NCBI GenBank assembly: GCA_944332225.1
Contig: CALVJO010000014.1
Location: forward strand, 1 to 38,940
DNA from: an uncultured Bacilli bacterium
GTDB lineage: Bacteria > Bacillota_I > Bacilli_A > RFN20 > CAG-449
Length of the DNA: 38,940 bases
Direction: 5' to 3'
Part shown: one piece after another, positions 1 through 38,940 of the stretch
Layout of the letters: each line of letters opens with the position of its first letter
How positions within the stretch are numbered: the stretch's first letter is position 1
The notes under the pieces: generated by a model
Told to the model about the DNA's origin: nothing
Databases searched by the model: none
What the model saw: the letters and a program-made list of their open reading frames with translations, nothing else
Program-made: the position numbers and the translations under genes

Positions 1-77
1 TTGGTGAAACTGGTAGACACGTTAGACTTAGAATCTAATGGGCGACCGTGCAGGTTCAAGTCCTGTATCCCGCACCA
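1..77 (+). tRNA. tRNA-Leu (anticodon TAG), 5' end cut by window edge
   Basis: This is the body of a class II tRNA. It has the D-arm GGTGAAACTGGTAGACAC, the anticodon stem TTAGA/TCTAA closing the 7-nt loop CTTAGAA (anticodon TAG, reading CUA and probably other CUN codons), a short variable arm, the T-arm GCAGG-TTCAAGT-CCTGT, and the acceptor 3' strand ATCCCGC followed by encoded A-CCA. About six bases of the 5' acceptor strand (expected GCGGGA) lie outside the window. Confidence 0.95.
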
Positions 78-90
78 AAGAAATCATAAT

Positions 91-114
91 TGTCCGAGTA
101 ATCGGGCATTTTTT
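91..114 (+). terminator. Intrinsic terminator of tRNA-Leu
   Basis: Stem TGTCCGA (91-97) and TCGGGCA (102-108), loop GTAA, followed by six T. It sits 14 bp after the tRNA CCA end. Confidence 0.8.
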
Positions 115-336
115 AATATATTGCGTTTTGCTAGTAGATATAAATTGGTTCGAACCGACGGATTTTGTGATGAAGCTTGGAAAGATATTTATCAATATGT
201 TTTTGCTTTATGTAATTGATCTAAGACTGGTGTTTTGATGATTGGATTGATACTAAGAAATATCTGGAGTAGCAATAGTTTCATGTAATGATGGATTAAG
301 ACCAGTTATTATTAAAATTGAAAGAATCGAAGAATA
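115..336 (+). other. Decayed DNA, no intact gene
   Basis: No intact gene is seen. Short stretches in different plus frames look once-coding (for example the frame reading GVAIVSCNDGLRPVIIKIER and ending in TAA at about 336). They are broken by frameshifts and stops, so a gene remnant is possible but not identifiable. The palindrome GGTTCGAACC near 146-158 resembles a T-arm, but no tRNA can be folded around it. Confidence 0.25.
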
Positions 337-361
337 ACTTCACTAGAGTATGAAGTTATAG

Positions 362-396
362 TGAAGTAGCAGTGAAGTTACTTCACTGCTACTTCA
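362..396. repeat. Perfect 16-bp inverted repeat at end of transposase remnant
   Basis: The arm starting TGAAGTAGCAGTGAAG is mirrored exactly around a 3-nt centre (378-380), which is the stop codon of the minus-strand transposase remnant. A second smaller inverted repeat (TAACTTCA ... TGAAGTTA) lies just before it at about 333-356. This is probably a bidirectional terminator or structural end of the former insertion sequence. Confidence 0.6.
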
Positions 397-686
397 ATCT
401 TTTTAATGTATTCTTTACCGTCTTGAGAATTGATTTTATTGTATTTGCTTGGATTGTTAATCATGTCATTTGCTCTTTCAATTCTCTTCTCTATTACTTT
501 TAATTGAAATTTCCTATCTTTTTCACTAAATCTAACTATTAGTTTTTCTAGATATTTTGATGTCCTTATTATCCACCTGCTTTTGTAATATGTTCCCTCA
601 TTATATTTGACTAAATCGTTTCCGTTACTAACCCATTCTCTAATGCTTTCTGTTATTTTTTGGATCTTTCTTGCTGGGTAATTTCT
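378..686 (-). pseudogene. IS1634-family (DDE) transposase fragment
   Basis: A 102-codon open frame lies between TAA stops, with no start codon or ribosome site. Its translation contains RFSEKDRKFQLKVIEKRIER followed by a MINNPSKYNKINSQDGKEYI stretch. This is the pattern of IS1634-type transposases, where a basic helix precedes an 'NPSKYxxxxxxGxxKYI' segment in the middle of the protein. The DDE catalytic residues and both ends of the gene are absent, so it is a relic. The ascription rests on remembered family motifs, not on a search. No terminal inverted repeats or target duplication could be defined. Confidence 0.6.
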
Positions 687-888
687 TTATGCTTTGAACA
701 AACATCTTAATCTACCATTTAACTTTTATAGAACATAGGTGTTTTTTGTTGTGATTAATAATATAAAAGACACTTAAAAGAATAACTTCATTACTATAAA
801 TCTTGTGAAGAATTATTTTTTAACTAGATTTATATAATTTCATTGAAGAAAAAGGTGCAAATGCACCAAAATTCTCAACGGAGGTATC

Positions 889-1083
889 ATGTTAATTGAA
901 AGAAAAAGGTACTTAGATAAATTAATCATTAGAAAACATAATGGCTTCATAAAAGTCATAACTGGAATTCGTCGATGTGGTAAGTCATATTTATTAAATA
1001 ATTTATTCTATAATCATTTCATTGAGGAAGGTGTTAATTTAGATCATATCGTTCGTTTTCCTTTGATTTTGGGGATGATTTGA
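889..1083 (+). pseudogene. Truncated AAA_14-like ATPase
   Basis: A 64-aa frame behind a good ribosome site (ACGGAGG). It begins like DUF4143/AAA_14 ATPases, with RYLDKLIIRKHNGFIKVITG followed by the Walker A IRRCGKSYLL (residues about 28-37). The family normally runs to about 400 aa, but here the frame ends after residue 64. A +1 frame immediately downstream continues coding-like for about 17 codons (FDFGDDLSLIGESLIDDK) before a stop at about 1118. I read this as a frameshifted and 3'-deleted pseudogene. Walker B, sensor and DUF4143 parts are missing. Confidence 0.65.
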
Positions 1084-1160
1084 GTCTAATTGGTGAATCT
1101 TTAATTGACGATAAATAACAAAGCAATTTCGCTTTTAAGTTATATAAACTGAATTTACTT

Positions 1161-1257
1161 TGTCATTTGTCATATAAATATTGGTTACTGGAATACAGTA
1201 ATGTCAAAACTAGATTTTACTTTAAAAACAATATATAATTAAACCTATAAGACGAGT
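1161..1257 (+). promoter_or_regulatory. Upstream region of LytTR/AgrC-like operon with inverted repeat
   Basis: Contains a direct repeat TTTGTCA-TTTGTCA (about 1158-1174), an AT-rich TATAAATA and the inverted repeat TTACTG (1185-1190) / CAGTAA (1196-1201) with a 5-bp spacer. It is a candidate promoter and operator for the two-component operon. Nothing ties the repeats to a specific regulator. Confidence 0.35.
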
Positions 1258-1971
1258 ATGAAAATTAAAATCGGTGTTTTGGAAGATGAATTAAATGAAA
1301 GACTTCATTTAGAAGAGATGTTACAAAGATTCTTCTTAGAGGTTAATATTTCTTATGAGTTAATTAGATTTAATGATAGTCAATCTTTTTTATCTTCCCT
1401 TAATCAATTTAAAGATTTTCAATTACTTTTAATGGATATAATTTTACCTGGAAATTTAAACGGCGTTGATTTAGCCAGAGAAGTTAGAAAAGTTAATAAA
1501 GATATAGCTATTGTGTTTATCACTAAAACAGCTCAGTTTGCGATTAATGGATATGAAGTAGATGCTTTAGATTATGTTTTAAAGCCTTTAGTCTATGAAG
1601 AATTTGCCTTAAAACTCAAAAAAGCGATGAGATATATCCTCCTCCATTCCGAAAAATTTATTACCTTAAAACATAAAAATGGAGTGACTAGAATCGGGGA
1701 AAGTCGGATTTATTATATTGAAGTAATCTTGCATTATTTAATTGTGCATACTATGTATGGAGAATATACCGTAAGAGGAACCATTCGCGACATGGAGAAG
1801 CTCTTATCAGGAAGTTTTATTAGATGCAATAATTCATATATTGTTAATTTAAGGCACATTGAAAGCGTTGAAGATAATTTGATTGTAATTCATGGTAATA
1901 AAATACCGATTACTAGATCTCGTAAAAATGATTTTTATAAGGCTTTTAATGCATATAACGGAGTTCTTTGA
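1258..1971 (+). CDS. LytTR-family response regulator (AgrA/LytR type)
   Basis: A 237-aa DNA-binding response regulator. Residues 1-120 form a receiver domain with the acidic pair E9/D10, phosphoacceptor Asp60 in LLLMDIILPG, the T/K switch in FITKTAQ, and the KP motif (DYVLKPL). Residues about 138-235 form a LytTR domain (VTRIGESRIYYIE ... FIRCNNSYIVNLRHIESV), which binds direct-repeat operators. It overlaps by one base (TGATG) with the downstream AgrC-like kinase, so the two form a cognate pair. The ribosome site is weak (AGACGAG). No autoinducer peptide gene (AgrD) or AgrB protease is visible nearby, so the input signal is unknown. Confidence 0.9.
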   Translation: MKIKIGVLEDELNERLHLEEMLQRFFLEVNISYELIRFNDSQSFLSSLNQFKDFQLLLMDIILPGNLNGVDLAREVRKVNKDIAIVFITKTAQFAINGYEVDALDYVLKPLVYEEFALKLKKAMRYILLHSEKFITLKHKNGVTRIGESRIYYIEVILHYLIVHTMYGEYTVRGTIRDMEKLLSGSFIRCNNSYIVNLRHIESVEDNLIVIHGNKIPITRSRKNDFYKAFNAYNGVL

Positions 1972-3323
1972 TGTCACTTGAATTCTTTATCTTGATGAGA
2001 ATGGCCTTATTTATGGTCGAGATTATCGTCGGGGAATTTTTATTTTTTAATCATTTTGAGAAACGAAGTAAATATTATTTAAGAGGATTAATAAGCTTTT
2101 TTTCTTTAATTGGAATCAGTCTGTTATTTGGTTATTTTCAATATCTATTATTAACAAGTATTAATTTTAATAATGATTTAGTCGTTTATTGGGTTTATTC
2201 GATACTTCCTTTCTTAATTCTTATTGTTTTATCGGGAGTAGGTTTTTATTTTGTATATTCTGTAGACATTAATGAATTATTTTTCTCCATTGTCTGCGGC
2301 TATTGTTTAAGACATTTAGTTTTCTCTGTTTATCTATTTATTATTAATACATGTTTACAAGATTATAATTTGTTTCTTTATGAAGAATTTAACATTTTAA
2401 AACTAGTAATCTATCTAGTAATTTACGGAGTATTCTATGCTTCATCGTACGTTTTCTTTTCTCAAAAATTGAAAAGCGAAAGGAATTATGATTTTCCTCT
2501 TTCTACGAAGATTGTCTATGTGATAATCATCATAGTTAATGTCTCGGTTAATGCGACATCGGAAAGATATTCTCAAGATCATATTCAGTTATATATGGGA
2601 GGAATTATCTTACAAATTTTTTCCATGATATTTGTTCTTTTTATTCAGGTTTTACTTTTGGATAGGCAATCATTACGTTATGAAAAGAAAATTGTTGATA
2701 ACATGCTAGAGCAAAGCAACAAACAATATAAATTCTCTCAGGCTAATCAAGAATTAATTAGGATTCAAGCCCATGATTTAAAACATAAAGTGGCAATTCT
2801 TAGAAAAGGTGGAGAAGACGCGGAGAAGTTATTAAATGAGTTAGAATCCATAACTGGAACTTATAACCAAATGATTCAAACTGATAATAATGCAATCGAT
2901 ACAGTCATCTTTGAAAAGATTATGTATTGTAATTCCCATGATATTAAATTGTCTTACATGGTTTCTAAAAATAGCTTGGATTTTATGGATAATGTTGATA
3001 TTTATGCTTTGGTTAGCAATTTAATTGATAACGCTATCGAGGCCACATCTAAATTAGAAGATAAAAATAAGAAGGTCATATCTTTAAATATAGGTAATAA
3101 AGTGAATTTAACTAATATTTCTATTACTAATTATTATTCAGGAAACATCAGTTTTAAAGATGGTTTACCAATAACTAGCAAGGATGATAAGTTATCTCAT
3201 GGCTTTGGCATGAAATCAATTAAGAAGATTGTCGAAAAATATCAAGGAACAATTAATATTGAAGCTGAAGATAATATTTTCGCTTTGACAATTACTTTTT
3301 CAAATTCGAATAAAAAAAGTTAA
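1971..3323 (+). CDS. GHKL sensor histidine kinase, AgrC-like
   Basis: A 450-aa membrane sensor kinase. Residues 1-about 215 hold six or seven hydrophobic helices and no large external domain, as in the AgrC/ComD class. The H-box is IQAHDLKHKVAILRK, with candidate phospho-His268. The ATPase domain follows, with N-box NLIDNAIEA and G-box HGFGMKSIKKIVEKYQG. ATG at 1971 is preferred over TTG at 1968 because GGAG lies 8 nt upstream. It is translationally coupled to the LytTR regulator. The family senses peptides or changes in the membrane. The lipoprotein-GH3 operon that follows after a terminator could be its target, but this is inference from position only. Confidence 0.88.
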   Translation: MSLEFFILMRMALFMVEIIVGEFLFFNHFEKRSKYYLRGLISFFSLIGISLLFGYFQYLLLTSINFNNDLVVYWVYSILPFLILIVLSGVGFYFVYSVDINELFFSIVCGYCLRHLVFSVYLFIINTCLQDYNLFLYEEFNILKLVIYLVIYGVFYASSYVFFSQKLKSERNYDFPLSTKIVYVIIIIVNVSVNATSERYSQDHIQLYMGGIILQIFSMIFVLFIQVLLLDRQSLRYEKKIVDNMLEQSNKQYKFSQANQELIRIQAHDLKHKVAILRKGGEDAEKLLNELESITGTYNQMIQTDNNAIDTVIFEKIMYCNSHDIKLSYMVSKNSLDFMDNVDIYALVSNLIDNAIEATSKLEDKNKKVISLNIGNKVNLTNISITNYYSGNISFKDGLPITSKDDKLSHGFGMKSIKKIVEKYQGTINIEAEDNIFALTITFSNSNKKS

Positions 3324-3332
3324 TGTATGCCT

Positions 3333-3367
3333 AAATACCTTTAAACTGTGCCAAAGGTATTTTCTTT
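3333..3367 (+). terminator. Intrinsic terminator after AgrC-like kinase
   Basis: Stem AATACCTTT (3334-3342) / AAAGGTATT (3353-3361) with a 10-nt loop, followed by the T-rich tail TTTCTTTTG. It starts ten bases after the kinase stop. Confidence 0.75.
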
Positions 3368-3401
3368 TGTAAGCGATTTCATAAGATGAATTTTAGAAAA
3401 A

Positions 3402-3425
3402 GACGTTATTAGTAACTAAAACGTC
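3402..3425. promoter_or_regulatory. 24-bp palindrome upstream of the lipoprotein-GH3 operon (operator candidate)
   Basis: Outer arms GACGTT (3402-3407) / AACGTC (3420-3425) enclose inner arms TTAGT (3409-3413) / ACTAA (3415-3419), with one unpaired base on the left side. It sits just upstream of the GGAGG ribosome site of the lipoprotein gene, as expected for a dimeric repressor or activator site or a 5'-UTR hairpin. Confidence 0.45.
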
Positions 3426-3443
3426 GATGGAGGAATTTGTTTT

Positions 3444-3983
3444 ATGAAAAAAATCGTTACTACTAGCTTAGCTCTATTGACCTTAGCTTCAGGAGCTTTC
3501 ACTCTCACCGCATGCGGTTCTGAACCTGCCGCGACTATTGATGAAACTTATGTCGTCAGTGAATCTCAAGCAAATGCTTATAATGGAACTGACTATTCAG
3601 TTTACCAATTAAACTTACTTTCTAATGGTCGTTATGAGTTTATAAAGACTACCTATACTGAAGGATTCTCGATGAACTTAGGAACTTATTCAGTTGAAAC
3701 TTTTGGTACATTCACAAAAGGTCAATCTGAAGATGGTTATACTGCATGCACTTTATCTAGAAGTGATCATGCGATTGTTAATGCTTATTCTTTAGCAGGT
3801 GGATTCAATATTCAAATTGACACAGCAACAGCAACATATCCAGCTGAATTACCTGCTGAAACTCAAGGAGAAAAGACTTATGCGAACTCTTCAGATGATG
3901 TCTTTGATCGTTATGGAGCAGAAACAACTGTTTATTTAAATGACAGCAATAATACATTCTCTTTAACTAATCCTAACGCTTAA
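3444..3983 (+). CDS. Secreted lipoprotein of unknown function
   Basis: A 179-aa protein with a classic lipoprotein signal peptide: basic start MKKIV, hydrophobic core, lipobox LTAC with lipidated Cys at about residue 24. The mature part is rich in Thr, Tyr, Asn and Ser and reads as a beta-rich extracellular domain. I see no catalytic motif. GGAGG lies 10 nt before the ATG. The gene is followed after 11 bases by the membrane-anchored GH3 enzyme, which suggests one operon and a role on the outer face of the membrane, perhaps as a partner or ligand-binding subunit (inference). No family name is recognised. Confidence 0.8.
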   Translation: MKKIVTTSLALLTLASGAFTLTACGSEPAATIDETYVVSESQANAYNGTDYSVYQLNLLSNGRYEFIKTTYTEGFSMNLGTYSVETFGTFTKGQSEDGYTACTLSRSDHAIVNAYSLAGGFNIQIDTATATYPAELPAETQGEKTYANSSDDVFDRYGAETTVYLNDSNNTFSLTNPNA

Positions 3984-3994
3984 TAGGTAACTTT

Positions 3995-6844
3995 ATGAAA
4001 AAGAAACGTTTAAATAAACGAAACTCTATCATAATGCTCGCCTCTGGTACGGTTTTAGCGGGTCTATTAATAGCAGCGACCGTCGTCACGGATATTTATT
4101 CAGGACTTATTACCGTTCACCTTTCAGGAGGTGGAACCATCTCATCTGAAGAAGGCGAGAAATTATGTAAAGAGGTGGAAGGAGAAGGAATTGTCCTATT
4201 AAAGAATGAAGACAACGCTTTACCTTTAAGTCTTACAAGTGAAAAGAATTTAGCTGTATTTGGTCAAGATTCAGTTGATTTTGTCTATGGTGGAGCAGGA
4301 TCTGGATCAGTTAACACTCAAAATGCACCTACTTTAAAAGATGCTTTAGAAACATCAGGTTTCACCGTTAATCAAACTCTTTGGGATTTTTATTTAAATG
4401 GTCCAGGAAAATCATATCGAAAAGAGGTTCCTAATGAATCAGGTGATGGAAACTTCGCGGTTAATGAGGTTCCTCAATCAGTTTATACCGATAATGTAAA
4501 ATCTAGCTTAGATAATGATAATGTTGGAATCGTAGTAATCGGTAGAAGCGGAGGAGAATCATCTGACTTACCTACTCAACCTTTAGAAACTGGATATAAA
4601 TACTTAGAAATTGATCAAAATGAACAAGATATGTTAACTCTAGCTTGTTCAAAGTTTGATAAGGTAGTCGTGATTATTAATTCTAATAATCCGATGGAAT
4701 TAGGGTTCTTAGAAGAAGAAAGATATTCTAATGTTAAAGCTTGTCTTTGGGTCGGCGCGGTCGGACAAGAAGGCATGTATGCAATTGGTGATGTCTTAAA
4801 TGGAAATATTAATCCATCAGGAAGATTGGTTGATACCTATGCTTATGATTCCTTAAGCGCGCCATCGATTAATAATTTTGGCTCATACGATATCACAAAT
4901 TATCAACAGGTAACTGATTATGCTTCTAATGCATCAAAATATCTAGTTTATCAAGAAGGAATCTATGTAGGATACAAATACTATGAAACTAGATATGAAG
5001 ACTATGTATTAAATCAAGGAAATGCTGGAAATTATAATTATGATGAGGTGGTTCAATTCCCATTTGGATATGGATTATCTTATTCAAACTTTGTCTATGA
5101 AAATTATGAAGTGACGGAAGATGAAGATAGCTTTACTGTGACAGTTGATGTAAGAAATGATTCAACAGTGGCTGGTAAACATGTAGTTCAAGTTTATATG
5201 CAATCTCCATACACTGAATATGATAAAGCAAATGATATTGAAAAAGCTTCAATTGAATTAGTCGGCTTTGATAAGACTGATATCATTCAACCTAATCAAA
5301 GTGAAACTGTGACAATCGATGTTTCAAAAGAGAGCATGAAAGCTTATGATAGTAAGGGCGAAAAAACTTATATAGTTGATCAAGGTACATACTATTTTGC
5401 TTTAGGTGATAATGCTCATGATGCTTTAAATAATGTTTTAAAAGCTAAAAATGTATCATCTATCGATGGTGATAGCTCGTTAGTCTATACATATAATCAA
5501 GAAACTTTCGATAGCGAAACTTATTCTGTTTCTAAAGAGACTAATAATGAGATAACTAATCAATTTGATAATACTGATCCATCTTATTATCAAGAAGATT
5601 GTACTTATTTATCTAGAGAAAACTGGCAGGAGACAATGCCTTCTGGAGCTTATAAAAATGGATCTTGGGAAGTTCCTGAACAAATGATAGAAGACTTAAA
5701 CTGGAATCGAGAAGATTGGGTAGTTAATGATCCAAACGCTAAGATGCCTACATTTAACTCAACTTCCACGAACTATACCGTTCAAGATTTACTCGAAGCA
5801 CCTTATGATGATCCTCGCTGGGATGATTTAGTTAATCAATTAAGCTATTCTCAGGCGACTAGATTGGTAAGACTTGGAGGTTATTCAACTATTCAAATCG
5901 ATAGAATAGGATTACCTGCCACGCAGGATAAAGACGGACCTTCTGGCATATCTGGAACCTTAGTTGGAGGAGCCTCTACTATGGCGTGGCCTACTGAGGT
6001 AGTTATGGCTTCTACATGGAACTGTGAGCTCATTGAAAAGATGGGCGAATTAATCGGTAATGATTCAATTGAAGCAGGGGTAAGTGGATGGTATGCTCCT
6101 GGAGCTAACATTCATCGCTCTCCATATTCAGGAAGAAACTTTGAATATTATTCTGAGGATGGTTTCTTATCTGGAAAGATCGGAGCAAGCGAAGTAAAAG
6201 GAGTTAGATCTCGAGGTGTTATAGCCTATATGAAACACTTTGCCTTAAATGATCAAGAAACTAATCGTTATGGGGTATCAATCTTTGCAAATGAACAATC
6301 AATCAGAGAGATTTATTTAAAAGGATTCGAATTAATTGTAACGGAAGGCAAAACTAATGCCGCGATGGCTTCAATGAATAGAGTTGGAACTAGATGGGCA
6401 GGCGCCCATGAAGGTCTTATGACTAATGTTCTAAGAAATGAATGGGGATTTGAAGGTATGGTAATAACCGACCAAGCTTCAGTTTCGGCTATGTTCTATC
6501 AAGATATGATATCTGGTTTAGCCGCGGGAACTGATATTTGGTTAAATACTAACTCAACTTTCTGGTCTTTAGATGATTATAAAGATAATGCGACGGTTAT
6601 GAGTAACGTTCATGATGCTTGCAAAAATATCATCTATTCAATCACTAATTCTAACGCGGTTCAATCTTATGGAGGAAAAGGAACGACAGGACAAACTGGT
6701 TTAGCCCCATGGCAAATCGCTCTATATACTTTAGATGGAGTTTTAGGTGCAGGTTCCTTAGTCTTAATCGGATTTGGAATATATGGTTTAATCACTTCAA
6801 GTAAGAAGAAACCGCTTGAAGAGGTTGATAAGGAAGAAGAATAA
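3995..6844 (+). CDS. Membrane-anchored GH3 beta-glycosidase with permuted domains
   Basis: A 949-aa glycoside hydrolase family 3 enzyme, expected to remove beta-linked sugars from oligosaccharides or glycosides outside the cell. An N-terminal helix (about 13-36) is followed by the GH3 C-terminal-type domain (LLKNEDNALPL, FGYGLSYSNF) and a fibronectin-III-like segment (about 370-475). The TIM-barrel catalytic domain comes last (about 600-880). Catalytic-domain marks are KHFALNDQE (K747-H748) and the nucleophile Asp826 in MVITDQAS. The common order is catalytic domain first; the reversed order is known from some rumen GH3 enzymes. A second hydrophobic helix (about 908-932) and a charged tail suggest anchoring at both ends. 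The usual Trp after the nucleophile is Gln. Substrate cannot be told from sequence. Confidence 0.9.
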   Translation: MKKKRLNKRNSIIMLASGTVLAGLLIAATVVTDIYSGLITVHLSGGGTISSEEGEKLCKEVEGEGIVLLKNEDNALPLSLTSEKNLAVFGQDSVDFVYGGAGSGSVNTQNAPTLKDALETSGFTVNQTLWDFYLNGPGKSYRKEVPNESGDGNFAVNEVPQSVYTDNVKSSLDNDNVGIVVIGRSGGESSDLPTQPLETGYKYLEIDQNEQDMLTLACSKFDKVVVIINSNNPMELGFLEEERYSNVKACLWVGAVGQEGMYAIGDVLNGNINPSGRLVDTYAYDSLSAPSINNFGSYDITNYQQVTDYASNASKYLVYQEGIYVGYKYYETRYEDYVLNQGNAGNYNYDEVVQFPFGYGLSYSNFVYENYEVTEDEDSFTVTVDVRNDSTVAGKHVVQVYMQSPYTEYDKANDIEKASIELVGFDKTDIIQPNQSETVTIDVSKESMKAYDSKGEKTYIVDQGTYYFALGDNAHDALNNVLKAKNVSSIDGDSSLVYTYNQETFDSETYSVSKETNNEITNQFDNTDPSYYQEDCTYLSRENWQETMPSGAYKNGSWEVPEQMIEDLNWNREDWVVNDPNAKMPTFNSTSTNYTVQDLLEAPYDDPRWDDLVNQLSYSQATRLVRLGGYSTIQIDRIGLPATQDKDGPSGISGTLVGGASTMAWPTEVVMASTWNCELIEKMGELIGNDSIEAGVSGWYAPGANIHRSPYSGRNFEYYSEDGFLSGKIGASEVKGVRSRGVIAYMKHFALNDQETNRYGVSIFANEQSIREIYLKGFELIVTEGKTNAAMASMNRVGTRWAGAHEGLMTNVLRNEWGFEGMVITDQASVSAMFYQDMISGLAAGTDIWLNTNSTFWSLDDYKDNATVMSNVHDACKNIIYSITNSNAVQSYGGKGTTGQTGLAPWQIALYTLDGVLGAGSLVLIGFGIYGLITSSKKKPLEEVDKEEE

Positions 6845-6857
6845 CAAATTTCCTTCG

Positions 6858-6884
6858 GGCTTTCTTAATTAGAAAGCCTTTTTT
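6858..6884 (+). terminator. Intrinsic terminator after GH3 gene
   Basis: GGCTTTCT (6858-6865), loop TAATT, AGAAAGCC (6871-6878), then six T. It is a textbook rho-independent terminator 14 bases after the stop. Confidence 0.92.
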
Positions 6885-6911
6885 ATGCCTAGAAAATTTA
6901 ATTTGAAGACG

Positions 6912-6960
6912 AAAGTAAATAAATAAAAAAATGAGTTTAAATAGATTATTTATTTACTTT
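6912..6960. repeat. 15-bp perfect AT-only-type inverted repeat
   Basis: AAAGTAAATAAATAA (6912-6926) is exactly complementary to 6946-6960, with a 19-bp spacer. It lies in the 223-bp gap between the GH3 terminator and the acetyltransferase gene. Its role is unknown: operator, minus-strand terminator or a small mobile remnant are possible. Confidence 0.5.
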
Positions 6961-7067
6961 ATTTAATGGAATATTGTGTTATTACTATTCTAAAGTAGAT
7001 AAAGAAAATAATTGAAGTTTGTCAAAATCATAAAAATAGATTATTCTTTACATACAAGGATAACTTT

Positions 7068-7487
7068 ATGGATAAAAGCTCTAAGAGCGAATTAGAGAAA
7101 TGTCTAGATGGAGAATTCTATAATTGTCATGATTCAATATTTATTGAATATAAAGCTAAGGCTAGACGATTGATTAAAGAATATCGGAATCTAGATTATT
7201 TGGACAAAGAAGGCAAAAGAAAAATATTAGAACAACTATTCAATAAGATAGATTCTAAAGAAAGAATCAATTCTAACTTCGATGAAAATGAGTATTTTGC
7301 TAAGACTTATGCTCAGCCTGTAATGATCAAAGATAATGCTTTTATCGGAGGAGGATGCATCATTCTTCCTGGGGTGACAATTGGAAAAGGGACAGTTGTA
7401 GGTGCTGGATCTGTGGTAACTAAATCACTTAGAGATCATTATTTATGCTATGAAAATCCTTGCAGGGAAATTAGAAAGATTGATTAA
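7068..7487 (+). pseudogene. Maltose/galactoside O-acetyltransferase-like gene with internal in-frame deletion
   Basis: A 139-aa protein. Residues about 8-80 match the helical cap of sugar O-acetyltransferases (EKCLDGEFYNCHDSIFIEYK ... ARRLIKEYRNLDY). Residues about 100-139 match the end of the left-handed beta-helix (AFIGGGCIILPGVTIGKGTV, GAGSVVTK, ENPCREIRKI). Family members are about 185-200 aa. The missing 50-60 residues would hold the middle hexapeptide coils and the catalytic His segment (normally near 'YTxxHP'), and the join is at about residues 88-96. The frame is open, so a folded but inactive product is conceivable. I regard it as a likely inactive deletion derivative. It precedes the HAD gene by two bases. 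Confidence 0.7.
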
Positions 7488-7489
7488 TT

Positions 7490-8143
7490 ATGATTAAAAC
7501 TGTGATTTTTGATTTTGATGGCACGCTGATGAATTCTTTAGATATGTGCGTCCAATCTCTTATCGAAGCGATTTCTCCAAGAATTAATCGTTGTTTAGGA
7601 AAAGATGAGGTGATTTCTTACTTTGGATTGAATGAGGTGGGAATAGTTAAGTCATTTTTGAAAGATAATTATCGAGAAGCCTTAGAAGATCTTTATAGAA
7701 TTTATGCTGAATATCAAAAAGATATACCTTTAACTCCTGGCATTAAAGATTTGATGGATGAATTGAAAAATAGAAATATTAAAGTTTGCATGGTCACTGG
7801 TAAGGGTCCAACTTGCTTAGATATTTCCTTAAAACATTTTAATTTAGAATCATATTTCGATGTTTGCTATCCTGGAGGAGAGCAAAAACCTAATAAAGAT
7901 GTACTAATAAATAAAATTAAAAATGAATTGAAGCTTAAAGATGATGAAGTTATCTATGTCGGAGATGCCTTAAGCGATGTTAAGCAGGCAAAAGAGGCTT
8001 CCTGCCGTTGTCTCTCCGTCTGCTTCTATAATCCTGATAATTATAAGCTTCTCTCATCGATAAACCCTAATCAAGTATTTAAAACGGTAGATGAGTTAAA
8101 AACGTATTTATTAAAGGAGATTGACAATGAACGAGACAATTAA
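7490..8143 (+). CDS. HAD-superfamily phosphatase (phosphoglycolate phosphatase/beta-PGM-like)
   Basis: A 217-aa HAD hydrolase subfamily IA protein. Motif I DFDGTLMNS gives nucleophile Asp8 and acid Asp10. A helical cap follows (about 17-80). Motif II is the Thr in MVTGKGPT, motif III the Lys in GGEQKPNKDV, and motif IV VGDALSDVKQA binds Mg2+. It probably dephosphorylates a small sugar or glycolate phosphate, and the exact substrate is not decidable. It is the second gene of a 7068-9773 cluster. Its last 17 bases overlap the nitroreductase gene, indicating coupled translation. Confidence 0.88.
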   Translation: MIKTVIFDFDGTLMNSLDMCVQSLIEAISPRINRCLGKDEVISYFGLNEVGIVKSFLKDNYREALEDLYRIYAEYQKDIPLTPGIKDLMDELKNRNIKVCMVTGKGPTCLDISLKHFNLESYFDVCYPGGEQKPNKDVLINKIKNELKLKDDEVIYVGDALSDVKQAKEASCRCLSVCFYNPDNYKLLSSINPNQVFKTVDELKTYLLKEIDNERDN

Positions 8144-8645
8144 GACCATTCTTCAAAGAAGAAGCATTAGAAAATATTCTTCAAAAGAAATAAATGATGA
8201 AGTATTAAATGAAATTTTAAAATGTGGAACTTACGCGCCTTCTGGGAAAAATCGTCAATCCGCGGTTATAGTTTTGATAGAGGATAAAAAAACTAGAGAC
8301 TTAATATCGAAGTTAAACGCTAAGATTTTAAATTCTCCAAGTGATCCTTACTATAATGCTCCATATATCATCATTGTTTTAGCAGATAAGAGAGTTAACA
8401 CTTATATTGAAGATGGTTCTTGCTGCTTAGAAAACATGATGCTAGGAGCTGAATCTTTAGGCCTTGGAACTTGCTGGATTCATAGGGCAAGAGAGATGTT
8501 TGAAACTGATGAAGGGAAAGAACTGTTAGCAAAATGGGGATTAGATGCTTCTTTAGAAGGAATTGGTTCGTTAGCTTTAGGATATAAAGATGAAAGCAAG
8601 AACGCATATCCAAGAAAAGAGAACTATATCAAAGTTATAGAGTGA
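8127..8645 (+). CDS. Nitroreductase-family FMN oxidoreductase
   Basis: A 172-aa flavoprotein. The N-terminal RRSIRKYSSKEI and GTYAPSGKNRQ segments are the FMN-phosphate and ring-binding parts of the NfsB/FRP-type fold. LGLGTCWIHRAREMF and LALGYKDE complete it. Members act as dimers that reduce nitro compounds, quinones or flavins with NAD(P)H. At this small size the physiological substrate is usually unknown. I chose ATG at 8127 over TTG at 8121 because AAAGGAG is 7 nt upstream of the ATG. It overlaps the HAD gene end. Confidence 0.87.
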   Translation: MNETIKTILQRRSIRKYSSKEINDEVLNEILKCGTYAPSGKNRQSAVIVLIEDKKTRDLISKLNAKILNSPSDPYYNAPYIIIVLADKRVNTYIEDGSCCLENMMLGAESLGLGTCWIHRAREMFETDEGKELLAKWGLDASLEGIGSLALGYKDESKNAYPRKENYIKVIE

Positions 8646-8657
8646 GGAAGGTAAATT

Positions 8658-9773
8658 GTGGATAGAAAAAGAGTTAATCCCGTAAAGGTTATTTTATACG
8701 CGATTTTAAGTTTTATTTTATTGATTGTCATCGTTTTATTAGGATATGTAATTTATCTAGATTCTAATTATTATCGAATTGAAGATTTTGCTAGGATGAC
8801 TATTGAAAATAATACATCTTCAAAAGTTTCTCTTGGTCAAACTTATTCGATTTCCACCTACAATATTGGATTTGGAGCCTATTCTGATGACTATACTTTC
8901 TTCATGGATACAGGAGAAATGCAGGATGGGACAAAAACTGTAGGAGAATATGGAACGGCGAGAAGCAAAGAAGAATGTCAAGAAAACACGGATGGCTCAG
9001 TTGAATTATTAAAAAGCCTAAATAGCGATTTTTACTTTGTTCAAGAGGTGGATCAAAGCTCAACTCGCTCTTATCGTATCAACCAAGTTGAAGCGTTAAA
9101 AACTAATTTTGAAGATTATGGATCTGTATTTACCGTCAATTTCCATTCCGGATATCTTTTGTATCCTTTCAATAATCCTCATGGCGAAGTAAATGGAGGT
9201 ACGGTTACATTATCTAAGTATCATCTTGATTCATCAATTAGAAGAAGCTTGCCAATATCTGAAGATTTTATCACTAGATTCTTTGATTTAGATCGCTGCT
9301 TAACTATTAATTATCTACCGATTGAAAATAGTTCAAAGCAGTTAGTTTTAATAAATTTACATCTTTCGGCTTATGATGAAGGCGGGGTGTTTAGAGCTAA
9401 ACAAATGGAATTATTAAATAATATCTTGCAAGAAGAAAGAGCTAAAGGAAACTACGTTATAGCCGGAGGAGACTTTAATCATGATATAGCAGATTCAAGC
9501 ACATATTTTAAAACCGAGCAAAAGATTCCTTCGTGGTTAGCTTTCTTAAATGAAGATTCTTTAAGTGAGGGATATAGATTTGCTGATGCGAATAATAATG
9601 CACCTACCTGCCGCGGCGCGGATATGGTTTATATTAAAGATGTTACTTATACCTGCGTAGTTGATGGATTTATTGTCTCTGATAACATTAATATCGAGCA
9701 GGTTTATAATGTTGATAATCAATTCCTTTATTCCGATCACAACCCATGCTATATGGAATTTTCATTAAATTAA
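8658..9773 (+). CDS. Membrane-anchored endonuclease/exonuclease/phosphatase (EEP) family protein
   Basis: A 371-aa protein with GTG start (AGGAAGG six bases upstream). A single N-terminal helix (about 11-34) places the rest outside the cell. The full EEP metal-hydrolase motif set is present: STYNIGFG (Asn69), FVQEVD (metal-binding Glu), NLHLSAYD, GGDFNHD (Asp272, Asn274) and terminal SDHNP (Asp360, His361). The fold covers DNases, sphingomyelinases and inositol phosphatases, and the sequence does not choose between them. Anchoring suggests scavenging of phosphate or nucleic acids at the cell surface. It is the last gene of the 7068-9773 cluster. Confidence 0.85.
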   Translation: MDRKRVNPVKVILYAILSFILLIVIVLLGYVIYLDSNYYRIEDFARMTIENNTSSKVSLGQTYSISTYNIGFGAYSDDYTFFMDTGEMQDGTKTVGEYGTARSKEECQENTDGSVELLKSLNSDFYFVQEVDQSSTRSYRINQVEALKTNFEDYGSVFTVNFHSGYLLYPFNNPHGEVNGGTVTLSKYHLDSSIRRSLPISEDFITRFFDLDRCLTINYLPIENSSKQLVLINLHLSAYDEGGVFRAKQMELLNNILQEERAKGNYVIAGGDFNHDIADSSTYFKTEQKIPSWLAFLNEDSLSEGYRFADANNNAPTCRGADMVYIKDVTYTCVVDGFIVSDNINIEQVYNVDNQFLYSDHNPCYMEFSLN

Positions 9774-9847
9774 TCGATTGAATTAATATTTAATTTTTCT
9801 TAATATCTTAGAAATATATAATATTAGAAGTATTTAAGGAGGATTTT

Positions 9848-11608
9848 ATGCAAACTAAATGGAATTTAAATGAAGTATATAATAACAAAGAAGAATTATT
9901 AAAAGAAAAACAAGTTTTAGAACAAACCATTGAAGAATTAAAGACTTATCAAGGCAAGCTAAATAATAAAAATGATTTAGAAAGTTTTTTAGCCCTCTCG
10001 TCTAAAGGAGAAATTATTCTTTCTAGAATTTATTCTTATCTTCAAATGAAATTTGATCTAAATCAAAAGGATCTAGAATCTCAGCAAGATTTAGGAATGC
10101 TTCAAAATCTTTTAACTAACTATGTCAGCGCGATGAGCTATGTAAATGAAGAGATTTTAAAAAATAAATATGATGATATTCTTGCTTGGTCTAATGAATC
10201 TAAAGTAATTAAAGAAAATCTTTTCCCATTGAAGAAAATATTTGATGGAGCAAAGCATGTTTTAACTTATAAAGAAGAAAAGATTTTAGCTAATTTCTCT
10301 AATGTTTCAGGTGGTTATTCGTCTTTATATGAAATGTTAGATAATTCAGATAATGAACCATTTGAAATTGAAACGGAGCAAGGTGAGATAACTGTCTCTA
10401 AAAATAACTACACTTATTATTTAGCAACTTTAAAATCGCAAGAAGATCGTAGAAAAGTGTTCGAAACCCTTTATTCTTTCTACGATGATCATAAAAATAC
10501 TTTCGCCGCGATTTATAAAGGTATCATCGATAAAGATATCGCTTTGATGAAATCACGTAATTATAAGACGATTTTAGAAGCGTTTTTAGAGCATAATCAA
10601 ATTCCTGAGCAAGTTTATTTATCTTTAATTGAAACCGCAAAAAAACATACTGAACCTTTAAAAGAATGGATTCAATTGAGAAAGAAATATTTCAAGTTAG
10701 ATGAATATCATACTTATGATAGAATGCTTACTTTAGCTAAATCAGATGTTAAATATTCCTATGAAAAAGGCTATTCTATCGTCATGGATGCTTTGAAAGA
10801 TATGGGAGATGATTTCATAGCTCATGCTAAAAAAGCTTTAAAAGATGGACATGTTGATGTTTATCCTACCGAAGGCAAGAGATCAGGAGCCTACTCTACT
10901 CAAATTCCTGAACATGGAGCGTATATATTATTAAATCATACGGATGATTTAGATTCTTTGTTCACTTTAATTCATGAAACAGGCCATTCAATTCATACTT
11001 TATATGCTTTAGAAAATCAACCATATCCAACTCAAGATTATGTGATATTTGTCGCGGAGATCGCTTCAACATTTAATGAGCAATGTCTCTTAGATTATCT
11101 ATTAAAGAATTCAAGTGATAAGAATTTAAAGATTCAAGCTTTAGAGCAACAAATCGATGGAATAGTGGGAACTTTCTATCGTCAGACTTTATTTGCTGAT
11201 TTTGAATATCAAGCCCATATGAAGGCTCTAAATGGAGAAGGAATCACTTATGAAACTCTTTGCAATATAATGAAGGATCTTTACTTAGAATATTATGGAA
11301 TCGATTTAGAGACTGAACCTTTAAAGAAGTTTGTTTGGGCTTATATTCCTCATCTATTTAATTCTCCTTTCTATGTTTATCAATACGCGACTTGTCTTTC
11401 AGCTTCCTTACAGATCTATCAAAATGTTAAAGACGGCGTGGAAGGGGCAAAAGAAAAGTACATTAACATGTTAAAAGAAGGTGGAGATGATTATCCAATC
11501 GAAATCATTAAACGCGCGGGAGTTGATTTAACAAGCGAGCAACCTTTTGTTAATGTATGTAACAAATTAGAATCTCTAATTAAACAATTAAAGGAATTAT
11601 TAGATTAA
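9848..11608 (+). CDS. pepF: Oligoendopeptidase F, M3B zinc peptidase
   Basis: A 586-aa cytosolic metallopeptidase that cleaves short peptides. The zinc site is HETGHSIH (His376, Glu377, His380), with the third ligand in the downstream EIASTFNE motif. Length and the C-terminal GIDLETEPL/YIPHLF segment fit PepF. A perfect ribosome site (AAGGAGG) lies 7 nt before the ATG. The stop TAA shares its last base with the cysK ATG, so peptide turnover and cysteine synthesis are coupled here. The 74-bp gap upstream contains TATAATATT-like AT-rich sequence fitting a -10 region. Confidence 0.95.
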   Translation: MQTKWNLNEVYNNKEELLKEKQVLEQTIEELKTYQGKLNNKNDLESFLALSSKGEIILSRIYSYLQMKFDLNQKDLESQQDLGMLQNLLTNYVSAMSYVNEEILKNKYDDILAWSNESKVIKENLFPLKKIFDGAKHVLTYKEEKILANFSNVSGGYSSLYEMLDNSDNEPFEIETEQGEITVSKNNYTYYLATLKSQEDRRKVFETLYSFYDDHKNTFAAIYKGIIDKDIALMKSRNYKTILEAFLEHNQIPEQVYLSLIETAKKHTEPLKEWIQLRKKYFKLDEYHTYDRMLTLAKSDVKYSYEKGYSIVMDALKDMGDDFIAHAKKALKDGHVDVYPTEGKRSGAYSTQIPEHGAYILLNHTDDLDSLFTLIHETGHSIHTLYALENQPYPTQDYVIFVAEIASTFNEQCLLDYLLKNSSDKNLKIQALEQQIDGIVGTFYRQTLFADFEYQAHMKALNGEGITYETLCNIMKDLYLEYYGIDLETEPLKKFVWAYIPHLFNSPFYVYQYATCLSASLQIYQNVKDGVEGAKEKYINMLKEGGDDYPIEIIKRAGVDLTSEQPFVNVCNKLESLIKQLKELLD

Positions 11609-12513
11609 TGATTTATCAATCAATTTTAGATACAGTTGGTAACACACCTCTAGTTAGATTGGCTAATATTGAAAAGTTATTCTCTTTAAAGGGTGAGCTT
11701 TACGCGAAAGTTGAATCATTTAATCCTTCATCATCAATCAAGGTAAGAATTGCTAAGATGATGATTGAAGATGGATTTAAAAAAGGATTAATTACTAAAG
11801 ATACTGTTGTTATTGAAGCTACATCTGGCAATACAGGAATCGGATTAAGCTTAGTTTGTTCTCTTTATAAATTAAAGTTTATCTGCATAATGCCGTCTTC
11901 GATGTCGATAGAGAGAATTAAATTAGTTAAAGCTTACGGAGGTGAGGTTATCTTAACTGACGCTTCTTTAGGAATGAAAGGAACTTTAGATAAATTAGAG
12001 GAATTAAAAAATGTTTATCCTCACGTTTTTGTTCCAAGCCAGTTTGATAATTTAATAAATCCTCAAACTCATTATTTAACAACCGGGAGAGAAATCTTGT
12101 CTGATTTACCTTCAATCACTCATTTTTTCTCATCTATCGGCACGGGAGGCACGATTTCTGGAGTAGGAAAGTATTTGAAAGAGAAGACAAAGTGTCAAGT
12201 GATAGGATATGAGCCTGAAAACTCACCTTTAATCACTAAAGGCTACGCGGGAAGCCATAAGATTCAAGGTGTCGGGGCTAATTTTATTCCTAATACTTTA
12301 AATTTGTCATATGTTGATGAAGTTTTATTAGTGAATAACGAAGATGCGTTTAAAATGATGCAAATTTTAGCTAAAGAAGAAGGTATTTTTGGAGGAATCT
12401 CTTCAGGAGGGTGTCTATCTTTAGCTATTAATTATTTAAAAGATAAGAAAGATTTTAAGGGAGTTATCGTTCTTCCTGATACAGGAGAACGGTATTTAAG
12501 CGTGATAGAATGA
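11608..12513 (+). CDS. cysK: Cysteine synthase (O-acetylserine sulfhydrylase)
   Basis: A 301-aa PLP enzyme that converts O-acetylserine and sulfide to cysteine. Lys45 in NPSSSIKVRIAK is the Schiff-base lysine; most family members read S-x-K-D-R, so Val46 is a minor oddity. ATSGNTGIG binds the substrate carboxylate. SSIGTGGTISGVGKYL is the PLP phosphate loop. GGISSGG near the end carries the Ser contacting the pyridine nitrogen. Overlap with pepF upstream and with the serine acetyltransferase downstream gives a complete two-step serine-to-cysteine pathway. Confidence 0.94.
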   Translation: MIYQSILDTVGNTPLVRLANIEKLFSLKGELYAKVESFNPSSSIKVRIAKMMIEDGFKKGLITKDTVVIEATSGNTGIGLSLVCSLYKLKFICIMPSSMSIERIKLVKAYGGEVILTDASLGMKGTLDKLEELKNVYPHVFVPSQFDNLINPQTHYLTTGREILSDLPSITHFFSSIGTGGTISGVGKYLKEKTKCQVIGYEPENSPLITKGYAGSHKIQGVGANFIPNTLNLSYVDEVLLVNNEDAFKMMQILAKEEGIFGGISSGGCLSLAINYLKDKKDFKGVIVLPDTGERYLSVIE

Positions 12514-13307
12514 TGGATAAATATGTTTACTCTTTAGAGCATAAAACTGATTTGTTACCTTGCTTAACAAACATTAAAAAGTTTATTAATTCGGTTAAGG
12601 AATTCTTCTTTCCTAATTTTTTTACTTGTCAAAACGAGGCTAACAACCCTCTTGAGAAAGCAAGAGATGTTTTAAAAATAGAAATTGATAAAGTATTTAA
12701 ATTAACTAATGATAATCGTGATGTAGATTCTTTAGTTGAAAAGATAATGAATTCTATTGTTGAGCTGATTCCAGTTATCAAATCCGATTTAAAATCTTTC
12801 TATGAAGGTGATCCTGCCGCGGAGGATTATGTTGAAATCATCATTACATATCCTGGATTTAAAGCTTTAGTCACTTATAGAGTGGCCCATATTTTATATC
12901 AAAACCAAATTAGATATTTACCTAGAATGCTTTCTGAGATTGCTCATAGTCAAACTGGTATTGATATTCATCCTGGGGCGAATATCGGGCAAAGCTTCTT
13001 TATAGATCACGGGACAGGAATCGTCATCGGGGAAACTTCTATAATTGGCGATAATGTTAGAATCTATCAAGGGGTGACTATCGGAGCTTTATCTTTAGAA
13101 AATGGTCATGCCTTAAAAGGAATCAAGAGACATCCTACCATTGGAAATAATGTTATTATCTATGCAAATGCATCTATTCTAGGTGGAGATACTATTATAG
13201 GAGATAACACCATCATCGGAGGAAACGTATTTATTACTAAAAGCGTTCCTGATAATCATATGGTGGCTTTTAATAATTCTGATAAGTTAATAGTGAAAAA
13301 AAGATGA
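12510..13307 (+). CDS. cysE: Serine O-acetyltransferase
   Basis: A 265-aa acetyltransferase making O-acetylserine from serine and acetyl-CoA. An alpha-helical N-terminal half is followed by a left-handed beta-helix (about 150-255) with the catalytic segment IDHGTGIVIGETSIIGDN and hexapeptide repeats (VRIYQGVTIGALS, NNVIIYANASILGGDTIIGD). The N-terminal helical part is longer than in short Bacillus-type CysE, similar to the EpsC-like form. It overlaps cysK by 4 nt (ATGA; a second ATG follows at 12513). The C-terminus ends KLIVKKR and lacks the long tail some SATs use to bind CysK. Confidence 0.93.
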   Translation: MMDKYVYSLEHKTDLLPCLTNIKKFINSVKEFFFPNFFTCQNEANNPLEKARDVLKIEIDKVFKLTNDNRDVDSLVEKIMNSIVELIPVIKSDLKSFYEGDPAAEDYVEIIITYPGFKALVTYRVAHILYQNQIRYLPRMLSEIAHSQTGIDIHPGANIGQSFFIDHGTGIVIGETSIIGDNVRIYQGVTIGALSLENGHALKGIKRHPTIGNNVIIYANASILGGDTIIGDNTIIGGNVFITKSVPDNHMVAFNNSDKLIVKKR

Positions 13308-13543
13308 ACGATATCGATAGAAAAGTTAAAAGGACGATGATGATAAATAAGATAGTCATCTCAATATTTGCCTGCTTAGTAGTTATTTATCTTGTGATTA
13401 GATATCTTATTTTTAATGATAATTCCTTTGTAATTAATTATGGAGGCTACATTATGCTTTCCATTTTAGGATTATTTGCTATTTATTTTATTTTGATGCT
13501 TGTTTATCTTAATCATCTAGCTAAAAATAAAGTTGATAAATAG
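13304..13543 (+). CDS. Small two-helix membrane protein, unknown function
   Basis: A 79-aa protein with a basic N-terminus and two hydrophobic helices (about 15-33 and 46-68), loop FNDNSFVINYGG between them, and a Lys-rich C-terminus. It starts four bases inside cysE (ATGA overlap), so it is co-translated with the cysteine genes. No family is recognised. A role with the cysteine enzymes or the two-component system 38 bp downstream cannot be told from sequence. Confidence 0.7.
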   Translation: MNDIDRKVKRTMMINKIVISIFACLVVIYLVIRYLIFNDNSFVINYGGYIMLSILGLFAIYFILMLVYLNHLAKNKVDK

Positions 13544-13581
13544 TTAAAACAAATTATAGATAGTTTCATATAGGAGGTAGT

Positions 13582-14253
13582 ATGTTTAAGGTTTTACTAG
13601 TTGAGGATGATATTGATTTATCAGATACCATAAAATTATATTTAACAAAAAAAGGATTCGATGTTTATTGCTCTTATTCAGCAAAGTATGCTTTAAAAGA
13701 GCTTGAAAAATATCCGGTTGATATTATTATAACCGACATCATGATGCCTAATATTGACGGAATAACTTTTATTAAAGAGATTAGAGATTATGGAGTTAAG
13801 TGCCCGATTTTAATAATCTCCGCGAAAGATCAGATCAAAGATAAGGAACAAGGCTTTCTCGCCGGCGCGGATGATTATATGGTTAAGCCAATTGATGTCA
13901 CTGAACTTGAATTAAGGATAAATGCCTTATTTAGAAGGGCTAATATTTCTAACGCGCATAAGCTAGAATTTAAATCAACCACCTTAGACGCGGATTCTTT
14001 AACTGTCGTGACTGATGGTAAAACATTTGAGCTACCTCAAAAAGAGTTTCAAATATTATTTAAATTACTTTCTTATGAAAACAAGATCTTCACTAGGGTC
14101 GCTTTGATGGATGAATTTTGGGGTATTTATACGGAAAGTGAAGAAAGAACGATTGATACCCATATTAATAGATTAAGGGATAAATTTAAAAACAATCCAG
14201 ACTTTGAAATTGTTACCATTCGAGGATTAGGTTATAAGGCAGTAAAAAAATAA
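13582..14253 (+). CDS. OmpR/PhoB-family response regulator
   Basis: A 223-aa transcription factor. The receiver domain has acidic residues E8, D9, D10, phosphoacceptor Asp52 in IIITDIMMPNIDG, the SAKDQ switch and MVKPID (conserved Lys). The winged helix-turn-helix (about 128-222) carries LPQKEFQILFKLLSY, the recognition-helix region RTIDTHINRLRDKF, and the wing TIRGLGYKAVKK. GGAGG lies 6 nt before the ATG. The gene overlaps its kinase by one base (TAATG). Confidence 0.94.
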   Translation: MFKVLLVEDDIDLSDTIKLYLTKKGFDVYCSYSAKYALKELEKYPVDIIITDIMMPNIDGITFIKEIRDYGVKCPILIISAKDQIKDKEQGFLAGADDYMVKPIDVTELELRINALFRRANISNAHKLEFKSTTLDADSLTVVTDGKTFELPQKEFQILFKLLSYENKIFTRVALMDEFWGIYTESEERTIDTHINRLRDKFKNNPDFEIVTIRGLGYKAVKK

Positions 14254-15317
14254 TGAATAATTCACATAACAAATCAAGCATTTATTTTAGATTTTCTTTA
14301 TTGATATTCGTCTTCTTTTTTGTCTTGATTGTGTTAGTAGGAATTATTATTTGTATAGTTTTAATGTCTCCTTTTGCCCCTTTACTAATGCATGGATTCG
14401 CCTCGACTACGATTTTCACGATGCTGATCATCTTACTAGCCTCCGCGATTTTAGCTTCCATGCTCTTTTATTTTTTAGGGAGAAAGCCTTTATCTTCTTT
14501 AGTTGATTTATCAGTTAAATCGAAAGAAGTTGCTCAAGGTAATTTCTCTTCTAGAGTTAAAGTTGAATCTAACATTCCTGAATTAAACGAAGTTTTAAAA
14601 AACTTTAATTACATGGTTGAAAATCTATCAAAGTTAGATACTTTATCTAATGACTTTATCTCTAATGTATCGCATGAATTTAAAACTCCCCTCGCGGTTA
14701 TTAGAAGCAACGTGAATATTCTAGAAAATGCCTCTTTAAGCGAGGAAGAAAAACAAAAATGCTTAACTAGGATTAATGATTCTATTGAAAAATTAACTGT
14801 CTTAATCTCCAATGTTTTAAAGATATCTAAGCTTGATAATAATCAAGTTGAAGTTGACCTTAAAGAAGTAAGATTAGATGAGGTGTTAAGACAATGTATC
14901 TTGGATCTATCTGATAGGTTTGAAAAGAAGCATTTAATCCTAGATTTAGAATTAGATGATTGTCTCATAAAATCGGATAAGGAACTTCTATCTCAAATTG
15001 TAAATAATTTAATAACTAACGCGATTAAGTTTTCTAATGAAGGTGGTATGATTTATCTATCTTTAGAAAATTCAAAACAAATTGTTATAACTGTTAAAGA
15101 TGAAGGAATCGGAATGAGCCAAGAAACCGTCAATCATATCTTTGATAGATTCTATCAAGGGGAAACTTCCCATTCTCGAGAAGGAAATGGGCTAGGGTTA
15201 ACAATCGTCAGCAAGATTGTGAAAATATTAAATGGTAAAATCGAAGTTTCATCAAAAATTAATGAAGGAACGACCTTTAAAGTTATCTTTCCTAAGTCTC
15301 AGTTAGTGAAACAATAA
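14253..15317 (+). CDS. HAMP/HisKA sensor histidine kinase
   Basis: A 354-aa classical kinase: two membrane helices (about 13-38 and 50-75) joined by only about 12 residues, so there is no extracellular sensor domain and sensing is probably within the membrane. A HAMP linker follows (GRKPLSSLVDLSVKSKEVAQ). The dimerisation box SNVSHEFKTPLAVIRS contains phospho-His141. The ATPase domain has NNLITNAIKFS, VKDEGIGM and GNGLGLTIVSKI. It pairs with the OmpR-type regulator just upstream. Short-loop kinases of this layout often watch over envelope stress or antimicrobial peptides; here that is only a suggestion. Confidence 0.93.
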   Translation: MNNSHNKSSIYFRFSLLIFVFFFVLIVLVGIIICIVLMSPFAPLLMHGFASTTIFTMLIILLASAILASMLFYFLGRKPLSSLVDLSVKSKEVAQGNFSSRVKVESNIPELNEVLKNFNYMVENLSKLDTLSNDFISNVSHEFKTPLAVIRSNVNILENASLSEEEKQKCLTRINDSIEKLTVLISNVLKISKLDNNQVEVDLKEVRLDEVLRQCILDLSDRFEKKHLILDLELDDCLIKSDKELLSQIVNNLITNAIKFSNEGGMIYLSLENSKQIVITVKDEGIGMSQETVNHIFDRFYQGETSHSREGNGLGLTIVSKIVKILNGKIEVSSKINEGTTFKVIFPKSQLVKQ

Positions 15318-15380
15318 AAATTATATTTAATTTAATCATTAGTTAAAACTCAGTTTAAAAAAGATAAATAATCTTTTCTT

Positions 15381-15507
15381 GTAGCAAAAAGCTACGGCAT
15401 TCAATTTTCTCTTAGAGAAAGGTTGAATCCCCTTTCCAAGCTAGTGTTGGTGTCCCTTCATGAATATCCCCAAACTAAGCATAACTCGCCAAGACTAGCT
15501 TTTTTTG
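15381..15507 (+). ncRNA. Putative structured RNA with terminator upstream of the lipase-like gene
   Basis: Three stacked foldable elements lie in a 225-bp gene-free gap. Hairpin 1 is GTAGC-AAAAA-GCTAC (15381-15395). Hairpin 2 has ATTCAA (15399-15404) pairing TTGAAT (15423-15428), with inner TTTCTC/GAGAAA. Hairpin 3 has AAGCTAGTGTTGGTG (15438-15452) pairing CGCCAAGACTAGCTT (15487-15501) with one G-G mismatch and a 34-nt apical part, followed by seven T. It could be a free small RNA or a leader that attenuates the next gene. It does not match riboswitches, 6S, SRP RNA or tmRNA that I can recall. Confidence 0.5.
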
Positions 15508-15541
15508 TTGCTTAAAAATTTTAAAGTTAAATAATTTAATT

Positions 15542-16750
15542 ATGAAAAAGCAAACTGTATTTGATTATTTAAATAAATATGGGAATTACTCTTTTATCGG
15601 AAAAGAGTTTAATGAGGTAGATGGAGCGATTCTAGCTCTTTTAACTTATTTTAATTATAAAGATGTAGTACCTTCTTTAGGGTCTAATTACTTAGATGTT
15701 CCTCTTTATAGGCTTAGTGATGATTCATTATTAGATTATCTTTTAGAAGGAACAGTAACCACCTCAACTGACTCTAGATTCTTTCCTCTAGCGTGTAAAT
15801 CTAAGCGATTTGGTAATATTAGCTTAAATTATTGCTTTGAAAAGTTTGATAAAGAATTAGCTATCCAATTTTTTGCGATTACATATATTTTAGATAATGA
15901 TATCGTTTGCGTCTCATTTAGGGGTACAGATTCATCATTAGTTGGATGGAAAGAAGACCTTATGATGGCGGTTAACGATTATCTCCCTTCCTATATTGAA
16001 GCCGACGCTTATCTTGAAACGATAGGAAAGATCTTTAATACATCAAAAATAATTGTCATTGGTCATTCTAAAGGTGGGGCTCTCGCGGTTCATTCTTCTT
16101 CCCATGCAAGCAAAGATATTCAAGATAGAATCATCAATGTATATGATTTTGATGGACCTGGATTTAGAAAAGCCTTAGATAATTTAAAAGGCTATGAAAA
16201 TATTAAAAGTCGAATCATTAAAATAATACCAATTGATTCAGTGATTGGAATCTTGTTAGAAAGTTCCACCCGAGCGAAAGTTATTAAAGCCGCGGGATTT
16301 TCTTTAGCCCAACATTCTCCTTACATGTGGTATATCGATGATGATCATTTTATTGAGGTGGAACAAACAACATCAGGTTCAGCCTTCTGGTCATATAATA
16401 TGCATGATTTTTTAGAAACTTTAAATGATGAAGAAAAAGTGATATTTATCGATAAGATTTTTTCTTTGGTCGAACAAGCCAAAATCGATACAGTTCATGA
16501 TTTCTTGCATGGAGTTGATAAAAAATTATTTGCGTCAATTAAAGCTTTAATCAATATGATGAAAGATGAGCAAACAAGAGATCTGTTTAAAAAGATAATA
16601 GTTACATTCATTAAAATCTATTTTAAAAATGCTTCGAGCTTTAGGACTAGAAGAAAAATAGATTTCGCTAAAGCTAATCGTGACGAGATGATTGCTTTAA
16701 TTATTAAAGATGAGCCTACTCCTCTTTTGACTGAGAAACAGGAACAATAA
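15542..16750 (+). CDS. Mbeg1-like (DUF2974) alpha/beta hydrolase, lipase class 3 type
   Basis: A 402-aa cytosolic-looking protein. Residues 1-60 (KKQTVFDYLNKYGNYSFIGK, FNEVDGAILALLTYFNYKDV) and the nucleophile elbow VIGHSKGGALAV (Ser176) match the Mbeg1-like family of predicted lipases. CVSFRGTDSSLVGWKEDLMMA is the oxyanion/GTD segment of class 3 lipases. The catalytic Asp is probably in YDFDGPGF and the His in the HSPYMW or MHDF region. Gut Firmicutes carry many such proteins, and the substrate is unknown. There is no obvious ribosome site close to the ATG. The 3' end overlaps the convergent gene by 35 bp. Confidence 0.82.
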   Translation: MKKQTVFDYLNKYGNYSFIGKEFNEVDGAILALLTYFNYKDVVPSLGSNYLDVPLYRLSDDSLLDYLLEGTVTTSTDSRFFPLACKSKRFGNISLNYCFEKFDKELAIQFFAITYILDNDIVCVSFRGTDSSLVGWKEDLMMAVNDYLPSYIEADAYLETIGKIFNTSKIIVIGHSKGGALAVHSSSHASKDIQDRIINVYDFDGPGFRKALDNLKGYENIKSRIIKIIPIDSVIGILLESSTRAKVIKAAGFSLAQHSPYMWYIDDDHFIEVEQTTSGSAFWSYNMHDFLETLNDEEKVIFIDKIFSLVEQAKIDTVHDFLHGVDKKLFASIKALINMMKDEQTRDLFKKIIVTFIKIYFKNASSFRTRRKIDFAKANRDEMIALIIKDEPTPLLTEKQEQ

Positions 16751-17534
16751 TTCCTTCCTTATTTAAGTTTTCTTGATCTTTATCAATTTCTTTAAGCAAT
16801 AATTCTAATTCATCATCTTCATTTAAGAAAGCTTGCTTAGAATATACGTTATAAGTCTCTTCACCGATTATTGAATAAAGAACTAAACATATCTTATTTA
16901 TTAAAGCGTTCAAAGAAGGATTAACTACTAGTTTTTTAAACCAGTGATATGGATTAATCACATTGATAACAGAAAGAAATACATCAGCGACCTTCTTTAA
17001 TCTATAACGTTTATAAGTTTTAGCTAAAGAAGTATTTTCAATCTTAGTCTTGGTATCTAATAACTTTAATATTGTAGTTAATCTAACATTTCTAAATAGA
17101 TTAAATAGTCGTTTAGATAATAGATTATCTATCTTATCGATTATATATCTATCTAACATTATTAGCTCATTGATCGTTAATTCGGATAATGGTCTAGACG
17201 AATCCGGATAAAACTTCTTAGCTATATCATTTATCATCTCTTTAGAAGACGACATAAAGAAATCTAAAGGTACGGCTTTCCTTCTCTTCTTTTCATCTTT
17301 AAATGCTTCTTGATATTGAGCGATAGTCTTTTTGATCTCATCTTCGGATATATCATTAATTCTTTTATTAATTTTAATCGCATCTTTATTTAATTTAACT
17401 AAGGAAGTAAATAAATAAATCAAGGCTAATAGAGCCATTCCAAGTAAGATTCCCATCAAAAAAGCGATGATTGTAGCAAAGTTTATTTGGAAAGTTATCA
17501 CCGATAGAGAATTAATTGAAAAAAGTATTTGCAT
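16716..17534 (-). CDS. N-terminally anchored membrane protein, unknown function
   Basis: A 272-aa protein with one hydrophobic helix near the N-terminus (IIAFLMGILLGMALLALIYL), followed by a charged, mostly helical cytoplasmic domain. This includes a coiled-coil-like stretch (INKRINDISEDEIKKTIAQY) and a second weakly hydrophobic region (VADVFLSVINVINPYHWF). I chose the start at 17534 because AGAGGTG sits 5 nt upstream of it; an ATG at 17567 lacks a site and would add 11 residues. The 3' ends of this gene and the lipase-like gene overlap tail to tail. Its promoter appears to lie inside the divergent tRNA-Thr. The family is not recognised. Confidence 0.75.
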   Translation of the reverse strand: MQILFSINSLSVITFQINFATIIAFLMGILLGMALLALIYLFTSLVKLNKDAIKINKRINDISEDEIKKTIAQYQEAFKDEKKRRKAVPLDFFMSSSKEMINDIAKKFYPDSSRPLSELTINELIMLDRYIIDKIDNLLSKRLFNLFRNVRLTTILKLLDTKTKIENTSLAKTYKRYRLKKVADVFLSVINVINPYHWFKKLVVNPSLNALINKICLVLYSIIGEETYNVYSKQAFLNEDDELELLLKEIDKDQENLNKEGIIVPVSQSKEE

Positions 17535-17557
17535 ATTCACCTCTAATTCTATATTAT
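17529..17557 (+). promoter_or_regulatory. Promoter of tRNA-Thr
   Basis: -35 TTGCAT (17529-17534), a 17-bp spacer and -10 TATTAT (17552-17557), placing the start about 6 bp before the tRNA. The -35 box overlaps the start codon of the divergent membrane-protein gene. Confidence 0.6.
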
Positions 17558-17584
17558 TGTAATGCATGTGCCGTCTTAGCTCAA
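17556..17584 (-). promoter_or_regulatory. Candidate promoter of the divergent membrane-protein gene inside tRNA-Thr
   Basis: On the minus strand, TTGAGC (17584-17579, the complement of the tRNA D-stem), a 17-bp spacer and TACAAT (17561-17556) precede the ATG at 17534. The spacing is ideal and the -10 differs from consensus at one base. The D-stem is a conserved tRNA sequence, so the -35 match may be coincidental. Confidence 0.4.
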
Positions 17585-17645
17585 CTGGCAGAGCAATCGA
17601 CTTGTAATCGATAGGTTGTTGGTTCGATTCCGATAGACGGCACCA
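17570..17645 (+). tRNA. tRNA-Thr (anticodon TGT), integration target
   Basis: A 76-nt cloverleaf: acceptor GCCGTCT/AGACGGC, D-arm GCTC...GAGC, anticodon stem ATCGA/TCGAT around CTTGTAA (anticodon TGT), T-arm GTTGG-TTCGATT-CCGAT, encoded A-CCA, then a T8 run. The last 17 bases (from the T-arm 3' strand through CCA) are part of the att core, so integration keeps the tRNA whole. Confidence 0.96.
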
Positions 17646-17958
17646 TTTTTTTTAGAATTTTATAGTTTACATTTTGTAATTTACAAATTTTTATATATTC
17701 ATTTGGATCTTCTATTAATTCTCTTAGATTCCCAGTGATTAATTCTGTTCCTGTATAATCTTGATCGCTTGCCTTTTTTAGTAAAACAAGCTGCTCTTTT
17801 GCTATTGATGGATTTATATCCCGATTTAAGTAATTTAGTAACAAATGATTTAAGATTGTAAAATAATATTTTTTAGCTTCAAAAAAATGTTTTAGTTCAC
17901 CATAGATAATATTATGTTCACCATATTTAAATAATATTTGATAGTAATGTTTAGCCAT
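17581..17958 (-). CDS. Small prophage protein with C-terminus rewritten by integration (copy 1)
   Basis: The first 106 or so residues equal those of the copy-2 gene at 28165-28500: a helical, Tyr/Lys-rich protein with KHYYQILFKYGEHNIIYG and a KKASDQDYTGTELITGNLRE segment, function unknown. Here the frame runs through the att core into the antisense strand of tRNA-Thr, so the ending SIGD is replaced by SIGIEPTTYRLQVDCSAS (125 aa from the chosen start). I chose ATG 17958 because GGAGG lies 7 nt upstream, while the ATG two codons earlier abuts it. The start overlaps the integrase stop codon. The chimeric tail is probably non-functional or unstable. Confidence 0.65.
   Translation of the reverse strand: MAKHYYQILFKYGEHNIIYGELKHFFEAKKYYFTILNHLLLNYLNRDINPSIAKEQLVLLKKASDQDYTGTELITGNLRELIEDPNEYIKICKLQNVNYKILKKMVPSIGIEPTTYRLQVDCSAS
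17629..17669 (+). other. attL, 41-bp core overlapping tRNA-Thr 3' end
   Basis: The core begins TCCGATAGACGGCACCA (tRNA 3' end), continues through eight T and ends AGAATTTTATAGTTTA. The same 41 bases recur at 28171 and 38713. The left flank is tRNA T-loop and the right flank is prophage. Confidence 0.93.
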
Positions 17959-17960
17959 AT

Positions 17961-19076
17961 TCATCCCTCCATTTCCTTAACTAGTTTTTCGATTAATTTA
18001 TCGATTTTATTGTCTTTCTCTTTAGATTTTTTTAAATAGTATTCATCAGTTACTTTAATTGAATCGTGTCCAAGATATAAAGCTATCTCATCGATGCTGA
18101 TTCCTCTTTCTTTTAGATGAGTTACTAATGATCTTCTAAATTTATGGGGAGTTAAATCTTTGTCAAGACTCTTTAGATGTCTTCTAAAAGTATTTTCATG
18201 AATCGGTATTGAGTGATTATCGTTTTTATTCTTATTTCCTAAAGAGAAAAATAAGTAATCATCAGACTTTAAATGATGACTTTTGATATGCCTCTTTAAT
18301 AAATTTGCATATTCATCAGATAAAGAATTAATTCTATCGCTTTTTTTGGTTTTTGGAGGAATAACAATAAAACCTCCGTTTCCAGTTTTAAAATTTACTG
18401 ATTGATAATTTTCAATGGTTTTATCCTTGAATGAAATAGAATCTACTTTTAGACCTAGAAGCTCTGATAATCTATAGCCATAGATGAATAAGGTGAGCAA
18501 AGCAAGTTTATAATATTCAGATTTTTCCTTCTTTATAACGGATTTTATTTTCTCTAGTTCTAATATTTGAGGTTTAGAAACCATTCTAGTTATAGAATAA
18601 TCCTTAAATAAGGGAAGAATGAAAATATATGAATAATAATATAGATAGCTTTGATAGATAAAATAGAAGAAACGTTTTAAGAAATTTAATTTTTTATTTT
18701 TAGTCGCATAATTATTATTTTCATTTTTAATCATTTCCCAAGCCTTATCAGCATCTATTTTTGTAAGGTTGATAATTAATGATTCATTAGGAAAATACTT
18801 AAAGTAAGAATGATTCATCGCGCGTTCTATTTCTCGGAAATATGTTATTTTAGTAAACTTTTGAAGATAATTTTTAAATAGGATAAGACCATCTCGATAG
18901 GTTAGATTATTGAGAATAAGAGATCGATTATTGCTATTTGGATAAATAGAATAGATTAAATCTTGCTCTTTACTCAAGGTTTCTTCATAGGAAAGAAATC
19001 CATCTTTGATATGATTTGTCCCATCAATAGTTAGCTTATAATAATATGTTTTGTTAGTAGAGTTATAATATATCAT
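17961..19076 (-). CDS. int: Tyrosine recombinase (prophage integrase), copy 1
   Basis: A 371-aa integrase that catalyses exchange at the tRNA-Thr att core. The N-terminal arm- and core-binding region is followed by the catalytic domain with Arg202 (YGYRLSELLGLK), Lys about 242-245 (PPKTKKSDR), His311 and Arg314 (LTPHKFRRSLVTH), His337 and nucleophile Tyr346 (LGHDSIKVTDEYY). All six catalytic positions are present. I chose ATG 19076, one base after the ATPase stop, with AGGTG upstream; a GTG at 19085 would overlap. It is transcribed at the end of the structural-gene unit and points at attL. No separate excisionase is recognised; the small gene that follows is a candidate only by position. Confidence 0.93.
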   Translation of the reverse strand: MIYYNSTNKTYYYKLTIDGTNHIKDGFLSYEETLSKEQDLIYSIYPNSNNRSLILNNLTYRDGLILFKNYLQKFTKITYFREIERAMNHSYFKYFPNESLIINLTKIDADKAWEMIKNENNNYATKNKKLNFLKRFFYFIYQSYLYYYSYIFILPLFKDYSITRMVSKPQILELEKIKSVIKKEKSEYYKLALLTLFIYGYRLSELLGLKVDSISFKDKTIENYQSVNFKTGNGGFIVIPPKTKKSDRINSLSDEYANLLKRHIKSHHLKSDDYLFFSLGNKNKNDNHSIPIHENTFRRHLKSLDKDLTPHKFRRSLVTHLKERGISIDEIALYLGHDSIKVTDEYYLKKSKEKDNKIDKLIEKLVKEMEG

Positions 19077-19077
19077 T

Positions 19078-20667
19078 CTATGCACCTGCCTCTAATGCTT
19101 TTGGTGAGTTAATCATGGCTTTAAATCTATCTTCATTAGATTCATATAATGAAGAAATTTCTTTTAAATCTTGATCAGAATGAATTTCACTTTCATTCAT
19201 CAAAAAATCATAAAAGTCAGAATATTCGCATTTTCGATAATTCCCATAACACCAAGATAAAGGGAAAATTAGAGTTAATTCCTCAGCTAGATTAGGATCA
19301 TCTAAAGACGCTAGCTTAGTAGAGTAGAGAACTCGATATTTTAAAAATGCTGAAGCAGTTAATTTTTTTCTTTTATCCCATAATTTATATAATTTTTCTT
19401 TATATGGATTGTTTCCATGCAAGTATTTTGATTCTCCATCAATTTCTTTATTCCTGTTTTTTCTAGCTTTTTTAAACATTTTTTTAGTTATTCTATTTTC
19501 CTTTTTTTGTAAAATTCTTTGCTGTAAAGGTAAATTTCCTACGATGGATGATGAGATAATTCTAATGTAAGAATTTGCTAGCTCTCGAATTAGAGGTGCG
19601 ATTCTTGATGTATTTTGCGATGAAGAAATATAATACGCGGTTTCATTTTTAAGTTGTCTAAATAATCTTAAAACCATATCTTGCCCTAAAAGCGATAGTT
19701 TACGATAATCTGATGTGTTTTTATAATTTGATAAGGCTTTTTCGTCTTCAATGAATAATGAATATGATGGAATATAGAATTTTTTTAGTGATTCTTTGTC
19801 TTTGATATTAAAATAATCATCAGATAAATCGTAGTTATAATTATTAGTTATTCTTGAATAGAGTTTATAATTTGAGAACACATAATTATTTCTTAATGAT
19901 GCAATGTAGGCTTCAACATATGTTTTTAATATGTTGTTATTTGGAGTTAAGGAAACATAATCAGTTGAAACATTGTTTTTTGAAAATGCATCGTTAATCA
20001 TCTTGTTTTTATATAAATGATATATGATTTCTTTTTCTGAATAATTATCTTGATATAGCTTTTTTACAGTATCTCTAAGTGGATTAAAATCAAAATAATA
20101 GAACCGTTTTTCAATTGATAATATTGTTTCCTCTATTTTTTCTTGAAATAAGATTGTTCGATAATGAGAATAACCATTTATGAAAGACGTTTTACCTCCT
20201 CCTACTGACGCCTCGATCATTACAAGGTAAGAGAACTTTTTATCAATAATATCATGAGTTTTGAAACATTTGGCTAATAGATCATATCTATAAGATAATT
20301 GTTTTCTAAGCTTTGGGGAGAAGATTCTTTGAAACAAATTATATTTATAAGGTGCAGGATAAATATTATATATTGAATGTTTTAACTGATATTTTTCCAC
20401 GAATCTATATATAATTCGTTTCACAAATTCAATTAAATGCACGATTAGACCAAGCTTAACTACTAAATTGAATAATATTTTCAATGATTTATATACAAGT
20501 AAACATATATTTTTAAACAGTTTAAATAGTGATTGGAAAAAATTAACCGCGGCATTCCAAAAGTTGAAAAAGATTAGTAATAAAGATAATATGGCTAGAA
20601 GTCCAATTACTATAGAATAACGTTGAATTAAATCGATTAGTATTTGAAAAAATTCCTCTAAAGTCAT
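19078..20667 (-). CDS. Zot/pI-like filamentous-phage assembly ATPase, copy 1
   Basis: A 529-aa membrane ATPase. An N-terminal helix (about 18-40) and more hydrophobic segments to about residue 90 precede the P-loop domain. Walker A is EASVGGGKTS (Lys159, Thr160; Ala replaces the first Gly). Walker B is SLFIEDE (303-309). After it come LRLFRQLKNETAYYISSSQN (Gln351) and IRELANSYIRII, the same order as the post-Walker-B QD/Q and 'R-x-L-A' elements of pI/Zot proteins that drive virion extrusion. In Ff pI the membrane helix follows the ATPase, whereas here it precedes it. It starts 2 nt after the pIII-like stop codon, so translation is coupled. Confidence 0.78.
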   Translation of the reverse strand: MTLEEFFQILIDLIQRYSIVIGLLAILSLLLIFFNFWNAAVNFFQSLFKLFKNICLLVYKSLKILFNLVVKLGLIVHLIEFVKRIIYRFVEKYQLKHSIYNIYPAPYKYNLFQRIFSPKLRKQLSYRYDLLAKCFKTHDIIDKKFSYLVMIEASVGGGKTSFINGYSHYRTILFQEKIEETILSIEKRFYYFDFNPLRDTVKKLYQDNYSEKEIIYHLYKNKMINDAFSKNNVSTDYVSLTPNNNILKTYVEAYIASLRNNYVFSNYKLYSRITNNYNYDLSDDYFNIKDKESLKKFYIPSYSLFIEDEKALSNYKNTSDYRKLSLLGQDMVLRLFRQLKNETAYYISSSQNTSRIAPLIRELANSYIRIISSSIVGNLPLQQRILQKKENRITKKMFKKARKNRNKEIDGESKYLHGNNPYKEKLYKLWDKRKKLTASAFLKYRVLYSTKLASLDDPNLAEELTLIFPLSWCYGNYRKCEYSDFYDFLMNESEIHSDQDLKEISSLYESNEDRFKAMINSPKALEAGA

Positions 20668-20669
20668 AA

Positions 20670-22436
20670 TTACTTATTTTGTTCTTTCTTTTTAAATATG
20701 GAAATAATCTTACCAATTAAGCTAACGACAATTAAGCTTATAATTATCCAAAAGATAAGCTTGATAACATTAAAAGCATCAGAGAACCAATCTACAATTG
20801 GGTCAAACAATGTATCTAACCAGTTTAAATTAGTTGATCCGCCTCCTGAATTCTCTAAATCTTTTGGTTCTACTGATACAGTTGCTTTAATAACGTCTCC
20901 ATCAGAATTGACTAATGTCATCTCAGTTGCTTCGACATCCATATAATAATTCATTGTAAATTTATATATTTCATATCCAGTATAAGTAATATAAATAGGA
21001 AGGGTAGTTCCCGGGGAAGTTGTTGTTTCAAGGAATGTCTTTTTTTCTAATCCAGAATCATCTAAATACTCAATAAATTCTTGATAATACCCCGTAGGAT
21101 CAACGTTATCACTTGCTGTTTCATAAGTGAAGACTAGATTACTATAGTTATATTCAAATTCATCAAAATTAACGATGTAATAGTTATCATTAGGCATGTA
21201 AGAAGAAGCAAAATCGATAATATCTTCCAATTCCTTAAATGCATCCTTAAATTCATTGGCAGTTTGTATTTTCTTCCAGGTAAATTTCGTGCTTCCGATA
21301 TTCGTTGTTACATTAGTTGGTTCGATGGTTGAATAGGTGTAAGGTAAAGTATATATATCGTTTCGTCTTACTTGCTCTTTAGTGTATCCATAGAATCTAT
21401 CTATCTCTCCTTCATCATTTAAGTGATAATACTGAGCATGCGGTAAAAGATAATTATTATACCTGTCACAATTAGAATCAATTTCACCTGTTGTAGTATC
21501 AGTTTCAAAGTAATTGTAGTGATCAACATTAGATATGATATTGTCAGCGTATGCGGTCAATAGCATCTCTTTCCATCTTAAGGATATATCAGCTATTTCA
21601 TAATCTGACCAACCCAAAGGCAAGCTAAAAGAATAGAAAAACTGATCTTCTAAACTATCCGAATTGTATCCAAACAAATTAGAAACTGATTCTATAAATT
21701 GCTCCCACCAGTCATCCGTGTCAAAACGATATGACCAAACATGGGGATCCTCTAATTCAATTATTGTCGTATATGATGAAAAATCTTGCCTGTAATAAGT
21801 AGTTTCGTTTATGTTAGTTTGTTTATTGTAACGTGCTTTTACTAATGATAAGTCATCATTTGATAATGTTTTATCGAAGTTAAAATAAGATGTATTTGAT
21901 TTTAAATTATTAGTGCTGGATATAATATTAATTTCAAAATTTAACTGATCATTACTATCAATAAACTCTTTAATTTCATCCGATAATTTATTTTTATATG
22001 TTAATCTATAATAGCCTTCATCATTTGAATCGATTATTCCTAATTCGATATTTTCTAATGCAATTGCTTCTTTATTTTGGCTGGTTATTGATCCAGTTAA
22101 GGAGAATGAAGTTTCTAACTTTAAAGGAAAGTAAATATAAAAGAGTGAAACATAATCATCATTAAAAGAAGGGAGAAAATTAATTATAGTTGGATTGATC
22201 AATTGATCTGAGGAAAAATTATATTTTTGATAATCAAAATTAAATGATTGGAGATCTTCTTCGATTGTAGTATTTATTTTAAACTGCTCTTGAAATTCAT
22301 CTTGCTTGGCTTTATTGATTATCTGTTCTCTTATATTGATTAAATTAGATGAAATACCTCCCATGGTTGTAACAGGGGATAAAAATGAAGAAGAAATCAG
22401 TAGAAATATATTTGAATAAAGAAATAACTTAGTCAT
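20670..22436 (-). CDS. pIII-like virion surface/attachment protein, copy 1
   Basis: A 588-aa exported protein: signal peptide (about 1-25), a long Asn/Asp/Tyr/Thr-rich extracellular part (about 26-550), a Gly-Ser hinge (ENSGGGSTN), then one membrane helix (about 557-579) and basic tail KKKEQNK. This is the topology of inovirus pIII adsorption proteins and it lies directly upstream of the Zot-like ATPase, as in filamentous phages. No recognisable receptor-binding domain. GGAGGGG lies 5-6 nt before the ATG. Alternative: a host-surface or plasmid-type exported protein; the neighbour makes the phage reading more likely. Confidence 0.65.
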   Translation of the reverse strand: MTKLFLYSNIFLLISSSFLSPVTTMGGISSNLINIREQIINKAKQDEFQEQFKINTTIEEDLQSFNFDYQKYNFSSDQLINPTIINFLPSFNDDYVSLFYIYFPLKLETSFSLTGSITSQNKEAIALENIELGIIDSNDEGYYRLTYKNKLSDEIKEFIDSNDQLNFEINIISSTNNLKSNTSYFNFDKTLSNDDLSLVKARYNKQTNINETTYYRQDFSSYTTIIELEDPHVWSYRFDTDDWWEQFIESVSNLFGYNSDSLEDQFFYSFSLPLGWSDYEIADISLRWKEMLLTAYADNIISNVDHYNYFETDTTTGEIDSNCDRYNNYLLPHAQYYHLNDEGEIDRFYGYTKEQVRRNDIYTLPYTYSTIEPTNVTTNIGSTKFTWKKIQTANEFKDAFKELEDIIDFASSYMPNDNYYIVNFDEFEYNYSNLVFTYETASDNVDPTGYYQEFIEYLDDSGLEKKTFLETTTSPGTTLPIYITYTGYEIYKFTMNYYMDVEATEMTLVNSDGDVIKATVSVEPKDLENSGGGSTNLNWLDTLFDPIVDWFSDAFNVIKLIFWIIISLIVVSLIGKIISIFKKKEQNK

Positions 22437-22450
22437 ACTTACCCCTCCAG

Positions 22451-22678
22451 TTAAAATATGATTTCATCTTTAGAAACTAATATTTTGAATATATCTAAAT
22501 CCCATTCAGTAAAGAAATTTGTAATATTCGATAAATAGATCAATAAAGATAAAACTATAGCAACAACTACAAAAATAATTCCTTTAGTAACAGTAAAACC
22601 AGTTTTATAAAATATGATTCCAAGCAGCAACAAAAGTGCGATGGAACCAATAAATAAACATATTGTATAATTATTCAT
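22451..22678 (-). CDS. 75-aa two-helix membrane protein, coat-protein candidate, copy 1
   Basis: A first hydrophobic helix (about 5-25, LFIGSIALLLLLGIIFY) could act as a signal sequence and a second (about 33-53, GIIFVVVAIVLSLLIYL) as the membrane or virion helix. The tail is acidic and aromatic. Cleavage after the first helix would leave about 47 residues, in the size range of inovirus major coats. Against this, coats usually end basic. The ribosome site AAAGGAG is strong. It lies between a conserved stem-loop and the pIII-like gene, and a decayed copy of its start survives beyond attR. Confidence 0.55.
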   Translation of the reverse strand: MNNYTICLFIGSIALLLLLGIIFYKTGFTVTKGIIFVVVAIVLSLLIYLSNITNFFTEWDLDIFKILVSKDEIIF

Positions 22679-22732
22679 GCAAGTCTCCTTTCTTTTTTAC
22701 TTGATTATTTTCAAAAATTTCTTATTATATGG

Positions 22733-22793
22733 ATGTGGTTAGAGAAGCGTAGTTTTCCTAGGGAAACGGGGCTCGGCTCTAACCACATTTTTT
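22733..22793. repeat. Stem-loop A with GCGTAG/GCTCGGC blocks, copy 1
   Basis: A 12-bp stem ATGTGGTTAGAG (22733-22744) / CTCTAACCACAT (22777-22788). Inside are GCGTAG (22747-22752), a sub-hairpin GTTTTCC/GGGAAAC and GCTCGGC (22771-22777). A T6 run follows on the plus strand. On the coding (minus) strand it lies between the 120-aa gene stop and the 75-aa gene, without a U-run, so it is not a terminator for that operon. It shares its blocks with the structure at 27709-27790. Confidence 0.75.
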
Positions 22794-23154
22794 ATTGGTT
22801 AGAATCAATAATATTTTGAATTGTTTCTACGTCCTCTAGAGATCTAATCTTCATATTGTTTAATTCTTGTTTTCTAACATGACTTTTAGTCTTAAAGATT
22901 CTTTTTGACATATAGCTTTCTCTAGTATCGTTTTTATTAGGATTCTTTTTCAATTTGGTATAATTATGCCTATTTCTATTATGCGTAATAGGTAGCCTAG
23001 ACCATTCTTCATCAGTATATTTTACTTCCAGAGCTGGATGCTTACTATATGAGTCATAGTAAAATTTATGCTTTAAATTAAATATTCCTATCACAATTAA
23101 AGGAGTGAATGAAGCTAAGATTATAAATATGCAAGCGATGATAACAACAATCAT
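22792..23154 (-). CDS. Membrane protein with basic cytoplasmic tail, paralogue of the 127-aa gene, copy 1
   Basis: A 120-aa protein with an N-terminal helix (about 2-25) and then a strongly basic tail. Between residues 31 and 115 it aligns with the 127-aa protein encoded near the att site: FYYD, a Pro, WSRLP/WSRMS, a T/SH box, KNPNKNDTRESYMSKRIFKT versus KNKDGKSIYVSKSIKT, and a C-terminal helix with II. It is therefore a membrane-bound version of the same domain. The function is unknown; DNA binding or packaging at the membrane would fit the charge (inference). Confidence 0.7.
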   Translation of the reverse strand: MIVVIIACIFIILASFTPLIVIGIFNLKHKFYYDSYSKHPALEVKYTDEEWSRLPITHNRNRHNYTKLKKNPNKNDTRESYMSKRIFKTKSHVRKQELNNMKIRSLEDVETIQNIIDSNQ

Positions 23155-23169
23155 AAGTCGCCTCAGTTA

Positions 23170-24234
23170 TTAGTAAATTAATTCATCATCTGATGTGTTA
23201 ATTCCTGTTGGTTCTAAATCAAAAGTTGAAAAATCATAGTCAACATAAACATATATTTTTGCTGATGAAGATCCTTTAACAACAGTATCTTCATCTATTG
23301 TTAATGTTGCTTTATCTAGATTCATTCTAAAACCCAAATGCCCTGAACAATAATCTTTTAAAAATGCATGATAAGACGGCGCGTCATCATAATTAGATGA
23401 TACATCCCATATATCTTGAGCCGATGGCAATATCTCATTTAATTTATATTGATGATTTGAAATAGATGTAGTTATAGATTTTGAAAATAAATCTTCAAGG
23501 GCTTGGAAGGATTCTTGAATGAATTCCCAGTTATGGTAATCTTCAAAACTTCCTGATGAACCTACTTCTCCTGCTAAAACATTAACAGTTAAATCACTTG
23601 TATCTATAGTTAATTTACTCACATCTAATGATGAATAATCAAAGTCTAAAGTATAATCCGATACATGATTATCGTTTGAATAATCTAAGATGAGTTCTCT
23701 TATGTCTTGAGTAGAAGTGGCAAGAAATGGAGATCTAGAGTCACCATCATAGGAAAGATCCAGTAATTTCTTTTGATATTGACACGTGACAGTAGCTTTG
23801 ATGCTGGTATCTGCTAAGGATTGTATTTCAACTATGATTACCCTATTAAAAGCAGCTCCTCCAATATTAGTGACGGTTATAGTTTTAGTTTTCTCATTTT
23901 TCTCTACAGCTATGATGGCTGATGCGTCTGATTGATCATCTTGATAATATGATCTAACTGAAATTGATTCATTAACAGTTGATGCACTTGCTGGCTTTTC
24001 AAATGAATAAGTAAAAGATTGAACTACATTACCATTTTCTAAAACTTCAGTAGCAAGACGTTTCACTTTTAATCCTTGTTCTTCAATTTCAGTTTCTAAA
24101 TTATTTTCAATTTTATCTGTTTCATTGTTGGCAGGTCCATAATTAATTCTATTAGCGTAGCTGAATGCTGCTACTGCGCCTAAACCTAATAATCCTGATA
24201 AAATAAATGTAATAAAGCTTGATATTTTTCCCAT
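23170..24234 (-). CDS. Signal-anchored Ig-like surface protein (354 aa), copy 1
   Basis: N-terminal signal/anchor helix (about 7-28), then an acidic linker and an Ig-like beta domain (about 50-160). That domain aligns with the 321-aa neighbour: VK-L-T-VLENGNVVQSFTYSFEKP versus VKLLSAETLETGETVQTFSY, then TITVTNIGGAAFNRVIIVEI versus TITLTCNAAFDKVILVKL, then TVTCQYQKK versus TITCNYEKK. The C-terminal 190 residues are beta-rich and acidic. It is probably displayed outside the cell or on the virion. The start follows AAAGGAGG, which overlaps the stop of the 60-aa gene. No known family. Confidence 0.7.
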   Translation of the reverse strand: MGKISSFITFILSGLLGLGAVAAFSYANRINYGPANNETDKIENNLETEIEEQGLKVKRLATEVLENGNVVQSFTYSFEKPASASTVNESISVRSYYQDDQSDASAIIAVEKNEKTKTITVTNIGGAAFNRVIIVEIQSLADTSIKATVTCQYQKKLLDLSYDGDSRSPFLATSTQDIRELILDYSNDNHVSDYTLDFDYSSLDVSKLTIDTSDLTVNVLAGEVGSSGSFEDYHNWEFIQESFQALEDLFSKSITTSISNHQYKLNEILPSAQDIWDVSSNYDDAPSYHAFLKDYCSGHLGFRMNLDKATLTIDEDTVVKGSSSAKIYVYVDYDFSTFDLEPTGINTSDDELIY

Positions 24235-24248
24235 GTCATAAACCTCCT

Positions 24249-24431
24249 TTAAATTATCGTTAACTCTAAGTTATATGAGCTAGATAATTGATCTTCTTGA
24301 ATATCGTCTTGAGACGATGCTGGTTCTTGAACTGGTGTGTCAAAATTGATTTCTGCAGCCCTAAATGTTACAAGCCCTACGCAGGCTCCAAACAATAGAC
24401 CGCTTAAAAATAAAACTAATATTTTTCTCAT
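24249..24431 (-). CDS. 60-aa signal-anchored small protein, copy 1
   Basis: One hydrophobic helix (about 4-24, containing LLFGACVGLV) and an acidic, Ser/Gln-rich tail ending YNLELTII. Its N-terminus resembles the two flanking large proteins (LSGLLFGACVG...EINFDTP versus LSGLLGLGAVAAF...RINYGPA), so it looks like a miniature member of the same family without the Ig-like part. AGAGGAG precedes the ATG. A coat-protein role is conceivable from size but the acidic tail argues against it. Cys16 is not in a good lipobox. Confidence 0.6.
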   Translation of the reverse strand: MRKILVLFLSGLLFGACVGLVTFRAAEINFDTPVQEPASSQDDIQEDQLSSSYNLELTII

Positions 24432-24499
24432 TGTCTTCTCCTCTATTTTCTAATTAGTGTTAACTCTATGTTGACTAGATTAATTGGTGAGGTATTATT

Positions 24500-25465
24500 T
24501 TAGAAAATTACATTATCCGCGCCAGAAACATCAATTTCGGAAATATTTAAATTGAAATCTTCAATATTTAATTTTATGGAAAATTGAGGTTCACTATCAA
24601 AGCCTACAGTGTAAGAAAAATCTCCATCATGCATGGTAAATCCCCAATCGACAGCGTTTGAAAGATAGATAAGACCATTACTGGACTTTAAGTTTGCTCT
24701 ATCTTCACTTGTGGCTAATTCCCATAGCTCTTCAGATGTAGCAATTTGATGCTCGCCATTAAATATAGCAATTAATTTTTGCGATAAATTGCTACTAAAA
24801 GTATATGAATCTGCACCTTTAAAAGTTAAATCATCACCTGATTGAGTTTGATCCATGTATCCATTTGTATAATCATGATCAATCGTGTATTTTGAATATT
24901 CAAAAAAATCTGTTTCATTGATTAAATAGTCAAAAATATCAGAGCCTTCGCTAGCATCATCAAAAATAAATGTGAACGTTTGCCCTTCATGACCAATAAT
25001 TTTTTTCTCATAGTTACAAGTGATGGTAGCCGATGCTCCTCCACCATCGGCAGCAGTTAGCTTGACTAAAATAACTTTATCGAAGGCAGCGTTGCATGTT
25101 AAAGTGATGGTTTTTTCCGCGGTATCAATAGATGCTGTGACTTCGGTAGCTGCACCTCCATCTTGATATTCTACTGAGGTATTAATGTTTTGATTTGTAG
25201 CATTTGCTGGAGTTATTGTATATGAAAATGTTTGAACGGTTTCACCTGTTTCTAACGTCTCAGCAGATAATAACTTTACTGACATCTTATTGACTTCGGT
25301 TACTTCTGTTTCTAATCCATCGCCACTATCGGTATCTTCAATTTCATCGGCTTGACTAGTTCCATAGTTAATTCCAAAACCATAGGAAACACCTAAAGTA
25401 GCCCCAACACCTAAAGCGATGGAAGCTAATGATGCTAATAATAAGATTGTTGTTGATTTGTTCAT
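24500..25465 (-). CDS. Signal-anchored Ig-like surface protein (321 aa), copy 1
   Basis: Signal/anchor helix (about 7-30, LLLASLASIALGVGATLGV), then the motif INYGT shared with the 354-aa paralogue. An acidic linker and an Ig-like domain (about 55-160; TITPANATNQNINTSVEYQD resembles bacterial Ig-like repeats) follow, then an acidic beta-rich C-terminal domain ending GADNVIF. AAAAGGAG lies 8 nt upstream. After its TAA the same frame continues 18 codons to a TAG (24443-24499) and resembles the tail of the 60-aa protein, suggesting past duplication. Confidence 0.7.
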   Translation of the reverse strand: MNKSTTILLLASLASIALGVGATLGVSYGFGINYGTSQADEIEDTDSGDGLETEVTEVNKMSVKLLSAETLETGETVQTFSYTITPANATNQNINTSVEYQDGGAATEVTASIDTAEKTITLTCNAAFDKVILVKLTAADGGGASATITCNYEKKIIGHEGQTFTFIFDDASEGSDIFDYLINETDFFEYSKYTIDHDYTNGYMDQTQSGDDLTFKGADSYTFSSNLSQKLIAIFNGEHQIATSEELWELATSEDRANLKSSNGLIYLSNAVDWGFTMHDGDFSYTVGFDSEPQFSIKLNIEDFNLNISEIDVSGADNVIF

Positions 25466-25477
25466 AATTGTCTCCTT

Positions 25478-25798
25478 TTAATTTTCATCAAAGCTCACAT
25501 CATCGTCTCTAATTCCTTTTTTTAAATCATTCCTTTCGATGATAAACTTAATTAGTAATTCGCTTTGATTTTTTTCTAGATGGTCTTTTAAATCTTTTCT
25601 AGCAAGATTGATAATTTTGAAAAAAATATCAAAAATTAAATTTGCTTCAATCATCACAGATTGAGGAGGGCAAAATTTGCATCTTGTCCTGTCTTGGCAA
25701 ATATAGCAATTCCTTATTTTTAAATAATTTTTCTTATGCTCAGTTTTGCCATGTCTAGGTATTTTTAAATTAATTCTTAGATTTTCAATAAGTTTCAC
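25478..25798 (-). CDS. Small four-cysteine (zinc-ribbon-like) protein, copy 1
   Basis: A 106-aa basic protein with Cys31-x2-Cys34-x5-Cys40-x2-Cys43 (NCYICQDRTRCKFCPP), a likely zinc-binding knuckle, then a helical half (LIFDIFFKIINLARKDLKDH). It follows the replisome organizer at once, so a role in replication or single-strand DNA binding is plausible but unproven. The only canonical start, GTG at 25798, lies inside the ribosome-binding sequence AGGAGGTG. An ATT codon three codons later has the ideal spacing, so the real start may be non-canonical. Confidence 0.65.
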   Translation of the reverse strand: MKLIENLRINLKIPRHGKTEHKKNYLKIRNCYICQDRTRCKFCPPQSVMIEANLIFDIFFKIINLARKDLKDHLEKNQSELLIKFIIERNDLKKGIRDDDVSFDEN

Positions 25799-25801
25799 CT
25801 C

Positions 25802-26839
25802 CTAATTAAAGTCGCTTAAATAATCGTAGGAAGCTATTTTCATCTTTTCCTCGATATTTTCTTTATCAGTTTTTATTTCACCATTTAATGTCTTCTTTAA
25901 TAGGATTTCAAAGACATCAATAGACATGTCGTTTTTATGCTTCAAGAATGTCAAAAGATGTGATTCAATCACTGAAAATAATTTGTCTGGAGAAACATTC
26001 TCTTCGCTTACTATATTCTTCAGAACCTGCGTTATTTCGTTTATTCCTTGCTTTGATTTAATCAAGCCATGATCACATAAATAGTTAATTATTTTATCGA
26101 AAACTATGGCGCCAGAAAATATTTCATCTTCGATGATTTTATTAATTGATTTAATATAATAATCATTTTTATTTTTAATCGATTGGATATTAGTTCTACT
26201 TAATCTTGTGATGAAACAATCATTAGCTTTATTGAAATTTTTTAATCCGTAATCTGAAATTAAATTAGTTATGATAGATTCAAATTCAGCTTTTTCTTTA
26301 GAAGCTATGAATTTTGAATAAATTAATCCAGATAACGCCTCATCGATAGATGACGTTCCAATTAATTTATTTAAATTATCTAAATCTACTTCTTTCGAAG
26401 GATTATCTTCTTTTAATTTTTGTAATCGTTCTTGTGATTCTCTTTTAATCTTTCTCTTTTCATTTGTTTTCTCACTCTCAGTTTGAGTTAAATTTGGTAG
26501 ATCTGGAATAATTAAACAATCTACATCAATTATTACTAAATCTAATTCTTCTAAAGATTCAAGACATCTATGAACTATTTCATTATCAGAATCTTTATCT
26601 TGATTTGTGTTGAATCTAATTAAACGTCTTATAAAGTCGCTTGATATTGCTTTGTTTGCCCTTTCAGAATAAATAAAGCCATTGTTAGAAAGAGATTTTA
26701 AAATTAAATTTAGATAAACAAACTGGTAATCGATAGGGGAGTCTTCATTGTCTAAAGCTTTTTCTTTTAAGGCTTCCATCCGTTCAGATAAAAAGAATTG
26801 ATCATTTAATTGGATGAAATAATAATTTCTCTCTTTCAT
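25802..26839 (-). CDS. Phage replisome organizer (RepO/DnaD-like), copy 1
   Basis: A 345-aa replication initiator. The N-terminus (NYYFIQLNDQFFLSERMEAL ... YQFVYLNLILKSLSNNGFIY, then SSDFIRRLIRFN and a helix ending LDLVIID) matches the phage replisome organizer N-terminal winged-helix domain, which binds an origin and recruits the host helicase loader. A charged linker (about 120-155) and a helical C-terminal domain follow. It is the first gene of the long minus-strand unit, divergent from the repressor. AAAGG lies 7 nt before the ATG. Filamentous phages usually use rolling-circle Rep proteins, so this replication module is an unusual partner for a Zot-type ATPase. Confidence 0.75.
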   Translation of the reverse strand: MKERNYYFIQLNDQFFLSERMEALKEKALDNEDSPIDYQFVYLNLILKSLSNNGFIYSERANKAISSDFIRRLIRFNTNQDKDSDNEIVHRCLESLEELDLVIIDVDCLIIPDLPNLTQTESEKTNEKRKIKRESQERLQKLKEDNPSKEVDLDNLNKLIGTSSIDEALSGLIYSKFIASKEKAEFESIITNLISDYGLKNFNKANDCFITRLSRTNIQSIKNKNDYYIKSINKIIEDEIFSGAIVFDKIINYLCDHGLIKSKQGINEITQVLKNIVSEENVSPDKLFSVIESHLLTFLKHKNDMSIDVFEILLKKTLNGEIKTDKENIEEKMKIASYDYLSDFN

Positions 26840-26947
26840 AACAAGGCCTTTCTTAACGTTAAATACATTAACTAAGCCTAACTCTAGTGTTTTTTTTTTT
26901 TTTTTAAGGGTTTTATCGTTTTTTCTCTTAAAAGTTAAAATATTAAT
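26840..26947. promoter_or_regulatory. Divergent control region with T16 tract, copy 1
   Basis: 108 bp separate the organizer and repressor starts. The region holds the palindrome TTAACGTTAA (26853-26862), further TTAAC half-sites (about 26868), and an uninterrupted run of 16 T (26890-26905). It is the expected place for operators of the Cro/CI-type repressor. No convincing -35/-10 pair could be fixed in either direction. Confidence 0.55.
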
Positions 26948-27253
26948 ATGTTTAATGAAAAATTAAGAGAGTTAAGACTTAAAAACGGCCTATCACAGGT
27001 AGAATTATCAAAAATATTAAATATTTCTCAAACCTCGTATTCCCAGTGGGAGAGAGGAATTTGTGAACCAAATATAGAAACGTTAAAAAAGATAGCTAGA
27101 TATTTTAAAGTGTCTTTGGATATTCTGCTAGAATCCAATATTATTCCATTATCAATTGATCAATTAAAAATAGAGATTGAGAATCTAGATAGAAAACAAT
27201 TAAAGAATCTTTTATTAGAAATTATTGATGAGATTTTTTCTATTATCTTATAA
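26948..27253 (+). CDS. Cro/CI-type HTH repressor, copy 1
   Basis: A 101-aa XRE-family regulator: helix-turn-helix at about residues 3-58 (KLRELRLKNGLSQVELSKIL, ISQTSYSQWERGICEPN, LKKIARYFKVSLDILL) and a short helical C-terminal dimerisation part (IDQLKIEIENLDRKQLKNLL). It lacks a peptidase or LexA-like domain, so induction would not be by RecA-driven autocleavage. It is the only plus-strand gene of the element and probably represses the divergent organizer promoter. No Shine-Dalgarno is seen before the ATG (TATTAATATG), which may mean leaderless translation. Confidence 0.9.
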   Translation: MFNEKLRELRLKNGLSQVELSKILNISQTSYSQWERGICEPNIETLKKIARYFKVSLDILLESNIIPLSIDQLKIEIENLDRKQLKNLLLEIIDEIFSIIL

Positions 27254-27766
27254 GGCGTGGAAAAATATGATTTTTCCTACCCTAAATTCTTTAAATTTGC
27301 CTAAATAGTCATTTAGTCAAATTTTAAATATAAAGTTAGGGAAGGTTTTTGCCGAAAACAAATTCACTTTCAAGAATCCACATGTTCATTATTATCTTAT
27401 ATTCATCAGTCAAATATTATTTATTTTTATGACTATGACTATATCTATGTCAAAATTGAATTCCAATAAAACTGGTTTTTCTCACAACAAAAAGACGTTA
27501 TTAAACGTTTGATTTTTAAACTATGAGATAAACTAAATTATTAAAATTGACGGTTTAATTATTAAGTTTATCTCTATCTATATATCAAAATTTATTGTTA
27601 ATCCTATAACTATTTAAGTATGTTGACGGCATATTTATCTCAAATAGTCTAGGATTAAAGTAAATTTTATATCTTGACATAACAATAATCATTGTTAGAA
27701 TAAATGGTGCTAGGTGCGTAGATATTATTATCTATTCGATTTTGCACTTTGTGCACATTGATTAAT
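27254..27766. other. Gene-free stem-loop cluster, origin/packaging candidate, copy 1
   Basis: 513 bp between convergent gene ends, with no credible ORF. Stem-loops in order: GGAAAAAT/ATTTTTCC (27259-27277, repressor terminator candidate); CCCTAA/TTAGGG enclosing CTAAAT-AGTC-ATTTAG (27280-27341); a 50-bp inverted repeat with ends GAGATAAACT/AGTTTATCTC (27525-27574); a second long one with ends TTAATCCTA/TAGGATTAA and ACTATTT/AAATAGT (27598-27658); TAACAAT/ATTGTTA (27680-27697); TGCAC/GTGCA (27743-27755). The two long hairpins both carry TTGACGG at their tip. This is the most likely site of a replication origin and phage packaging signal. Confidence 0.6.
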
Positions 27767-27790
27767 TCAATGCTCGGCCCTAGCGTTTTT
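27709..27790. repeat. Stem-loop B with GCGTAG/GCTCGGC blocks, copy 1
   Basis: Stem GCTAGG (27709-27714) / CCTAGC (27779-27784) with GCGTAG (27716-27721) just inside the left arm and GCTCGGC (27772-27778) just inside the right, then a T5 run on the plus strand. The right part overlaps the last codons of the 127-aa gene. The stem sequence differs from structure A while the internal blocks are the same. Confidence 0.72.
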
Positions 27791-28150
27791 ATTTGCTTTT
27801 CTTTTTTTGTTTATGATTGAGTAAATAAACGCCTTGATTCGTCCCTTATCGGTTTCGGTTAAATGTGTTTTGTTATCCTTTTTCCTTTTACTAGAGATTG
27901 AACTAGTTTTTATAGATTTACTAACATAAATAGATTTTCCATCTTTATTTTTGGATGTTAACTCTATATATTTTCTTTTCTTTGCTGGAGAGGTAGTTGA
28001 ACTCATTCTAGACCATTTTCTTCCATTATTTCCAATTTGCAGCGATGAATGAATTTTGTGTTTAGGATTATTCATAGTTGCTAAATCATAATAAAATTCG
28101 CCCTTGTTAAATGTATCCTCATCGAATATGATGTCTGATTTTTTACTCAT
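27767..28150 (-). CDS. Basic 127-aa protein at the element end, paralogue of the 120-aa gene, copy 1
   Basis: A highly basic protein without a membrane helix: acidic start (DIIFDEDTFNKGEFYYD), then HKIHSSLQIGNNGRKWSRMS, YIELTSKNKDGKSIYVSKSI and a Lys/Arg-rich tail. It shares the FYYD/WSR/YVSK framework with the membrane-bound 120-aa protein. The family is not named. In the tandem array and the excised circle it follows the small att-spanning gene, whose stop TAA overlaps its ribosome site (TAAGGAGG). This downstream position is lost at attR. Confidence 0.7.
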   Translation of the reverse strand: MSKKSDIIFDEDTFNKGEFYYDLATMNNPKHKIHSSLQIGNNGRKWSRMSSTTSPAKKRKYIELTSKNKDGKSIYVSKSIKTSSISSKRKKDNKTHLTETDKGRIKAFIYSIINKKRKANKNARAEH

Positions 28151-28164
28151 TGTTTATTGCCTCC

Positions 28165-28500
28165 TTAGTCTCCGATAGACGGCACCATTTTTTTTAGAAT
28201 TTTATAGTTTACATTTTGTAATTTACAAATTTTTATATATTCATTTGGATCTTCTATTAATTCTCTTAGATTCCCAGTGATTAATTCTGTTCCTGTATAA
28301 TCTTGATCGCTTGCCTTTTTTAGTAAAACAAGCTGCTCTTTTGCTATTGATGGATTTATATCCCGATTTAAGTAATTTAGTAACAAATGATTTAAGATTG
28401 TAAAATAATATTTTTTAGCTTCAAAAAAATGTTTTAGTTCACCATAGATAATATTATGTTCACCATATTTAAATAATATTTGATAGTAATGTTTAGCCAT
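28165..28500 (-). CDS. Small att-spanning prophage protein, native form (copy 2)
   Basis: 111 aa from the ATG with GGAGG 7 nt upstream. Its last codons cross the 41-bp att core (KKMVPSIGD ending), and its stop lies six bases past the core, within the prophage right-end sequence. This is the form encoded by the circle. It is helical and Tyr/Lys-rich with no recognised domain. Co-transcription after the integrase and its location at the att site make a directionality factor or a lysogeny-linked protein worth testing, but no motif proves it. Confidence 0.7.
   Translation of the reverse strand: MAKHYYQILFKYGEHNIIYGELKHFFEAKKYYFTILNHLLLNYLNRDINPSIAKEQLVLLKKASDQDYTGTELITGNLRELIEDPNEYIKICKLQNVNYKILKKMVPSIGD
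28171..28211 (+). other. Internal att core (circle-type junction)
   Basis: Identical 41 bp to attL and attR, but with prophage DNA on both sides: the right end of copy 1 and the left end of copy 2. This is the junction expected in an excised circle, and it restores the reading of the small gene into the 127-aa gene. Confidence 0.93.
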
Positions 28501-28502
28501 AT

Positions 28503-29618
28503 TCATCCCTCCATTTCCTTAACTAGTTTTTCGATTAATTTATCGATTTTATTGTCTTTCTCTTTAGATTTTTTTAAATAGTATTCATCAGTTACTTTAA
28601 TTGAATCGTGTCCAAGATATAAAGCTATCTCATCGATGCTGATTCCTCTTTCTTTTAGATGAGTTACTAATGATCTTCTAAATTTATGGGGAGTTAAATC
28701 TTTGTCAAGACTCTTTAGATGTCTTCTAAAAGTATTTTCATGAATCGGTATTGAGTGATTATCGTTTTTATTCTTATTTCCTAAAGAGAAAAATAAGTAA
28801 TCATCAGACTTTAAATGATGACTTTTGATATGCCTCTTTAATAAATTTGCATATTCATCAGATAAAGAATTAATTCTATCGCTTTTTTTGGTTTTTGGAG
28901 GAATAACAATAAAACCTCCGTTTCCAGTTTTAAAATTTACTGATTGATAATTTTCAATGGTTTTATCCTTGAATGAAATAGAATCTACTTTTAGACCTAG
29001 AAGCTCTGATAATCTATAGCCATAGATGAATAAGGTGAGCAAAGCAAGTTTATAATATTCAGATTTTTCCTTCTTTATAACGGATTTTATTTTCTCTAGT
29101 TCTAATATTTGAGGTTTAGAAACCATTCTAGTTATAGAATAATCCTTAAATAAGGGAAGAATGAAAATATATGAATAATAATATAGATAGCTTTGATAGA
29201 TAAAATAGAAGAAACGTTTTAAGAAATTTAATTTTTTATTTTTAGTCGCATAATTATTATTTTCATTTTTAATCATTTCCCAAGCCTTATCAGCATCTAT
29301 TTTTGTAAGGTTGATAATTAATGATTCATTAGGAAAATACTTAAAGTAAGAATGATTCATCGCGCGTTCTATTTCTCGGAAATATGTTATTTTAGTAAAC
29401 TTTTGAAGATAATTTTTAAATAGGATAAGACCATCTCGATAGGTTAGATTATTGAGAATAAGAGATCGATTATTGCTATTTGGATAAATAGAATAGATTA
29501 AATCTTGCTCTTTACTCAAGGTTTCTTCATAGGAAAGAAATCCATCTTTGATATGATTTGTCCCATCAATAGTTAGCTTATAATAATATGTTTTGTTAGT
29601 AGAGTTATAATATATCAT
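28503..29618 (-). CDS. int: Tyrosine recombinase (integrase), copy 2
   Basis: Same 371-aa protein as at 17961-19076. In this copy the gene reads toward the internal att junction rather than the tRNA, so its transcript continues into the copy-1 127-aa gene. Confidence 0.93.
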   Translation of the reverse strand: MIYYNSTNKTYYYKLTIDGTNHIKDGFLSYEETLSKEQDLIYSIYPNSNNRSLILNNLTYRDGLILFKNYLQKFTKITYFREIERAMNHSYFKYFPNESLIINLTKIDADKAWEMIKNENNNYATKNKKLNFLKRFFYFIYQSYLYYYSYIFILPLFKDYSITRMVSKPQILELEKIKSVIKKEKSEYYKLALLTLFIYGYRLSELLGLKVDSISFKDKTIENYQSVNFKTGNGGFIVIPPKTKKSDRINSLSDEYANLLKRHIKSHHLKSDDYLFFSLGNKNKNDNHSIPIHENTFRRHLKSLDKDLTPHKFRRSLVTHLKERGISIDEIALYLGHDSIKVTDEYYLKKSKEKDNKIDKLIEKLVKEMEG

Positions 29619-29619
29619 T

Positions 29620-31209
29620 CTATGCACCTGCCTCTAATGCTTTTGGTGAGTTAATCATGGCTTTAAATCTATCTTCATTAGATTCATATAATGAAGAAAT
29701 TTCTTTTAAATCTTGATCAGAATGAATTTCACTTTCATTCATCAAAAAATCATAAAAGTCAGAATATTCGCATTTTCGATAATTCCCATAACACCAAGAT
29801 AAAGGGAAAATTAGAGTTAATTCCTCAGCTAGATTAGGATCATCTAAAGACGCTAGCTTAGTAGAGTAGAGAACTCGATATTTTAAAAATGCTGAAGCAG
29901 TTAATTTTTTTCTTTTATCCCATAATTTATATAATTTTTCTTTATATGGATTGTTTCCATGCAAGTATTTTGATTCTCCATCAATTTCTTTATTCCTGTT
30001 TTTTCTAGCTTTTTTAAACATTTTTTTAGTTATTCTATTTTCCTTTTTTTGTAAAATTCTTTGCTGTAAAGGTAAATTTCCTACGATGGATGATGAGATA
30101 ATTCTAATGTAAGAATTTGCTAGCTCTCGAATTAGAGGTGCGATTCTTGATGTATTTTGCGATGAAGAAATATAATACGCGGTTTCATTTTTAAGTTGTC
30201 TAAATAATCTTAAAACCATATCTTGCCCTAAAAGCGATAGTTTACGATAATCTGATGTGTTTTTATAATTTGATAAGGCTTTTTCGTCTTCAATGAATAA
30301 TGAATATGATGGAATATAGAATTTTTTTAGTGATTCTTTGTCTTTGATATTAAAATAATCATCAGATAAATCGTAGTTATAATTATTAGTTATTCTTGAA
30401 TAGAGTTTATAATTTGAGAACACATAATTATTTCTTAATGATGCAATGTAGGCTTCAACATATGTTTTTAATATGTTGTTATTTGGAGTTAAGGAAACAT
30501 AATCAGTTGAAACATTGTTTTTTGAAAATGCATCGTTAATCATCTTGTTTTTATATAAATGATATATGATTTCTTTTTCTGAATAATTATCTTGATATAG
30601 CTTTTTTACAGTATCTCTAAGTGGATTAAAATCAAAATAATAGAACCGTTTTTCAATTGATAATATTGTTTCCTCTATTTTTTCTTGAAATAAGATTGTT
30701 CGATAATGAGAATAACCATTTATGAAAGACGTTTTACCTCCTCCTACTGACGCCTCGATCATTACAAGGTAAGAGAACTTTTTATCAATAATATCATGAG
30801 TTTTGAAACATTTGGCTAATAGATCATATCTATAAGATAATTGTTTTCTAAGCTTTGGGGAGAAGATTCTTTGAAACAAATTATATTTATAAGGTGCAGG
30901 ATAAATATTATATATTGAATGTTTTAACTGATATTTTTCCACGAATCTATATATAATTCGTTTCACAAATTCAATTAAATGCACGATTAGACCAAGCTTA
31001 ACTACTAAATTGAATAATATTTTCAATGATTTATATACAAGTAAACATATATTTTTAAACAGTTTAAATAGTGATTGGAAAAAATTAACCGCGGCATTCC
31101 AAAAGTTGAAAAAGATTAGTAATAAAGATAATATGGCTAGAAGTCCAATTACTATAGAATAACGTTGAATTAAATCGATTAGTATTTGAAAAAATTCCTC
31201 TAAAGTCAT
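29620..31209 (-). CDS. Zot/pI-like assembly ATPase, copy 2
   Basis: Same 529-aa sequence as the copy-1 gene, including the Walker A with Ala in place of the first Gly and the N-terminal membrane segment. Confidence 0.78.
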   Translation of the reverse strand: MTLEEFFQILIDLIQRYSIVIGLLAILSLLLIFFNFWNAAVNFFQSLFKLFKNICLLVYKSLKILFNLVVKLGLIVHLIEFVKRIIYRFVEKYQLKHSIYNIYPAPYKYNLFQRIFSPKLRKQLSYRYDLLAKCFKTHDIIDKKFSYLVMIEASVGGGKTSFINGYSHYRTILFQEKIEETILSIEKRFYYFDFNPLRDTVKKLYQDNYSEKEIIYHLYKNKMINDAFSKNNVSTDYVSLTPNNNILKTYVEAYIASLRNNYVFSNYKLYSRITNNYNYDLSDDYFNIKDKESLKKFYIPSYSLFIEDEKALSNYKNTSDYRKLSLLGQDMVLRLFRQLKNETAYYISSSQNTSRIAPLIRELANSYIRIISSSIVGNLPLQQRILQKKENRITKKMFKKARKNRNKEIDGESKYLHGNNPYKEKLYKLWDKRKKLTASAFLKYRVLYSTKLASLDDPNLAEELTLIFPLSWCYGNYRKCEYSDFYDFLMNESEIHSDQDLKEISSLYESNEDRFKAMINSPKALEAGA

Positions 31210-31211
31210 AA

Positions 31212-32978
31212 TTACTTATTTTGTTCTTTCTTTTTAAATATGGAAATAATCTTACCAATTAAGCTAACGACAATTAAGCTTATAATTATCCAAAAGATAA
31301 GCTTGATAACATTAAAAGCATCAGAGAACCAATCTACAATTGGGTCAAACAATGTATCTAACCAGTTTAAATTAGTTGATCCGCCTCCTGAATTCTCTAA
31401 ATCTTTTGGTTCTACTGATACAGTTGCTTTAATAACGTCTCCATCAGAATTGACTAATGTCATCTCAGTTGCTTCGACATCCATATAATAATTCATTGTA
31501 AATTTATATATTTCATATCCAGTATAAGTAATATAAATAGGAAGGGTAGTTCCCGGGGAAGTTGTTGTTTCAAGGAATGTCTTTTTTTCTAATCCAGAAT
31601 CATCTAAATACTCAATAAATTCTTGATAATACCCCGTAGGATCAACGTTATCACTTGCTGTTTCATAAGTGAAGACTAGATTACTATAGTTATATTCAAA
31701 TTCATCAAAATTAACGATGTAATAGTTATCATTAGGCATGTAAGAAGAAGCAAAATCGATAATATCTTCCAATTCCTTAAATGCATCCTTAAATTCATTG
31801 GCAGTTTGTATTTTCTTCCAGGTAAATTTCGTGCTTCCGATATTCGTTGTTACATTAGTTGGTTCGATGGTTGAATAGGTGTAAGGTAAAGTATATATAT
31901 CGTTTCGTCTTACTTGCTCTTTAGTGTATCCATAGAATCTATCTATCTCTCCTTCATCATTTAAGTGATAATACTGAGCATGCGGTAAAAGATAATTATT
32001 ATACCTGTCACAATTAGAATCAATTTCACCTGTTGTAGTATCAGTTTCAAAGTAATTGTAGTGATCAACATTAGATATGATATTGTCAGCGTATGCGGTC
32101 AATAGCATCTCTTTCCATCTTAAGGATATATCAGCTATTTCATAATCTGACCAACCCAAAGGCAAGCTAAAAGAATAGAAAAACTGATCTTCTAAACTAT
32201 CCGAATTGTATCCAAACAAATTAGAAACTGATTCTATAAATTGCTCCCACCAGTCATCCGTGTCAAAACGATATGACCAAACATGGGGATCCTCTAATTC
32301 AATTATTGTCGTATATGATGAAAAATCTTGCCTGTAATAAGTAGTTTCGTTTATGTTAGTTTGTTTATTGTAACGTGCTTTTACTAATGATAAGTCATCA
32401 TTTGATAATGTTTTATCGAAGTTAAAATAAGATGTATTTGATTTTAAATTATTAGTGCTGGATATAATATTAATTTCAAAATTTAACTGATCATTACTAT
32501 CAATAAACTCTTTAATTTCATCCGATAATTTATTTTTATATGTTAATCTATAATAGCCTTCATCATTTGAATCGATTATTCCTAATTCGATATTTTCTAA
32601 TGCAATTGCTTCTTTATTTTGGCTGGTTATTGATCCAGTTAAGGAGAATGAAGTTTCTAACTTTAAAGGAAAGTAAATATAAAAGAGTGAAACATAATCA
32701 TCATTAAAAGAAGGGAGAAAATTAATTATAGTTGGATTGATCAATTGATCTGAGGAAAAATTATATTTTTGATAATCAAAATTAAATGATTGGAGATCTT
32801 CTTCGATTGTAGTATTTATTTTAAACTGCTCTTGAAATTCATCTTGCTTGGCTTTATTGATTATCTGTTCTCTTATATTGATTAAATTAGATGAAATACC
32901 TCCCATGGTTGTAACAGGGGATAAAAATGAAGAAGAAATCAGTAGAAATATATTTGAATAAAGAAATAACTTAGTCAT
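31212..32978 (-). CDS. pIII-like surface/attachment protein, copy 2
   Basis: Same 588 aa as in copy 1. The absence of any difference in this long exported domain, which diverges fast in phages, argues for very recent duplication. Confidence 0.65.
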   Translation of the reverse strand: MTKLFLYSNIFLLISSSFLSPVTTMGGISSNLINIREQIINKAKQDEFQEQFKINTTIEEDLQSFNFDYQKYNFSSDQLINPTIINFLPSFNDDYVSLFYIYFPLKLETSFSLTGSITSQNKEAIALENIELGIIDSNDEGYYRLTYKNKLSDEIKEFIDSNDQLNFEINIISSTNNLKSNTSYFNFDKTLSNDDLSLVKARYNKQTNINETTYYRQDFSSYTTIIELEDPHVWSYRFDTDDWWEQFIESVSNLFGYNSDSLEDQFFYSFSLPLGWSDYEIADISLRWKEMLLTAYADNIISNVDHYNYFETDTTTGEIDSNCDRYNNYLLPHAQYYHLNDEGEIDRFYGYTKEQVRRNDIYTLPYTYSTIEPTNVTTNIGSTKFTWKKIQTANEFKDAFKELEDIIDFASSYMPNDNYYIVNFDEFEYNYSNLVFTYETASDNVDPTGYYQEFIEYLDDSGLEKKTFLETTTSPGTTLPIYITYTGYEIYKFTMNYYMDVEATEMTLVNSDGDVIKATVSVEPKDLENSGGGSTNLNWLDTLFDPIVDWFSDAFNVIKLIFWIIISLIVVSLIGKIISIFKKKEQNK

Positions 32979-32992
32979 ACTTACCCCTCCAG

Positions 32993-33220
32993 TTAAAATA
33001 TGATTTCATCTTTAGAAACTAATATTTTGAATATATCTAAATCCCATTCAGTAAAGAAATTTGTAATATTCGATAAATAGATCAATAAAGATAAAACTAT
33101 AGCAACAACTACAAAAATAATTCCTTTAGTAACAGTAAAACCAGTTTTATAAAATATGATTCCAAGCAGCAACAAAAGTGCGATGGAACCAATAAATAAA
33201 CATATTGTATAATTATTCAT
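32993..33220 (-). CDS. 75-aa two-helix membrane protein, copy 2
   Basis: Same as 22451-22678. It is the intact reference for the decayed fragment at 38758-38865. Confidence 0.55.
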   Translation of the reverse strand: MNNYTICLFIGSIALLLLLGIIFYKTGFTVTKGIIFVVVAIVLSLLIYLSNITNFFTEWDLDIFKILVSKDEIIF

Positions 33221-33274
33221 GCAAGTCTCCTTTCTTTTTTACTTGATTATTTTCAAAAATTTCTTATTATATGG

Positions 33275-33335
33275 ATGTGGTTAGAGAAGCGTAGTTTTCC
33301 TAGGGAAACGGGGCTCGGCTCTAACCACATTTTTT
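33275..33335. repeat. Stem-loop A, copy 2
   Basis: Identical to 22733-22793: 12-bp stem, GCGTAG and GCTCGGC blocks, plus-strand T6. Confidence 0.75.
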
Positions 33336-33696
33336 ATTGGTTAGAATCAATAATATTTTGAATTGTTTCTACGTCCTCTAGAGATCTAATCTTCATATTG
33401 TTTAATTCTTGTTTTCTAACATGACTTTTAGTCTTAAAGATTCTTTTTGACATATAGCTTTCTCTAGTATCGTTTTTATTAGGATTCTTTTTCAATTTGG
33501 TATAATTATGCCTATTTCTATTATGCGTAATAGGTAGCCTAGACCATTCTTCATCAGTATATTTTACTTCCAGAGCTGGATGCTTACTATATGAGTCATA
33601 GTAAAATTTATGCTTTAAATTAAATATTCCTATCACAATTAAAGGAGTGAATGAAGCTAAGATTATAAATATGCAAGCGATGATAACAACAATCAT
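33334..33696 (-). CDS. Membrane protein with basic tail (120 aa), copy 2
   Basis: Same product as 22792-23154; its stop codon abuts stem-loop A as in copy 1. Confidence 0.7.
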   Translation of the reverse strand: MIVVIIACIFIILASFTPLIVIGIFNLKHKFYYDSYSKHPALEVKYTDEEWSRLPITHNRNRHNYTKLKKNPNKNDTRESYMSKRIFKTKSHVRKQELNNMKIRSLEDVETIQNIIDSNQ

Positions 33697-33711
33697 AAGT
33701 CGCCTCAGTTA

Positions 33712-34776
33712 TTAGTAAATTAATTCATCATCTGATGTGTTAATTCCTGTTGGTTCTAAATCAAAAGTTGAAAAATCATAGTCAACATAAACATATATTT
33801 TTGCTGATGAAGATCCTTTAACAACAGTATCTTCATCTATTGTTAATGTTGCTTTATCTAGATTCATTCTAAAACCCAAATGCCCTGAACAATAATCTTT
33901 TAAAAATGCATGATAAGACGGCGCGTCATCATAATTAGATGATACATCCCATATATCTTGAGCCGATGGCAATATCTCATTTAATTTATATTGATGATTT
34001 GAAATAGATGTAGTTATAGATTTTGAAAATAAATCTTCAAGGGCTTGGAAGGATTCTTGAATGAATTCCCAGTTATGGTAATCTTCAAAACTTCCTGATG
34101 AACCTACTTCTCCTGCTAAAACATTAACAGTTAAATCACTTGTATCTATAGTTAATTTACTCACATCTAATGATGAATAATCAAAGTCTAAAGTATAATC
34201 CGATACATGATTATCGTTTGAATAATCTAAGATGAGTTCTCTTATGTCTTGAGTAGAAGTGGCAAGAAATGGAGATCTAGAGTCACCATCATAGGAAAGA
34301 TCCAGTAATTTCTTTTGATATTGACACGTGACAGTAGCTTTGATGCTGGTATCTGCTAAGGATTGTATTTCAACTATGATTACCCTATTAAAAGCAGCTC
34401 CTCCAATATTAGTGACGGTTATAGTTTTAGTTTTCTCATTTTTCTCTACAGCTATGATGGCTGATGCGTCTGATTGATCATCTTGATAATATGATCTAAC
34501 TGAAATTGATTCATTAACAGTTGATGCACTTGCTGGCTTTTCAAATGAATAAGTAAAAGATTGAACTACATTACCATTTTCTAAAACTTCAGTAGCAAGA
34601 CGTTTCACTTTTAATCCTTGTTCTTCAATTTCAGTTTCTAAATTATTTTCAATTTTATCTGTTTCATTGTTGGCAGGTCCATAATTAATTCTATTAGCGT
34701 AGCTGAATGCTGCTACTGCGCCTAAACCTAATAATCCTGATAAAATAAATGTAATAAAGCTTGATATTTTTCCCAT
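33712..34776 (-). CDS. Signal-anchored Ig-like surface protein (354 aa), copy 2
   Basis: Same product as 23170-24234. Confidence 0.7.
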   Translation of the reverse strand: MGKISSFITFILSGLLGLGAVAAFSYANRINYGPANNETDKIENNLETEIEEQGLKVKRLATEVLENGNVVQSFTYSFEKPASASTVNESISVRSYYQDDQSDASAIIAVEKNEKTKTITVTNIGGAAFNRVIIVEIQSLADTSIKATVTCQYQKKLLDLSYDGDSRSPFLATSTQDIRELILDYSNDNHVSDYTLDFDYSSLDVSKLTIDTSDLTVNVLAGEVGSSGSFEDYHNWEFIQESFQALEDLFSKSITTSISNHQYKLNEILPSAQDIWDVSSNYDDAPSYHAFLKDYCSGHLGFRMNLDKATLTIDEDTVVKGSSSAKIYVYVDYDFSTFDLEPTGINTSDDELIY

Positions 34777-34790
34777 GTCATAAACCTCCT

Positions 34791-34973
34791 TTAAATTATC
34801 GTTAACTCTAAGTTATATGAGCTAGATAATTGATCTTCTTGAATATCGTCTTGAGACGATGCTGGTTCTTGAACTGGTGTGTCAAAATTGATTTCTGCAG
34901 CCCTAAATGTTACAAGCCCTACGCAGGCTCCAAACAATAGACCGCTTAAAAATAAAACTAATATTTTTCTCAT
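34791..34973 (-). CDS. 60-aa signal-anchored small protein, copy 2
   Basis: Same product as 24249-24431. Confidence 0.6.
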   Translation of the reverse strand: MRKILVLFLSGLLFGACVGLVTFRAAEINFDTPVQEPASSQDDIQEDQLSSSYNLELTII

Positions 34974-35041
34974 TGTCTTCTCCTCTATTTTCTAATTAGT
35001 GTTAACTCTATGTTGACTAGATTAATTGGTGAGGTATTATT

Positions 35042-36007
35042 TTAGAAAATTACATTATCCGCGCCAGAAACATCAATTTCGGAAATATTTAAATTGAAAT
35101 CTTCAATATTTAATTTTATGGAAAATTGAGGTTCACTATCAAAGCCTACAGTGTAAGAAAAATCTCCATCATGCATGGTAAATCCCCAATCGACAGCGTT
35201 TGAAAGATAGATAAGACCATTACTGGACTTTAAGTTTGCTCTATCTTCACTTGTGGCTAATTCCCATAGCTCTTCAGATGTAGCAATTTGATGCTCGCCA
35301 TTAAATATAGCAATTAATTTTTGCGATAAATTGCTACTAAAAGTATATGAATCTGCACCTTTAAAAGTTAAATCATCACCTGATTGAGTTTGATCCATGT
35401 ATCCATTTGTATAATCATGATCAATCGTGTATTTTGAATATTCAAAAAAATCTGTTTCATTGATTAAATAGTCAAAAATATCAGAGCCTTCGCTAGCATC
35501 ATCAAAAATAAATGTGAACGTTTGCCCTTCATGACCAATAATTTTTTTCTCATAGTTACAAGTGATGGTAGCCGATGCTCCTCCACCATCGGCAGCAGTT
35601 AGCTTGACTAAAATAACTTTATCGAAGGCAGCGTTGCATGTTAAAGTGATGGTTTTTTCCGCGGTATCAATAGATGCTGTGACTTCGGTAGCTGCACCTC
35701 CATCTTGATATTCTACTGAGGTATTAATGTTTTGATTTGTAGCATTTGCTGGAGTTATTGTATATGAAAATGTTTGAACGGTTTCACCTGTTTCTAACGT
35801 CTCAGCAGATAATAACTTTACTGACATCTTATTGACTTCGGTTACTTCTGTTTCTAATCCATCGCCACTATCGGTATCTTCAATTTCATCGGCTTGACTA
35901 GTTCCATAGTTAATTCCAAAACCATAGGAAACACCTAAAGTAGCCCCAACACCTAAAGCGATGGAAGCTAATGATGCTAATAATAAGATTGTTGTTGATT
36001 TGTTCAT
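35042..36007 (-). CDS. Signal-anchored Ig-like surface protein (321 aa), copy 2
   Basis: Same product as 24500-25465, including the 18-codon in-frame continuation after its stop. Confidence 0.7.
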   Translation of the reverse strand: MNKSTTILLLASLASIALGVGATLGVSYGFGINYGTSQADEIEDTDSGDGLETEVTEVNKMSVKLLSAETLETGETVQTFSYTITPANATNQNINTSVEYQDGGAATEVTASIDTAEKTITLTCNAAFDKVILVKLTAADGGGASATITCNYEKKIIGHEGQTFTFIFDDASEGSDIFDYLINETDFFEYSKYTIDHDYTNGYMDQTQSGDDLTFKGADSYTFSSNLSQKLIAIFNGEHQIATSEELWELATSEDRANLKSSNGLIYLSNAVDWGFTMHDGDFSYTVGFDSEPQFSIKLNIEDFNLNISEIDVSGADNVIF

Positions 36008-36019
36008 AATTGTCTCCTT

Positions 36020-36340
36020 TTAATTTTCATCAAAGCTCACATCATCGTCTCTAATTCCTTTTTTTAAATCATTCCTTTCGATGATAAACTTAATTAGTAA
36101 TTCGCTTTGATTTTTTTCTAGATGGTCTTTTAAATCTTTTCTAGCAAGATTGATAATTTTGAAAAAAATATCAAAAATTAAATTTGCTTCAATCATCACA
36201 GATTGAGGAGGGCAAAATTTGCATCTTGTCCTGTCTTGGCAAATATAGCAATTCCTTATTTTTAAATAATTTTTCTTATGCTCAGTTTTGCCATGTCTAG
36301 GTATTTTTAAATTAATTCTTAGATTTTCAATAAGTTTCAC
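36020..36340 (-). CDS. Four-cysteine (zinc-ribbon-like) protein, copy 2
   Basis: Same product and same unusual start context (GTG inside AGGAGGTG) as 25478-25798. Confidence 0.65.
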   Translation of the reverse strand: MKLIENLRINLKIPRHGKTEHKKNYLKIRNCYICQDRTRCKFCPPQSVMIEANLIFDIFFKIINLARKDLKDHLEKNQSELLIKFIIERNDLKKGIRDDDVSFDEN

Positions 36341-36343
36341 CTC

Positions 36344-37381
36344 CTAATTAAAGTCGCTTAAATAATCGTAGGAAGCTATTTTCATCTTTTCCTCGATATT
36401 TTCTTTATCAGTTTTTATTTCACCATTTAATGTCTTCTTTAATAGGATTTCAAAGACATCAATAGACATGTCGTTTTTATGCTTCAAGAATGTCAAAAGA
36501 TGTGATTCAATCACTGAAAATAATTTGTCTGGAGAAACATTCTCTTCGCTTACTATATTCTTCAGAACCTGCGTTATTTCGTTTATTCCTTGCTTTGATT
36601 TAATCAAGCCATGATCACATAAATAGTTAATTATTTTATCGAAAACTATGGCGCCAGAAAATATTTCATCTTCGATGATTTTATTAATTGATTTAATATA
36701 ATAATCATTTTTATTTTTAATCGATTGGATATTAGTTCTACTTAATCTTGTGATGAAACAATCATTAGCTTTATTGAAATTTTTTAATCCGTAATCTGAA
36801 ATTAAATTAGTTATGATAGATTCAAATTCAGCTTTTTCTTTAGAAGCTATGAATTTTGAATAAATTAATCCAGATAACGCCTCATCGATAGATGACGTTC
36901 CAATTAATTTATTTAAATTATCTAAATCTACTTCTTTCGAAGGATTATCTTCTTTTAATTTTTGTAATCGTTCTTGTGATTCTCTTTTAATCTTTCTCTT
37001 TTCATTTGTTTTCTCACTCTCAGTTTGAGTTAAATTTGGTAGATCTGGAATAATTAAACAATCTACATCAATTATTACTAAATCTAATTCTTCTAAAGAT
37101 TCAAGACATCTATGAACTATTTCATTATCAGAATCTTTATCTTGATTTGTGTTGAATCTAATTAAACGTCTTATAAAGTCGCTTGATATTGCTTTGTTTG
37201 CCCTTTCAGAATAAATAAAGCCATTGTTAGAAAGAGATTTTAAAATTAAATTTAGATAAACAAACTGGTAATCGATAGGGGAGTCTTCATTGTCTAAAGC
37301 TTTTTCTTTTAAGGCTTCCATCCGTTCAGATAAAAAGAATTGATCATTTAATTGGATGAAATAATAATTTCTCTCTTTCAT
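36344..37381 (-). CDS. Phage replisome organizer, copy 2
   Basis: Same 345 aa as 25802-26839. Confidence 0.75.
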   Translation of the reverse strand: MKERNYYFIQLNDQFFLSERMEALKEKALDNEDSPIDYQFVYLNLILKSLSNNGFIYSERANKAISSDFIRRLIRFNTNQDKDSDNEIVHRCLESLEELDLVIIDVDCLIIPDLPNLTQTESEKTNEKRKIKRESQERLQKLKEDNPSKEVDLDNLNKLIGTSSIDEALSGLIYSKFIASKEKAEFESIITNLISDYGLKNFNKANDCFITRLSRTNIQSIKNKNDYYIKSINKIIEDEIFSGAIVFDKIINYLCDHGLIKSKQGINEITQVLKNIVSEENVSPDKLFSVIESHLLTFLKHKNDMSIDVFEILLKKTLNGEIKTDKENIEEKMKIASYDYLSDFN

Positions 37382-37489
37382 AACAAGGCCTTTCTTAACG
37401 TTAAATACATTAACTAAGCCTAACTCTAGTGTTTTTTTTTTTTTTTTAAGGGTTTTATCGTTTTTTCTCTTAAAAGTTAAAATATTAAT
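37382..37489. promoter_or_regulatory. Divergent control region with T16 tract, copy 2
   Basis: Same sequence as 26840-26947. The homopolymer is also 16 T long here (37432-37447), although such runs often vary between copies. Confidence 0.55.
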
Positions 37490-37795
37490 ATGTTTAATGA
37501 AAAATTAAGAGAGTTAAGACTTAAAAACGGCCTATCACAGGTAGAATTATCAAAAATATTAAATATTTCTCAAACCTCGTATTCCCAGTGGGAGAGAGGA
37601 ATTTGTGAACCAAATATAGAAACGTTAAAAAAGATAGCTAGATATTTTAAAGTGTCTTTGGATATTCTGCTAGAATCCAATATTATTCCATTATCAATTG
37701 ATCAATTAAAAATAGAGATTGAGAATCTAGATAGAAAACAATTAAAGAATCTTTTATTAGAAATTATTGATGAGATTTTTTCTATTATCTTATAA
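37490..37795 (+). CDS. Cro/CI-type HTH repressor, copy 2
   Basis: Same 101 aa as 26948-27253. Two repressor genes in one lysogen would raise repressor dosage. Confidence 0.9.
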   Translation: MFNEKLRELRLKNGLSQVELSKILNISQTSYSQWERGICEPNIETLKKIARYFKVSLDILLESNIIPLSIDQLKIEIENLDRKQLKNLLLEIIDEIFSIIL

Positions 37796-38308
37796 GGCGT
37801 GGAAAAATATGATTTTTCCTACCCTAAATTCTTTAAATTTGCCTAAATAGTCATTTAGTCAAATTTTAAATATAAAGTTAGGGAAGGTTTTTGCCGAAAA
37901 CAAATTCACTTTCAAGAATCCACATGTTCATTATTATCTTATATTCATCAGTCAAATATTATTTATTTTTATGACTATGACTATATCTATGTCAAAATTG
38001 AATTCCAATAAAACTGGTTTTTCTCACAACAAAAAGACGTTATTAAACGTTTGATTTTTAAACTATGAGATAAACTAAATTATTAAAATTGACGGTTTAA
38101 TTATTAAGTTTATCTCTATCTATATATCAAAATTTATTGTTAATCCTATAACTATTTAAGTATGTTGACGGCATATTTATCTCAAATAGTCTAGGATTAA
38201 AGTAAATTTTATATCTTGACATAACAATAATCATTGTTAGAATAAATGGTGCTAGGTGCGTAGATATTATTATCTATTCGATTTTGCACTTTGTGCACAT
38301 TGATTAAT
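37796..38308. other. Gene-free stem-loop cluster, copy 2
   Basis: Same as 27254-27766; the two TTGACGG-tipped hairpins are at 38067-38116 and 38140-38200. Confidence 0.6.
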
Positions 38309-38332
38309 TCAATGCTCGGCCCTAGCGTTTTT
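38251..38332. repeat. Stem-loop B, copy 2
   Basis: Same as 27709-27790. Confidence 0.72.
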
Positions 38333-38692
38333 ATTTGCTTTTCTTTTTTTGTTTATGATTGAGTAAATAAACGCCTTGATTCGTCCCTTATCGGTTTCGG
38401 TTAAATGTGTTTTGTTATCCTTTTTCCTTTTACTAGAGATTGAACTAGTTTTTATAGATTTACTAACATAAATAGATTTTCCATCTTTATTTTTGGATGT
38501 TAACTCTATATATTTTCTTTTCTTTGCTGGAGAGGTAGTTGAACTCATTCTAGACCATTTTCTTCCATTATTTCCAATTTGCAGCGATGAATGAATTTTG
38601 TGTTTAGGATTATTCATAGTTGCTAAATCATAATAAAATTCGCCCTTGTTAAATGTATCCTCATCGAATATGATGTCTGATTTTTTACTCAT
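38309..38692 (-). CDS. Basic 127-aa protein at attR, copy 2
   Basis: Same protein as 27767-28150. Here the upstream partner gene is replaced by chromosomal flank beyond attR, so unless a promoter exists in that flank this copy is probably silent. Confidence 0.65.
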   Translation of the reverse strand: MSKKSDIIFDEDTFNKGEFYYDLATMNNPKHKIHSSLQIGNNGRKWSRMSSTTSPAKKRKYIELTSKNKDGKSIYVSKSIKTSSISSKRKKDNKTHLTETDKGRIKAFIYSIINKKRKANKNARAEH

Positions 38693-38712
38693 TGTTTATT
38701 GCCTCCTTAGTC

Positions 38713-38753
38713 TCCGATAGACGGCACCATTTTTTTTAGAATTTTATAGTTTA
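38713..38753 (+). other. attR, 41-bp core
   Basis: Same 41 bases as attL. The left flank is the prophage right end (CTTAGTC) and the right flank diverges immediately (ATTAAGAAAA instead of CATTTTG), marking the end of the array. Confidence 0.92.
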
Positions 38754-38754
38754 A

Positions 38755-38865
38755 TTAAGAAAATAATTCATTTAGTAACTGTAAAACACATTTATAAAAT
38801 ATGATTACAAGCAGAAACAAATGCGCGATGGAATCAATAAATAAACATATTGTATAATTATTCAT
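38755..38865 (-). pseudogene. Decayed copy of the 75-aa gene beyond attR
   Basis: Positions 38760-38865 align with the first 105 or so bases of the 75-aa prophage gene (22575-22678), with roughly a dozen substitutions and small indels. The frame begins identically (MNNYTICLFI), diverges to DSIAHLFLLVIIFYK, shifts by one base after codon 25 and stops after 36 codons. The strong ribosome site of the intact gene is not preserved. It looks like a relic of an older related prophage at the same tRNA. Confidence 0.8.
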
Positions 38866-38940
38866 AGTTACTATTCACCGAAGAAAAAGCAAAAAAACAT
38901 AATTGAACAAATAAAACAATTTATTCACCAGGAAAAATAA

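Follow-up and report, generated by a model that had tools for sequence, protein, structure and literature searches.

Two-component systems and small RNAs directed at translation starts

In Streptococcus, the two-component system CiaRH has as its small RNAs the csRNAs, intergenic transcripts of 51-202 nt that consist of stem-loops and a terminator (PMC3091779, PMC8186281). Their promoters carry the CiaR repeat NTTAAG-N5-TTTAAG, in which the final G is invariant in both halves (PMC3091779). The RNAs expose an unpaired C-rich stretch complementary to the Shine-Dalgarno (SD) sequence and also to the AUG, with CAU found in 53 of 61 (PMC3091779, PMC8186281), and action through base pairing with the target has been demonstrated for a csRNA of S. 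agalactiae (PMC9603419). LhrC of Listeria monocytogenes, which is linked to LisRK, binds SD regions through UCCC motifs, one of them in the terminator loop, and an unpaired C-rich UCCC motif also binds the SD sequence in RsaE, SprD and FsrA of the low-GC bacteria Staphylococcus aureus and Bacillus (PMC4132741).

The locus and its features

The window, by which we mean the whole stretch of 38,940 nt that was analysed, comes from an uncultured Bacilli bacterium, here called G000; two other species of the same genus are called G001 and G002. Between the stop codon of a sensor kinase gene, which ends at 15317, and an Mbeg1-like gene that starts at 15542 lies an intergenic gap of 224 nt, and this gap contains the RNA, as the first-pass annotation had placed it. 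The features of the locus are as follows.

13582..14253, + strand: OmpR/PhoB-type response regulator, proposed controller of the RNA (Pfam Response_reg, Trans_reg_C)
14253..15317, + strand: sensor histidine kinase (Pfam HisKA, HATPase_c, HAMP)
15341..15359, + strand: direct repeat AGTTAAAACTC AGTTTAAA with an 11-bp period, proposed regulator site
15365..15372, + strand: -10-like sequence TAAATAAT, putative, from its position in the alignment
15381..15431, + strand: 5' domain of the RNA, with hairpin 1 (15381-15395) and hairpin 2 (15396-15431) in the predicted fold
15438..15506, + strand: hairpin 3 and U-run, a terminator with a conserved 34-nt loop (15453-15486)
15449..15490, + strand: conserved core, GGTG, loop and CGCC
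15453..15471, + strand: anti-start-site part of the loop, TCCCTTCATGAATATCCCC, the complement of SD, spacer and AUG
15530..15541, + strand: AATAAT-N6 ahead of the Mbeg1-like ATG, probably a separate and perhaps leaderless promoter
15542..16750, + strand: Mbeg1-like (lipase-like) gene, syntenic neighbour (Pfam PF11187, E 2.7e-68)

For the regulator, none of the 25 NCBIfam models shown reached its equivalog cut-off. At or above the gathering score, Rfam 15 found nothing but tRNA in the window, and its four weak hits in 15300-15560 all fall far below their gathering scores. No earlier description of the RNA was found in Rfam or in the literature, where the search was aimed at this lineage only in part.

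Elsewhere on the contig, an exact tandem duplication with a period of 10,542 bases occupies 17629-38753, with 17629-28211 identical to 28171-38753. It starts in the 3' end of the tRNA-Thr gene at 17570-17645 and carries a phage-type integrase gene; either an integrative element sits here in tandem or the end of the contig is misassembled. The last residues of the reading frame at 17584-17964, VPSIGIEPTTYRLQVDCSAS, come from read-through of the tRNA-Thr gene on the other strand. The surroundings of CTATATCCCCTAGGGGATATTCTTTAATTAAC recur in the G000 contigs C25 (at both ends), C40 and C45 and inside C21; this recurrence near contig ends suggests that a repeated element probably breaks the assembly there. 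The contig itself begins, at 1-74, with a 5'-truncated tRNA match (Rfam, 42.5 bits) that ARAGORN did not list.

Predicted fold

Three hairpins in series, the third resembling a terminator with a 34-nt apical part, had been proposed from the letters alone, and the fold of 15379-15508 bears this out over 15381-15501. Hairpin 1 has 5 bp and a 5-nt loop. Hairpins 2 and 3 are separated by a single-stranded CUUUCC (15432-15437) that is found only in the RNA of the window and not in those of G001 and G002. Hairpin 3 (15438-15501) has 14 bp, one G.G mismatch and a loop of exactly 34 nt, predicted as a single large open loop with no inner structure, and its end overlaps a U-run at 15500-15506. A simple terminator scan did not list this hairpin, because the scan admits only loops of 3-8. 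The minimum free energy of the segment is -37.3 kcal/mol, compared with -22.0 +/- 3.2 for 200 dinucleotide shuffles, none of which was as stable (z -4.7); for hairpin 3 alone (15438-15508), one of 200 shuffles was as stable (z -3.65). The orthologous RNAs of G001 and G002 gave z values of -5.3 and -4.9, again with 0/200 shuffles as stable in each, and all three folds retain the 34 unpaired loop nucleotides and the U-run. The 5' domain forms two hairpins in the window and one long hairpin in G001 and G002. When longer flanks were folded (15360-15530; z -4.45), hairpins 2 and 3 were retained and hairpin 1 was replaced by a stem of the 5' end with sequence just past the terminator; hairpin 3 is intact in the best longer-flank fold of the window, G001 and G002 alike.

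Conservation within the genus

A DNA search of 58 genomes gave, besides the window, two matches with E < 1e-9, in G001 and G002, and the matched segment was the hairpin 3 loop; the remaining matches (E >= 3.5e-4) were short pieces only. The genus was sampled by three genomes, including that of the window. All three share the order regulator, kinase, RNA and Mbeg1-like gene, and in G001 the regulator and kinase are preceded, as in the window, by M3 peptidase, CysK-like and CysE-like genes. These two homologous gaps provide the comparison that the first-pass annotation had asked for, and the total lack of conservation that it had named as grounds for dismissing the RNA was not what they showed. 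The 42-nt core, which consists of the 34-nt loop and four closing pairs, is identical in G001 and G002 and agrees at 38 of 42 positions between G001 and the window. The rest of the RNA and the downstream gap are about 48% identical between window and G001, with 26/60 in the 5' domain, whose sequence and shape are not conserved, and 29/55 in the part downstream of the core. With that background, the binomial chance of at least 38 of 42 identities is 6e-9 when the columns are treated as independent. The kinases of window and G001 are 57% identical in protein sequence and 46% at third codon positions. Those of G001 and G002 are 98% identical, and the three genomes therefore count as only two independent lineages.

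The stem of hairpin 3 varies in a different manner from its loop. The inner pairs GGUG/CGCC, which include a G-U wobble, are fixed, whereas six of the ten pairs that follow outward have different letters on both sides in G001 from those in the window: U-A to C-G twice, G-C to C-G, A-U to U-A, C-G to G-C and G-C to A-U. Pairs were matched by their outward order in the three folds and not by alignment column, because a G.G mismatch of the window corresponds to a bulged G in G001; the MAFFT alignments place gaps in the stem that disagree with the folds, and for that reason the changes were read from the ordered fold pairs. The outer stem has kept its pairing while its letters changed, and the loop has kept its letters. 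With its conserved place, loop and compensatory stem and no Rfam match, the element stands as a structured RNA of no assigned family, as had been suggested.

Searches beyond the genus

Among 18 genomes of the family, a 23-letter loop pattern with at most three mismatches was found at one place in each of the three genus members and in none of the other 15. A 19-letter pattern with at most two mismatches occurred at 37 places in 36 of 279 genomes of the order, against 5 for the reversed control. Twenty of the 37 places, three of them the genus copies, were examined as loci. None of the 17 examined places outside the genus was accepted as a copy of the RNA; 15 of them are covered, on one of the strands, by an open frame of 200 codons or more. 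In three cases (L054, L069 and L070) the match is unpaired in the fold, L070 having -15.6 kcal/mol and two mismatches inside an 842-codon open frame. An exact 20-letter pattern found two stretches among the GTDB 220 genome contigs, CALVKD010000028.1 (contig C28 of G002) and CALVJL010000016.1 (contig C16 of G001), and none among viral contigs. A distant blastn search with hairpin 3 matched nothing in phage and plasmid records. Mbeg1 relatives are present in 17 of the 18 family genomes, and no such RNA was seen in the stretches of up to 330 bases ahead of the Mbeg1 matches in other genera, a view that is partial and, for minus-strand loci, shows the wrong side. In the genomes, viral contigs, phage and plasmid records searched, we thus found no convincing copy outside the genus.

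Upstream repeats and putative promoters

Regulators of the OmpR/PhoB type, such as the one encoded next to the kinase, typically bind direct repeats with an 11-bp period. Each of the three genomes has such repeats ahead of the RNA: AGTTAAAACTC AGTTTAAA in the window, AGTTTAAAGAG AGTTTAAATTG AGTTTAAA in G001 and nearly the same in G002, with at least three units at the equivalent place in the latter two. The pattern AGTTTAAANNNAGTTTAAA with at most two mismatches was found 9, 17 and 21 times in G000, G001 and G002, and the reversed control 12, 8 and 8 times; the pattern is therefore not rare as such, and in G000 it is no more frequent than the control. At no more than one mismatch, the sole G000 match lies at this locus, as do two of the three G001 matches and two of the five found in G002, and the best match in the window's genome to the tandem AGTTTAAA repeat is that just upstream of the RNA. 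Between kinase and RNA, all three genomes have both the tandem repeats and a -10-like sequence. From the latter, TAAATAAT in the window, transcription would start near 15380 and the RNA would measure about 125 nt. We only infer this -10 sequence and start, since the region has promoter-like matches at the number that chance would give. Past the terminator, each of the three genomes has AATAAT-N6-ATG at identical spacing, which points to the Mbeg1-like gene having its own, perhaps leaderless, message.

A tandem array of the AGTTTAAA type and a terminator-like hairpin also lie beside the full RlmD-like methyltransferase gene of G001 and G002 (L097:1500-1700 and L099:1500-1700). The array is absent next to the RlmD-like orthologue of G000. 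A second RNA under the same repeats, which looked C-rich, was considered here and rejected, as it is absent beside the G000 orthologue. The full RlmD-like gene of G002 is on contig C34; partial copies, one with an internal stop, are at C87:9416-9604, C87:2919-3080 and C45:5-229.

The loop as a complement of translation starts

The unpaired loop contains CAU, six nucleotides and CCCC. The complement of its segment UCCCUUCAURAAUAUCCCC is GGGGAUAUUYAUGAAGGGA, which comprises a G-run, six nucleotides and AUG and reads like an SD sequence with its start codon. The R of the segment, beside the anti-AUG, is G in the window RNA and A in that of G001. The G-run lies at -10 to -7 relative to the AUG; in the sampled start regions of G000 (81 ORFs) and G001 (55 ORFs), G content peaks at -11 to -8 and at -12 to -8, respectively. 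The loop complement is a start-region sequence whose register is that of the genus. In shuffled loops, the arrangement CAU-N4-9-CCCC arose in 302 of 5000 for the window and 388 of 5000 for G001, and a looser form of it in 781 and 914, respectively, and we regard it as suggestive, not as proof.

A 15-mer of the loop complement with at most two mismatches was found at 37, 56 and 66 sites in G000, G001 and G002, against 9, 10 and 7 for the reversed sequence. Sites were fetched for G000 (37) and G001 (55), and only gene starts were classified, the mechanical criterion being an ATG, GTG or TTG in register, followed by at least 60 open codons and preceded by at most 25. It identifies 11 of the 37 G000 sites and 13 of the 55 from G001 as gene starts. 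The 37 include the RNA itself and one site that is counted twice because the tandem repeat duplicates it; the 55 do not include the RNA, and among the 13 at least C1:34514 falls within another long frame. Pairing was also compared with shuffled loops, using start regions, cleared of motif matches, from ORFs of 150 codons or more. There the G001 loop paired better than 100 of 100 shuffled loops and that of the window better than 90, being matched by 10 of 100, on ORFs that are not a random sample because the stretches had been fetched for pattern hits.

The best gene-start match in G001, C14:22603 (-25.2 kcal/mol), precedes the gene for a protein of 379 aa that weakly matches GNAT acetyltransferase; read from the sequence, 16 of 17 positions pair between GUUUGGAGAUAUUUAUG and the loop sequence CAUAAAUAUCCCCAAAC. 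The same GNAT-like gene and start region are present in G002. In G000 the best match, C12:12831 (-23.6 kcal/mol), precedes the substrate-specific component of an ECF transporter. No orthologous target pair was found among 13 candidate proteins of G000 and 16 of G001, the G000 stretches compared did not contain a counterpart of the GNAT-like gene, and this failure to find a target common to both lineages is the main weakness of the target reading. The neighbouring genes were considered as targets and set aside, since their pairing energies are unremarkable (-4.5 to -13.9 kcal/mol in the window, -6.9 to -13.6 in G001).

Possible roles of the RNA

The predicted structure, conserved gene order, fixed loop, compensatory stem, upstream repeats and start-region complementarity lead us to favour, as the probable explanation, a small RNA under the neighbouring two-component system whose terminator loop blocks translation starts. 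A signal would reach the kinase, and the phosphorylated OmpR-type regulator would sit on the 11-bp direct repeats in the promoter of the RNA. The gap would then encode a discrete trans-acting RNA of about 125 nt that ends in its own terminator, the outer stem of which may change as long as it stays paired while the fixed, C-rich 34-nt loop is presented. The loop would pair with mRNAs from other loci at their SD-plus-AUG regions and block translation initiation there, and the kinase signal would in this way be turned into repression of several proteins.

Conservation of the loop reaches past its anti-start-site part, which the small-RNA model alone leaves unexplained. Nearly the whole loop is kept together with the closing GGUG/CGCC and its wobble, beyond what a short pairing seed needs, and no conserved mRNA target was found; both facts would suit a loop that binds a protein or small ligand rather than mRNA. 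We consider such binding quite unlikely, given an open loop with no predicted inner structure and a complement that matches start regions in the register of the genus. The first-pass annotation had suggested that the apical part could be a ligand- or RNA-binding region: that the loop is functional is well supported, and its complementarity to a translation start region makes RNA binding a better fit than ligand binding. A role within the regulator-kinase mRNA, as a conserved 3' element with no promoter of its own (a terminator with a cis-acting loop, or a processed small RNA), would agree with the position of the RNA only 63 nt past the kinase stop and on the same strand in all three genomes; the intervening repeats and -10-like sequence, and a fixed loop that a plain terminator does not need, make it unlikely.

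The RNA lies ahead of the Mbeg1-like gene in all three genomes, as would a leader in which read-through past hairpin 3 turned that gene on. The data give no support for a functional tie to the gene, and such attenuation seems very unlikely: hairpin 3 persists in the best longer-flank folds of all three genomes, the gene has its own conserved AATAAT-N6-ATG, and the loop pairs weakly with the gene start (-6.5 and -6.9 kcal/mol). A minus-strand gene for a short peptide is a scarcely credible account of the conserved part. The peptides, read by eye, are indeed similar (MLSLGIFMKGH in the window, MLCLGIFMKGH in G001 and G002), but their ends differ (MLSLGIFMKGHQH and MLCLGIFMKGHRRTFF), the U-run is on the plus strand, and the compensatory stem changes would be left unexplained.

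Going beyond the favoured small-RNA reading, the RNA could represent a new class, in which a stem-variable terminator carries the whole 34-nt loop and GGUG/CGCC as one unit that mimics the complement of a start region, engages many mRNAs or a dedicated RNA-binding protein, and stands beside its own two-component system; it would amount to a csRNA-like circuit of independent origin in uncultured Bacilli with genomes of 1.3-1.7 Mb. We offer this as a speculation and hold it to be doubtful. In any event, a lineage represented here by public records of metagenome-assembled genomes has yielded a clearly conserved RNA that has no Rfam family, together with testable candidates for its regulator and its mRNA targets.

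Comparison with known small RNAs

CiaR is itself a regulator of the OmpR type. The csRNAs and the RNA described here have a common logic, namely direct repeats with N5 spacing before a promoter and an anti-start-site RNA under OmpR-type control. The RNA is likewise intergenic and ends in a terminator, its length of about 125 nt falls within the csRNA range if the start near 15380 is correct, and the loop with CAU, six nucleotides and CCCC provides the unpaired complement of SD and start codon. The invariant G of the CiaR repeat is, in contrast, lacking from both TTAAAA-N5-TTTAAA of the window and TTTAAA-N5-TTTAAA of G001 (TTWAAA), and the recognition helix of CiaR, VVEVYVSKVRKKL, differs from that of the window regulator, TIDTHINRLRDKF, when the two are placed by eye. 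Because of the repeat without the invariant G and the differing helix, we do not regard the RNA as a csRNA. There are several csRNAs per genome in Streptococcus, as against one copy per genome here; their anti-start-site sequence lies between two stem-loops and not within the terminator loop, and, unlike the csRNAs, the RNA gene here adjoins its two-component system.

LhrC is similar in being a two-component-linked small RNA with C-rich anti-SD motifs, one of which is in the terminator loop (PMC4132741). It differs in being multicopy with three redundant CU-rich sites, whereas the RNA here has one copy and one long C-rich loop that also carries the anti-AUG sequence; Rfam does not indicate sequence similarity between the two. 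RsaE, SprD and FsrA have in common with the loop an unpaired C-rich anti-SD motif, but the 34-nt loop is far longer than their UCCC seed and almost invariant over its length, and it has no family match. The RNA may work in the manner of the csRNAs and LhrC without being a csRNA, provided that it is expressed, regulated and repressive as we suppose. If so, the grouping of tandem TTWAAA repeats and an anti-start-site RNA with a regulator of the OmpR type occurs again outside Streptococcus, whether inherited or convergent.

Follow-up and report, generated by a model that had tools for sequence, protein, structure and literature searches.

Immediately beyond the right attachment site (attR) of a 10.5-kb integrated element, at a tRNA-Thr gene of an uncultured Bacilli bacterium, lies a decayed piece of a related element. 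This relic is best explained, with a probability of about 0.8, as what is left of an older and diverged element at this tRNA, which would have been mostly deleted and later split by an insertion sequence (IS). The window, that is, the whole stretch of 38,940 nucleotides that was analysed, is the entire contig C14 of a 1.33-Mb genome in 48 contigs (G000), and the comparison within the genus covered three genomes, one per species (G000 and the sister species G001 and G002). Exact end sequences of up to 77 bp are common to contigs of the G000 assembly, which would be typical of short reads assembled with k = 77. The coordinates of the features are collected in Table 1.

Extent and decay of the relic

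The first-pass annotation had noticed that about 105 bp outside the array resemble the 5' part of the 75-amino acid (aa) gene of the element, with scattered changes and a frameshift, and the alignments bear this out. Positions 38760-38865 align with 22572-22678 of the element (106 versus 107 bases) at 91% identity, the repeat search recovered 38783-38865 as a 90% copy of 22596-22678, and the whole-genome search returned this half of the relic with E = 3e-34. The reading frame is broken by a three-base cluster of indels with a net change of -1, and a separate substitution turns a codon of the original frame into a TGA stop. Substitutions at codon positions 1, 2 and 3 number 1, 3 and 3, respectively, small counts in which no third-position bias is seen. 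The relic begins 6 bp past the attR core, in the element's own orientation, with the gene on the minus strand. Its homology reaches past the ATG of the 75-aa gene, and the match within the window ends early because the IS starts at 38867 and halts the contig. Thus, the feature annotated at 38755-38865 is a real relic, but it continues past the window end, and the last bases of the window (38867-38940) are an IS terminus and not the flanking chromosome.

As the same annotation had proposed, looking past position 38940 yielded more of the remnant, although no second att core. The right half of the relic occupies positions 85-254 of the G000 contig C4, past the opposite end of the IS; with the element as the whole-genome query, C4:73-254 matches element positions 22668-22851 at 84%. 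When the IS and one copy of its target-site duplication (TSD) are omitted, the joined relic aligns with the element in an unbroken 281 columns, with 243 identical (88% of the ungapped ones) and 5 gap columns; the score is 365, whereas 300 shuffles reached 38 at most. It covers codons 1 to about 36 of the 75-aa gene, the hairpin-bearing intergenic region and some 20 codons at the 3' end of the 120-aa gene. The hairpin is retained (C4:134-198, z = -4.8), altered from GCTCGG in the element to GCTTAG. Moreover, the two relic halves are the only other matches of the whole 10.5-kb element in the genome, which rules out that the fragment belongs to an unrelated, intact chromosomal gene family.

Regarding the continuation of the chromosome, from 10.8 kb onwards C4 shows synteny with the sequences that flank attR on the outside in G002 (contig C7) and G001 (contig C2), indicating that it is the true right neighbour of C14. 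A HipB-type antitoxin gene, luxS and others lie between the relic and the syntenic part. In C4:1-20000, the best match to the att core is 23/41, at background level, and no other remnant of an older element was found there.

The IS that separates both halves is present in several copies. The repeat that closes the window also terminates contigs C13, C46 and C23, is found on both ends of C6 and recurs close to the end of C36. The first 76 bp of contig C4 close with CGGTGAATAGTAAC, the same terminus in inverted form, and TATTCATA comes next, while in the window TATTCATA directly precedes GTTACTATTCACCG; with inverted ends and TATTCATA on both contigs, the repeat behaves as an IS with an 8-bp target duplication. 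There are 7 left and at least 9 right IS ends, with GTTACTATTCACCGA at both ends and 8-bp TSDs, and the pairing of the 8-bp flanks gave exact and unique partners for C14/C4, C46/C37, C6/C35, C23/C31 and C36/C26. Matching TSDs were thus obtained by script for five of the seven left ends, and a sixth pair, C13/C3 (TATAAATA), was recognized by eye. The interior of the IS is collapsed and absent from the assembled contigs examined, and its terminus is without a match in G001 and G002, the matches elsewhere being only short and weak.

Table 1. Positions of the att sites, the element copies, the relic and the IS in the window.
Feature	Position	Strand	Evidence and remarks
tRNA-Thr (TGT), integration target	17570..17645	+	ARAGORN; Rfam tRNA, 69 bits
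att core at attL, 3' end of the tRNA plus 24 bp	17629..17669	+	41-bp direct repeat
Element copy 1, 10,542 bp	17629..28170		Repeat search, ORFs, protein-family searches
Element segment matched by the relic: beginning of the 75-aa gene, hairpin between the genes, end of the 120-aa gene	22572..22852	-	Whole-genome search, alignment
Element copy 2, identical to copy 1	28171..38712		Repeat and whole-genome searches; 77-bp contig-end overlaps; copy number not provable from such an assembly
att core at attR, right end of the array	38713..38753	+	41-bp direct repeat
Left half of the relic, 75-aa pseudogene, about codons 1-36, with frameshift and stop	38760..38866	-	91% identity, E = 3e-34; alignment and translation
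8-bp target-site duplication TATTCATA	38859..38866		Partner at C4:77-84
Terminus of the multi-copy IS, inverted repeat GTTACTATTCACCGA	38867..38940	+	Other end at C4:1-76

The element and its relatives at the same tRNA

The present element encodes a tyrosine integrase, a 529-aa P-loop protein, proteins of 588, 75, 120, 354, 60, 321, 106 and 345 aa and an HTH protein, and the 41-bp core occurs in three copies, at 17629, 28171 and 38713. As short-read data cannot separate identical 10.5-kb copies, "two copies" means only that element-core-element junctions are present in the reads, and the apparent tandem duplication (28171-38712) may be the assembly's rendering of a circular form, tandem and circular arrangements both fitting. 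An ORF of 113 aa on the minus strand of the element (17581-17964 and 28165-28506) terminates within the att core, and at attL it continues antisense into the tRNA, reaching 127 aa; since it reads through the core there, integration alters its C-terminus. The element also contains two strongly folded hairpins on the plus strand, at 22729-22790 and 27698-27792 (z = -5.8 and -3.5). Both carry GCGTAG...GCTCGG across an internal loop and are followed by T-runs; the second sits behind TTGACA-16-TAGAAT with TG. They are possible candidates for small RNAs, origins or packaging signals and had no match in Rfam; a search of viral contigs with the hairpin pattern was set aside, as its 10 hits are about the chance level that we estimate for a collection of that size.

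No homologues of the element were found in IMG/VR, among the INPHARED phages or in the plasmid collection, the latter searched with a 341-bp DNA query, and in the protein search the 529-aa protein turned up in four other species, all within the same uncultured Bacilli family, and nowhere else. Going by the databases searched, the element is a candidate for an undescribed phage or element family. The PHROG markers in it are the integrase and a replisome-organiser-like protein, with no others. The 529-aa protein has a Walker A motif (VGGGKTS) and N-terminal membrane helices, without a Pfam hit to Zot or any other family, and its predicted fold, of low confidence (pLDDT 61), gave no significant viral structural match. 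There are also more distant relatives, from two further species, on stretches that bear other tRNAs as well (tRNA-Gly and tRNA-Thr GGT). In addition, the start of the window (positions 1-77) falls within a tRNA-Leu gene, and near the corresponding tRNA-Leu of G002 there is an integrase-like match (C28:32478-32785 and 33672-33754), so this gene is likely a second tRNA target.

Relatives are present at the same tRNA-Thr in the sister species. In G002, contig C28 carries the left half of a related element adjoining this tRNA, with the integrase and the 529-aa protein both 52% identical, and contig C7 carries the right half of a related element, with homologues of 80, 349 and 348 aa, up to the att core. 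Beyond this attR core follow 118 bp (core included) that are an 85% copy of the left end of the G002 element; past the core, the score is 95, whereas shuffles reach at most 34, and such a copy is absent from the equivalent place in G001 (score 20). It is what the left end of an older element would leave, a footprint analogous to the relic. The contig ends that would be expected to meet inside the G002 element (C28:1-103 and C7:1-103) differ by 10%, which suggests at least two diverged versions in the genome or in a strain mixture. Meanwhile, contig C16 of G001 breaks off in a G002-like attL, and contig C2 of G001 opens with 77 bp identical to the right end of the G002 element, plus the core. 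These end fragments at the tRNA-Thr indicate that an element is or was present in G001, its body missing from the assembly. Directly past this att core, G001 has a type II CRISPR-Cas locus (C2:470-6609), whose genes, named from their translations, are a Cas9-like protein of 1439 aa, a Cas1 split in two, Cas2 and a Csn2-like protein. A weak 29-bp match in contig C2 of G002 was discarded, as no further homology surrounds it.

Origin of the relic

The proposed course of events begins with an older relative of the present element, about 88% identical in the surviving part, which would formerly have stood beside the tRNA-Thr in the orientation that the integrase imposes. It would have been almost wholly deleted, leaving a 281-bp middle piece by the 3' end of the tRNA that then decayed. 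Into this remnant the multi-copy IS would have inserted, duplicating 8 bp and splitting it, and the present element would have integrated via the tRNA 3' end, the order of these two last events not being fixed by the data. When integration takes place at the 3' end of a tRNA, the old chromosomal flank remains just outside attR; thus, entry of the present element through this end would place the older remnant just beyond attR, where it now lies. That the older element itself entered by an integrase at this tRNA is suggested by the position and orientation of the relic and by the sister species. Against this account, a central fragment abutting the core requires a deletion of ~4.9 kb ending within ~6 bp of the core, plus a second one, C4:1-20000 shows neither an att core nor any further remnant, and the single genome of the species shows neither an empty site nor an intact older element. 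The short sequence TATAG, common to the core and the element close to the relic's left boundary, was considered as a recombination site and dropped for being too short.

The first-pass annotation had already attributed the fragment to a deleted, diverged older element at the same tRNA or to illegitimate recombination. The homology, the orientation and the distance of 6 bp from the core support the former; the word "must" was too strong, as entry by an integrase at this tRNA is deduced from position, orientation and the sister species. Illegitimate recombination could have copied a piece of a related element to the tRNA flank without any integration there, in agreement with the survival of a central piece alone, lacking the left end, the integrase and a second core of the older element. 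This route is nevertheless improbable, because the orientation and the position beside the core, together with the relatives that both sister species have at this tRNA, one of them with a footprint of its own, make serial integration the simpler account.

The relic could also be a deletion derivative or satellite with little beyond the att core and the hairpin region, the latter as a replication or packaging signal, integrated in trans by the integrase of a helper. Such an origin would account for a middle segment that abuts the core, the relic starting 6 bp from it and being centred on the strongly folded intergenic hairpin; however, the far side of the relic has no second core, truncated coding ends are retained and the hairpin itself is changed, which makes this origin very improbable. 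Derivation from the present array, as an incomplete, truncated copy of it, would agree with the locus and orientation of the relic but is scarcely credible, as its divergence of ~12%, beside two copies that are 100% identical and an att core identical in 41/41 positions, argues strongly against a recent partial copy of that array. Serial integration at the tRNA-Thr, with nearly complete loss of the earlier element, is therefore preferred. The first-pass view of the locus as a repeated target is supported beyond the window: at this tRNA-Thr, G002 has a related element together with a left-end footprint of its own, and G001 retains element ends.

Known systems and significance

A comparable arrangement is known from Mycobacterium abscessus T36, where tandem prophages at a tRNA-Thr arise via superinfection at a resident att site (PMC9934374). 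In both cases, the second phage or element uses a resident att site beside a tRNA-Thr, and the arrays have common core sequences; the present case differs in that the older partner is a 281-bp, IS-split pseudogene remnant and in that the element, at 10.5 kb, is small and its family undescribed. Inovirus prophages also show tandem integration and att sites at tRNAs (PMC6813254), and the element resembles them in its size class, the integrase at a tRNA, the P-loop membrane protein, the small membrane proteins and the tandem copies. Unlike in those prophages, the 529-aa protein has no Zot hit, and the element is only a possible member of the inoviruses.

Repeated invasion of this tRNA-Thr would, in itself, be ordinary, as successive prophages and their remnants at a tRNA are well-known biology. 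In practical terms, the end of a short-read contig can be bridged by the target duplications of an IS. Regarding the organisms, whose gut habitat is suggested by the isolate labels (e.g., "Lapin") of related metagenome-assembled genomes of uncultured Bacilli, the significance lies in a family of small integrating elements, absent from the phage, viral and plasmid collections searched, whose members settle and decay time and again at a single tRNA-Thr throughout a genus of these bacteria.
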